This document shows positions 1-39,203 of a DNA stretch of 39,203 nt, in pieces. The notes under the pieces were generated by a model. That model worked only from the letters and a program-made list of their open reading frames with translations, was not told the DNA's origin and did not search any database. The translations under genes and the position numbers were made by a program. The number at the start of each line of letters is the position of its first letter. Positions within the stretch are counted from its first letter, which is position 1. Source of the stretch: Candidatus Woesebacteria bacterium GW2011_GWB1_33_22 (GTDB lineage Bacteria; Patescibacteriota; Microgenomatia; UBA8517); assembly GCA_000989765.1 (NCBI GenBank), contig LBOW01000007.1:1-39203 (forward strand), in the 5' to 3' direction.

Positions 1-1
1 A

Positions 2-1939
2 ATGGATGATGAAACAGGAACAGGAGCCTTAGTTTTTGCCAACACTCCTACTCTTGTTACTCCAGAAATAGGCGTAGCTACAGGAACTTCTTTAGATTTG
101 GGTGGAACTACTCTTTATGCCTCGAGGGCAATAACTGTTGATACAGGTGGTGTACTTAATATTAGCCTTGCTACGGCCGCAGGTGATGATTTTACAGTGG
201 ACACCAACAAATTAGTTGTCGAAGGAGACAATGGTAATGTTGGAATTGGAACAGCAACTCCTGGCAGGACTTTGGATGTCGTTGGTAATTGGGGAGGAAA
301 CGCGGTAGTTGACACAAGTGGAGCCGTCGACGAAACCAGAACTATTTCCACCAAAGCTTTAATGTATGATTTACAAAAAAATACAGGCACTACCAATACT
401 TCCACTACCACCACTTGGAATATAACAGGCTTGCCGGACACCGACGGTACTTTTGCTTTTATTTATTCTTATGTAGAAAAAGGGATAACAGGCAATGCGC
501 GAACGGAAACAGTTAATATTCAGATCAACGGCGCTTCAATTAGCTCGGTCGCAACTGCCACCACTCCCACTGCCGATAGCCGCCATTTAACATATATTAT
601 CTCCCGCACTGATAGTGTCTGGCACATAGCGGCAGCCGCCGAAAGCGGTACTGGATCAGACTTGGCTGAATGGTTTCCTCCCCAGGCAGGAGAGTTGGTT
701 AGTATTGCCAGTGAAGCAATTAAGGTCAAACTTTCAGAAAATGCATATGATAATAATCTAATTGGTGTTGTTTCCACCAAACCACACACCACCATGGGCG
801 AACAAACAGACAATTCAATTAGAGTAGCTTTGGCAGGAAGAATACCAGTTAAAATTGATCCAGATTCTCCTCCAATTTCAGCAGGAGATTTTATAACCTC
901 ATCAGATAAACCTGGAATGGCTAAAAAGGCAACCCAAGCAGGATATTCTGTTGGAAAAGCTATGGAAAATTGGCAAGCTGGGGGTTCTGATCAAATTGAA
1001 GTTTTTGTTAATCTCAGTTGGTATGAACCAGAGCTTACTTTTAATTCGATTAAAGATTTAAAAAACAATATACTTAGTAAGATTGCAGGTTTGATTGAGT
1101 CGAAAATTGTCAAAACAAATATTATCTCCCCTATTACAAATAGTGATTTAATTATTGATTTACAACCAGATAACAGCCAAGAAGCTAATAAATTTGTTGT
1201 AAAGGGAGTTGATGATAAAGAAGTTTTCAGCGTAAATGCTGGTGGTGATGCTACAATTTCAGGAACACTTTATGCAGACAAAATAGAGTCTAAACGACTT
1301 TCTGATATTGAAGAATTGCTGAAAGAGGTTGAAACTAGTCAGAATTTACTTACAGAAAGCAAATCATGGGAAGTTAATACAGCCACCACTTCGGCTTCGC
1401 TCAGTGCAAGTGATTCTGGACAATTTAAAGATTTGTTTGTAACAAACCAGTTAGCAACCACATCACTTTTTGTATCTGATAACTTTACAACTAAAAATAT
1501 AAATTCACTCGACTCCCCTCTTAGTCTTCAACCTTTGGCTCTTAATTCATTAGAAATCATGGCAGGTAAAATTAAAATTGACACCAATGGTAATGCTTTC
1601 TTTGAAGGTAACGTTGAAATCGCTGGAGATTTAACTATTAAAAATATAATAGTTGCCAGTAGTGATCCTATTGCAACAGAGTCTGGAATAATAGATAACA
1701 CGGTAATAAATACAAACTCAACAGCTGGAAAAGCAATTTTACCTGCAAACACCGAGAGTATTACAATTAACAACAGTAAGATATCAAACAATACATTAGT
1801 ATATATTACACCACTATCAAGTACTCAAAATAAAGTGCTTTTTGTAAAAAGTAAGGGAGACGATTTTTTTACGGTTGGTTTTAATGAACCTCTAGAACTT
1901 GACGTAGAATTTAACTGGTGGATAATAGAAATACAATAA
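2..1939 (+). CDS. Large tail-fibre-like surface protein, 5' end cut by window
   Basis: The reading frame is open at the window edge, so the ATG at base 2 is probably internal and the protein is longer. At least 645 residues are visible. The N-terminal part is Gly/Thr/Asn-rich, with a GNVGIGTATPGRTLDV motif (residues 78-93) typical of repeated beta-structured fibre domains. Residues about 220-342 (DLAEWFPP, IGVVSTKP, VALAGRIPVKI, SAGDFITSS) match a module I know from large surface proteins of CPR bacteria and from phage tail spikes. The remainder is low-complexity beta-rich sequence. There is no membrane helix or LPXTG at the C-terminus. It probably acts outside the cell as an adhesin or fibre. 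The next gene begins two bases after its stop. Confidence 0.75.
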   Translation: MDDETGTGALVFANTPTLVTPEIGVATGTSLDLGGTTLYASRAITVDTGGVLNISLATAAGDDFTVDTNKLVVEGDNGNVGIGTATPGRTLDVVGNWGGNAVVDTSGAVDETRTISTKALMYDLQKNTGTTNTSTTTTWNITGLPDTDGTFAFIYSYVEKGITGNARTETVNIQINGASISSVATATTPTADSRHLTYIISRTDSVWHIAAAAESGTGSDLAEWFPPQAGELVSIASEAIKVKLSENAYDNNLIGVVSTKPHTTMGEQTDNSIRVALAGRIPVKIDPDSPPISAGDFITSSDKPGMAKKATQAGYSVGKAMENWQAGGSDQIEVFVNLSWYEPELTFNSIKDLKNNILSKIAGLIESKIVKTNIISPITNSDLIIDLQPDNSQEANKFVVKGVDDKEVFSVNAGGDATISGTLYADKIESKRLSDIEELLKEVETSQNLLTESKSWEVNTATTSASLSASDSGQFKDLFVTNQLATTSLFVSDNFTTKNINSLDSPLSLQPLALNSLEIMAGKIKIDTNGNAFFEGNVEIAGDLTIKNIIVASSDPIATESGIIDNTVINTNSTAGKAILPANTESITINNSKISNNTLVYITPLSSTQNKVLFVKSKGDDFFTVGFNEPLELDVEFNWWIIEIQ

Positions 1940-1941
1940 GT

Positions 1942-3591
1942 ATGCTAAAAATTTTAAGTTTTATTGACAAATATTTGCACTTAGGTCTTATATTTCTATA
2001 CCCTATTTTTTTTCTTCCACTATTTGTTAATCCCTATTCAACATCAAAGTTGTTGCTATTAGTGGTGGTTGTTTTAATTCTAGCTCTAATTAAAATAGTT
2101 AAGACATTTTTTAGTGACGGTCTTGAATTTAATTCTTCAAAAATAGATATTCTTGTTATTCTTTTGTCTCTTATTTATCTTTTGACCGGGATATTTGTAA
2201 CGCCAAACAAATTTGACGCACTGTTTGCTCCTGGAACATCATCGTTTGTTGTTTTTGGTAGTATTTTATATTTTATTACCAATCAATTAAAAGAAAGTGA
2301 CAAAAGATTGGCAGAGTTTTCACTTATCTTAAGTGCTTTTTTTAGCGGAGTATCTCAGATTTTAGCTTTCACTGGTTTAACTAAAGTAAATTTTCTAGTT
2401 TTTGAAAATCCAATAAATAATTGTATTTTCTTATTTTCAGTTTTGCCAGTCATTTTTTTTAAAGTCTTTAATTATCAAAAAATACTTACTAAAGTCTTTT
2501 TTGGAATTGTTGGCTTTGTTGTCTTTGTGGCTGGTTTTACAAATGTTTATCTATTACTTCCTGCAAGTAAAACTTCAATTAAACTTCCTTCATTTAAAGT
2601 TGGTTGGGTAGTTGCGGTAGATACAATCAAAGTAAGACCTTTTTTTGGAGTTGGTCCTTCAAATTTCTTACAAGGCTATAACCTAAACCGACCTCTTGCC
2701 AGTAACTTGAGTAAAGATTGGGAGGCTAAATATTTAGTATCAAGTAACACAATTCTTACTATCTTAACTGAAGTGGGACTTATTGGAACTGTTATTTTTG
2801 TATTACTTTTCGTTTTAAGTTTAATAAAACCCAGATTTGACAATCCTAATTATATTAGTCTTGTCATAATAGCCTTTTCAATTTTAGTATTGCCTATTTT
2901 TCCAAGCTTAATGCCAATTATTTTTGTAATCCTTTCTTTGTATAACCACGATAACAAACATTCTGACAAATTGACATCTAAAACTGCATTATTCTTGGTC
3001 ACAATTCCATTTTTAGGCTTGATAGCAAGCTCATTTTACTATTCATATATTTGCTTTTATCCAGAATATTTATTTACAAAAGGGATTAAATCAATTGCAA
3101 AAAATGATAATCAGACTCTTTTTAAAAACATTAATAAAGCAATATCAATTAACTCTAAAATTGACAGATATCATCAAATGGCTAGAGAAATAAATATGGC
3201 ACTTGTTAAGTCATTGATCTCAAAACAAGACTTAACTGATAATGACAAACAAGCAATTATTAATCTTGTCCAACAGACCATTACTGAAGGTAAAGCAACA
3301 ATTACTTTAAATCCTAAAAATTCAAATCACTGGGAAAGCTTGGGGGATATTTATAATAGTTTTATACTCCTAACAAAAGGAGCCGATGAATTTGCGATAC
3401 AAACTTATACTCAGGCAATTTCACTCGATCCAATTAACCCCAACTTAAGAATTAAATTGGGTAAAGTTTACTTAGGCCAAAAAAAGCTAGACAAAGCGAT
3501 TAAGTCTTTTGAACTTGCGGTTTTAGCTAAACCTGATTTAGCTATAGCACACTACAACTTAGAAAAAGCTAAAGAACTTGAAAACAACTAA
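1942..3591 (+). CDS. O-antigen ligase-like membrane protein with C-terminal TPRs
   Basis: I chose the ATG at 1942 because it follows the upstream stop by two bases; an earlier in-frame start at 1918 would overlap that gene. The first 350 residues hold about ten hydrophobic helices. A loop near residues 225-250 carries KVRPFFGVGPSNFLQGY, the PxxGxGxxxF signature of the Wzy_C/O-antigen ligase family, which joins or polymerises surface glycans on lipid carriers. Residues from about 440 to the end form TPR repeats (AIQTYTQAISLDP, AIKSFELAVLAKPDLAIAHY). This ligase-plus-TPR architecture is common in CPR genomes. It may glycosylate surface proteins such as the one encoded upstream; that is an inference from position. 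Confidence 0.8.
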   Translation: MLKILSFIDKYLHLGLIFLYPIFFLPLFVNPYSTSKLLLLVVVVLILALIKIVKTFFSDGLEFNSSKIDILVILLSLIYLLTGIFVTPNKFDALFAPGTSSFVVFGSILYFITNQLKESDKRLAEFSLILSAFFSGVSQILAFTGLTKVNFLVFENPINNCIFLFSVLPVIFFKVFNYQKILTKVFFGIVGFVVFVAGFTNVYLLLPASKTSIKLPSFKVGWVVAVDTIKVRPFFGVGPSNFLQGYNLNRPLASNLSKDWEAKYLVSSNTILTILTEVGLIGTVIFVLLFVLSLIKPRFDNPNYISLVIIAFSILVLPIFPSLMPIIFVILSLYNHDNKHSDKLTSKTALFLVTIPFLGLIASSFYYSYICFYPEYLFTKGIKSIAKNDNQTLFKNINKAISINSKIDRYHQMAREINMALVKSLISKQDLTDNDKQAIINLVQQTITEGKATITLNPKNSNHWESLGDIYNSFILLTKGADEFAIQTYTQAISLDPINPNLRIKLGKVYLGQKKLDKAIKSFELAVLAKPDLAIAHYNLEKAKELENN

Positions 3592-3628
3592 TTGACAAGT
3601 TAACAATCTAAGGTGTAATATTCAGTCA

Positions 3629-3937
3629 ATGGCAAAACGAATTGAAAAAATAGTAGCAACAAAAGACAGAAGTATAGTATTTTTTGAGATTGACCAAACG
3701 AGAAAAGAAATGACTCATTCAATAAGCGAGTCAACTTCTGTTTCTATATTAGCCTTAGTGTTGTTTATAGGTGCCCCGTCGGTCTTTCCAGAAATAATAA
3801 ATCCCTATCTTCCATCATCACTTAAAATTATGCAGGTAATTGTTGCGGTTCCACTTGTTTTTTGGTTAATAACCATATTTGCAAACATGGTTAGATATTT
3901 TAAGATACTAAAACTCCAAGATAATCTTACGAAGTAA
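3629..3937 (+). CDS. Small two-helix membrane protein, unknown
   Basis: This 102-residue protein has a charged N-terminal third (residues 1-32) followed by two hydrophobic segments at about 38-57 and 66-88, and a short basic tail. I do not recognise a family. It lies 37 bases after the ligase-like gene on the same strand and may be co-transcribed with it. Its last 11 bases overlap the 3' end of the opposite-strand dCache gene. Confidence 0.55.
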   Translation: MAKRIEKIVATKDRSIVFFEIDQTRKEMTHSISESTSVSILALVLFIGAPSVFPEIINPYLPSSLKIMQVIVAVPLVFWLITIFANMVRYFKILKLQDNLTK

Positions 3938-4937
3938 TTTTGTGTATTTTATGCTCATCCTTTACTGCTTCATGATAACCACTATTTCTTGAAATCCTTA
4001 AAGTTGAAATAATAAACAAAACTGCGATTACAAAAACTCCCAATATCAGTTTATTAAATGTTTTGTATGTAAAGGCAAGCAGATTTTTCTCTGACGTCAC
4101 TACCATAAGCTTCCATAATTGGTCATGAATGTTTATTGGAGCTGATGAAATAAGATATGGTTCAAGATTATTATTTTCAGGGTTGAGCATTGCTAGTTTA
4201 AATTTACTCTCATCTGGTTTTTGTAACTCATTTAAAAGAATTTCAATGACTTTATCTTTACCCAAAAAGTCAGTAGTAAACATGTTTTGAATGTTTTTAC
4301 CTGTTAATTCTGGTAAATCTGAATAGATAATCTCTCCTTTACTGGTAAATAAATATACTCTTGAAGAATCCAAAACTTTTATATTTTGAATATACTTTTG
4401 AATAAGCTCAGAAAATGGTATGGCAATAGTTAATACTCCATTAAACTGATCGTTTGTAAAAACAGGGCTTGAGACAGTAATTATATATTTACCTTTAGTT
4501 GGTCCAAGTTTTGAAACAATAGGTGCAAATACTTTATATGTTCCATCCTTAGCGTTTAATGCCCAATTAAAATAATCCCTATTCGAAAGATCTGATCCAA
4601 TATCGTGTATGCCCTGTGGATTTGAATTTTTAATTGCAATTCCATTTTTATCTGTAACAACCAACCCAGAAATTCCAGTATCTGACCACATTTTAGTAAA
4701 AACATCTAAAGTTTTTTGGTCTGGCTTATCAGCCAAGATCACTGAGGATTTTCCTATTGTATCCAGTAGTGTGCTAATCGAATTCGCACCGGCCCTAACT
4801 GATAATTGTTGTCTATGTTGAATTTGTTCAACTAATAAATCTCTTGAATTTTTGTTAAAAAATATAAATAGGAAAATAATGGAAAATAAAAAAAATAAAA
4901 TGCTTATTATGAATGGATTTTTTGTATACTTAGTCAT
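3927..4937 (-). CDS. Lone dCache sensor-domain membrane protein
   Basis: The 336-residue protein has an N-terminal helix (about 9-28), an extracellular domain of about 250 residues, and a second helix near 291-312, then a short cytoplasmic tail. The outside domain has dCache hallmarks: SGLVVTDKNGIAIKNS, DIGSDLSNRDYFNWALN, APIVS...GKYIITVSSPVF and GVLTIAIPFSEL. In most bacteria this module sits on a histidine kinase, chemoreceptor or diguanylate cyclase. Here no HAMP, kinase, GGDEF or MCP domain follows, so it either signals through a partner or binds a ligand only. It is divergent from 4971 with a gap of 33 bases. Confidence 0.75.
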   Translation of the reverse strand: MTKYTKNPFIISILFFLFSIIFLFIFFNKNSRDLLVEQIQHRQQLSVRAGANSISTLLDTIGKSSVILADKPDQKTLDVFTKMWSDTGISGLVVTDKNGIAIKNSNPQGIHDIGSDLSNRDYFNWALNAKDGTYKVFAPIVSKLGPTKGKYIITVSSPVFTNDQFNGVLTIAIPFSELIQKYIQNIKVLDSSRVYLFTSKGEIIYSDLPELTGKNIQNMFTTDFLGKDKVIEILLNELQKPDESKFKLAMLNPENNNLEPYLISSAPINIHDQLWKLMVVTSEKNLLAFTYKTFNKLILGVFVIAVLFIISTLRISRNSGYHEAVKDEHKIHKITS

Positions 4938-4970
4938 TTAAATAGTGCTATATTTAAGAGTAACACAAAT

Positions 4971-5264
4971 ATGGAGAAATATGGGAGGGTCTTAATTGTT
5001 ATATTTTTCTTGTGCCTGATTAATTTGGGTTTGTCTGTTTTTGCTATCAGCAAACCCACTCCTGTTAAATTAATTGTTAACTCATCACCCACTCCCTTGC
5101 CAACAAGTATCTCAAAAAATGAGATTGCAACAAATTCCGGAGATTTAAAGTCAGACCTAACTTTAATTAAGGCGGAAATTAGAGCCCTAAGAGAAATATT
5201 AGGAACAACTGGAAGTTTTGAAGAATTATCAACCTTAATTAAAACTTTAAACAACAATGAATAA
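4971..5264 (+). CDS. Small exported or anchored coiled-coil protein
   Basis: This 97-residue protein begins with a signal-anchor-like helix (residues 6-26, followed by SKPTP), then a Pro/Ser/Thr-rich stretch and a helical C-terminus (about 58-97) with a heptad-like pattern (LTLIKAEIRALREILG). It is the first of three genes with overlapping ends (8 bases with the next). I do not recognise the family. The context suggests an envelope component working with the Tat-motif protein at 5463. Confidence 0.55.
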   Translation: MEKYGRVLIVIFFLCLINLGLSVFAISKPTPVKLIVNSSPTPLPTSISKNEIATNSGDLKSDLTLIKAEIRALREILGTTGSFEELSTLIKTLNNNE

Positions 5265-5466
5265 ATTTTTTTTGATATTGTTAAGCTTCCTTGCAATATT
5301 TATTTCCATAAATTCAATTGTTTTTTTGCCAGTTGCTGTATTTTTAGTCACAACATTAATTACAAATAGTGATGAATTTAATTTAACAAAGCATAAAAAA
5401 ACATTATTTTATTTTTTAGGATCAATAATTATATTATCTTTAATCTCAGTTTCTAAATTTATATGA
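5257..5466 (+). CDS. Small membrane protein with two hydrophobic segments
   Basis: The 69 residues are mostly hydrophobic, with segments at about 3-36 and 49-66 separated by a charged loop (NSDEFNLTKHKK). The start overlaps the previous gene by 8 bases and the stop overlaps the next start by 4 bases (ATGA), which indicates translational coupling in a three-gene unit. The family is unknown. Confidence 0.5.
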   Translation: MNKFFLILLSFLAIFISINSIVFLPVAVFLVTTLITNSDEFNLTKHKKTLFYFLGSIIILSLISVSKFI

Positions 5467-6086
5467 TTATTCGAAAAATTATCACTCTTTATGCCTTTGT
5501 AATTACCTCTTTTTTGACTATTTCTGGGATATTGGGAGCTAAGAATACTCCAGAACTTATTACTGCAATTCTTTTTTCTCCCTTAGCTTTTTATTTTTTG
5601 ATTTTAATATTGCCTAGAAAAAGCAAGGTAATTGTTAATTTTGATCCAATTTTAGATATTATTCCTGACAAAATAAAGTCAATAAAAAATCCTGATTATG
5701 ATCCTGAGAGAAGAAAATTTTTAAAATTAATAGGTGCTGCAGGAGGTTCACTTTTTCTTTTGGCAACTTTTACAAGAAAGGCGGAAGCGTCATTCTTTGG
5801 CAGTATGCCAGGACCAGGAACAGTTGCAGTTAAAAATAGTAGTGGTGTACAAATTGATCCCTCGGAAAAACACCCAACTGATGGCTATAATATTACAGAG
5901 ATTGACGATTCTGGAGTTGATACATATTATGGTTACATAAATAAAGATGGTGCTTGGTATATTCAAAAAGAACTCTCAACTGGTGCATATAGATATATAA
6001 AGGGATCATCTGACTTCACAAATGCAACCACAGGCTGGCCAAATAGAACCAATTTAACTTACAATTACTTTAATGAGGTATTTTAG
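5463..6086 (+). CDS. Membrane protein with internal twin-arginine motif and tail-like C-terminus
   Basis: The 207 residues contain two hydrophobic segments (about 7-26 and 32-50), then a classic Tat signature at 81-88 (P-E-R-R-K-F-L-K). A hydrophobic stretch (89-103) and an AxA-type site (A107-E-A109) before SFFGS follow. The last 75 residues (NITEIDDSGVDTYYGY, DGAWYIQKE, YRYIKGSSDF, LTYNYF) resemble short modules I have seen in uncultivated phage structural proteins. A Tat signal after two membrane segments is unusual. The tatA/tatC genes 12-13 kb downstream make a real Tat substrate plausible. The stop codon lies inside a hairpin shared with the convergent AbiEii gene. Confidence 0.6.
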   Translation: MIIRKIITLYAFVITSFLTISGILGAKNTPELITAILFSPLAFYFLILILPRKSKVIVNFDPILDIIPDKIKSIKNPDYDPERRKFLKLIGAAGGSLFLLATFTRKAEASFFGSMPGPGTVAVKNSSGVQIDPSEKHPTDGYNITEIDDSGVDTYYGYINKDGAWYIQKELSTGAYRYIKGSSDFTNATTGWPNRTNLTYNYFNEVF

Positions 6087-6100
6087 AAAAACTTTTCTAA
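6083..6100. terminator. Hairpin spanning convergent stop codons
   Basis: A perfect 8-bp inverted repeat with a 2-base loop (TTAGAAAA-AC-TTTTCTAA) contains the stop codons of both the plus-strand gene ending at 6086 and the minus-strand gene ending at 6083. It could act as a weak bidirectional terminator or 3'-end protection element. The stem is AT-rich and no clear U-run follows. Confidence 0.4.
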
Positions 6101-6805
6101 TTCTGTAAGTAACGGTTTTGGAAAATCTGAAATTATTGGTTTCATGCTTTTAGGAAGAAATATTGAAAGTTCATCCCCGAATTTAATTTTCTTTTTCTCT
6201 AAAATTGCACTTATTTTTTTTAATTTATCTCTTTCTGAGACAGTTAATTCCCCGTTTCTTAGAAGAAAATAAATATCATAAAAATCTCTCGGTTTACTTC
6301 TCGTGAGAGCCGCCTGAATTTTTTCCCCTATCATTTCTCTTTTGGGCAATAAATATGCCTGATATGTGGGAATATACTCGCTTAAAATATCAACAATGTC
6401 ATAATCATTTCCTATTTTCTTTCTTAACGAAATTTGTATGCTGATCAATATATTTTTTCCATATATTTTAAGATATAATTTAGCTAAGTACCCTCCAGTT
6501 GTTTCTTTTGATTCTTCAATATCACATTCCATTCCATTATTTGATAAATTTTCTAATGCGGAAAGTATTATTTCTTCTATCTCTTTTTTACCAATCTGAC
6601 AGGCTGAAAAATCTAAATCTTCTGAAAATCTAGGACTTTTATACGCGATTCTGTATGCAGTACCGCCCTTAAACAAAATCTTATTAGAATTTTTGACTTG
6701 ATATAACGATGATAAAAACAAGTGCTGTGCGTATTCACGATAAACGTTCTCTTTAAACGTCTGATACTTGTTTTGAACAATTAAAAGTCTTTCCTTAGTT
6801 AACAT
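6083..6805 (-). CDS. abiEii: AbiEii-family nucleotidyltransferase toxin (module 1)
   Basis: The 240-residue protein has the DNA polymerase beta-like nucleotidyltransferase motif of AbiEii/AbiGii toxins: FKGGTAYR (residues 45-52) followed by RFSEDLDFS (59-67), whose two acidic residues are expected to bind metal. RDFYDIYFLL (about 173-182) is the conserved C-terminal element. In characterised AbiE systems this partner transfers nucleotides to tRNA acceptor ends and halts growth during phage infection. It lies 5 bases after its antitoxin gene, in the usual AbiEi-AbiEii order. All key residues appear intact. Confidence 0.85.
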   Translation of the reverse strand: MLTKERLLIVQNKYQTFKENVYREYAQHLFLSSLYQVKNSNKILFKGGTAYRIAYKSPRFSEDLDFSACQIGKKEIEEIILSALENLSNNGMECDIEESKETTGGYLAKLYLKIYGKNILISIQISLRKKIGNDYDIVDILSEYIPTYQAYLLPKREMIGEKIQAALTRSKPRDFYDIYFLLRNGELTVSERDKLKKISAILEKKKIKFGDELSIFLPKSMKPIISDFPKPLLTELEKFF

Positions 6806-6810
6806 TTTAT

Positions 6811-7383
6811 TTAAAAAATTTTATTAATTAAATTATTTAATCTGGTGTCATCAAAAAACTTGGAATAGTACTTAATCTTATCCTTATTTAATTTAGTCAA
6901 ACTCATTCTTTCATTTAAAACACGCTTTCCTAACGAAACAAAATATAAATAATCGCAAACTGCTTTTTCAGGCTCGGCTATTAAAGTATCATCCATGATT
7001 AAATAGCCGGTGTATGCCTGTTTTTTGATTTTATAATACTTATAAATTGTTTGCTCATCTGTAAATTCTCTAGTTGCTTTTGTGGTTATTGAAGTTATTG
7101 AATATACAGTTTCTGGAATAATATTATAAAATGAAAGTGCACTCTCTAGCGATATATATGACGGAAAATAAGCCTTATTTGCAATTTTATTTTTATCGTG
7201 TATCTCCCCTTTTAAATAATAAACTCCTTTTTTTGGGCTTATTAAGTAGCCTAATTTTTTATATCTTGATAATTTGACAGCAGAAACTTCATTTGAAATA
7301 TTAAAAATATTTACAAAATCTTGATTTGTAAATACTTCAAGATTATGCTCTTTTAATGCCTGTCTCACTTGTTGGAAATTCAT
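6811..7383 (-). CDS. abiEi: AbiEi-like antitoxin / transcriptional regulator (module 1)
   Basis: I placed the start at the ATG at 7383. A longer frame from a TTG at 7431 is unlikely because that TTG is the first codon of the TTGACA -35 box of the promoter. The 190-residue protein has an N-terminal winged-helix region (LSRYKKLGYLISPKKGVYYLKG) and an AbiEi core (YFPSYISLESALSFYNIIPE, AEPEKAVCDYLYF). AbiEi proteins bind inverted repeats in their own promoter and neutralise AbiEii. Its neighbour downstream is the cognate toxin. Confidence 0.8.
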   Translation of the reverse strand: MNFQQVRQALKEHNLEVFTNQDFVNIFNISNEVSAVKLSRYKKLGYLISPKKGVYYLKGEIHDKNKIANKAYFPSYISLESALSFYNIIPETVYSITSITTKATREFTDEQTIYKYYKIKKQAYTGYLIMDDTLIAEPEKAVCDYLYFVSLGKRVLNERMSLTKLNKDKIKYYSKFFDDTRLNNLINKIF

Positions 7384-7402
7384 TTTATTAACAACTTCGT
7401 TA

Positions 7403-7431
7403 ATTATATGAACTTGCAAGAATTTTGTCAA
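7403..7431 (-). promoter_or_regulatory. Consensus sigma70-type promoter of AbiE module 1
   Basis: Reading the minus strand, TTGACA (7431-7426), a 17-base spacer and TATAAT (7408-7403) form a perfect consensus promoter. Transcription should start near 7396, about 12 bases before the ATG at 7383. A TTAAC/GTTAA inverted repeat lies in the short leader and may be part of an AbiEi operator. Confidence 0.8.
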
Positions 7432-7457
7432 GCATGGAGATCTTAAACTGCTAAATG

Positions 7458-7466
7458 TGGTAATAT
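7458..7466 (+). promoter_or_regulatory. Extended -10 promoter candidate for the 699-residue gene
   Basis: TGGTAATAT has the TGn extension and a -10-like hexamer ending 7 bases before the ATG at 7474. No good -35 is seen. If used, the transcript would be leaderless. Confidence 0.4.
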
Positions 7467-7473
7467 TTTATAA

Positions 7474-9573
7474 ATGGCAGTACCAAGTTACACAACAGAC
7501 CTATCATCACAAACAATTAGTGAATGTGAAAGTAACTCAACTCCTCTCGTATTTACGAATATAGGAACTGGGGCTGATGCTACAGAAACTGATTATTTTA
7601 TTCAAAAAACAGCCTGTGTTTCAAAACCTTTTAACATTACAGCTGGTGGTATTTATGTTACGACGAGTCAGGCTATAACCACAAGTGGTCATTGTTTTTG
7701 GGCTTGGTATTATTTTGGTTGCCCAAATGCTTTATTGGGAGAAACTTCAGGTGGTATGCAAGCAATGGTGGGTCAATCGGTTAGTAATTATGATAAATGG
7801 GATATTTTTGGTTCTGATACTTATACTTACGGAGGTTGGAGATGTGTTCCAGTGGATATATTAAATATTGGTTATGATGATAGGGTTGGTTCGGGTAAGG
7901 GTTCATCTCCATATCTAATTTTTGGAGTATATGCAAACACCTCAACTGGTATTGGTAAGGGAAATCCTTTGGGTATAGATGTCATGAGATATGGCAGAGG
8001 AGAAATGAGAATAGCTGGGGGTTCATCTGGAGATGGATATGCTACTTTCTCAGGATTTGCTACAGAAAATGACAGTATAAATAATAGATGGGGATTATTC
8101 CAAGTAATTGACGGTGCTTATTTGTGGCAAGGTTTGATGATTTTAGGTTATGGTGCTTTAACTGAATTTACCGATTCTAACAAAAACATTCTGATTGCTA
8201 ATACTAAAAAGGTACAGTCGGATTTTAATAAAATAGAAATTAGAAACGCATCAAGTATTATTAACTGGACAGGTATTCAGATTTCGTCTTTAGGAACAAC
8301 TGCAAAAGGACTTTTTGTAATGACAGATAATGCAGATGTAAATTTAGATACTTGTACTTTTATTGACATGGGTACATTTACGTTTCAAAGTAATGCCGTT
8401 TCAATAGGAACTATTTTTAGACGCTGTGAATTAGTAACTCAAGGTGGTGCTCCTTTTACAAATTGTACATTTGATTCTACAAATGATACTGCCAAAGCAC
8501 TTTTATCAAACAACCCTGCAAATTTGTCAAATTGTAATTTTATCTCAAGCGGTACAAAACACGGAGTTGAATTTAATACACAAGGTACATTTACTTGGTC
8601 AGGTAATATTTTTACAGGTTATGCATCAACAGACGGATCAACAGGAGACGAAGCGGTTTATAACAACTGCACTCCATACAATACAGGTCAAACACATCCA
8701 AGTTCCAATCAAGACAGTACTCTTTCATTAAGATCAGATGCTGGAGGGACATCGGCTACGGGCGAATCTTTTGCTGCAGGTGCTACAAAAATTCTTTCAG
8801 TAGCTAGATTTTATCTCAAAAAAACAGGCTCCCCAACAGGTAATGCAACAGCTAAAATATATGCGGTAACAGGATCTTCTGGATCATACACACCAACAGG
8901 AACTGCTTTAGCTACTTCCGAAAACTTTAATGTAGCTAATCTTACTGGAAGTTATGCTATGAATAGCTTCATATTTAAGCTAACAAACAGTATCACATTA
9001 ACATCAACCACAAATTATTTTGTAGTTATAGATGTCAGTGCCACAACTTCAAGTGCGGGCAACACTATTGATGTGGGCTATGAAAACACAACCCCTTCTT
9101 TTGCCACAGGAAATGCGGCAACCTATGCTGTAACTGGTAGTACATGGACTAATCAGGCATACGATTTAATTTTTGATTGTTATACAGACGGTGCAATTAT
9201 TCTAAATCTATCAGGCGGTGGTTCCACACCAACTATAAGAAACGCAATAGGCTGTTCAACATCAATCTCGGCTTCAGTTAATATATCCGTATATGTTGTG
9301 GATACGTCAAATTCACCTCTAAATGACGTTCAAGTTGCAATATTTAGAACAAGTGATGATTTAGAAATAATGAACAAAGACACAGGCTATGATGTTGAAG
9401 GAAACGGTTATGCAACAACCACATACAATGGAACAACCCCTGCAAACATATATCTAAGAGTCAGAAAGGCTTCAACCGGAACCAAATATATTCCAGTTTC
9501 ATCAACAGGAACGATTCAAAGCGGTTCAGGTTATTCAACCACAATTACATTATCAATAGACACTAATGCCTAA
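7474..9573 (+). CDS. Tail-like right-handed beta-helix surface protein
   Basis: The 699-residue protein starts MAVPSYTTDLSSQTISE, an opening I know from structural proteins of uncultivated tailed phages. Residues about 240-400 form beta-helix rungs (NADVNLDTCTFIDMG, GTIFRRCELVTQGGAPFTNCTFDS, NLSNCNFISSG), as in pectate-lyase-like tail spikes. Residues about 430-570 resemble a carbohydrate-binding-like beta-sandwich (ATAKIYAVTGSSGS, TSTTNYFVVIDVS). The end (SASVNISVYVVDTSNSPLNDVQVAIFR) resembles a carboxypeptidase-regulatory-like beta domain. There is no signal peptide, so the export route is unclear. The -10 TAATAT (7461-7466) with an upstream TG would start the mRNA at the ATG. The stop overlaps the convergent AbiEii gene by 4 bases. 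Confidence 0.7.
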   Translation: MAVPSYTTDLSSQTISECESNSTPLVFTNIGTGADATETDYFIQKTACVSKPFNITAGGIYVTTSQAITTSGHCFWAWYYFGCPNALLGETSGGMQAMVGQSVSNYDKWDIFGSDTYTYGGWRCVPVDILNIGYDDRVGSGKGSSPYLIFGVYANTSTGIGKGNPLGIDVMRYGRGEMRIAGGSSGDGYATFSGFATENDSINNRWGLFQVIDGAYLWQGLMILGYGALTEFTDSNKNILIANTKKVQSDFNKIEIRNASSIINWTGIQISSLGTTAKGLFVMTDNADVNLDTCTFIDMGTFTFQSNAVSIGTIFRRCELVTQGGAPFTNCTFDSTNDTAKALLSNNPANLSNCNFISSGTKHGVEFNTQGTFTWSGNIFTGYASTDGSTGDEAVYNNCTPYNTGQTHPSSNQDSTLSLRSDAGGTSATGESFAAGATKILSVARFYLKKTGSPTGNATAKIYAVTGSSGSYTPTGTALATSENFNVANLTGSYAMNSFIFKLTNSITLTSTTNYFVVIDVSATTSSAGNTIDVGYENTTPSFATGNAATYAVTGSTWTNQAYDLIFDCYTDGAIILNLSGGGSTPTIRNAIGCSTSISASVNISVYVVDTSNSPLNDVQVAIFRTSDDLEIMNKDTGYDVEGNGYATTTYNGTTPANIYLRVRKASTGTKYIPVSSTGTIQSGSGYSTTITLSIDTNA

Positions 9574-10289
9574 ACTGTTTTTAACAGTTTACTAATTTCT
9601 GTTTTTAAAACAGCTATTATCTGTTTTTGACTACGGGGCAAGAATTGACCAAGATCTTTTTCAAGAGATTTTTGGGGGAATTTTTCTAAATTTTCGATAT
9701 CACTTTTTTTGATATCAATTATCTTTATGCTCTTTGAGAGTAAAAACCATATATCAAAAATATCTCTACCTTTATTCCTATTTTTTAATGCATCAAATTT
9801 TTCCAATAAAATTGATTCTCCTGACAAATGATAAATTTGAGGGAAAATCATAATTGGAAATTGTGTGTTTAGTGTTGAAACTTTTGTACCTAGTACTTTT
9901 TTTTGTTGGTGAAAATCAAGCCTAATACTAAATGGGTATCTAAACTCTTTTTGACTAAAAATTATTCTAAAACGTATTCCTTCTGTACCTTTATAGAAAG
10001 GTTTAATTATTAAATTAGGCAGTTCTTTACTTATTTTATTCTCAATACTTTTAAGTAAATTAATAATTTCGGAATTAGAACAACTTGTAGAAAAATCCAA
10101 GTCTTCAGAAAACCTAGGAGAGCCAAAAATTAACCTTAATGCAGTTCCCCCCTTAAAAAATAACTTGTTTGCTGTTCTCTCCTGATACAAATAACTTAAA
10201 AATGTAAGTTGTAAGTATTCTCTAAAAATACTATATTCGTCAATTTTAAAACTTTTTGATAAATATTTAATTTGATCTTTAGTAATCAT
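9570..10289 (-). CDS. abiEii: AbiEii-family nucleotidyltransferase toxin (module 2)
   Basis: The 239 residues carry FKGGTALR (45-52) and RFSEDLDFS (59-67) at the same positions as module 1, and GRDIFDIWFLL near residue 173. The expected activity is nucleotide transfer to tRNA ends, by analogy with characterised AbiEii. It overlaps its antitoxin gene by 4 bases (translational coupling). Apart from the core motifs it differs clearly from module 1, so it is not a recent local duplicate. Confidence 0.85.
   Translation of the reverse strand: MITKDQIKYLSKSFKIDEYSIFREYLQLTFLSYLYQERTANKLFFKGGTALRLIFGSPRFSEDLDFSTSCSNSEIINLLKSIENKISKELPNLIIKPFYKGTEGIRFRIIFSQKEFRYPFSIRLDFHQQKKVLGTKVSTLNTQFPIMIFPQIYHLSGESILLEKFDALKNRNKGRDIFDIWFLLSKSIKIIDIKKSDIENLEKFPQKSLEKDLGQFLPRSQKQIIAVLKTEISKLLKTV
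9571..9591. terminator. Hairpin spanning convergent stop codons
   Basis: A perfect 7-bp inverted repeat (TAAACTG, 7-base loop, CAGTTTA) includes the stop codon of the tail-like gene and overlaps the end of the convergent AbiEii gene. The layout mirrors the hairpin at 6083-6100. It may be a bidirectional terminator, but the stem is short. Confidence 0.4.
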
Positions 10290-10870
10290 ATGTGTTTTTT
10301 AATCTCTTGAAATACTGTTTTATTATACATTCTCGCCCACTTTAAAAGTAATTTTTTATCGAGATTCGTCATATCGATTTCGTCCCAATCAAGATTTACT
10401 AATCCCTTCGAAGCGAAGTAAACATAGTCTAACAATGCTTTTTCGGGCGTAGCAATCAAAAAGTCTTCTTTTTTTTCAAATCCCCAAAATAGTTTAGTGT
10501 CAATTTTGGAATAACTATAATCTTTTTCATTTATTAATAAATGTTTTGATTTTTTTATAGTAATTCCTGTTATTTGGTATGAAAATGCAGTTATAATATT
10601 ATGAAATGATAAAGCAGATTGCAACGAAACATATGATGGATAGCACAAAAAGTTTGATATTGTAAAATCATTTGTATCTTTTAAGGTAAAAAGATATTTG
10701 CCTTTCATTAAATTTTGCAAAATACCACTTTTACTAAGTCTCTGAATTCTTTTATATAATGATTGACGATTATTAGAACCCAAAACTCCTCCAAGCTCAT
10801 TCAGGCAAAACAAAGGCAAATTCTTTGATGCTAATCTTTTGATTATTGTACTTAAAGTTAACGATTCCAT
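10286..10870 (-). CDS. abiEi: AbiEi-like antitoxin / regulator (module 2)
   Basis: The 194-residue protein has an N-terminal winged-helix segment (NRQSLYKRIQRLSKSGILQNLMKGKYLF) and the AbiEi core (CYPSYVSLQSALSFHNIITA, IATPEKALLDYVYFASKG). The start ATG at 10870 sits 10 bases after a consensus -10 box. It should repress its own promoter and neutralise the toxin encoded just downstream. Confidence 0.8.
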   Translation of the reverse strand: MESLTLSTIIKRLASKNLPLFCLNELGGVLGSNNRQSLYKRIQRLSKSGILQNLMKGKYLFTLKDTNDFTISNFLCYPSYVSLQSALSFHNIITAFSYQITGITIKKSKHLLINEKDYSYSKIDTKLFWGFEKKEDFLIATPEKALLDYVYFASKGLVNLDWDEIDMTNLDKKLLLKWARMYNKTVFQEIKKHI

Positions 10871-10879
10871 AATTAGGAC

Positions 10880-10909
10880 AATAATATACTAATTATTGAA
10901 TCCTGTCAA
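10880..10909 (-). promoter_or_regulatory. Promoter with overlapping palindrome, AbiE module 2
   Basis: On the minus strand TTGACA (10909-10904), 17 bases and TATTAT (10886-10881) form a near-consensus promoter. The -10 is part of an inverted repeat, AATAAT-N6-ATTATT (10880-10897), a likely AbiEi operator. Start of transcription is about 3-4 bases before the ATG. Confidence 0.7.
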
Positions 10910-10942
10910 TTTTCTAAACAGTTTTTGTAATTACTTTTCTAA

Positions 10943-11085
10943 TCAATCTTTGAAGAATATTGGCAAATAATCCCAAAATATCCAGACTATAAACGTCAAC
11001 CAAAAGCCAGAGTAAAGTGAAGCCTCCAAACTTGTTAGCTTCCAATTTCCTAGTACAAAGTTATTAGGAAATAAATAGTAAATGG
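10943..11085 (-). pseudogene. Possible remnant of a small membrane protein
   Basis: The 10871-11132 intergenic stretch holds, on the minus strand, an open frame without a start codon that ends at 10943. It encodes a hydrophobic, Trp/Phe-rich peptide (contains FPNNFVLGNWKLTSLEASLY and FWLTFIVWIFWDYLP). It is closed upstream by a TAA. It looks more protein-like than random AT-rich sequence, but no family is assigned and it could be chance. Confidence 0.25.
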
Positions 11086-11114
11086 TTTACATATACTTGA
11101 TTATAGTATATTTT
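11086..11114 (+). promoter_or_regulatory. Promoter candidate for the 159-residue membrane protein
   Basis: TTTACA (11086-11091), 17 bases and TATTTT (11109-11114) precede the ATG at 11133 by 18 bases. This is a moderate match. Confidence 0.4.
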
Positions 11115-11132
11115 TAAATTATCATCTCATTA

Positions 11133-11612
11133 ATGAAAAAGGAAGTAACCCTTGTTATAACCGTCTGTTTGTTTCTTTTGGCTTATGTTTTAGATTATTT
11201 TGCTGGAAGTATTAATTTAGGCTTAATAAACCCCATGGATTTTTTAAATCAAACTTATTTTAAATTGTATCCAATGACTTTTGTTGCTGTGATAATTAGA
11301 TCAGTTGCCATAACGCTTTCTACTACTTTAGTGTTATCTATAATGGAAAGGCAGTTTTTTAAAAAGATGATAATTTCGCTTTTTTTAGGATTTGTAGCTG
11401 AAATTTATGCATTTCAGATTTTAGCTACAGGAGCTAAAGTTACTCCAACTCTGTGGACCCTAGCAATTTCATACGGAGGCGCGCTACTTATCATTCCTAT
11501 AGCCTTTTACATATTTGCAAGTATTGCAGACTTCCTCATTCCACAAAGAAAAAATGCGACACACCTACCCACTAACCAGACAGATAATTCTTCTTCCGTC
11601 CTTAATCCTTGA
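11133..11612 (+). CDS. Four-helix membrane protein, unknown
   Basis: The 159 residues contain four likely membrane helices (about 5-24, 48-68, 76-98 and 107-133) and a polar, Asn/Thr-rich tail. No catalytic motif is visible and I do not recognise the family. Its TGA stop lies within the -35 box of the promoter for the third AbiE module, so the two transcription units are packed head to tail. Confidence 0.6.
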   Translation: MKKEVTLVITVCLFLLAYVLDYFAGSINLGLINPMDFLNQTYFKLYPMTFVAVIIRSVAITLSTTLVLSIMERQFFKKMIISLFLGFVAEIYAFQILATGAKVTPTLWTLAISYGGALLIIPIAFYIFASIADFLIPQRKNATHLPTNQTDNSSSVLNP

Positions 11613-11637
11613 CATAATTTAAACCAAAGGTTATAAT
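11609..11637 (+). promoter_or_regulatory. Perfect consensus promoter of AbiE module 3
   Basis: TTGACA (11609-11614), 17 bases and TATAAT (11632-11637) are perfect consensus hexamers at optimal spacing. The ATG at 11645 is 7 bases after the -10, so the mRNA should be leaderless. An AACC-AAA-GGTT inverted repeat lies in the spacer. Confidence 0.85.
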
Positions 11638-11644
11638 TTATCAA

Positions 11645-12217
11645 ATGTCTGGACTAAATAACATACTTAGAAGCTCACAAACAGTTTTTACATTTAACGA
11701 TGTAGCTTTGATATTCAGGGAAACTAACAAAAAATCTATTATTTCCAAGGTCAATTATTATATAAAAAAAGGTCAACTGGTAAGAATTAGGAAAGGAATT
11801 TATGCAAAAGATGAAAACTATAATACATTTGAACTAGCTTCAAAAATTTATACACCTGCATACATAAGTTTTGAAACAGTACTTACACAAAATGGAATTA
11901 ATTTTCAATTTTATAGTCAAATATTTATAGCTTCATATTTAACTAGGGAAATAACTGTTGGAAATCAAATTTATAAATTTAAAAAGATAAAGGACTCAAT
12001 TCTTGTAAACCCTATTGGAATTGAAAATAAAAATAAAATATCAATAGCAACTAAAGAACGAGCACTATTAGACACTCTTTATATAGATGGCGACTACCAT
12101 TTTGATAATTTAGATTCAATTAATTGGAATATAGTCAATGAAATTTTAGCAATTTACAAAAATAAAAGAATGAACAAAAATATAAATGAATTATATGCTA
12201 AATATCGACAAACATAG
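11645..12217 (+). CDS. abiEi: AbiEi-like antitoxin / regulator (module 3)
   Basis: The 190-residue protein has a winged-helix N-terminus (SIISKVNYYIKKGQLVRIRKG, followed by IYAKDE) and a divergent AbiEi core (YTPAYISFETVLTQNGINF, IATKERALLDTLYIDGDY). The layout matches the other two modules but in the opposite orientation. It overlaps the toxin gene by about 23-32 bases depending on the toxin start. Confidence 0.75.
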   Translation: MSGLNNILRSSQTVFTFNDVALIFRETNKKSIISKVNYYIKKGQLVRIRKGIYAKDENYNTFELASKIYTPAYISFETVLTQNGINFQFYSQIFIASYLTREITVGNQIYKFKKIKDSILVNPIGIENKNKISIATKERALLDTLYIDGDYHFDNLDSINWNIVNEILAIYKNKRMNKNINELYAKYRQT

Positions 12218-12878
12218 AAATATAATTTTTCAAATCTTAAAAGATATTGCGGGAGACATAGATATCTCCCCCATTTTAGGTTTTAAGGGTGGGACTGCAG
12301 CCTTAATTTTTTACGGCCTCAACCGTTTCTCGGTTGATTTAGATTTTGATCTTTTAGATGAATCAAAAGAAGACATTGCCTTCGAAAAGGTAAAAGAAAT
12401 TGTAAGCCATTATGGAACAATAAAAGAAGCTCGCAAAAAAAGATTTAACTTAGTCTTTATTATTTCTTACGAGGAAAGCATGCAAAGTGTAAAAGTTGAG
12501 ATAAACAGGAGAACATACGGGTCTAAATATGAGCTTAAAAATCACTTGGGGGTTTCGGTCTTAGTAATGACAAAGGAAGATATGTTTGCCAATAAATTAA
12601 TGGCAATGTATGAAAGAATCGGAAAAACTAGCCGTGATATTTATGATGTCTGGTTTTTTTCGAAACAAAATTGGGAAATTAATAAAAAACTTGTTGAAGC
12701 AAGATCAGGAAAAATTTTTAGTGAAATAGTCAAAGCAAACATAAAAAGTTTAGAGAGAATGAGTGACAAAAATATATTAAAAGGTCTTGGAGAACTTTTA
12801 ACCCAAAGCCAAAAAGACTGGGTAAAAGCAAAACTTAAGATTGACACTATTTTTTTGCTAAAATTGTTGCTTAACTAA
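12186..12878 (+). CDS. abiEii: AbiEii-family nucleotidyltransferase toxin (module 3)
   Basis: The 230-residue protein carries FKGGTAALIFYGLNRFSVDLDFD (contiguous from residue 33: the KGGT and SxDLDF motifs) and RDIYDVWFF (about 150-158). The start is either the ATG at 12186 or the one at 12195; both fall inside the antitoxin gene. It belongs to a different AbiEii subgroup from modules 1 and 2, with a shorter N-terminus before KGGT (33 rather than 45 residues). Confidence 0.85.
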   Translation: MNYMLNIDKHRNIIFQILKDIAGDIDISPILGFKGGTAALIFYGLNRFSVDLDFDLLDESKEDIAFEKVKEIVSHYGTIKEARKKRFNLVFIISYEESMQSVKVEINRRTYGSKYELKNHLGVSVLVMTKEDMFANKLMAMYERIGKTSRDIYDVWFFSKQNWEINKKLVEARSGKIFSEIVKANIKSLERMSDKNILKGLGELLTQSQKDWVKAKLKIDTIFLLKLLLN

Positions 12879-12913
12879 TCCCCAATCTCTGACTAGTTCT
12901 TTTAGCGACGAAA

Positions 12914-12940
12914 TGTATCAATTCCGACTCATTTGATACA
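12914..12940. repeat. Inverted repeat downstream of AbiE module 3
   Basis: Perfect 8-bp arms (TGTATCAA and TTGATACA) are separated by 11 bases, 35 bases after the toxin stop. No U-run follows, so an operator for the following gene is as likely as a terminator. The rest of 12879-13018 shows only a lone TTGACA (12952-12957) without a good -10. Confidence 0.4.
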
Positions 12941-13004
12941 GTAATTATTAGTTGACAAGCACATTATTGATAGCGCAAACTGATTAAAGTTTAAGAGTTA
13001 CTTA

Positions 13005-13010
13005 TATAAT
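13005..13010 (+). promoter_or_regulatory. -10 box of the tail-Tat operon (candidate)
   Basis: A perfect TATAAT ends 8 bases before the ATG at 13019; the -35 region is weak. If used, the large tail-Tat operon would have a leaderless mRNA. Confidence 0.45.
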
Positions 13011-13018
13011 TTAAGAAT

Positions 13019-15460
13019 ATGGCAGATACAATACTAAGCGGACGCTGGGTCGTATATTATGGCGCAGAAAATCGACAAAAACGAATTTGGAGAGATACAG
13101 TAGTTACTCCAACTGTAACCGATACAGTTAATGCTTTATATTCCGCACTACAAAATCAATTTGATGAGTTAACACAAATGGATGATGGTGTTCCAATGTC
13201 TGCTCAGACCCCTACTGAGTATACGATTGGTATTATTGATGCCGGAGATAAAGACCCATGGTTTATTGACAGAACTTCAGTTGAATATTTATCTGGTGGT
13301 GCTTTAAAAACTGCCAGTTGGGATAGAGTAACTGGAACAAACACTGGAATTTTAAAAATTGTTTGTAATAACACAGATATTGTCTCAGGAGATATTGGAT
13401 TAGATATTACAATTGCTGGTAATACTGGAACTCTACTTGATGTCAAAGGAACCGGTGCTGGGTCTATTCTTTGGGTTAGACCGGATGATAACAGTGCAAC
13501 GAACGATTTTGATGATGCAGGAACTCTAACCTGTAATGCACATACAGCTACTTGGACTTCAACGGCATCTGCAGGAGAATCTCTTTGGGCTAATATCTAT
13601 ACTCTTGGTACCATTGAATCAAACACTCATTTGTACATAAGCCAGAATGGTGCTAATCTAACCGCCTACAAAGATACAACTGATTGGTGGGGTGATGGAC
13701 ACATTGATATTCTAGTTAATGTTAAAGAACTCGGAGTTGAAACAGACGAAGGATATATTGGAGTTTTTGCTAGACAATATAGTAAAACTTATTCCTATTA
13801 CACAGTGGACTTAACTAACGGAGGTCGTAACCCTATTCCCCTTCAAACAGGTAATGACTTGGATAACCAAACAGGTTACTGGACGTTTACAGGCACCTCC
13901 GGTACGGGAACATTTGTAGTTGGAGAAGTTATTTCTAAATCTGGAACATTTAAAAAGGGTGTCATTACGTCTGTTACTGGCTCCCCAGGTACAACCCCTA
14001 CAATTGTTTATTATTTAATCGGCGATCCTATTACAAATTTTTCAAACGGTGATACATCTGTAACTGGTGCAACATCAGGAGCAACTGTAACCGCAGGAAC
14101 ACCAGCAGCAGCAGGACCTTCTGCTCTTGGCACTGCACCTGTTATCGTTCATGGGGGTTTAGCAGATGGTGGAACTAATGATATTGACGAAAATGGAACT
14201 CCTGAAAACTACTCTATAACAGTTGATTGTAACCAAAATTCTTTGGCTAATGTTTACCAACATTCAAAATACATAACAAGAAGAGGAGAGACAGCAACAA
14301 CAAACACAGATGACTTACAAGGTCAATTTTATATCGGATCAGATTACAGATTAAGATATTCAGGCTCCATTACAGGAACATTTTCTGAAGGTAATACTTG
14401 TACTCAAACTACTTCAGGGGCAAAAGGAACAATAGTTGAGGTTAATACCACAGATAAAATCGTGATACTTCGCAATTCAAGAGGCACATTTGATACAACA
14501 AATATTGTAACAGATGATACAGCAAGTGGAACATTTACTCCAAACTCAGAAGCCTCGGCTGTTACACCTATAGCAGCTGCACCATTCGGAACTTTTGCTG
14601 GAGGAAAGTTCTTCTGTGCACCTGGAGTTGTACTATCTGATTATTTAACTGCTGATGCTAATAACTTTCAATTGGTTGATGATAATGGAACAGTACGTCT
14701 TGCACCCACTAAAGCAACAATTACAGTAAGTAATACCAGAGCCGGTGATAAAGTTGCAGTCTTTAGATTGACAGGATCTGGAGCCGATATTAATAAGGCT
14801 GAGTATAATGCAACAGTTCAGTCTCAGGCTACGACAACGGTAGTTTTAGGTGTACCAATTACGACAGATTCACCCGGAAAATCTGCGGGAGGTGTTATAA
14901 GACTTGTTGACACTTCTGCTACTAAAGAATATCGGTTAAGGTTTTCGTCTTGGACTAACACTCCAAACGGAACATTTAACCTAGCCTATACAAACGTTGC
15001 CTCTGCAGATTCTGGTACTACCACAACCAACATAACAGAAACTGGAATTGGCACTGCAAGTTTTGTTGGAGATTTAGTATTAAACGTAACCCAATCTAAT
15101 GCAGTTTCATATGTTACAGCGATAGTTGACGCTAACAATGTGACAATATCCCCAGCTATTACCGGACAAACTACAGCTGATAACATTAAATTTAATGCTT
15201 TACCAGTTGCAACTACAACCTCACCACAAGACACATGGTATGTACCATTTATTGATTCATACGAAACAACAGGGTCATCAGGTACACCTGGTTCAGAATC
15301 TGTAACAATTACACATTCAACAACTGATAGTGATATTTTTATCAGAGTTCGTGCAAGACAGGCAGGTAATATTTTACCATTTGAACAGGATAGCTCAGTA
15401 GTTGGAGCCAATCCTACAAACGTATCAGTTGTCCGAACAACCGATACGATATTTGTATAA
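13019..15460 (+). CDS. Phage-tail-like structural protein, 813 aa
   Basis: The N-terminus (WVVYYGAENRQKRIWRDT, then LYSALQNQFDE, DDGVPMSAQTPTEYTIGIID, DPWFIDRTSVEYL) and GGALKTASWDR are features I recognise from conserved virion proteins in uncultivated tailed-phage contigs. The middle and C-terminus are Thr/Gly/Ser-rich beta domains with repeated 'GTF..GE...SGAKGT' units (for example around residues 300-350 and 455-510). No signal peptide or membrane helix is present. It is the first gene of a compact plus-strand run that continues into the Tat genes, suggesting that its product ends up on the cell surface. That export is an inference. Confidence 0.7.
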   Translation: MADTILSGRWVVYYGAENRQKRIWRDTVVTPTVTDTVNALYSALQNQFDELTQMDDGVPMSAQTPTEYTIGIIDAGDKDPWFIDRTSVEYLSGGALKTASWDRVTGTNTGILKIVCNNTDIVSGDIGLDITIAGNTGTLLDVKGTGAGSILWVRPDDNSATNDFDDAGTLTCNAHTATWTSTASAGESLWANIYTLGTIESNTHLYISQNGANLTAYKDTTDWWGDGHIDILVNVKELGVETDEGYIGVFARQYSKTYSYYTVDLTNGGRNPIPLQTGNDLDNQTGYWTFTGTSGTGTFVVGEVISKSGTFKKGVITSVTGSPGTTPTIVYYLIGDPITNFSNGDTSVTGATSGATVTAGTPAAAGPSALGTAPVIVHGGLADGGTNDIDENGTPENYSITVDCNQNSLANVYQHSKYITRRGETATTNTDDLQGQFYIGSDYRLRYSGSITGTFSEGNTCTQTTSGAKGTIVEVNTTDKIVILRNSRGTFDTTNIVTDDTASGTFTPNSEASAVTPIAAAPFGTFAGGKFFCAPGVVLSDYLTADANNFQLVDDNGTVRLAPTKATITVSNTRAGDKVAVFRLTGSGADINKAEYNATVQSQATTTVVLGVPITTDSPGKSAGGVIRLVDTSATKEYRLRFSSWTNTPNGTFNLAYTNVASADSGTTTTNITETGIGTASFVGDLVLNVTQSNAVSYVTAIVDANNVTISPAITGQTTADNIKFNALPVATTTSPQDTWYVPFIDSYETTGSSGTPGSESVTITHSTTDSDIFIRVRARQAGNILPFEQDSSVVGANPTNVSVVRTTDTIFV

Positions 15461-15475
15461 GTTTAGATAATAATT

Positions 15476-15793
15476 ATGTCAACATATTATAAAAAACACG
15501 AATTATCACTCTCGCTAAATGGTGACAAGATTCAACATATTGCCAGAAATGCTTCAGGGGTTGTGGTTTTTAGAGAAAGTTCAGAAAAGGCACTAAAAAG
15601 AGCAATAGATGGGACATCAAAAGAAGCTACTAAGGAGGTTATCGTCAGTGAACCAGTAACCGAGGAGGAAATATTTGCACCAACTCAAAAAAGGGTTACA
15701 AGAGGCTCAGACGGTAAATTTATAAGTAAAAGTCAGCTGGACACAGATGAAGATTTGAAGAAAAAATCCTTCTGGAACAAGCTCACTTCATGA
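15476..15793 (+). CDS. Small charged protein of the tail-like cluster
   Basis: The 105-residue protein is polar and highly charged with no membrane helix. The first 40 residues look beta-structured (HELSLSLNGDKIQHIARNASGVVVFRES) and the rest is probably disordered, with RVTRGSDGKFISK near the end. It starts 15 bases after the 813-residue gene and ends 3 bases before the next. Its position and size fit a small virion-associated protein; no family is assigned. Confidence 0.6.
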   Translation: MSTYYKKHELSLSLNGDKIQHIARNASGVVVFRESSEKALKRAIDGTSKEATKEVIVSEPVTEEEIFAPTQKRVTRGSDGKFISKSQLDTDEDLKKKSFWNKLTS

Positions 15794-15796
15794 GAT

Positions 15797-16012
15797 ATGA
15801 ACAAGGGGACCAAAAAAGAATTAAAAAGTACTAAGATTGTTAGAGAGTTTGGTGTAAACGACCTTGTTAAATATAAAGAAAAGATAAAGAAAAACATTTT
15901 AGTCTTTGAAGAGGCAATTGTAAAAGAAAAGACTGAAATGGAAAGAGTTGACGGAATGATTGACGCACTTAAGAAAGATATCAAAGAAATAGATCAAGTT
16001 TTAGTCAAATGA
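15797..16012 (+). CDS. Short coiled-coil protein of the tail-like cluster
   Basis: The 71 residues are almost entirely a charged helix with heptad spacing (VKYKEKIKKNILVFEEAIVKEK, from about residue 24). It is flanked by gaps of 3 bases upstream and a 4-base overlap (ATGA) with the next gene, so it is translationally coupled. It could be an assembly chaperone or a linker. Function unknown. Confidence 0.6.
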   Translation: MNKGTKKELKSTKIVREFGVNDLVKYKEKIKKNILVFEEAIVKEKTEMERVDGMIDALKKDIKEIDQVLVK

Positions 16013-16842
16013 TTCATTACTATCTAAGAAACATCCATAAGACTAAAAACTACAAAGGTAACTTTCAAAAAATTATTGATTATTTTTTGACTTTTGTTGG
16101 AGACATTGAAGTTAAAAAAGACACTGAGGAAAAAGCAGTTGTTTATTATTTAGGAACACCAACTGTAGCCCACTTGAAACTAGAAAAGACGGGGCAAGTT
16201 ACTGTAACAATTTCAAAAGATGACAATGTGACCATTAATTTAATCAATAACATTGCACAAAGCTTAGGATTTAGAATTTATAATCCACAAATAAACGCCT
16301 ACCTACCAAATGATGTAAACATATTTGATTTGACCACTATCAAACAGTCTTCGACTGTAAAAAATGTTATAAGTCAGTATCACTTAACTCCTCTATTTCA
16401 GTATCGCGATACTCTTATATTCTTTTGTCTAAACAAAAAAATGGAAGTTGTTTTAGTTAATCGTCATTTACTAGAATATCTTTTAACAGCTAATAATCAA
16501 GATCTAATAGCTAATGAGTTTTCGATAAAAGTAGCTGAAAATATTTCTCAATTTATTGCATTGTTTGATAGAGGTTTAATTAGTTTAAATTTCCAAAACT
16601 ATTTAAATGATGACTCAAAAATAATTAACTTAAGTGGATTTAATCTACGAAAATTACCAGTAGACACACGGTTGCAAGTCATAAATTTTAAATTTGATGA
16701 AGTGAACCAAAGTTTTATACAAACTGATACCACAAACGCTATTCCAAAAAAATATTTGGTCCTAAAAATTGGTCAGGATTATAATTATAGAATGGTAGGA
16801 AAAAAATTAATAAAATTTTTAAATGTATCAATTTTTAATTAA
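16009..16842 (+). CDS. Unknown 277-aa protein of the tail-like cluster
   Basis: This is a soluble mixed alpha/beta protein with no signal peptide, membrane helix or recognised catalytic motif. Notable segments are VFY-like repeats such as VVYYLGTPTVAHLKLEKTGQ, INAYLPNDVNIFDLTTI and TLIFFCLNKKMEVVLVNRHL. The start overlaps the previous stop (ATGA) and the next gene follows after 2 bases. Position between coiled-coil and fibre genes suggests a structural or assembly role. Confidence 0.55.
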   Translation: MIHYYLRNIHKTKNYKGNFQKIIDYFLTFVGDIEVKKDTEEKAVVYYLGTPTVAHLKLEKTGQVTVTISKDDNVTINLINNIAQSLGFRIYNPQINAYLPNDVNIFDLTTIKQSSTVKNVISQYHLTPLFQYRDTLIFFCLNKKMEVVLVNRHLLEYLLTANNQDLIANEFSIKVAENISQFIALFDRGLISLNFQNYLNDDSKIINLSGFNLRKLPVDTRLQVINFKFDEVNQSFIQTDTTNAIPKKYLVLKIGQDYNYRMVGKKLIKFLNVSIFN

Positions 16843-16844
16843 CA

Positions 16845-18143
16845 ATGGCAACACTAACTTTTTTTAAATATGAGAGAGTAATCCAAGTTGATGGTCCTCA
16901 GACATCAGTTACAATTCAGGATTTACTAAACCAAATCAGGCTCTATGAAGAAAATTTAAATAATTTAGATTATGGTCATATCGCAAATGCATACGGAAAA
17001 CAGGCTTTGGGAGCAGGTAGTTACATCGGAGTTACTTTAGAGCTTATAAATGATTGGAGAATTGCCTTTGAAGCAAGAAGTGGACCAGATACTATTGGAT
17101 GTACAATTTCAGGGGGAAATTTAGTTGCTATAAATCAATATGGTAATAATCCATTAAAGGCTACCGCTTTTACTCAAGTCAACATTGCCCAGTCTTCCTC
17201 CCCCACTATTATCCAGGCTGATGCTAATTACGGTATGCTTTATATGTTGGAAAGTATGCGGGGCAGGAATAGATCAGTTGGCGCAATTTGGTATTGGAAC
17301 CCAACTAGTGGAAACGACTCAAATGACGGTTTAACCCCATCAAATGCGGTTGCAACATTTAATAAAGCCCAAACCTTGGCAACAGCGGGTGCAGGTGATA
17401 TTATATTTGCGCTAGCAACAGCCGTCGGTGGTGTTGCAACTACTACAGAAAATATAAATGTTACTAAGGCATCTCTTAAAATAAGAGGTGCTGGTTATCA
17501 GTTCCAGATAATTCCAAGCTCACCAGGTTCCCCCACTGTCAATATTACTGGTGACTCTGTGGAATTTGAAGGATTTTATATAGGAACTGCAGCTGGTGGA
17601 ACTGATAATGGAATAGAAATTACTGGTGATAACGCCCTAATTAAAAATGTCTGGGTAAAAGAGGTAACAGGTAATGGGTTACAGGTTACAGGTTCTACAA
17701 GAACACAGATCGAAAATTCAGCGATTGAAGATTCTACTCTAACAGGGATTAAGATAGGCGCCAGCACTTCTAGAACCCTGATTAAACAATGTATATTGTC
17801 AGGCAATGACGCGGACGGTGTCGATTTGGGAGGTACAAGTATTACTGACAACATCTTTGAAAATAATTTAATTTTTAACAATACTGGTTATGGAGTTGAT
17901 GTTGGAGCAGGAGTTATAAGAACAGGCGTTAGACTTAACCATACTTTTTCAGGCAACACATTAGGAGCAACTAGAGACTTAGGAACCGCTACATTTATAG
18001 AAACCCCTGCAGGTGGCGCATCAGCATCAGATATTGCCGATGCTGTTTGGGATGAAATAATTGTAAGTCATACAGTACCTGGAACAGCAGGACAGGTGTT
18101 AAAAGCAACAAAACTAAAAGCTACTCTTGCTTCTCTAAAGTAG
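16845..18143 (+). CDS. Tail-fibre-like protein with beta-helix and AVW motif
   Basis: The first 120 residues (TFFKYERVIQVD, TSVTIQDLLNQIRLYE, NAYGKQALGAGSYIGVTLEL, IAFEARSGPD, ISGGNLVAIN) match a widespread N-terminal domain of uncultivated phage tail proteins. Residues about 150-380 form a right-handed beta-helix (GNDSNDGLTPSNAVATFNKA, then DNALIKNVWVKE and related rungs), as in pectin-lyase-like tail spikes. Near the C-terminus ASDIADAVWDE (about 393-403) is the 'AVW' motif common in phage tail and baseplate genes; the same motif recurs in the 777-residue protein at 20444. tatA follows after 18 bases. Confidence 0.75.
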   Translation: MATLTFFKYERVIQVDGPQTSVTIQDLLNQIRLYEENLNNLDYGHIANAYGKQALGAGSYIGVTLELINDWRIAFEARSGPDTIGCTISGGNLVAINQYGNNPLKATAFTQVNIAQSSSPTIIQADANYGMLYMLESMRGRNRSVGAIWYWNPTSGNDSNDGLTPSNAVATFNKAQTLATAGAGDIIFALATAVGGVATTTENINVTKASLKIRGAGYQFQIIPSSPGSPTVNITGDSVEFEGFYIGTAAGGTDNGIEITGDNALIKNVWVKEVTGNGLQVTGSTRTQIENSAIEDSTLTGIKIGASTSRTLIKQCILSGNDADGVDLGGTSITDNIFENNLIFNNTGYGVDVGAGVIRTGVRLNHTFSGNTLGATRDLGTATFIETPAGGASASDIADAVWDEIIVSHTVPGTAGQVLKATKLKATLASLK

Positions 18144-18161
18144 CTAGATTATTATTAGCGT

Positions 18162-18353
18162 ATGAATATTGGACTACCAGAAATAATTTTAATTGTTTTA
18201 GTTTTAATTATCTTTGTTGGTAGTAAAAAAATGACAGAAATGGCCAGAAGTGCTGGTGAAGCTGGACGAGAGCTTAAAAAGATTAAGAAAGAATTTAGTG
18301 GAGCACAAAAAGAAGTTGAAAAAATAAAAGTGAAAGGAGGTGTTGATCTTTAA
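18162..18353 (+). CDS. tatA: TatA/B-like twin-arginine translocase subunit (1)
   Basis: The 63-residue protein has one N-terminal helix (GLPEIILIVLVLIIFVGSKK) followed by an amphipathic helix (MTEMARSAGEAGRELKKIKKEF), the TatA/TatB family plan. TatA oligomers form the protein-conducting element of the Tat pathway, which exports folded proteins bearing RR signals. The tail is more charged than in the other copies here, so this may be the TatB-like member. Its 3' end contains a near-perfect Shine-Dalgarno (AAAGGAGGTG, 18333-18342) for the next gene. Confidence 0.85.
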   Translation: MNIGLPEIILIVLVLIIFVGSKKMTEMARSAGEAGRELKKIKKEFSGAQKEVEKIKVKGGVDL

Positions 18354-18491
18354 ATGTCAAAATTAGGAACACCTGAAATTTTAATATTAGCCCTTTTGGT
18401 TGTAGTTTTTTTTGGATCCAAAAAATTACCAGAATTTATAAAGTCAATAGGACTTGCAGTCAAAGAGTTCAAAAAATCAGTCAGTGAATAA
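18354..18491 (+). CDS. tatA: TatA/E twin-arginine translocase subunit (2)
   Basis: This 45-residue gene starts at the ATG immediately after the previous TAA. The product reads GTPEILILALLVVVFFGSKK then LPEFIKSIGLAVKEFKKSVSE: one membrane helix, the FGSKKLPE hinge and an amphipathic helix, as in TatA/E. It is near the minimum length for the family. The strong ribosome site 11 bases upstream supports translation. Its end overlaps the GTG start proposed for tatC. Confidence 0.9.
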   Translation: MSKLGTPEILILALLVVVFFGSKKLPEFIKSIGLAVKEFKKSVSE

Positions 18492-19215
18492 TAAATCTAG
18501 TATTCAAGAAAATATTAACCGTTATTTTCCTCTTCTTTCAGAGGTTAGAAAGCGTCTTCTTTTTGTTGTTGCTATTTTTCTTCTTTTTGGAGTCGTTGGC
18601 TTTTTCTATTATGAAAAAATAATAGTTTTTATAATTAAATTAATCGATTTAGGAGAAGTGAATATAGTCTTTACATCACCTTTTCAATTTTTAAACCTTG
18701 CTGTTAGCTCCTCTTTATTAATAGCTACTATTGCAACAATACCTATCTTAATATATCAGTTACTGATATTTTTGAGGCCCGCATTAAAGGTAAAAGAGTA
18801 CAGATCTGTAATTGCTTTTTTACCTCTTTCAATATTTTTGTTTATAGGCGGATTTGCATTTGGTTTTTTAATGATGCGTTATGTTGTATCTATTTTCTAT
18901 TCTAAATCTCTTGAACTAAATATCGGAAACATGCTTGATATTAGTAAATTATTAAGTCAAATATTAATTACATCATCTTTAATGGGAATCGCCTTTCAAT
19001 ATCCAATTGCAATGAGTTTACTTATGCGATTTAAAATTGTTTCGCTTGAAACTTTTGTCAAACAAAGGCCTATTGCATATATTATTGCTATTTCTTTTGC
19101 TGCCTTTATGCCACCCACTGATATTTTATCCTTGATTCTTTTGACTTTGCCTCTTATACTCTTATTTGAAATAACATTATTCTTAAATAGAATACTTAGA
19201 AAGGGAGTGATTTAA
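18484..19215 (+). CDS. tatC: TatC, twin-arginine translocase receptor
   Basis: TatC is the six-helix receptor that binds RR signal peptides. I chose the GTG at 18484, overlapping the tatA stop; a TTG at 18454 would give ten more residues. Family landmarks are FPLLSEVRKRL near the N-terminus (usual HLxELRxR), IPILIYQLLIFLRPALKVKE (contains the conserved Glu of the first cytoplasmic loop), GIAFQYPIAM (family usually FExP, so Glu is replaced by Gln), and FMPPTDILSLILLTLPLILL with FEITLF. Six hydrophobic segments fit. The neighbours are three tatA-like genes. Confidence 0.92.
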   Translation: MNNKSSIQENINRYFPLLSEVRKRLLFVVAIFLLFGVVGFFYYEKIIVFIIKLIDLGEVNIVFTSPFQFLNLAVSSSLLIATIATIPILIYQLLIFLRPALKVKEYRSVIAFLPLSIFLFIGGFAFGFLMMRYVVSIFYSKSLELNIGNMLDISKLLSQILITSSLMGIAFQYPIAMSLLMRFKIVSLETFVKQRPIAYIIAISFAAFMPPTDILSLILLTLPLILLFEITLFLNRILRKGVI

Positions 19216-19216
19216 A

Positions 19217-19369
19217 TTGTTGCAAAATATAGGCACAACTGAAATTATAATTATTGCAGTAGTACTCTTAATTCTTTTTGGAGGCAAAAAACTTCCAGAG
19301 CTTGGAAAAGGAATTGGGGATTCTATTAAGGAATTTAAAAAATCAGTAAGTTCTAAGTCAGAAAATTAA
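19217..19369 (+). CDS. tatA: TatA/E twin-arginine translocase subunit (3)
   Basis: A TTG start (19217, or 19220) one base after the tatC stop gives about 50 residues: IGTTEIIIIAVVLLILFGGK, KLPELGKGIGDSIKEFKKSV and a short tail. This is a canonical TatA/E. An AAGGGAG ribosome site lies about 9 bases upstream, inside the end of tatC. It is very similar to the copy at 22779-22922, suggesting duplication and relocation. Confidence 0.88.
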   Translation: MLQNIGTTEIIIIAVVLLILFGGKKLPELGKGIGDSIKEFKKSVSSKSEN

Positions 19370-19379
19370 AATTTAGCGC

Positions 19380-19757
19380 ATGAATTATTTATTTTCCCTT
19401 GTGGGACCTTTTTTTATTTTGTTGGTCGAAAAAGCTCTTCCTTATCCTTATATTGTTGAGGAAATATATAAATTCTTCTTAGCCAAATCTACAAATAGCA
19501 TTAAAATGTCTATAGCCTTGGGTCTATTGTTCTCAGTTTCCGAAGCGATGTTTTACTTAATGAATTCTACCTATACTCTAAACCCTATTCTCTATCCTCT
19601 ACGCCTACTTTCAGTAACTCCAATGCATATATCAACTATTTTGGTAATGCAGTACTTTAACAAAAAGGGCATTTGGTGGCTTGGCCTAATCTTGGCAATC
19701 CTAATCCATTATCTTTTCAACCAAATCGGTCTTGCGGGTTCCGAACCCGTAATGTAA
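19380..19757 (+). CDS. PrsW-like membrane protease, short
   Basis: The 125-residue membrane protein carries ordered motifs of the PrsW/CAAX-like intramembrane metalloprotease families: VEEIYKFF (EExxK), SVSEAMFY, PMHIST and IHYLFNQIG (HxxxN). These would provide Glu and His metal ligands inside the bilayer. It is shorter than typical PrsW. It follows tatA by 10 bases and could process exported or membrane-bound substrates of this cluster (inference). Its last codons (GSEPVM) are supplied by a REP-like palindrome. Confidence 0.65.
   Translation: MNYLFSLVGPFFILLVEKALPYPYIVEEIYKFFLAKSTNSIKMSIALGLLFSVSEAMFYLMNSTYTLNPILYPLRLLSVTPMHISTILVMQYFNKKGIWWLGLILAILIHYLFNQIGLAGSEPVM
19735..19749. repeat. 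REP-like palindrome, copy 1
   Basis: CGGGTTC-C-GAACCCG is a perfect 7-bp inverted repeat around one base. It lies 18 bases upstream of the RAYT gene and overlaps the end of the PrsW-like gene. Confidence 0.75.
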
Positions 19758-19766
19758 TATCTTTAT

Positions 19767-20408
19767 ATGCCTGCCAAAAATGCTATTAAATTCTATATTC
19801 CAAATTCAATTTATCATATTTATAACCGTGGAGTTAACAAAGATTTAATTTTTAAAGATGAACAAGATTATAAGGTTTTCTTAAATTATTTAAAAGAATG
19901 TCTTTCACCCGTTGAAGACGGTTCACGATTCCAGGTTCGGAACCTGAAAAGTTTTTACACTGAAATTGAGCTTCTGGCATTTTGTTTGATGCCAAATCAT
20001 GTACATCTTTTAATTAAACAGAAAGATAAAAATTCAATCAAAAAATTTACTAAATCGCTTTTTACAAGATATAGTATGTACTTTAACAAAAAATATAAAA
20101 GGGAAGGTCCCCTATTTCAAGGTAAATACAAGGCAGTAAATGTAATGAATAAAGATTATTTACTTGATATTTCAAGATATATACATAAAAACCCATTAAA
20201 GTTTATTAAAAATCTGACTGACACTTATTCCAGTTATGCTCATTACATGGGAAATATTAACTTAAGTTGGGTCAACAAAGATATTGTCCTTGAATATTTC
20301 AAAGAAAGCACCTTCATGCAGTATAACAACATAAAAACCTATAAATATTTTGTTGAGGAATTTAAATACAGGGACGAAAACCTAGATTTAACCCGATCTG
20401 ATTCATAA
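19767..20408 (+). CDS. rayT: REP-associated tyrosine transposase (RAYT)
   Basis: The 213-residue protein has the IS200-like Y1 transposase fold: YHIYNRGVNKD (residues 15-25), FCLMPNHVHLL (72-82) with the HxH metal-binding pair H78 and H80, RYSMYFNKKYKREGPLFQGK (101-120) with candidate catalytic tyrosines, and DISRYIHKNPLKF. RAYTs nick and join REP palindromes. Matching palindromes flank the gene at 19735 and 20420, and a variant sits inside it (19933). No terminal IS ends are seen, so it resembles a domesticated RAYT rather than a mobile IS. Confidence 0.88.
   Translation: MPAKNAIKFYIPNSIYHIYNRGVNKDLIFKDEQDYKVFLNYLKECLSPVEDGSRFQVRNLKSFYTEIELLAFCLMPNHVHLLIKQKDKNSIKKFTKSLFTRYSMYFNKKYKREGPLFQGKYKAVNVMNKDYLLDISRYIHKNPLKFIKNLTDTYSSYAHYMGNINLSWVNKDIVLEYFKESTFMQYNNIKTYKYFVEEFKYRDENLDLTRSDS
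19933..19947. repeat. Palindrome inside the RAYT gene
   Basis: CAGGTTC-G-GAACCTG, 7-bp arms, is a variant of the REP-like core and encodes part of residues 55-60 of the transposase. Confidence 0.6.
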
Positions 20409-20419
20409 CTGGTTCATAA

Positions 20420-20436
20420 CGGGTTCCGAACCCGTA
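20420..20436. repeat. REP-like palindrome, copy 2
   Basis: ACGGGTTC-C-GAACCCGT, perfect 8-bp arms around one base, lies between the convergent RAYT and 777-residue genes (12 and 8 bases from them). It may also act as a bidirectional transcription terminator or 3' stabiliser. Confidence 0.75.
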
Positions 20437-20443
20437 ATTTCTA

Positions 20444-22777
20444 TCACTCGCTAAGTACATTTTGAAGGTCAACATAGGCTTCCTTTTGATCATAAACTAC
20501 CTTTACTCTGTCTCCTGCTCTTTCTATTTCAATAGCAGATTTACCAGAATCAATAATTTCCAAAACTGTCTCATCTACCACGTTTTGGTATGTTTTGACT
20601 ACACCAGATAAACTTACTAACTTTACAATTTTGATAGCTTTATAATCGATTGTAGCGGTTCCAAGGACCTCTTTATTTTGACTTGCGTAAACCGGTAAAA
20701 CCAATTTCTTAACACCAATTGATGACAATAAACCTGAGATTGTAGAAACCACTAAAAAGACAGCCAGTTTGTCATATAGGTGTTTTTTCTTGCTATGTAA
20801 TACTACTTCTTTGGCTGTCTCCTTACCCAAGAGTTTTCTCATATAAACAGTCATAAAGACAAACCCTGTTGCAATTGTGATGACTATACCCCAAACAGCA
20901 ATTGCCTGACTACCACCCACAAAACCTAATATTGATCCGGATGATGACGCAAGGGATACTAGTTCTTTTAATTTTTCAACCTGCTCTTTAACTGAGTTTA
21001 TTTCTAATTCAGCCTCCCTGTAGGCTTTAATTTTAGCTTCAGGTGTAACACCATCTTTTAACAAATCTTTAGCTTTATTTAGACTAACTCCGATATTGCT
21101 TTTAAGGGTAATTCCTTGAGCAAAATAAGCAGTTTTTTCTAAAGGTTTAACTAAATCATCAGTTTGTTTTAAAAGATTGTCTATCTCAGTTTCGCTAATC
21201 TGCCAAACATCCTCAACTCTAACTTTAACTGTTCTTGTTTCTCCCGGTTTTAATGTAAAATTACCTTCAACATAGAGTTGATCTCTTTCAGTGTCATACT
21301 TTACCTCTGCGCCCGCATCAGTTTCAATTATATGTTCTTTCTTAACTTCTTTGGGCAGGTAATACTTCAGGGGAACTTCTTGCGAAATTAAAATTGAAGG
21401 ATTTGTAATTAAAGTTTTAATTACCAAACTCCCCTCTTCTAACCAATTAGCAATCAGGACCGTTTTGGAGCCATTAATCATTAGTTTTTTATTAGCAAAT
21501 AGAAGCGCTCGAAGTCCAAGTACTTTATTTTTAAGTTTTTTATCAAGTGAAATGTTATTAAAACTGGACTCAATTACTAATTTTCCCTTAGGTACTTTAT
21601 TGATTGCTAAAACATCAAGTATTAAATCATCTACTTTATTTTTAACATCTAAATAAGAATTAGAATTCCATGAATTTAATATATTATTGCTTGCAATTAA
21701 ATTGTTTTCAATTAACAATGAATTTGCCTCATTTTCTGATATTTTCTTATTAATCAAGGATAATATTTTTTCGGATGTGGTTAAATAAACTGATGATCCA
21801 CGAAGTTCTTTTAAAAGCGCATTAGATTTGCCATAACTTGCAATTCCAGATTGTACAAACCCTAAAGAATTATTAATTGCCTTAATTTCTTCATGAAGTT
21901 CATCTCCTTCTTTTAAACCCCAAGTGTCTCGTAAAAAATTTATTTTGCCAAAGAATGAATTCGATGAAGTTGAATCACTTTCATCACCAATAATATCTTT
22001 GGCCTCACTTAGGTTATCTAAAATTTCTCGATCTGTAAGTTTAACCCAATCTTTATTTGTCTTATCAATAGTTGTGTCCAAAAACAATAAGTTGATATAT
22101 AACTCGTTAGCAACTGTTTTACTTGTTTGTATTTTTTCACTTAAATCAATGTCTTGGACCTCTTCAAGGCTATTTTCTATAATTGGTTTATTTACAAGTT
22201 GTTCTAATATCAATCTTGTTTCATTTGAAGTTGTTTTGATATTCTCGATATTGGTTGAGGTTACTGTTGTAACGATATTTTCTCCACTAGTTAATTTTCT
22301 TGTGGCATATGACCAAACATCAGCCACAATATTGTTAAAACCAGTTAATGTCCTACCAGAATATCCCCAGACAGCGGAAGAGATGTCGTTAGTCGACGGA
22401 CTACTGTCTACAGCCTCATTAATTTCGAAGCTTTTATCTATACACAAATGATCTCCATTTGTATCGCAACACATTTCACTTCTATAATAACCAGTTGTTG
22501 TTGGGCTTGAAAATGTATATCCGTACCATCCATCGGCTGTTGAAGATATTACCTGGTCTGTGATTAAAGCAGTTCCATCTGAATTTTTAACATTAAGTGT
22601 ACAGCTTGCACCGGTATCGATTGTATAATCATCGTTATACAAATATTCACCTATTGTAGTATCTGCAGCTAGAACTGTATTTACTGATAATAACAAGAAA
22701 GCTACCCCCATTACGAGAGTAGCTATCTTTGCACGTATTACGTGTGGTTTATATAATTTATTTTGGGCAGAACTCAT
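20444..22777 (-). CDS. Exported 777-aa membrane protein with AVW motifs and SH3-like end
   Basis: A Sec-like signal peptide (residues about 16-38, ending VLAAD) is followed by a beta domain (DDYTIDTGASCTLNVKNSDG, then GWYGYTFS and GYYRSEMCCD). Two AVW-type motifs follow, ISSAVWGYSGRTLTG (132-146) and VADVWSYATRKLTSG (151-165), known from phage tail/baseplate proteins. A long helical middle (about 170-600) leads to two hydrophobic segments (about 650-675 and 690-715). The C-terminal 60 residues look like a bacterial SH3-type beta domain. The start is one base after the tatA stop, so the two are an operon. It probably anchors a surface structure; function is inferred. Confidence 0.65.
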   Translation of the reverse strand: MSSAQNKLYKPHVIRAKIATLVMGVAFLLLSVNTVLAADTTIGEYLYNDDYTIDTGASCTLNVKNSDGTALITDQVISSTADGWYGYTFSSPTTTGYYRSEMCCDTNGDHLCIDKSFEINEAVDSSPSTNDISSAVWGYSGRTLTGFNNIVADVWSYATRKLTSGENIVTTVTSTNIENIKTTSNETRLILEQLVNKPIIENSLEEVQDIDLSEKIQTSKTVANELYINLLFLDTTIDKTNKDWVKLTDREILDNLSEAKDIIGDESDSTSSNSFFGKINFLRDTWGLKEGDELHEEIKAINNSLGFVQSGIASYGKSNALLKELRGSSVYLTTSEKILSLINKKISENEANSLLIENNLIASNNILNSWNSNSYLDVKNKVDDLILDVLAINKVPKGKLVIESSFNNISLDKKLKNKVLGLRALLFANKKLMINGSKTVLIANWLEEGSLVIKTLITNPSILISQEVPLKYYLPKEVKKEHIIETDAGAEVKYDTERDQLYVEGNFTLKPGETRTVKVRVEDVWQISETEIDNLLKQTDDLVKPLEKTAYFAQGITLKSNIGVSLNKAKDLLKDGVTPEAKIKAYREAELEINSVKEQVEKLKELVSLASSSGSILGFVGGSQAIAVWGIVITIATGFVFMTVYMRKLLGKETAKEVVLHSKKKHLYDKLAVFLVVSTISGLLSSIGVKKLVLPVYASQNKEVLGTATIDYKAIKIVKLVSLSGVVKTYQNVVDETVLEIIDSGKSAIEIERAGDRVKVVYDQKEAYVDLQNVLSE

Positions 22778-22778
22778 A

Positions 22779-22922
22779 TTACTTTCCTTTTACCGCATTT
22801 TTAAACTCTTTTATAGAATCGCCAATTCCTTTTGCAAGCTCTGGAAGTTTTTTGCCTCCGAAAAAGACCAAAAGTAAAACAGCAATTACTATAATTTCAG
22901 TTGCTCCTATATTTTTTAACAT
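22779..22922 (-). CDS. tatA: TatA/E twin-arginine translocase subunit (4)
   Basis: This 47-residue gene reads MLKNIGATEIIVIAVLLLVF, FGGKKLPELAKGIGDSIKEF and a short tail, a textbook TatA/E. It is closer to the copy at 19217 than to the other two. GAGGTGAG lies about 10 bases before the ATG as a ribosome site. A possible promoter is TTGACA (22987-22982) with a CATACT -10 at 18 bases. It is coupled to the 777-residue surface protein downstream (one base between stop and start). The remaining 22923-23071 stretch shows nothing else clear. Confidence 0.9.
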   Translation of the reverse strand: MLKNIGATEIIVIAVLLLVFFGGKKLPELAKGIGDSIKEFKNAVKGK

Positions 22923-23071
22923 TTAATAAAAACTCACCTCACTTTCCATTAGATAATAGTATGGTCCTTAAAGAAATATCTTGTCAAGAGGCAAATTGTG
23001 TTCGGAGTTATCTAATCATTATCTTATCATAAATATCAACATTAGCCTTGATATTGCGAAAGGTTTTGTTC

Positions 23072-23100
23072 TTGACAGAACGATAAGCAATTGATACGAT
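23072..23100 (+). promoter_or_regulatory. Promoter of the Fic gene
   Basis: TTGACA (23072-23077), 17 bases and TACGAT (23095-23100) end 7 bases before the ATG at 23108, giving a leaderless transcript. Confidence 0.7.
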
Positions 23101-23107
23101 TACTTGT

Positions 23108-24034
23108 ATGGTTAATCTGTCCTACCATTTATCTGAAGGTTTAGAAAAAAATCTTAAGGAAATTGAAGCTTTGCGTACTAAAGTTTTAACCACGCCAATT
23201 CTACCAAAAAATGAATTTAGGCTCCGTTGGGAAAGTAATATTAATAAAACATATTGGGGTTTAACTTTAGCTGATAACCCCTTAACTAAAAATCAAATAG
23301 CTAAACTTTTAGTTAATCCCCTACCTAAAAAATTATCTGACCCACAAAAGGAAGTTATAGCTTATATGAACACCTTGCAATATATTCGAAATAATTGGTT
23401 AATTGATGTTTTAGAAATTTACAATTTATCCTGTAAAAGTATTTTTGGTTCAACTATTTCCTACTATAGATCAAAAGAGGCCGGAGTAAAAAAGATTTTA
23501 GAATTTATTGAATCGGGCAAGATCCATCCTGTTATTCAGGCAGGATTATTACAAATTGAGATAATAAAGCTTTCACCATTTGAAAACGGTACCGGCAGAG
23601 TCGCAAGACTTCTTTCTCATCTAATATTAGGAAAATTTGGCTATGACCTAAGAGGACTTTTAGTTTTAGAGGATTATTACAGAGAAGATTTGATTTCATT
23701 AAAAGAAGCTACAACCTCTATTGAGAGGTACAAAAATGCGACATATTGGCTTGAATATTTTACAGAAGGCGTCAAATTGGGAATGGAAAAAGTTTTAAAA
23801 AATCTTGAAATTACAGGTTCCGAACCCGTAAGGCAGTTTGGCTGGAAACTTACAGATAGACAAAATAAAATATTAGAAAGATTGGAAAATCCAAACTTAA
23901 AAATAACCAACAAAGATGTGCAAAAGATGTTTGGGGTTTCCCAAATTACAGCCTCACGTGATTTGTCAAAAATGGCAAACCTAGGAATTTTACTCCCCCA
24001 CGGCAAAGGCAGATCAGTCTTTTACACAAAGTGA
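23108..24034 (+). CDS. Fic-family protein with degenerate active site and winged helix
   Basis: The 308-residue protein has a Fic core and a C-terminal winged helix (residues about 245-305: LTDRQNKILERL, KDVQKMFGVSQITASRDLSK). Fic enzymes AMPylate target proteins through HPFxxGNGRxxR. Here the motif reads SPFENGTGRVAR (156-167): the catalytic His is Ser and the Asn is Thr, so classical AMPylation is doubtful. The fold signature (RVARLLSHLIL, LEDYYREDL) is otherwise kept. Residues 237-241 (GSEPV) come from a REP-like palindrome inserted between the two domains. It may be a regulator that has lost catalysis, or may use a different chemistry. Confidence 0.78.
   Translation: MVNLSYHLSEGLEKNLKEIEALRTKVLTTPILPKNEFRLRWESNINKTYWGLTLADNPLTKNQIAKLLVNPLPKKLSDPQKEVIAYMNTLQYIRNNWLIDVLEIYNLSCKSIFGSTISYYRSKEAGVKKILEFIESGKIHPVIQAGLLQIEIIKLSPFENGTGRVARLLSHLILGKFGYDLRGLLVLEDYYREDLISLKEATTSIERYKNATYWLEYFTEGVKLGMEKVLKNLEITGSEPVRQFGWKLTDRQNKILERLENPNLKITNKDVQKMFGVSQITASRDLSKMANLGILLPHGKGRSVFYTK
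23811..23831. repeat. REP-like palindrome, copy 3, inside the Fic gene
   Basis: TTAC-A-GGTTC-C-GAACC-C-GTAA is a 21-base near-palindrome with one mismatched pair, sharing the GGTTCCGAACCCGTAA core with copies 1 and 2. It is read in the same frame as copy 1 (GSEPV). Confidence 0.75.
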
Positions 24035-24036
24035 GG

Positions 24037-24107
24037 TGGACTGTGGGAGAATCGAACTCCCGTCTTCGCAATGCGAATGCGGTGTATTACCTCTATACTA
24101 ACAGCCC
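24037..24107 (-). tRNA. tRNA-Ala (anticodon CGC)
   Basis: The minus strand folds as a cloverleaf: acceptor GGGCTGT/ACAGTCC with the G3-U70 pair that marks tRNA-Ala, D stem GTAT/ATAC, anticodon loop TTCGCAT (CGC), T stem GGGAG/CTCCC with loop TTCGATT, and a 4-base variable loop. The top anticodon pair is C-A. The genome encodes only CC of the CCA tail, so CCA is added enzymatically. It is 2 bases from the convergent Fic stop. Confidence 0.92.
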
Positions 24108-24117
24108 AATCCCTTAT

Positions 24118-24123
24118 TATAAT
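24118..24123 (+). promoter_or_regulatory. -10 box for the giant surface protein
   Basis: TATAAT ends 7 bases before the ATG at 24131; the -35 region falls inside the tRNA gene and is weak. It would give a leaderless mRNA. Confidence 0.45.
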
Positions 24124-24130
24124 GGTATTA

Positions 24131-27100
24131 ATGCCTAAAAGAAATCTAAATTTATTTGGGTTAGTGGGTGTGTTGTTTTTGATCATAACCCTTACCATTG
24201 CTGTTTGGGCAACAGACAATCCTCTAAAAAAATATCTTTTAAAATCAAAGGCTTGTGAAAGTGCCCAAGAGTGTGCTGACTCAAGAGTTCGTCAAGCGGA
24301 AAGAAAAGCTGCCTATGAAGGTGGGGAAGAATGGCAAACTGAAGATGGGACTCCTTGTAGAGGGTCTGATTGTTTGTTAATTCAACAAGGAACAAAAAAA
24401 GTAAAGCTAGAGTTGATGCAGAAAATACAGCCTGTACGGAAGCTAACGGAATATATGATCCCGCAACAGGAGGTTGCACAGCAAAACCATTAACAGCGGA
24501 GGAAGAAAGAGCTGAACAAAAAGATTGTGAGGCGTCAGGATGGATTTATAACAACGGCAACTGTACACCAAGAGTTGATCCAACAACTTTTTATAATGTG
24601 GCCACAGGTCAGGCAACAAGTGCTGAAATAGCGTTGGTGACATCTTATTGTCAGGCAACAAGCGCAACACAAAACCCTGATTGCGGACAGCAATCAATTC
24701 AAACCTTAAGCACAAATACATTAATTACTATGTATAACGACCCAGATATTATTTCAAAAATGAAACAACAAGAAGTTGTATTAGAACAATACGTAAACAC
24801 TGCAAATGCTAATAAAGCACTACAAAAATTTGCCGAGTCAAATGGTACTTATGTCTACACCCCAGAAGAGGCAGAGGCTGTGAAACAACTTTGTTTTCAG
24901 GAAAATGGTGGACCTGTGCAGGCATGCACAGACCTCAAACAATTTAGTTTTGATTATCTAGATTCTCAAGCTGTAATCCAGTTTGATCAAAATATTGAAG
25001 AATATAATGCTCAAAATCCAAACGCGCCATTAACAATTTCCTACAAACCAAACCTTGCCCCACTTGGATCCTTTGAAAATCCAATTTCAAATGTCCTAGG
25101 CCCAGAATTTTCTGCGACAATACCTGATCCTCCACCATCACTTTGGGAATCTTATTGGAATGAACTTATATATGGCAATCCAAATTTAGAAATTACAGGA
25201 TTGGGTACTTATGGTTTAGGTGGTGGGAATGCTGTCCTTATTCCACCGCCCGCAAGTGCACTAGATCCAAATAATCCACAGGGTTTTCAGAATTGGATAT
25301 CAGCTCAAGTGTATGGAATGGGGTCAGGTGCTGTTGTTGGAGCTTTGGTTCTTGGTGGCGAATTGCTACCTTTTGCCCTTCCAGCTCTTGAAACACAAGC
25401 ATTGGTGATTCTTTCAAATCCAGTTATAGCCACTGGTTTACAACTTGTTCAAGCAGCCACAGCGGGTTATCTTACATATGGGGCGATTGACTGTGCTATT
25501 GGACCTGGATTTATATGTCAAAATGCTTCCATAATGGCTTTTGTTGGTTACAATGCCGATCCGTACGGATTTACCCAATCATTTAACCAAGGATTAAGAA
25601 CAATTTATAATACTGGAAAAATACTTTTTCAGGGTCCTAGTCTAGAATTCGGACTTGGTTATATGTCTGGTGGTAAACCTGTTTCGAATGTTGGAACTGT
25701 TGCTAGTGGTGAAACATATTATGGACCACAGCTAATTACAATTGAGCAAGATGGTACTACTTCTTTTAGTTTTTGGAATCCAATTACCAGATCATATCAA
25801 CCATATGAATATGTTCCACTAAATGAAATAATTCCAGATAGTGCAATTGTCCAAGCAGTACAAAGTCTTGATGATCCAATTTCATCAGCATTAGCACCCC
25901 TTGTTGAAATTCCAAATCCAAATTTAGCTGCGGTGATATCAGGAACAGCATTAATGATGGGGCCAGATATTACAAATGGAATTATTACAAATTCACCAAG
26001 TTTAGAGAGTCAACTAATTTCAACGCCCTCATTTCCCTTAAGTCCGTTGGTGATTGATTTTACTCAAGTACAAAATAGCATTACTGATTTAATTGGTTTA
26101 CCTCACACAATTTCTCTTTCAAAATCGCCGATTACAGATAACGGATGGTCTTTATATTCTGTGGGTGGGCCAAATGCAAATTTTATAATTCCCGATTTTC
26201 CTGAAGGTCAAAACGGAGTTGTGATTCAAGTTTCATCTGATCCGATTCCAATTACAAGATTGCAAATTGCCGATCCAACAAATCCAAATGGTTTTAGGGT
26301 AATTGATCTAATTCCTGGAGAAAATATAGTTGTTGGAAATACAACATTGAACTTCAATTTAAATTCTCAAAATGTTCCTATTTTAACGGTTAACACTTCC
26401 CAAGTATTTTGGAATTCTATTACCCACCTCCCCACTCCTTTTGAAATTTGGAATGGGGTTAAAAGCCAGATAAAACTTAACAATACTCAAAATATATTAG
26501 CAAAGAGCTTAACGGAACCATTTTCTGATGAATTCAAGGTTGCAAGATACGTATTTAGACGTACAGATCTTACCTCTTTGGTAACTGACCCAACCACAGG
26601 TGAGATATTGGATAGTTATGAAATTTTGCTTAGCAAAGTTGAGAATCTTATGACTAATGAGGGCTATACCCCATTGGAAGCGGTTAATATAATTTTAGCA
26701 GAAGGTAAGGAATCATTAGAGGTTGATCTCGACGAAATCGCAATCATATTTATTGACCAGGATTCATTAAGTGCAAAGGTATTGTGTAATTCTAAAATTG
26801 ATTGTCTAGAAACCCCAATGCTACAGAAGGCACTCCTAACAGATTTGGGAGTTAAATCTGAAGTAATTCTTGGTATAGGAGGCACTAAAGGTAATCCTGA
26901 TTTTCCCTTTGCACATGGCGCGCTTCTTGTTGATAATGAAGTTATAGGTTACAACTTAATCCCACGGCCGGTTAATGTATTCCAAAGATTTGCAGATGCA
27001 GTGAAATGGGGTAATTTTACAACTTCAATCAGTAAAGCTGTCCAGCAAACTACCCTACCCCAACTTAGTTTAACCACATCCTCCCCTGCCGTAGCTGGTG

Positions 27101-28947
27101 CAAATTTGGGTGTGCGGACAGCTTTTGAACTAATGATTTATAGTGCAGAATATCAAATCACAAATCTTGTTTATTTAGTCCGCGATTTATTAAGAATTTC
27201 AATCACTGCCACACCAACTGACATTTGGAATGGGATTAAAAACAGTAATTTTGTAACTAAATATATTGTTGACCAGCGAGGCCGGTTACCTTGGTTAAGA
27301 ACCCAAAATATGACAAAGCAGATACTGTCTCAGGCACAGGCCAATATAAAAAAGGATTATACAAATATTATGCAAGCGTTTTCATCTCATTCCATGTCTC
27401 GAGCAAAGTCGGCATCTACAATTCCTTCAACAGATCTGGGACGCCAAGTATTAAAAATTATGAAAGGAATTACTCCGGATTCACGATTTCCAAGTTTTAA
27501 TGAGGCCGTTACCAATCTGGATTACGCCAGAAGTTCACTGGCAGACAAAATTTTGTTAGTAAATTCTTTAAATGAAGCAAAAATAATATTATCCCAAAAT
27601 GGCGTAAGTCTCTACAATGCAACACGTGGATTTTTACCATCAGGAATTACTGCCCAAACACTTTCAAGTAATGAAATTGTAATAGATCCGAACACTCTCG
27701 CCGATTGGACAATCTTCAAACCAACTCTTATACATGAAGTCGTACACATAGGTTTGAACCGCGTAGCAGATTCTATAACCAGTCAACTTACAACAGGCGG
27801 TAATAAAGTTGGCATCATCCAACTACAAGGGGCCTTATTTGCGGTTGAACAAGAAGACTGGGGATATGTCTATCAGGCACGTACCGCGATTCATGAATTA
27901 ACAACAAATAGCACTTTAACGGAGCAGCAAAAAAACGAATTGCAAGGTGCCGTGGACGAAGCAATGGTATTTTATAACTGGGTGGTCTTTGGTGATGTAA
28001 TACCAATTTCAAATTCTTTGAGTTTAAGTATATGGGCAAACGATCTTCTTGATGCATTATTCCCACCACAAGCTCCAGTTGGGGCTAAAGTAGACTTAAC
28101 TTTATTCAAAATTGCAGGTACAACAATAAATTCTGATACTTTGGCAAATATTAGTAAAGCCATTCAAAAATATATTCCAGATGGATGGACGGGTATGACA
28201 CCAACTCAATTATTTTTAATTGGAGCAGCACCAGGAATACTTTTGATTATATTTGCAGTGGCAATAGTTTTAGGAATTATTTTATCTCCATTTTTTATAC
28301 AAAAAGACATCCCAGTTCCACAATCAATTATTAATCCCCCAGCAATTGAAACACAGATTGTCCAAACTCAAATTGCTCAAACGCAAACTGCACAAAATAA
28401 TCCTAATCAACCAAAAACCATATCTGACTTTGCCATGGGAATAATGTCAAACTGTGTCCAAGGTGACTGGGGTTACTTTAATGCCTGTGTAGGACAATTC
28501 TTTCATGGAATTATATTAGCAACCACTGATGGAATAATTCCGATATTCGGTGGTATAAGCGATAGCCCAACAGAACATTATTGGTGCACTGATCTTGTAT
28601 GGGATTCAGCAATTGCAGCAGGTTATTCTTTTTCCTATGAAATTGCGGGGGCATTAAATATGTATGATGACTTTATTGCCAATGACTCAGTTGTTCTGTC
28701 AGAAAATGCAAATTACGATCCAGTATCTGGAAATGTTGAGTCAGGAATGGTGGCCTTTGTATCAAAACCCCATTTAGACGGTTCCTATTCTGTAGCCCAT
28801 GTAGGTATAGTATCTGAGATTATTACCACAGATACGGGTACATATGAATTAGACAACCAAGGGAGACTTGTTATGTACAACGCAGACGGAACCCCATACT
28901 ATATTAGAGGGTTTGGTGATATAGAAACTTATGCTCAAAATCAATAA
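24131..28947 (+). CDS. Giant multi-protease surface protein with frameshift
   Basis: Two frames together encode about 1,605 residues. The first frame (24131-24493) gives a signal-anchor (NLNLFGLVGVLFLIITLTIA) and a Cys-rich stretch (ACESAQECADSR, GTPCRGSDC). It meets the second frame (to 28947) at a run of seven A (24394-24400); a -1 slip joins TKK to SKARVDAENTACTEANG and the Cys-rich theme continues. Landmarks in joined numbering are a transglutaminase-like pair (CLETPMLQKALL near 891 and FAHGALLVDNE near 927), HEVVH near 1201 (HExxH zinc peptidase), a membrane helix near 1360-1388, and a CHAP/NlpC-like end (YWCTDLVWDSA near 1485, VAHVGIVSEI near 1556). It likely cleaves or remodels cell-wall or host polymers; substrates unknown. 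Confidence 0.65.
24394..24400 (+). other. A7 slippery run at frame change
   Basis: In the upstream frame the bases read ACA AAA AAA GTA, the A-AAA-AAA pattern that permits a -1 slip by ribosome or polymerase. The downstream frame continues as AAA AAA AGT. The frames overlap for about 120 bases. It could be programmed frameshifting, transcriptional slippage, a natural mutation or an assembly homopolymer error. Confidence 0.6.
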
Positions 28948-29305
28948 AAAAATTATAATAATATCTATTGTTGTTGCAGTAGTAACATTGTTTCTATTTC
29001 TAATGATACAGAGCCAGCCGAAGACGGATCGATCAAAAGAAGAGATTGCTCTTGAATATGAATATGGAAAATTTATTCAAGATGAAATAATCAAAAACCC
29101 ATTTATATCAAAATTGCCCATAAAAAACGGTGAATATATCATTTTATATAGCAGTATTAAACAGCAAATTGTGGTTATTTTTTACGATAAAACGGAAACA
29201 GTTGAAAATCTGAAACTTAGATTTCAACCAGAAATTGATAGAACGTTAATAGAAATTGGGTTAGATTTAGACAGCATCATAGTTAACTGGGAAATTGTAA
29301 AATAA
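28931..29305 (+). CDS. Small membrane-anchored protein after the giant gene
   Basis: The 124-residue protein has an N-terminal anchor (residues about 8-27, IIIISIVVAVVTLFLFLM) and a soluble domain of about 95 residues with a beta-alpha pattern (NGEYIILYSSIKQQIVVIFY). No family is recognised. Its start overlaps the giant gene by 17 bases, so it is likely co-translated and may be a partner or immunity-type protein. The latter is speculation. Confidence 0.6.
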   Translation: MLKINKKIIIISIVVAVVTLFLFLMIQSQPKTDRSKEEIALEYEYGKFIQDEIIKNPFISKLPIKNGEYIILYSSIKQQIVVIFYDKTETVENLKLRFQPEIDRTLIEIGLDLDSIIVNWEIVK

Positions 29306-29367
29306 AATTTAACATAAACAACACAGAATTTCACTCATGGCTTGGGCAGTAGTTTGAGGCTAGTGGT

Positions 29368-29391
29368 ATACAGATTGATACTAATTTGTAT
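29368..29391. promoter_or_regulatory. Operator-like palindrome 1 upstream of DUF4143 gene
   Basis: ATACAGATT-N6-AATTTGTAT has arms matching at 8 of 9 positions. Its centre is 33 bases (about three helical turns) from that of the palindrome at 29401. Confidence 0.5.
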
Positions 29392-29392
29392 A

Positions 29393-29424
29393 TTGACACC
29401 ATACATTTTAGTGGTAAAATGTAT
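29393..29424 (+). promoter_or_regulatory. Promoter with overlapping operator, DUF4143 gene
   Basis: TTGACA (29393-29398), 16 bases and TAAAAT (29415-29420) form the promoter. The -10 lies inside a perfect inverted repeat, ATACATTTTA-GTGG-TAAAATGTAT (29401-29424), which a bound repressor would cover. The ATG at 29434 is 13 bases after the -10. Confidence 0.7.
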
Positions 29425-29433
29425 AGTAATAAC

Positions 29434-30558
29434 ATGATTTACAAGAGAAAAATAGAAGTTAATATCGATAAATTCTTGAGAGAAAAGGGCGGGAAAATTC
29501 TTTTTATCTGGGGGCCAAGAAGGTCGGGGAAAACCACAATACTAGAATTATTAGCCAAAAAATATAATACAAAAATATACAATTTTGATCTAATAAACCA
29601 ATCAAAAAGGTTCTTTCCCGATGAGTTCCACCTGGAAAAAATAGCCAAAGAAAATAAGTTTATTCTAATCGATGAAGTTCAAAATTCCCCTGAAAGTTCT
29701 AGGGCATTAAAAATACTAGTTGATGTCTATAAAAAAAGAATAATTGCAACAGGATCAAGCGAACTAAGACAAAAGGCAGGAAAAGATTTTGACACCTTAA
29801 CAGATAGATTTAAAGAAATTTATTGTCTTCCAATTTCAATTAGTGAAATTTTAAGTTTCAATGACAATAATTTGTTAGATAATATTCAAGAAAAACTACA
29901 GATATTTGGATCCTATCCTGAAATATTACTTGGAAAGTTATCAGAAAGTGAAAAAATCGAAAAATTAGAAATGATAGTTGATACTTATGTTATAAAAGAT
30001 GTTGTAAATATTTATGATTTAAAAGATGCAGATCTGGCAAAACGAATACTCTCAAAAATTGCACTTCAACTGGGAAGTGAGGTTTCCTTAAGAGAAATTT
30101 CAAACTCTTTAAACGCAAATGTATCTACTGTTAGTAATTATATCGAAATATTTATTAAAAATTATATTTTAATTCCCCTTCCCTCTTTTAAAACAAATAT
30201 TAGAAAGTCTGTATCGGAAAATAGAAAATTGTATTTTTATGATCTAGGTATAAGAAATGCATTAGTAAAAGACTTTAGGGAATTAGAATTAAGGCCTGAT
30301 GCTGGAGGTGTTTGGGAAAATTTAGCCATAATTGAATTTGAAAAACAGAAAAAAATAAACAATCTTTTATTAAATTATTATTTTTACCGTGAATACGGCG
30401 GTAAAGAAATCGATTTAGTAATTGAAGATTATAAAAAAAATTACATTTGTGTTGAAATTAAAAAAAATAAAGGAAAAATAAATGAAATTTTTCCCCTAGA
30501 CCACAAAACAGAAATTCTCACAAAAGAAAACTTTATAGAAAAATTTGACGAAAAGTAG
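29434..30558 (+). CDS. AAA ATPase with DUF4143 (AAA_14 family)
   Basis: I start at the ATG at 29434 because the longer frame (from 29386) runs through the promoter; an ATG at 29419 overlaps the -10. The product of about 374 residues has a Walker A (WGPRRSGKTT, about 26-35), Walker B-like FILIDEVQNSPE, the sensor motif IIATGSSELR, and a C-terminal DUF4143 nuclease-like region with winged helix (EVSLREISNSLNANVSTVSNYIEIF) and GKEIDLVIEDY...CVEIKKNKG, which resembles a PD-(D/E)xK core. These stand-alone ATPases are frequent in CPR and archaeal genomes and are of unclear role. The operators suggest autoregulation. Confidence 0.85.
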   Translation: MIYKRKIEVNIDKFLREKGGKILFIWGPRRSGKTTILELLAKKYNTKIYNFDLINQSKRFFPDEFHLEKIAKENKFILIDEVQNSPESSRALKILVDVYKKRIIATGSSELRQKAGKDFDTLTDRFKEIYCLPISISEILSFNDNNLLDNIQEKLQIFGSYPEILLGKLSESEKIEKLEMIVDTYVIKDVVNIYDLKDADLAKRILSKIALQLGSEVSLREISNSLNANVSTVSNYIEIFIKNYILIPLPSFKTNIRKSVSENRKLYFYDLGIRNALVKDFRELELRPDAGGVWENLAIIEFEKQKKINNLLLNYYFYREYGGKEIDLVIEDYKKNYICVEIKKNKGKINEIFPLDHKTEILTKENFIEKFDEK

Positions 30559-30587
30559 ACTAATAAGTTGACTAATATTAGACTAAT
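30558..30587. repeat. Triple GACTAAT direct repeat between convergent genes
   Basis: GACTAAT occurs at 30558, 30570 and 30581, and the middle part contains the palindrome CTAATATTAG. It separates the convergent DUF4143 and SIMPL genes and may serve as a terminator region, though no clear GC stem is seen. Confidence 0.35.
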
Positions 30588-31285
30588 CACCACATCTTGT
30601 AGCCAACTGTTAAAACTTTGGAGACTTTAATAACTCCAGTATCAGCTGGTAAGTTCTTTTCTAATTGACTAACAGTATCAAGTTTGCTAGTTACAGTTGA
30701 TGTTGTTGGTGAGGTTGTCTCTTGAATTAAAACAATTTTCTTTAAAAACTTTAAGTTTTTCAAAGCTATTGTATTAGCTTTTTTCTTAGCATCTTTAAGG
30801 GCCAAGGCATATGCTTCTTTCTCTAACGCCTCTTTATCCCCCACTTCTAATACAGGTTGTGTAACAACAACCGCACCTAAACCATATAGAGTTGTAATAA
30901 TTCCATTTAAATTGTTAAGTTGTGTAGTCTTAATTCCCATTGATGAAGTTGCTTGAAACCCTGAAGCACCTTCTTTAATTGCTGAAGCTGGATAAATAGT
31001 TACCTGGGACTCATAGATATCACTTTCTGGAATACCTGAAGTTTTTAATGTTTCTTTAACTTTTGTAACATTACTAATTACTTCATTTGACGCTTCCCTA
31101 GGATTATCTTTTGAGGAAGATAATGAAAAGGTAATTGTTGCAGTCTTTGCTGGGGATGAGACACTACCTACTCCTGTAACTGTTGTCACCATGGGTGAAG
31201 AAATAATTTGATATAAAACAAGAAAAAACACTCCAAGTATAATTAATCCCAAATATTTTTTGAATACAGATACGGCAGGTTCCAT
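30587..31285 (-). CDS. SIMPL-domain (DUF541) membrane-anchored protein
   Basis: The 232-residue protein has an N-terminal anchor (about 10-29) followed by a SIMPL domain: VTGVGSVSSPAKTATITFSL, REASNEVISNVTKVKETLKT, IPESDIYESQVTIYP, and the Lys/Ala-rich helix LEKEAYALALKDAKKKANTI. SIMPL proteins face the outside and are of poorly defined envelope function. It lies 19 bases after the M23 peptidase gene on the same strand, so co-expression is likely. Confidence 0.85.
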   Translation of the reverse strand: MEPAVSVFKKYLGLIILGVFFLVLYQIISSPMVTTVTGVGSVSSPAKTATITFSLSSSKDNPREASNEVISNVTKVKETLKTSGIPESDIYESQVTIYPASAIKEGASGFQATSSMGIKTTQLNNLNGIITTLYGLGAVVVTQPVLEVGDKEALEKEAYALALKDAKKKANTIALKNLKFLKKIVLIQETTSPTTSTVTSKLDTVSQLEKNLPADTGVIKVSKVLTVGYKMW

Positions 31286-31304
31286 AAATAATATAATACG
31301 ACAA

Positions 31305-32387
31305 TTACTTTAAGACTGTCAATGGTGATAGTTTTACACCATTTTTGGCAATCTCAAAATGAAGATGCGGTCCAGTAGACCTTCCCGTTGAACCCATTTT
31401 ACCCAAAGAGTTACCTCTTCCTACTCTTTGACCTACTGTTACATAGATTTGTTGCAAATGGGCATAAAGAGTAGCGTATCCATTACCATGATCAATCCTA
31501 ACATGGCATCCATATCCCCAATTCAAACACCCCGCGTAAGTCACAGTCCCAGAATCGGCCGCTAAAACATTAGGTACTCCACGGTTGGCAATATCTAAAC
31601 CTGGATGATACCATGCAAAATTTTGAGAAATTGACCCATTTGTTGGCCAAACAAAATTTCCAGATGCAACAACAGAACCAGCGTCAGGCGTAAGTTGTCT
31701 AATCCTAGGAGAGGTAACAGCTTCAGCAGGTTTAACACCTTCTGGAACAATAACTACTTGGCCTATGGCAAGCTCAAAAGTTTCATCATTACTAAAGGTG
31801 TTAAATGGAAAGTCAACTATACCCTGTGCCTCTGTATCATAACGCTTCGAAATAGAATAAACAGTATCACCCTTTATAACTTTATGGGCTATTCCTGTAA
31901 CAGGTAAGATTTGTAAAATCTGATCAATTTTTATTTTGTCAGCACTTAAATTGTTTTGCCAACGAATCGTGTCTTCATCCACTCCAAATTTTTTAGAAAT
32001 AGAGGCAACAGTATCCCCTTCCTCAACTTTATACTCTTTGATTCCATCTCTTACTTTTTCAGAAACCAAAGTTTCAATACCATCTGACTCTGTGGTTGCA
32101 GATAATACTTGTGGACTTCCTTCAACTTCCCAAGGATTAACGCTTCTTCCTGGAAATTCTTGAGCAATAACTGGAGCAATCATCATACCAATCCCAACTA
32201 AGCCCGCCATACCTGTATGAACTAACTTTCGGGAAAGTCTGCCCCTTTGTTTATACAAAGATGAAACAAAGGCATTTTTATTTTCCGAAACTATTGAAAA
32301 AGAAAGATGAAACTTCTTTTTTAAATAATATCCAAGCTCAGTAATAAAAACTTTCAAGTCTTCTGTTAGGACAATTAGTTCTTCCAT
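31305..32387 (-). CDS. LysM-M23 peptidoglycan endopeptidase
   Basis: The 360 residues comprise a basic cytoplasmic N-terminus, a membrane helix (about 57-76), two LysM domains (about 118-164 and 167-217) that bind peptidoglycan, and a C-terminal M23 (LytM-like) domain. Zinc ligands are complete: H261 and D265 (HPGLD), H341/H343 (GPHLHF), with H310 (YAH). It should cleave peptide cross-links in the wall. The start codon lies in the loop of an 8-bp hairpin right after the -10 box. Confidence 0.92.
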   Translation of the reverse strand: MEELIVLTEDLKVFITELGYYLKKKFHLSFSIVSENKNAFVSSLYKQRGRLSRKLVHTGMAGLVGIGMMIAPVIAQEFPGRSVNPWEVEGSPQVLSATTESDGIETLVSEKVRDGIKEYKVEEGDTVASISKKFGVDEDTIRWQNNLSADKIKIDQILQILPVTGIAHKVIKGDTVYSISKRYDTEAQGIVDFPFNTFSNDETFELAIGQVVIVPEGVKPAEAVTSPRIRQLTPDAGSVVASGNFVWPTNGSISQNFAWYHPGLDIANRGVPNVLAADSGTVTYAGCLNWGYGCHVRIDHGNGYATLYAHLQQIYVTVGQRVGRGNSLGKMGSTGRSTGPHLHFEIAKNGVKLSPLTVLK

Positions 32388-32402
32388 CGAAGAACTATTA
32401 TA
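32377..32402 (-). promoter_or_regulatory. Extended -10 promoter and start-codon hairpin of the M23 gene
   Basis: On the minus strand TGATATAAT (TG extension; TATAAT at 32402-32397) is followed by a perfect hairpin AGTTCTTC-GATG-GAAGAACT (32396-32377) whose 4-base loop holds the ATG. The predicted mRNA begins only about 3 bases before the ATG. Confidence 0.6.
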
Positions 32403-32431
32403 TCATCAATTTAAACCGTCTAAGTAACAAA

Positions 32432-33664
32432 CTAAACCGTTTTGAGGGAGTCTAAGAATTTGTCGTTGTCTTTGGTCTTAATTAGTTTACCAAGTAGAGC
32501 TTCTGTTCTTTCATCTTCATTAATCATGTCTATCATGCGTCTTAATGTATTTACCTTGGTTAATTTTTCGCGACCAAATAAAAGTTCATCTTGTCTTGTT
32601 CCAGATTTTGAAACATCAATTGCAGGAAATATTCTTTTCTCTGCAAGTTTACGGGTCAAATGAAGTTCCATGTTTCCAGTTCCTTTAAATTCTTCATAGA
32701 CCAAATCATCCATTCTACTTCCAGTTTCAACTAAACAAGTTCCAATAATTGTTAAACTTCCACCTTTTTCGATGTTTCTAGCTGCTCCAAAAAATTTCTT
32801 GGCTGGATATAAGGCAACTGGGTCAAAACCTCCAGTTAATGTGCGACCGCTGGTAGGAAGTGCTAAATTATATGCTCTTGCCATTCTCGTTATTGAATCA
32901 AGCATTATTACAACATCACGGCCATTCTCAACTAATCTTTTAGCCCGTTCCAAAGCTAATTCCCCCACTCTTGTTTGATCACTTGGAGCCTCATCAAAAT
33001 TAGAAGCTGCAATCTCTCCTTTACCTTCGGTAACTTTTTCCAAATTTCTTAATATATCCGTTACTTCTTCAGGTCTTTCTCCAATTAATACTGCCATTAT
33101 ATGCACCTGTCTACAGTCTACTGTCGACTGTCGACTGTCAGCAGTTTGCGTTTCAGGGTAATTTTCTGCAATTCCGGCAATAATATCCTTAACAAGCCAT
33201 GTTTTACCAGCTTTAGGGGGCGAAACTACCAAGGCCCTTTGTCCAAAACCAACTGGAGCTAAAAGATCAACCATTCTGGTTGTCAAAATATCCTCAGCTG
33301 TAGATAATTTAAGTTGCTCATCAGGGTAAATGACCATTAAATCGTCAAAATTTACTCTTTGTGTAGCCAAAAATTTCTCCACATCCTCGCTATTTACCTT
33401 TTCAACTTTCAAAAGTCCCCAATATCTTTCATTTTCTTTTGGCCTTCTTGCCTGCCCTCCAACTAAGTCCCCAACTCTTAAATTAAACCTTCTTATCTGT
33501 GAACTTGAAATATAAATGTCATTTTGACTTGGAGCAAAGTTTTTTGGACGCAAAAGACCTGATCCCTCATGGGCAATATCTAAAACACCCATAACAAATT
33601 CTGTTGGGAGATTTGCATCAGGGATCTGTCGTTCAAATGTAGTAACTGGCTCGTCTTTTTGCAT
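32432..33664 (-). CDS. rho: Transcription termination factor Rho
   Basis: The 410-residue hexameric RNA helicase has an N-terminal RNA-binding domain (residues about 22-115: FVMGVLDIAHEGSGLLRP, YISSSQIRRFNLRVGD), Walker A PPKAGKTW (149-156), LLIDERPEEVT-like AVLIGERPEEVTD, Walker B VVIMLDSITRMARAYN, and the arginine-finger/Q-loop region (SGRTLTGG, GGSLTIIGTCLVETGSRMDD). It lacks the long N-terminal insertion of many phyla. Residues about 171-186 (ETQTADSRQSTVDCRQ) are an extra loop absent from typical Rho; the DNA there is a repetitive TCGACAG-type element. Promoter at 33715-33742. Confidence 0.97.
   Translation of the reverse strand: MQKDEPVTTFERQIPDANLPTEFVMGVLDIAHEGSGLLRPKNFAPSQNDIYISSSQIRRFNLRVGDLVGGQARRPKENERYWGLLKVEKVNSEDVEKFLATQRVNFDDLMVIYPDEQLKLSTAEDILTTRMVDLLAPVGFGQRALVVSPPKAGKTWLVKDIIAGIAENYPETQTADSRQSTVDCRQVHIMAVLIGERPEEVTDILRNLEKVTEGKGEIAASNFDEAPSDQTRVGELALERAKRLVENGRDVVIMLDSITRMARAYNLALPTSGRTLTGGFDPVALYPAKKFFGAARNIEKGGSLTIIGTCLVETGSRMDDLVYEEFKGTGNMELHLTRKLAEKRIFPAIDVSKSGTRQDELLFGREKLTKVNTLRRMIDMINEDERTEALLGKLIKTKDNDKFLDSLKTV
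33107..33144. repeat. TCGACAG-type repeat inserted in rho
   Basis: The stretch contains CTGTCTACAGTC then repeated TGTCGAC units and ends CTGTCAG. On the minus strand its first 21 bases match 17 of 21 bases of one arm of the palindromic element inside radA (36310-36363). It is in frame and encodes an extra loop of about 13-15 residues. Confidence 0.65.
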
Positions 33665-33714
33665 GAATCTAAATTAAACTAAAAGAAGCTAATCTCTTTA
33701 CTTAACTAAATCTA

Positions 33715-33742
33715 ATTTTACTCCATTAATAGTAACTGTCAA
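33715..33742 (-). promoter_or_regulatory. Promoter of rho
   Basis: TTGACA (33742-33737), 16 bases and TAAAAT (33720-33715) on the minus strand. The ATG is 50 bases downstream, so rho, unlike most genes here, has a leader of about 45 bases. Confidence 0.6.
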
Positions 33743-33750
33743 GGAGGGAT

Positions 33751-34407
33751 CTAGTTAACAGGGTTAGCTATAACAATTAATCTTTTTAGTGACGTTCCAG
33801 GCGGGTCACAAGTTTGAAGGATTAGTCTTTCCCCTTGACCTTTTTCATTTAACCAAGATGTATCGTTTGCATCTGCAATAACAATATCAGTAACTTCATA
33901 GACGTACTTTTTGTTAAGGAAGTAAACATAAATCTTGTCTTTCTTTTCAAGTTTTCTTAAAAGATAGAAAACTGCGTTATATTCTGAAAAATTTAAAGGT
34001 GAATTAGTTGAGTGGGAAAAAAGATAGACATTACTTTCCTGACCTGGAAAACTTGCACCTCTGGCATGTGCCACCCCCTTTTTCAAAGCCAATAAATATT
34101 CATCTGGGTTTCCTGGATCAATATTGGGAACAATATTTGCCTTGGCATCAATTTTTGGAATATGAATTGAAAAATAAGGATCTAAATTATTACTCCAAGC
34201 ATCATAGGCATCCATTTTAACTATTAAGTCTCCAAACCCAAGTCTGGTGTTTTCTTTTTTTACATTCCAAAACTTGATTTCTTCTTTTAAGATGGGGAAA
34301 AAATAAAAAGTTAAAGAAACTATTGAGAAAGTAATAAAACTGGAGGCAATTATTTCTAATAATTTTCGTCTTCGAGTAAAGTTTTGAGAATCATATACAA
34401 CAATCAT
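33751..34407 (-). CDS. Sortase
   Basis: The 218-residue transpeptidase has a basic N-terminus (TRRRKLLE), one membrane helix (about 18-38) and a sortase barrel. Catalytic residues are H132 (YLFSHSTN), C200 (LILQTCDPPG) and R209 (SLKRLIVI). Sortases cleave LPXTG signals and attach the protein to the envelope. The gene overlaps the LPXTG-protein gene by 4 bases, so that protein is its likely dedicated substrate. Confidence 0.92.
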   Translation of the reverse strand: MIVVYDSQNFTRRRKLLEIIASSFITFSIVSLTFYFFPILKEEIKFWNVKKENTRLGFGDLIVKMDAYDAWSNNLDPYFSIHIPKIDAKANIVPNIDPGNPDEYLLALKKGVAHARGASFPGQESNVYLFSHSTNSPLNFSEYNAVFYLLRKLEKKDKIYVYFLNKKYVYEVTDIVIADANDTSWLNEKGQGERLILQTCDPPGTSLKRLIVIANPVN

Positions 34408-35111
34408 CTAATTTTCTTGAGTAGCCAGAAGCCAAATCCTCCAAGAAAACCTGAGAAAGCTAAAAATGGAAGCCCTCCCCCTGTTTTTGGTAGAACTTTA
34501 GTTACACTTGTGCCCAAAACTGCAGGTGCTGTAGGTGTTGCATCACAATTGCAATCAGAGTCCCCTGCACATATTGGATTTCTACAAAAACCGTTAAAAC
34601 AGAAGTAGCCCCCTTGACAATTATAATTACTTCCACATGTTCCACCGCAATAATTTGGTTCACCTGGTGTATATGTTGGTGTTGTAGTAGGTGTTATGGT
34701 TGGTGTTGTTGTTGGTGTAGCAGTCACTGTTGGTGTACTAGTTGATGTTGAAGTAGATGTTGCTGTTGTAGTTGGAGTAGATCTTGGAGTATTTTTAGGA
34801 TCCTCTTTACGTACACATTGGCCATCACATGTTATAGAGCCCCCACCAATGATTGTTCCTTGAGTTTTACCACGACCAACCCATTCGCATCTTTCTCCTT
34901 TTTGTTTACATTCTCGCCTAGGTTCACTGCACCCTAAAGCTTTAGTTGTTGTAAACCCTGCTTCACTACACGGCTCATTTGCCGTATTTGCCTGACTATC
35001 ATTAGTTTTAATTCTTTGATTAAGCTTTGTAAAAAGTAAACCTGCAACAAAAACTGAAGCTATTGTTATAACTAATCCTACTTGAAGTAATCCTTTATTA
35101 TCCTTTTTCAT
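34404..35111 (-). CDS. Cys-rich LPXTG cell-surface protein
   Basis: The 235-residue protein has an N-terminal signal anchor (about 8-28), a Cys-rich module (48-100), a Thr/Ser/Pro stalk (about 108-150), a second Cys-rich module (153-190; CGGTCGSNYNCQGGYFCFNGF and more) and a C-terminal sorting signal: LPKTG (207-211), hydrophobic stretch and KKIR tail. The Thr-rich stalk is a likely O-glycosylation region. It is co-translated with the sortase. Function of the Cys-rich heads is unknown; they resemble small disulfide knots. Confidence 0.9.
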   Translation of the reverse strand: MKKDNKGLLQVGLVITIASVFVAGLLFTKLNQRIKTNDSQANTANEPCSEAGFTTTKALGCSEPRRECKQKGERCEWVGRGKTQGTIIGGGSITCDGQCVRKEDPKNTPRSTPTTTATSTSTSTSTPTVTATPTTTPTITPTTTPTYTPGEPNYCGGTCGSNYNCQGGYFCFNGFCRNPICAGDSDCNCDATPTAPAVLGTSVTKVLPKTGGGLPFLAFSGFLGGFGFWLLKKIR

Positions 35112-35387
35112 TTAAATAATCTTTAGGAAAGGGTAGTAAGCCTGCCCAACCCACCACCCTTCCCTAAAAACTACTTAACTCACTAAAAGGCCCTTGACAA
35201 GATATTTATTAAGACCTAGTCTAATTACGATTTGTCTTAACAAGTGATTAAGGTTTTCCTGTCCATAAGACAAATTTAGTTCTTAAAGAGCATTTCTACT
35301 CGTGGTGAGTTATATTCCCGATCTAATCGGGAGTGAAAAACCCAGCGGTAGCAATGCTCTTTTTGCTTCTTGTCAAATCTATTTTCG
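35112..35387 (-). ncRNA. Long structured leader (or separate ncRNA) before the LPXTG-sortase operon
   Basis: This gene-free stretch lies downstream of a strong minus-strand promoter. It can form three stems: AAAGAGCATT/AATGCTCTTT (35285-35365 outer arms) enclosing a 7-bp hairpin (TCCCGAT-CTA-ATCGGGA) and a short CTAC/GTAG helix; a perfect 10-bp ATTTGTCTTA/TAAGACAAAT pair around 35228-35273 with a 26-base loop; and a long imperfect GGGAAGGG/CCCTTTCC hairpin (about 35120-35166) close to the ATG. I do not recognise a known riboswitch class. On the plus strand the outer stem is followed by TTTTT, so transcription in the other direction is possible. Confidence 0.5.
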
Positions 35388-35416
35388 AGTATATTACCTT
35401 GAATTATTCCTGTCAA
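35388..35416 (-). promoter_or_regulatory. Strong promoter driving the structured leader
   Basis: On the minus strand TTGACA (35416-35411), 17 bases and TATACT (35393-35388). A second TTGACA (35376-35371) follows without a good -10. Transcription should start near 35381, about 270 bases before the LPXTG gene. Confidence 0.75.
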
Positions 35417-35482
35417 ATCCCATAGTTAAACTGACTGTTCCCCATAGTTAATACGCGTATTATTATCCCAATTTTGTGGGAT

Positions 35483-36838
35483 TTATTTCTTAGATAAATA
35501 ATTGTGGATAACTTGTGGAAGATATTTAAACTCGCTAGAGGTTGCAATATCGCCAAATCCTAATCTTTTGGCGTCTTTTGCTCTTTTTTCTTGAAACTGT
35601 ACTTTTCTTATTTCTCCAGAAAGTCCTACTTCACCAAAACATAAAAACTTTTTAGGGAGTGGTTTGTCAAAAAATGCTGATGCGATAGAAAGACAAATTG
35701 CCAAGTCAACCGACGGATCATTAGCCTTTATTCCACCTGCAACATTAACAAAAACATCCATATCATATAATGGGACACCCGCGCGTCTAAAAAGAACAGC
35801 TAAAAGCATCTCTAAACGTCTTGAGTCAATTCCTTGTGCAACTCTTCGTGGAAAGGGCATCTTTGTGGGTACAACAAGAGACTGTATTTCAATTAAAATC
35901 GATCTTGTCCCTTCCATTAGGATTGAGACAACAGATCCAGCAACGTTTGTTTTGTCTTGCTCTAGAAATAGTTTTTCGGGGTTATCTAGTGAAACAAGGC
36001 CTTTATCCTCCATTGAAAATATACCCACCTCGTCAGTTGCTCCGAATCTATTTTTAACACTTCGAAGTAACCTTAGGTTAGACTGTTTGTCACCCTCAAA
36101 CCACAAAACAGTATCCACAATATGAGCTAAAACTGCAGGACCGGCTACAGTTCCTTCTTTTGTAACATGGCCAACTAAAATAAGAGGAACATTATTGGCT
36201 TTAGCAAATTTTAGAAGTCTAAAGGCACATTCTCTAACCTGCCCCACGGATCCCGCAAGACCTGTCAAGTCAGGAGTAGACATGGTCTGAATAGAATCAA
36301 CTATGACTGCTGACAGTCTATGGTCTACAGCATTGGGTTTGTCTGTAGTCTGTAGTCCGTCAGCCATAAGCGTTCCTATAATTTCATCAACATCAGTTGA
36401 TTCCAAAAACTGAATACTTTTATTGTTTATTCCCAATCTTTTAGCCCGTATAGCTGTCTGACTTGCTGATTCTTCTCCTGATACATAAACCGTCGACTGT
36501 AGACTATTAGCTACTTGCAGTAACAAAGTCGATTTTCCAATACCGGGTTCGCCTGCAATTAAAATTACTTGTCCTGTTACCATTCCACCCCCTAATGCCC
36601 TATCAAGTTCTGATATACCTGTTGTAATTCTTTGCATTTGGTCAGCCTTGATATCAGTAAGTTTTTGTATTTCTAGTTTTCGTCCTGAATTTATCTTTTT
36701 AGCATTTCCTTTTTTAGCATTCGTGAATTTTGCTGTCTCTACCAAGCTATTCCACTCACCACAAAAAGAACATTTACCCTGCCATTTAGAGAATTCATTT
36801 CCACACTGTTGACAAACAAAGATTGTTGAATTAGCCAT
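35483..36838 (-). CDS. radA: DNA repair protein RadA/Sms
   Basis: The 451-residue protein has an N-terminal C4 zinc finger (CQQCGNEFSKWQGKCSFCGEW, starts at residue 9), Walker A GEPGIGKS (96-103), YVSGEES (118-124), Walker B VIVDSIQT (178-185), the RadA-specific KNRFG (262-266) and a C-terminal Lon-like domain (GGIKANDPSVDLAICLS). RadA promotes branch migration in recombination. Residues about 159-176 (DGLQTTDKPNAVDHRLS) are an insertion from a palindromic element. The -10 TGATATAAT (36852-36847) ends 8 bases before the ATG, giving a nearly leaderless mRNA. Confidence 0.96.
   Translation of the reverse strand: MANSTIFVCQQCGNEFSKWQGKCSFCGEWNSLVETAKFTNAKKGNAKKINSGRKLEIQKLTDIKADQMQRITTGISELDRALGGGMVTGQVILIAGEPGIGKSTLLLQVANSLQSTVYVSGEESASQTAIRAKRLGINNKSIQFLESTDVDEIIGTLMADGLQTTDKPNAVDHRLSAVIVDSIQTMSTPDLTGLAGSVGQVRECAFRLLKFAKANNVPLILVGHVTKEGTVAGPAVLAHIVDTVLWFEGDKQSNLRLLRSVKNRFGATDEVGIFSMEDKGLVSLDNPEKLFLEQDKTNVAGSVVSILMEGTRSILIEIQSLVVPTKMPFPRRVAQGIDSRRLEMLLAVLFRRAGVPLYDMDVFVNVAGGIKANDPSVDLAICLSIASAFFDKPLPKKFLCFGEVGLSGEIRKVQFQEKRAKDAKRLGFGDIATSSEFKYLPQVIHNYLSKK
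36310..36363. repeat. Palindromic element inserted in radA
   Basis: Two 21-base arms (CTGACAGTCTATGGTCTACAG and its partner at 36343-36363) pair with 5 mismatches around a 12-base loop. The total is 54 bases, exactly 18 codons, so the frame is kept. A fragment with the same GTCGACTGTAGAC core lies at 36491-36503 in the same gene. It is related to the element in rho. Confidence 0.7.
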
Positions 36839-36846
36839 TAAACTGG

Positions 36847-36854
36847 ATTATATC
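36847..36854 (-). promoter_or_regulatory. Extended -10 promoter of radA
   Basis: TGATATAAT on the minus strand, 8 bases before the ATG. A short hairpin (ACTTCGGC-TAC-GCCGTAAGT, about 36861-36880) lies between the S1 stop and this box. Confidence 0.5.
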
Positions 36855-36877
36855 ATTACTTACGGCGTAGCCGAAGT

Positions 36878-37984
36878 TTACTTGTACCCCACTGGGACTG
36901 AGGTTAGAACAAGTCCTAATGAAATCTTTCTTCCTTTTGGATCAATTTCTTCAATATAACAATTAACTTCATCACCTATCGAAAACTTGGTTCCAGGAGC
37001 AATCTTTGTAATATGTACTAAACCTTCAATACCAGGTTCCAGTTCAACAAAAGTACCAAAATCAGTAACCTTACTTACTTTTCCTTTGATTCTATCTTCT
37101 TCTTTGTGTTTTTGAGAAACATCAATCCATGGATCACGCTTTGCCTGTTTAATAGACAATGCCAACTTACCACTTACATCTTTACTATCTTTCCTACCAA
37201 TAACAGCCGTTTTTACCTTATCACCAACCTTAAACATTTCAGATGGGTGTGATACTTTACCCCAAGAAAGTTCTGAGATATGGACCAAACCCTCAATTGG
37301 AGAATTATCAACCGTTATTTTTACAAAAATTCCAAAATTGGCTACTGTCGTCACAATACCGTCAAAAAGATCTCCATCTTTGACTGACTCCAAGGCTTTT
37401 TTAGCAAGGGCAATATCCTTTGCGTCAGTTACTTCTCTCTCTGAGAGAACAAGTTTATTTTTTTGTCTATCAACTTCAATAACTTTGGCCTTAAAATATT
37501 TCCCAACCAAACTTGCGGGGTTTTTACTAAATTCTTTGGAAAGTTGTGATGTGGGAATAAATCCTGATACACCATTAACATCAACTGTAATCCCAGATCC
37601 TGCTACTGCTTTGGCAAAAACTGCAACCTCTGTTTTATTTTTGTAGTTTTCTTCAATGTGTTGCCAAACTGCGACTGAAACGCTATCCCTAAGCGACAAA
37701 AGAGTTGAACCATCTCTCATTTCAGGTACTAAAACTGTTGCGATTACTTCATCTCCTACTTTAAGTTTTGAAATATATTCACGAGCTTCGGCAAAAGCTT
37801 TTTCAGTGACAACACCTTCAGCTTTTCCTGCAATATCTAAAATTAAAGATTTGGATAATTTCTGAATAACAGTTCCTTTAACTTTTTGGCCCAAGGCTAA
37901 ATTACGAATTGAGGATTTACTTTTGGCAAGAAGGTCAGCCATAGTAATACCTGTTATGCTTTTTTTACTTGTCTTTGTAGCCAA
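36878..37984 (-). CDS. rpsA: 30S ribosomal protein S1 homologue, four S1 domains
   Basis: The 368-residue protein has four S1 RNA-binding domains: about 31-100 (GQKVKGTVIQKLSKSLILDI), 117-185 (EVAVFAKAVAGSGITVDVNG), 201-280 (GDLFDGIVTTVANFGIFVKI, EGLVHISELSW) and 295-365 (DRIKGKVSKVTDFGTFVELE, EGLVHITKI). It has four domains where E. coli S1 has six, a common reduced form. The likely start is TTG at 37984, with AAAGGTGG about 9 bases upstream. An out-of-frame ATG at 37991 opens a tiny ORF. In a genome with many leaderless mRNAs, S1 level may matter for start selection (inference). Confidence 0.93.
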   Translation of the reverse strand: MATKTSKKSITGITMADLLAKSKSSIRNLALGQKVKGTVIQKLSKSLILDIAGKAEGVVTEKAFAEAREYISKLKVGDEVIATVLVPEMRDGSTLLSLRDSVSVAVWQHIEENYKNKTEVAVFAKAVAGSGITVDVNGVSGFIPTSQLSKEFSKNPASLVGKYFKAKVIEVDRQKNKLVLSEREVTDAKDIALAKKALESVKDGDLFDGIVTTVANFGIFVKITVDNSPIEGLVHISELSWGKVSHPSEMFKVGDKVKTAVIGRKDSKDVSGKLALSIKQAKRDPWIDVSQKHKEEDRIKGKVSKVTDFGTFVELEPGIEGLVHITKIAPGTKFSIGDEVNCYIEEIDPKGRKISLGLVLTSVPVGYK

Positions 37985-38033
37985 AATTCATTTCCACCTT
38001 TCTTATTTAGAATTGAATTATAACTTATTATAT

Positions 38034-38474
38034 TTAATTTAACAAGTGAAGAAATTCATTTGCTGTAACTATTTTTATACCCTTAACTTTGTCTTTTAAC
38101 GCATGTAAATCCTCATCTCCCGAAACTATGTAAATTGGCTTTCTTGTATATATCGCTAAAGCAATTGATACCAATTCGTCATCGTCTGAATCTCTACATA
38201 TTTTAATTTTTTTAGGAGCATATACAAATTTACCAAAGCTAATAATTGAGGCTAAAAATTCTTTAATTTTTTCTTTACTAAAGTGATATTTATTAAAAAT
38301 GCGGGGATAATTTAAAACATCATTTAATTCTTGTAATGTTTTGTCACTGTATAGTAACTCAAACTTTCCTTGTAAAAATGCCTTATAAATTGAATAGTCA
38401 CTGCCATTTTCTGTTATATTGGCACGAATTAAAACATTGGTATCAATTACTCCTTGGAGCGTGTTTTTTGGCAT
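38034..38474 (-). CDS. PIN-domain toxin ribonuclease
   Basis: The 146-residue protein has the PIN acidic residues: D10 (GVIDTNVLI), the Glu of LQELNDVL (about 49), D94/D96/D97 (CRDSDDDELVSIAL) and GDEDLH near 119. PIN toxins cut RNA, often tRNA or rRNA. It overlaps the upstream antitoxin gene by 32 bases, which is a typical toxin-antitoxin layout. Confidence 0.88.
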   Translation of the reverse strand: MPKNTLQGVIDTNVLIRANITENGSDYSIYKAFLQGKFELLYSDKTLQELNDVLNYPRIFNKYHFSKEKIKEFLASIISFGKFVYAPKKIKICRDSDDDELVSIALAIYTRKPIYIVSGDEDLHALKDKVKGIKIVTANEFLHLLN

Positions 38475-38730
38475 ACTCTATATCCCTATCTATCTCTTCA
38501 TCGGTAAAATGCTTATTCTTATCGTGCATTTCATCCATCATGGCAAACATCTCATTTTTTAATAATTCTTTTTCCAAATTAGCCAGTCTTTTATATTCTG
38601 AGAAAGAAATAATGACCGCTTCAGCAACGCTATCTCGAAGTACAACTGTGGGGTTTTTAGGCACAAGATTATCTAAAATATGCTTAAAATTTCTTTGGAT
38701 ATCTGTGACCGTAACCATTTGTGTATTCAT
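38443..38730 (-). CDS. Phd/YefM-like antitoxin
   Basis: The 95-residue protein begins with the Phd/YefM fold (TVTDIQRNFKHILDNL, NPTVVLRDSVAEAVIISFSEYKRL), used for dimer formation and operator binding, and ends in an acidic, flexible segment expected to wrap the PIN toxin. It is transcribed first from a promoter that carries its likely operator. Confidence 0.85.
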   Translation of the reverse strand: MNTQMVTVTDIQRNFKHILDNLVPKNPTVVLRDSVAEAVIISFSEYKRLANLEKELLKNEMFAMMDEMHDKNKHFTDEEIDRDIEYAKKHAPRSN

Positions 38731-38737
38731 AGTATCT

Positions 38738-38768
38738 ACATACTACAATACATACTGTAGTATGTCAA
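38738..38768 (-). promoter_or_regulatory. Promoter and operator of the PIN module
   Basis: On the minus strand TTGACA (38768-38763), 17 bases and TAGTAT (38745-38740). A perfect inverted repeat ACATACTACA-N8-TGTAGTATGT (38738-38765) spans the region from the -35 to the -10, as expected for antitoxin autorepression. The ATG is 9 bases after the -10. Confidence 0.8.
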
Positions 38769-38801
38769 GACACACTTTTGGGCACAAAAAACAGAGTCCC
38801 T

Positions 38802-38925
38802 AAGTCTTGGCGATGAGATATTTTCGCGGCCAGTTGCCCGGCAACTATCGTCTCCGCTGTGGCGTTTTACTTCTAAGTTCGGAATGGAATTAGGTAGTTC
38901 CACCACGCTCAAATCACCAAGACTT
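38802..38925 (-). rRNA. rrf: 5S ribosomal RNA
   Basis: The minus strand has the 5S plan: terminal stem AAGTCTTGG/CCAAGACTT, the conserved loop with CCATTCCGAACTTAGAAGTA, and a CCACAGCGG-type loop E region. About 124 nt. A TTTTTT run lies shortly after its 3' end (about 38787-38792), then the PIN-module promoter. Ends are set by the pairing stem and may be off by one or two bases. Confidence 0.93.
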
Positions 38926-38989
38926 AAGTACTCTGACAACTGAAGGATATTTTGTTTTCGTTAATATTACAACACACTTTATATGTAAT

Positions 38990-39203
<214 letters not shown>

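Follow-up and report, generated by a model that had tools for sequence, protein, structure and literature searches.

The DNA analysed here, hereafter the window, is a stretch of 39,203 nucleotides on contig LBOW01000007.1 of Candidatus Woesebacteria bacterium GW2011_GWB1_33_22, whose genome is 860 kb. It contains a gene, here termed P, whose product carries a twin-arginine motif behind two predicted membrane helices, and genes for TatA and TatC lie on the same strand. Patescibacteria are reported to carry Tat genes (PMC9166423), and we found no defined Tat cargo from this group in the literature searched. A sequence-only reading of the window proposed that P is a natural client of the nearby Tat genes. 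We asked whether this is so, or whether P is an ordinary membrane protein. The evidence below favours, with a probability of about 0.8, P being a dedicated client of the nearby TatAC and the representative of a new family of Sec-Tat dual-inserted membrane proteins, whose Tat dependence, topology, cleavage and surface role we infer from comparative sequence analysis.

The P protein and conservation of its motif

The motif ERRKFLK (residues 82–88), the hydrophobic stretch (89–104), the RK pair (105–106) and AEA (107–109) were all confirmed in the P sequence, and an insertion-energy scan recovered both helices expected N-terminal of the motif (Table 1). The NCBIfam model TIGR01409 (TAT_signal_seq) matched residues 82–109 with 22.3 bits (E = 1.2e-4), above its cut-off of 16.7 bits. 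No Pfam family matched P, and its closest named relative, from a Woesebacteria genome, shares 79–80% identity. P apparently belongs to an undescribed family of bacterial membrane proteins.

Table 1. Features of the P locus in the window
Feature	Position	Strand	Basis
Coupled upstream small membrane protein, 69 aa	5257..5466	+	4-bp overlap with P
P, candidate Sec-Tat dual-inserted membrane protein, 207 aa	5463..6086	+	ORF with ATG start; TIGR01409 match; homologues in 52/374 class genomes
TM1, residues 2–24, expected Sec/YidC-inserted, N-in	5466..5534	+	Insertion-energy scan
TM2, residues 32–52	5556..5618	+	Insertion-energy scan; followed by PRKSK, consistent with a cytoplasmic loop
Twin-arginine motif D80-P-E-R83-R84-K-F86-L-K88	5700..5726	+	D80, R84 and F86 invariant in 49/49
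TM3 / Tat h-region, residues 89–104, apparently weakly hydrophobic, core uncharged	5727..5774	+	
R105 K106, positive charges directly C-terminal of TM3	5775..5780	+	
AEA, residues 107–109, possible signal-peptidase site	5781..5789	+	A-x-A in 23/31 RR rows
C-terminal domain, expected extracellular	5790..6083	+	Conserved W/Y/G/D/P; remote relative in phage MW202692
Fibre-like protein without N-terminal hydrophobic segment	7474..9573	+	Relative in phage Rctr197k (tblastn E 3e-15); phage gene neighbourhood
Conserved hydrophobic protein, 159 aa, recurrent partner in fibre-type loci	11133..11612	+	Cluster in 23 genomes
Large signal-less surface-like protein, cluster-conserved	13019..15460	+	14 genomes; N-terminal hydrophobic segment absent
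Beta-helix protein directly upstream of tatA, signal-less	16845..18143	+	PF13229, 46 bits; 10 genomes
tatA	18162..18353	+	PF02416, 37 bits
tatC	18454..19215	+	PF00902, 140 bits; aligns with solved TatC structures
Second tatA-like gene, 50 aa	19217..19369	+	PF02416, 63.5 bits

Conservation was assessed across 49 full-length or near-full-length P homologues from the class. No other stretch of the protein was as well conserved as the motif, whose consensus is D-x-x-[RK]-R-x-F-L-K (mean top-residue fraction 0.77, versus 0.26 for the loop before it), and the region N-terminal of it was poorly conserved and variable in length. Position 83 was Arg in 30 homologues and Lys in 19, position 87 was Leu in 47 of 49, and position 88 was Lys or Arg, also in 47. 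At the position of the helix-capping residue described below, 32 homologues have Asp, 11 Asn, five Glu and one Ser. The arginine pair is thus conserved at its second position throughout, the first being always Arg or Lys. No homologue lacking the motif turned up in a genome with tatC: all full-length homologues carry it, and the sole motif-less member is a fragment truncated by a contig end. TRRKFIK is the motif of the deepest relative, which comes from another class and has tatC-tatA 4 kb downstream. Only five of 19 order-level members matched TIGR01409 at E 0.1, probably because the KR forms score low.

This pattern of conservation matches the contacts seen by cryo-EM, where the first Arg is water-mediated to TatC E15 and the second salt-bridged to E103, the motif Phe sits in a pocket with F94, and the helix-capping residue opens the motif (PMC13323110). 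E30 and E115 of the window TatC are equivalent to E. coli E15 and E103, and the aligned TatCs of P loci keep E15 in 29/29, F94 in 29/29 and E103 in 28/29; the E. coli contact residues H12 and Y100 are not conserved in them.

The P loci fall into two types. In type I, the genes after P encode a small hydrophobic protein and large fibre-like proteins, and P has RR in 24 of 24 loci. In type II, glycosyltransferase, methyltransferase and epimerase genes follow, with a Ser-Pro repeat protein in several, and P has KR in 14 of 17. A quick tree suggests RR as the ancestral state and gives four changes in total, most simply one to KR and three reversions. The proposed AxA site is present in window P and in 24 of 51 P rows, mostly in RR members (23/31 versus 1/20 KR rows); since it is not family-wide, cleavage would be at most a property of a subgroup, and we discarded the simple model in which all members are cleaved and secreted. 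Giant proteins of long Ser-Pro-Ser repeats were seen in type II loci (for example G018 21592-26232 and G043 29058-33947, in coordinates of the stitched regions); they end in a fibre-type domain, GTxGFNxxTxxLEYWxG, which is also encoded on its own, by a gene of ~66 aa immediately preceding tatA.

Association of P with tatC

We found the P family in 18 of the 57 genomes of the order and 52 of 374 in the class, as well as in two genomes of another class. Its occurrence follows that of tatC. In the order, 14 genomes had both genes, four P only, three tatC only and 36 neither; the corresponding numbers in the class were 38, 14, 8 and 314 (Fisher p = 2e-7 and 2e-32, respectively, values that ignore shared ancestry). 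The P-only genomes were all multi-contig drafts, mostly fragmented and with P near a contig end; in one of them (G321) about 80 kb of contig downstream of P lacks tatC. All 12 P-positive genomes listed with ten or fewer contigs had tatC. Where P and tatC lay on one contig (26 genomes), they were on the same strand in 26/26, 1.6–31 kb apart, and P preceded tatC in 22. Co-occurrence and physical linkage therefore support the proposal that P is a client of the nearby Tat genes.

As a control, we counted other TIGR01409-type Tat-signal matches in the order, which were present in 8 of 17 genomes with tatC and 19 of 40 without. Because such proteins are equally common in both groups, the association of P with tatC is specific. 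The same matches show that an RR motif alone is weak evidence of Tat use, and we dropped it as a proof in its own right, since tatC-less relatives bear textbook Tat-type signals. Such N-terminal signals (S/T-R-R-D/E-F-L-K plus a hydrophobic stretch) were seen at L125, L124, L133, L134, L127 and others in order genomes with undetectable tatC, including the single-contig G014, G028, G013 and G047; they may be relics, use Sec, or reflect undetected TatC. A second, higher-scoring type of TatC, unlinked to P, was also observed (L022, L023, L024 and f19 genomes).

Topology, locus context and competing explanations

An even number of helices (two or four) lies N-terminal of the motif in 43 of the 49 homologues, so the motif would stay cytoplasmic even where a helix pair has been added. 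The loop before the motif is 30 aa long in window P and at least 24 aa in rows where both helices were found. On an insertion-energy scale that we re-implemented, whose values serve comparison only, TM3 scored +0.39 in window P and +0.19 on average in the family (29/49 above zero), compared with a mean of −0.89 for the upstream P helices. At least one Lys or Arg follows within 11 residues of the TM3 core in 49/49 homologues, two or more in most. Known dual-inserted proteins mostly begin N-in, carry a loop of some 8 aa or more ahead of the motif, and end their membrane part in a weakly hydrophobic helix with positive charges behind it (PMC5449189). The helix parity, loop length and charges of the P family agree with these marks, and the energies of its last helix mostly lean the same way. 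A natural control is provided by the upstream neighbour, which in several genomes starts with a P-like helix pair and ends in a strongly hydrophobic last membrane helix without the motif (mean −1.51 on the same comparison-only scale).

We propose the following route. Sec/YidC would insert TM1 and TM2 with the N-terminus inside, and the cytoplasmic loop would then present the D-x-x-[RK]-R-x-F-L-K motif. TM3 is probably too weakly hydrophobic, and too positive just after, for Sec to complete its insertion; TatC would therefore recognise the motif, and Tat would insert TM3 and carry the C-terminal domain across in folded form. Release of this domain by signal peptidase may follow in RR/AxA members, whereas in KR members it would stay anchored. 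The exported domain probably acts at the cell surface, with the coupled SH3-type membrane protein and the remaining surface proteins encoded at the locus as its partners.

In relatives, the slot upstream of P is occupied by a protein with a TM helix and a bacterial SH3 domain, or by a Y1 transposase-like protein with TM and SH3 (Pfam SH3_3, Y1_Tnp). The latter (L053:982-2166(-), L054:1622-2893 and equivalents) joins a Y1 transposase domain of IS200-like type to a TM helix and bacterial SH3. In type II loci it sits immediately before P, overlapping or abutting P in many genomes; it looks like a domesticated transposase turned membrane protein. Three AbiE-type toxin-antitoxin pairs (6083-7431, 9570-10870 and 11645-12878; AbiEii Pfam 67–88 bits each) are interspersed with the surface-protein genes of the window, and AbiE-type pairs recur at the P loci of G041, G045, G008 and G018. 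Further downstream, a 1525-aa ORF (24370-28947) gave no Pfam match and shows by eye a possible C-terminal CHAP-like segment, CTDLVWDSAIAAGY...HVGIVSE.

Trp, Tyr, Gly, Asp and Pro residues are conserved in the C-terminal domain of P, and we found no conserved Cys or His in it. A PDB profile search with the domain gave nothing below E 0.5, and AlphaFold2 with a two-row alignment yielded a pLDDT of 38 for full-length P and 43 for the domain. The description of the exported part as phage-structural-like was borne out weakly for P: the best PHROGs match of the window domain had E 0.015 (the same family being matched by 2/18 members), phage tblastn of P gave E 0.1 and 0.02 on a single record, and a 26-bit profile match identified one protein in the virion gene region of phage MW202692 as a remote relative. 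The description fits the neighbour at 7474-9573 better. No phage match was obtained by tblastn with the proteins at 13019-15460 and 16845-18143.

An ordinary three-helix protein inserted by Sec/YidC, in which the Arg/Lys pair is a positive-inside signal and the tatC link reflects inheritance of a gene cluster, would account for the acceptance of KR in 19 of 49 homologues, for TM3 energies that are near zero rather than strongly positive, and for Tat-type motifs in tatC-less genomes of the order. Positive-inside topology, however, requires neither an Arg at the second position that is never Lys nor an invariant Phe at +2. It is further opposed by the motif-less, strongly hydrophobic last helix of the neighbour with a similar two-helix start, and by the positive charges on both sides of the weak TM3, which oppose Sec translocation of the C-terminus; we consider this explanation improbable. 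Far less credible still is the idea that P was left behind by the structural module of a prophage and is not a component of the cell surface. The remote relative of its domain in a phage virion region and the phage relative of its neighbour point that way, but P is chromosomal across the class and lies beside Tat genes, scans of viral contigs with the P family profile, the C-terminal domain and the beta-helix protein found no relatives, and capsid, portal and terminase genes were not recognised among the ORFs read. With phage core genes lacking and a class-wide chromosomal distribution, we rejected a prophage origin.

Another possibility is compatible with dual insertion and extends it: P may be a carrier, the sole signal-bearing member of a complex, whose C-terminal domain would bind folded, signal-less fibre-like proteins in the cytoplasm and let them hitchhike through Tat. 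Signal-less subunits are known to travel through Tat in this way in established hitchhiker complexes (PMC4273604). An N-terminal hydrophobic segment is absent from 40 of 40 large fibre-like cluster proteins that are nevertheless surface- or phage-fibre-like, and in many loci signal-less fibre-like proteins sit between P and tatAC. However, the absence of signals was judged by hydropathy only, some cargoes (600–1000 aa, possibly trimers) may be too large, and type II loci replace the fibres with glycosyltransferases and Ser-Pro repeat proteins. We regard such a carrier role as rather doubtful. The broader scheme, in which Tat in these bacteria would be dedicated to building surface structures, with tethered P exporting folded signal-less phage-fibre-like (or Ser-Pro repeat) proteins and one clade having shifted to a KR signal, is offered tentatively, as an idea that we hold to be on the unlikely side.

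If dual insertion of P is correct, the family would be a specific, testable and likely dedicated client for the little-known Tat system of these tiny uncultured bacteria, and it suggests that dual Sec-Tat insertion also serves a protein without an evident cofactor. Through this locus, Tat would be tied to surface proteins that resemble phage fibres, in bacteria believed to live on host cells, and the natural RR-to-KR switch with its reversions amounts to a natural experiment in motif reading by TatC.

Comparison with known Tat substrates

The sequence-only reading called the internal Tat signal unusual. The internal position is right: the TIGR01409 match of P, although above the curated cut-off, covers residues 82–109. 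The arrangement has precedents, since membrane proteins started by Sec and finished by Tat are known from actinobacterial Rieske proteins and three further families (PMC5449189). Known dual-inserted families typically export a cofactor-containing domain, which the mechanism does not require; P, having no Pfam match and no conserved Cys or His, departs from them here.

The KR clade has one known counterpart. Lys is poorly tolerated in the twin-arginine motif according to one review (PMC7317946), although another holds that a single Arg-to-Lys change only slows export (PMC6708511). TtrB is a native KR cargo, and was the only one known in a 2019 review (PMC6708511), so the P KR clade would be notable if confirmed; it would then exceed any other natural collection of KR Tat signals known to us. 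In both, Lys replaces the first Arg, but TtrB has an N-terminal signal on a tetrathionate reductase subunit, whereas in P the change marks a whole clade with an internal signal.

In overall design, P is close to the actinobacterial Rieske protein QcrA / Sco2149. The two share, in P by prediction, an N-in start with two (or four) Sec-type helices and a cytoplasmic loop far longer than 8 aa; a twin-arginine motif then precedes an apparently weak last helix, positive charges come next, and the C-terminal domain would lie outside the cytoplasm. Unlike QcrA / Sco2149, P lacks a Rieske or iron-sulphur domain as well as conserved Cys/His, is linked to surface-protein genes instead of the bc1 complex, and commonly has KR variants. 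The Sco3746-type proteins (5 TM), polyferredoxin (5 TM) and YkuE-like phosphoesterase (4 TM) likewise depend on Tat for their last helix, as proposed for P, and several P homologues have five helices, like the first two. Compared with these three families, P has an unrelated C-terminal domain, with no recognisable cofactor or enzyme domain.

Follow-up and report, generated by a model that had tools for sequence, protein, structure and literature searches.

The stretch of DNA analysed here, referred to as the window, comprises 39,203 nucleotides of contig LBOW01000007.1 from Candidatus Woesebacteria bacterium GW2011_GWB1_33_22, whose genome belongs to the Microgenomatia (OP11). The locus under study (35112-35416) is the intergenic region between radA (sms; 35483..36838; TIGR00416, 516.6 bits), which lies upstream of it, and the ORF of an LPKTG-anchored surface protein (34404..35111), both on the minus strand. 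The latter ORF, whose C-terminus reads LPKTGGGLPFLAFSGFLGGFGFWLLKKIR and gives LPXTG anchor matches below threshold, is the first gene after a hairpin that we call R2, and is followed on the same strand by a sortase (33751-34407; PF04203), Rho (32432-33664; PF07497/PF00006) and a LysM/M23 peptidase, the whole gene order after R2 covering 31305-35111. Rho in the vicinity of a surface protein was also seen in relatives of the class, e.g., L089, L097 and L118.

The preliminary description of this region had read it on a single strand, as a structured RNA behind a strong promoter, consisting of a 10-bp outer stem with an internal hairpin, a second perfect 10-bp stem and a third hairpin near the ATG. 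The three inner elements, here called hp1, hp2 and R2, respectively, are all present, and the strong promoter was confirmed on the minus strand (35416-35388, 11 of 12 consensus matches). The outer stem dissolved on comparison, its 5' arm (TTGACAAGA) not being kept in 14 aligned family relatives and its conserved 3' arm (UUGUCAA on the minus strand) being the -35 box TTGACA of a promoter on the plus strand. Both strands of the locus fold far better than chance, the minus strand at -102 kcal/mol (z -8.2, none of 100 shuffles being equally good) and the plus strand with a z of -4.7 against shuffles. A G-U pair on one strand reads A-C on the other, and wobble pairs therefore decide the strand. Read on the plus strand, the outer 12 pairs of hp1 contained 123 G-U and 4 A-C pairs in 87 distinct copies, a statistic that is conditional for loci L124-L203, which were found by an hp1 pattern fixing part of this hairpin; the 51 distinct copies found by covariance model alone gave 64 G-U versus 4 A-C. 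For hp2, likewise read on plus, the call was weaker (65 versus 32 in 77 loci), and R2 read on minus had 179 G-U versus 22 A-C pairs in 68 loci. By this measure hp1 is assigned to an RNA on the plus strand, R2 to one on the minus strand and hp2, less strongly, to plus, so that the single-strand reading had to be given up. Fold energies for the entire 5' portion of R1, the plus-strand RNA described below, gave a mixed picture: of 131 cases, 82 folded better and 46 worse when read on the R1 strand.

On the plus strand we predict a small RNA of about 138 nt, R1 (35227..35364, ends predicted; covariance model match 35226-35365), which runs opposite to the operon, has its own TTGACA-N17-TAGTCT promoter and is made up of the 5' hairpin hp2 and the terminator hairpin hp1. 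The predicted promoter (35194..35222, plus) has its TTGACA at 35194-35199 and, after a 17-nt spacer, its TAGTCT at 35217-35222; family relatives conserve both boxes around a spacer of 17-18 nt with variable sequence, and among 122 distinct loci, 77 carried TTGACA-N16..18-TANNNT within 150 nt 5' of hp1 (34/52 in the model-found loci alone), against 0.3% expected from shuffles. The loop of hp2 (35229..35276, plus) is CCUGUCC (35258-35264), and its pairs are kept with G-U changes in the family. The near-invariant hp1 (35285..35364, plus) pairs the arms AAAGAGCATT (35285-35294) and AATGCTCTTT (35353-35362) and is followed by a T run. In the family alignment of R1 (A1, 15 sequences), 13 of 36 pairs changed on both sides, with covariation above that of 500/500 shuffles.

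R2 (35119..35173, minus; covariance model match) is a long hairpin with the loop UUGGGCAGG (35149-35141) and stops 7 nt short of the LPKTG start codon (ATG). Its family alignment (A2, 17 sequences) showed changes on both sides in 12 of 23 pairs and covariation above 500/500 shuffles, and at class level 22 of the 23 pairs changed on both sides, with a covariation of 0.816 versus 0.238 when shuffled and at most 0.197 when slid; covariation, which had been proposed as a check on homologues, is thus present in both R1 and R2. R2 retains the loop UWGGGCAGG in nearly all loci and its stem sequence is freely variable. A T run after the end of the helix was found in only 35 of 83 loci. The promoter of the R2-strand transcript, TTGACA-N17-TATACT (35388..35416, minus), is preceded by two direct repeats CTATGGG (35419..35447, minus; 35447-35441 and 35425-35419), the second of which abuts the -35 box. 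This left-reading promoter with two CTATAGG-type repeats in front is conserved in family relatives, and the repeats lie about 22 or 33 bp apart, i.e., two or three helical turns, in these relatives and in the R2-strand promoters of L084-L203. Upstream on the R2 strand, 70 of 118 distinct loci carried TATRRG adjacent to TTGAC, as against 0.3% expected and none on the opposite strand. The CTATGGG repeats are possibly activator or operator sites, and their helical phasing suggests a bound activator. Within the window's own genome, TATRGGNTTTGACA had a single exact match, at the locus itself, and no regulon of the TATRGG-TTGACA promoter was shown, its only exact match being the locus and its two one-mismatch places standing against five control matches.

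Regarding distribution, blastn against 56 related genomes returned clear homologues in about one and a half dozen family members. By covariance model, 210 of the 328 class genomes carry R1 and 123 carry R2. The filters were strict and lost weak matches, related genomes are treated as separate, as in all counts given here, and absence of R2 on short contigs may reflect missing data. The match was single in nearly every genome, two being found for R1 in G001, G004, G013, G283 and G302 and for R2 in G169. In a phylum sample of 286 genomes, all 18 genomes with R1 belonged to this class. The named GTDB records carrying the locus include Daviesbacteria, Roizmanbacteria, Curtissbacteria, Amesbacteria, Beckwithbacteria, Chisholmbacteria, Gottesmanbacteria and Shapirobacteria, the class comprising them being what we take to be Microgenomatia. 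The hp1 pattern matched 87 stretches, which gave 80 loci; R1 was scored in 79 of these, L197 having no match at E 0.01. A phage origin was considered and set aside, the hp1 pattern having no exact match in viral contigs (viral_contigs).

Forty fetched loci from many families, about half of them chosen for having both RNAs, contained R1 in 37, R2 in 35 and both in 32 cases. Wherever both occurred (32/32) they were divergent and on opposite strands, at distances from some 30 bp to 4.9 kb, and the genes between distant R1 and R2 were mainly on the R2 strand, several with apparent secretion signals by eye. The neighbourhood changes: among loci with enough flank, RadA lay upstream on the R2 strand in 45/104 and Rho downstream in 30/84, and elsewhere in the class R2 precedes rho, follows the gene of a secreted protein or faces a gene that converges on it. 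The R1-R2 pair therefore outlives its neighbouring genes, which speaks for an independent unit. An independent non-coding RNA, one of the two roles considered in the preliminary description, is accordingly well supported for R1 by its own promoter, its terminator and its persistence amid changing neighbours, on the strand opposite to the one assumed.

The loops of the two RNAs match. By lineage, the apex of hp2 reads CUGUCC, CUGCCU, CUGCUC or UUGCCC, and each of these variants departs from a perfect complement of GGGCAG solely through C-to-U changes, by which pairing is kept. Of the 83 loci with R2, 68 have the motif [CT]TG[CT]3 at the apex of hp2, versus 6 of the 33 that lack R2, and it occurs in 6% of shuffles (63/87 versus 8/35 under a stricter earlier definition of the loop); since the loci compared are kin to each other, a p-value overstates the support. 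Fifteen of the 83 R2 loci lacked the motif by this test, several of which carry it by eye, the exceptions being L095, L106, L107, L017 and L172. In the window, the loop duplex (CCUGUCC with GGGCAGG) has a predicted energy of -13.6 kcal/mol versus -4.9 +/- 2.0 for shuffled loops, 1 in 2000 being as low. In 11 loci the -10 box of R1 lies 6-11 nt before hp1, so that R1 would be hp1 alone, about 60 nt long, and none of these (0/11) has R2, two of them (L126 and L159) having less than 500 nt of flank on that side; hp2 and R2 thus tend to be lost together. Two family members, L012 and L015 (G019, G002), have R2 and an hp2-like hairpin without hp1.

Taken together, we regard it as fairly probable from the sequences that the locus is an antisense RNA pair, in which R1 acts against the R2-carrying transcript through loop contact and controls the minus-strand message. 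R1 would be made as a plus-strand small RNA from its own promoter and be ended by hp1, and the minus-strand promoter would yield a transcript running antisense through R1 and carrying R2. In the simplest model, first contact would be made between the hp2 loop CCUGUCC of R1 and the R2 loop GGGCAGG, after which R1 and the opposite transcript would pair along their complementary stretch, which would extend over the whole length of R1 if the transcript runs through to R2. Such pairing would act on the minus-strand message through its stability, its read-through or its translation, the candidate outcomes being decay, termination or a masked ribosome site beside R2. The comparative analysis supports two RNAs, their strands, conservation and promoters, the R1 terminator and the loop match, and from these we infer transcription of both RNAs, loop pairing in the cell and a regulatory outcome. 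CopA/CopT and RNAI/RNAII are antisense-RNA kissing systems with opposite-strand RNAs and loop-loop contact. The pair described here is like them in its opposite-strand RNAs and in loop-loop contact as the proposed first step, but unlike them R1 and R2 are chromosomal rather than at a replicon control region, and the R2 loop proposed to make contact is not part of the stretch that overlaps R1.

In most lineages of the class, the first product of the minus-strand message would be a basic protein of about 50 aa, whose ORF converges on R1; the family of the window has lost this small ORF, and there the message would lead into the LPKTG-sortase-rho genes. We propose more tentatively, with a confidence that stops somewhat short of even, a class-wide and probably vertically inherited RNA control system, which would have started as a minimal hp1 RNA directed against the message of a basic small protein, to which most lineages would have added the hp2/R2 loop pair that holds the RNAs together, and which the window's family would have made into an all-RNA switch before LPKTG-sortase-rho.

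Rather than, or besides, an antisense partner, R1 could have a protein partner. hp1 is near-invariant across the class and retains two bulges, although its flanks, hp2 and the small ORF vary, and this suggests a protein partner as well; the near-invariance of hp1 and of the R2 loop calls for partners beyond each other, possibly proteins. The sequence of hp2 on the R2 strand is similar to the R2 loop, and a single third factor could therefore bind at both. A protein-binding small RNA, in which hp1 would be the site of a conserved class protein with 6S- or CsrB-like logic and R2 a decoy or second site, is nevertheless somewhat unlikely as the main explanation, because the small basic protein cannot be the universal partner, being absent in the window's family, and because hp2 and R2 come and go together. 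R1 would resemble 6S RNA (RF00013) in being a separate small RNA that forms a long hairpin with bulges, but it is shorter and has two hairpins. No RF00013 covariance-model match was found in the window's own genome (G000, 97% complete), nor any match to the small bacterial SRP RNA (RF00169) at E 0.001 or better, R1 and R2 remaining unmatched by the latter as well. The genome's tmRNA maps elsewhere (G000:C13), as does an RNase P-like match below cut-off (G000:C5), and all four identities (6S, SRP, tmRNA and RNase P) were rejected.

The small ORF raises the question of a toxin. In most lineages an ORF of about 50 codons lies between the R2-strand promoter and hp1, converging on R1, and its product ends in one of three main C-termini, ..IPVKLYHL, ..QKLILMVRG or ..LSIPVFTL (20, 27 and 16 of 131 loci, respectively). 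Substitutions fall most often at third codon positions, and codons with a single change were synonymous versus nonsynonymous at 53:48, 190:135 and 49:18 (5, 19 and 3 sequence pairs). The proteins, which matched no family in Pfam or NCBIfam, have a basic character, with a mean charge between +7.4 and +7.5 in three groups, and are mostly not hydrophobic, with a best 19-aa hydropathy of at most 1.11 in ten proteins. With their conserved C-termini they make up an unnamed family of small basic proteins, each about 50 aa long, e.g., at L087, L103, L170 and L192. AlphaFold2 gave one helix (pLDDT 72, pTM 0.35), which was left out of our conclusions, and an ArfA/BrfA-like rescue factor was considered and dropped because the stop codon precedes the hairpin. 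In L111, the small ORF beside R1 ends in codons that repeat 14 nt resembling the 3' arm of hp1 in relatives (GGTAGTAATGCTCT), which looks as though a piece of hp1 had been duplicated into the gene, and in L089/L186 a hydrophobic ORF stands in place of the basic one by eye. In the window there is no ORF between the promoter and hp1; in 15 family loci, in which R1 and R2 are kept, the promoter is only 36-88 nt from hp1 and leaves no room for it, and it was also not seen in Beckwithbacteria L118/L132 and several Curtissbacteria.

A type I toxin-antitoxin system, with the small ORF as toxin, R1 as RNA antitoxin and the window's copy having lost its toxin, would account for the convergent promoters, for the short ORF ending just before hp1, for the minimal R1 of about 60 nt and for hp1 as a shared terminator. 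A T run lies 3' of hp1 in 116/120 loci (48/52 among model-found loci), an A run before it in 90/120 and runs on both sides in 87/120, and since runs flank hp1 on both sides in many loci, it would often be a terminator for both directions; in the window, its minus side has only three T and would be at best a weak terminator on that strand. The par system of pAD1 (Fst, RNA I-RNA II) combines convergent promoters, a small ORF, a short antisense RNA, a shared bidirectional terminator and contact through hairpin loops (PMC7472228), and has the closest layout, its convergent promoters and shared bidirectional terminator recurring in relatives of the class. However, the small hydrophobic membrane toxin that defines par/Fst has no counterpart in the basic, mostly non-hydrophobic protein found here, and unlike par the present loci have a near-invariant hp1, an additional divergent hairpin R2 with a matching loop and mostly a single copy per genome throughout the class. 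Moreover, the window's family lacks the ORF while its RNAs stay. We therefore consider a toxin-antitoxin system quite unlikely.

The proposal of the preliminary description, a minus-strand leader or riboswitch acting in cis on the LPKTG-sortase operon, would fit the position of R2 directly before the LPKTG ATG with a promoter upstream, an arrangement that is similar in L118 and L089. A structure conserved in the sense direction of a single gene family was not found among these loci, since hp1 pairs with G-U on plus where minus reads A-C and the neighbouring genes vary across the class. The claim that no known RNA family covers the region held up: at the Rfam 15 gathering cut-off, the window and 13 class loci gave only rRNA and tRNA and nothing over R1, which also speaks against a known riboswitch, and a permissive search gave only low-scoring matches, mostly to microRNA models far below cut-off, all of which were rejected. 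The leader explanation for the locus as a whole is decidedly improbable; R2 alone is a possible minus-strand leader. Within the window's family, R2 and the leader on that strand are the only parts that may still act in surface-protein sorting, the context of R2 being different elsewhere. That the locus holds conserved terminators and promoters without RNA function is highly improbable; hp1 and some R2 copies are terminator-like, but a terminator needs neither a near-invariant 9-nt loop, nor a near-invariant stem sequence, nor class-wide, mostly single-copy conservation.

In the open-access literature searched, we found no report of these RNAs or of regulatory small RNAs in Microgenomatia, and to our knowledge little seems known about gene regulation in bacteria of the candidate phyla radiation. 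The locus looks like a new small-RNA control system recurring in many members of one class, and the occurrence of a mostly single-copy pair in 210 (R1) and 123 (R2) of 328 class genomes makes this pair a strong core-regulator candidate. The analysis also illustrates a general trap, namely that conserved hairpins can be read on the wrong strand. R1 and R2 yield a testable loop-loop prediction together with a family of unnamed small proteins, and a class-wide RNA control system, if true, would count as one of the first regulatory RNA systems to be described in bacteria of the candidate phyla radiation.
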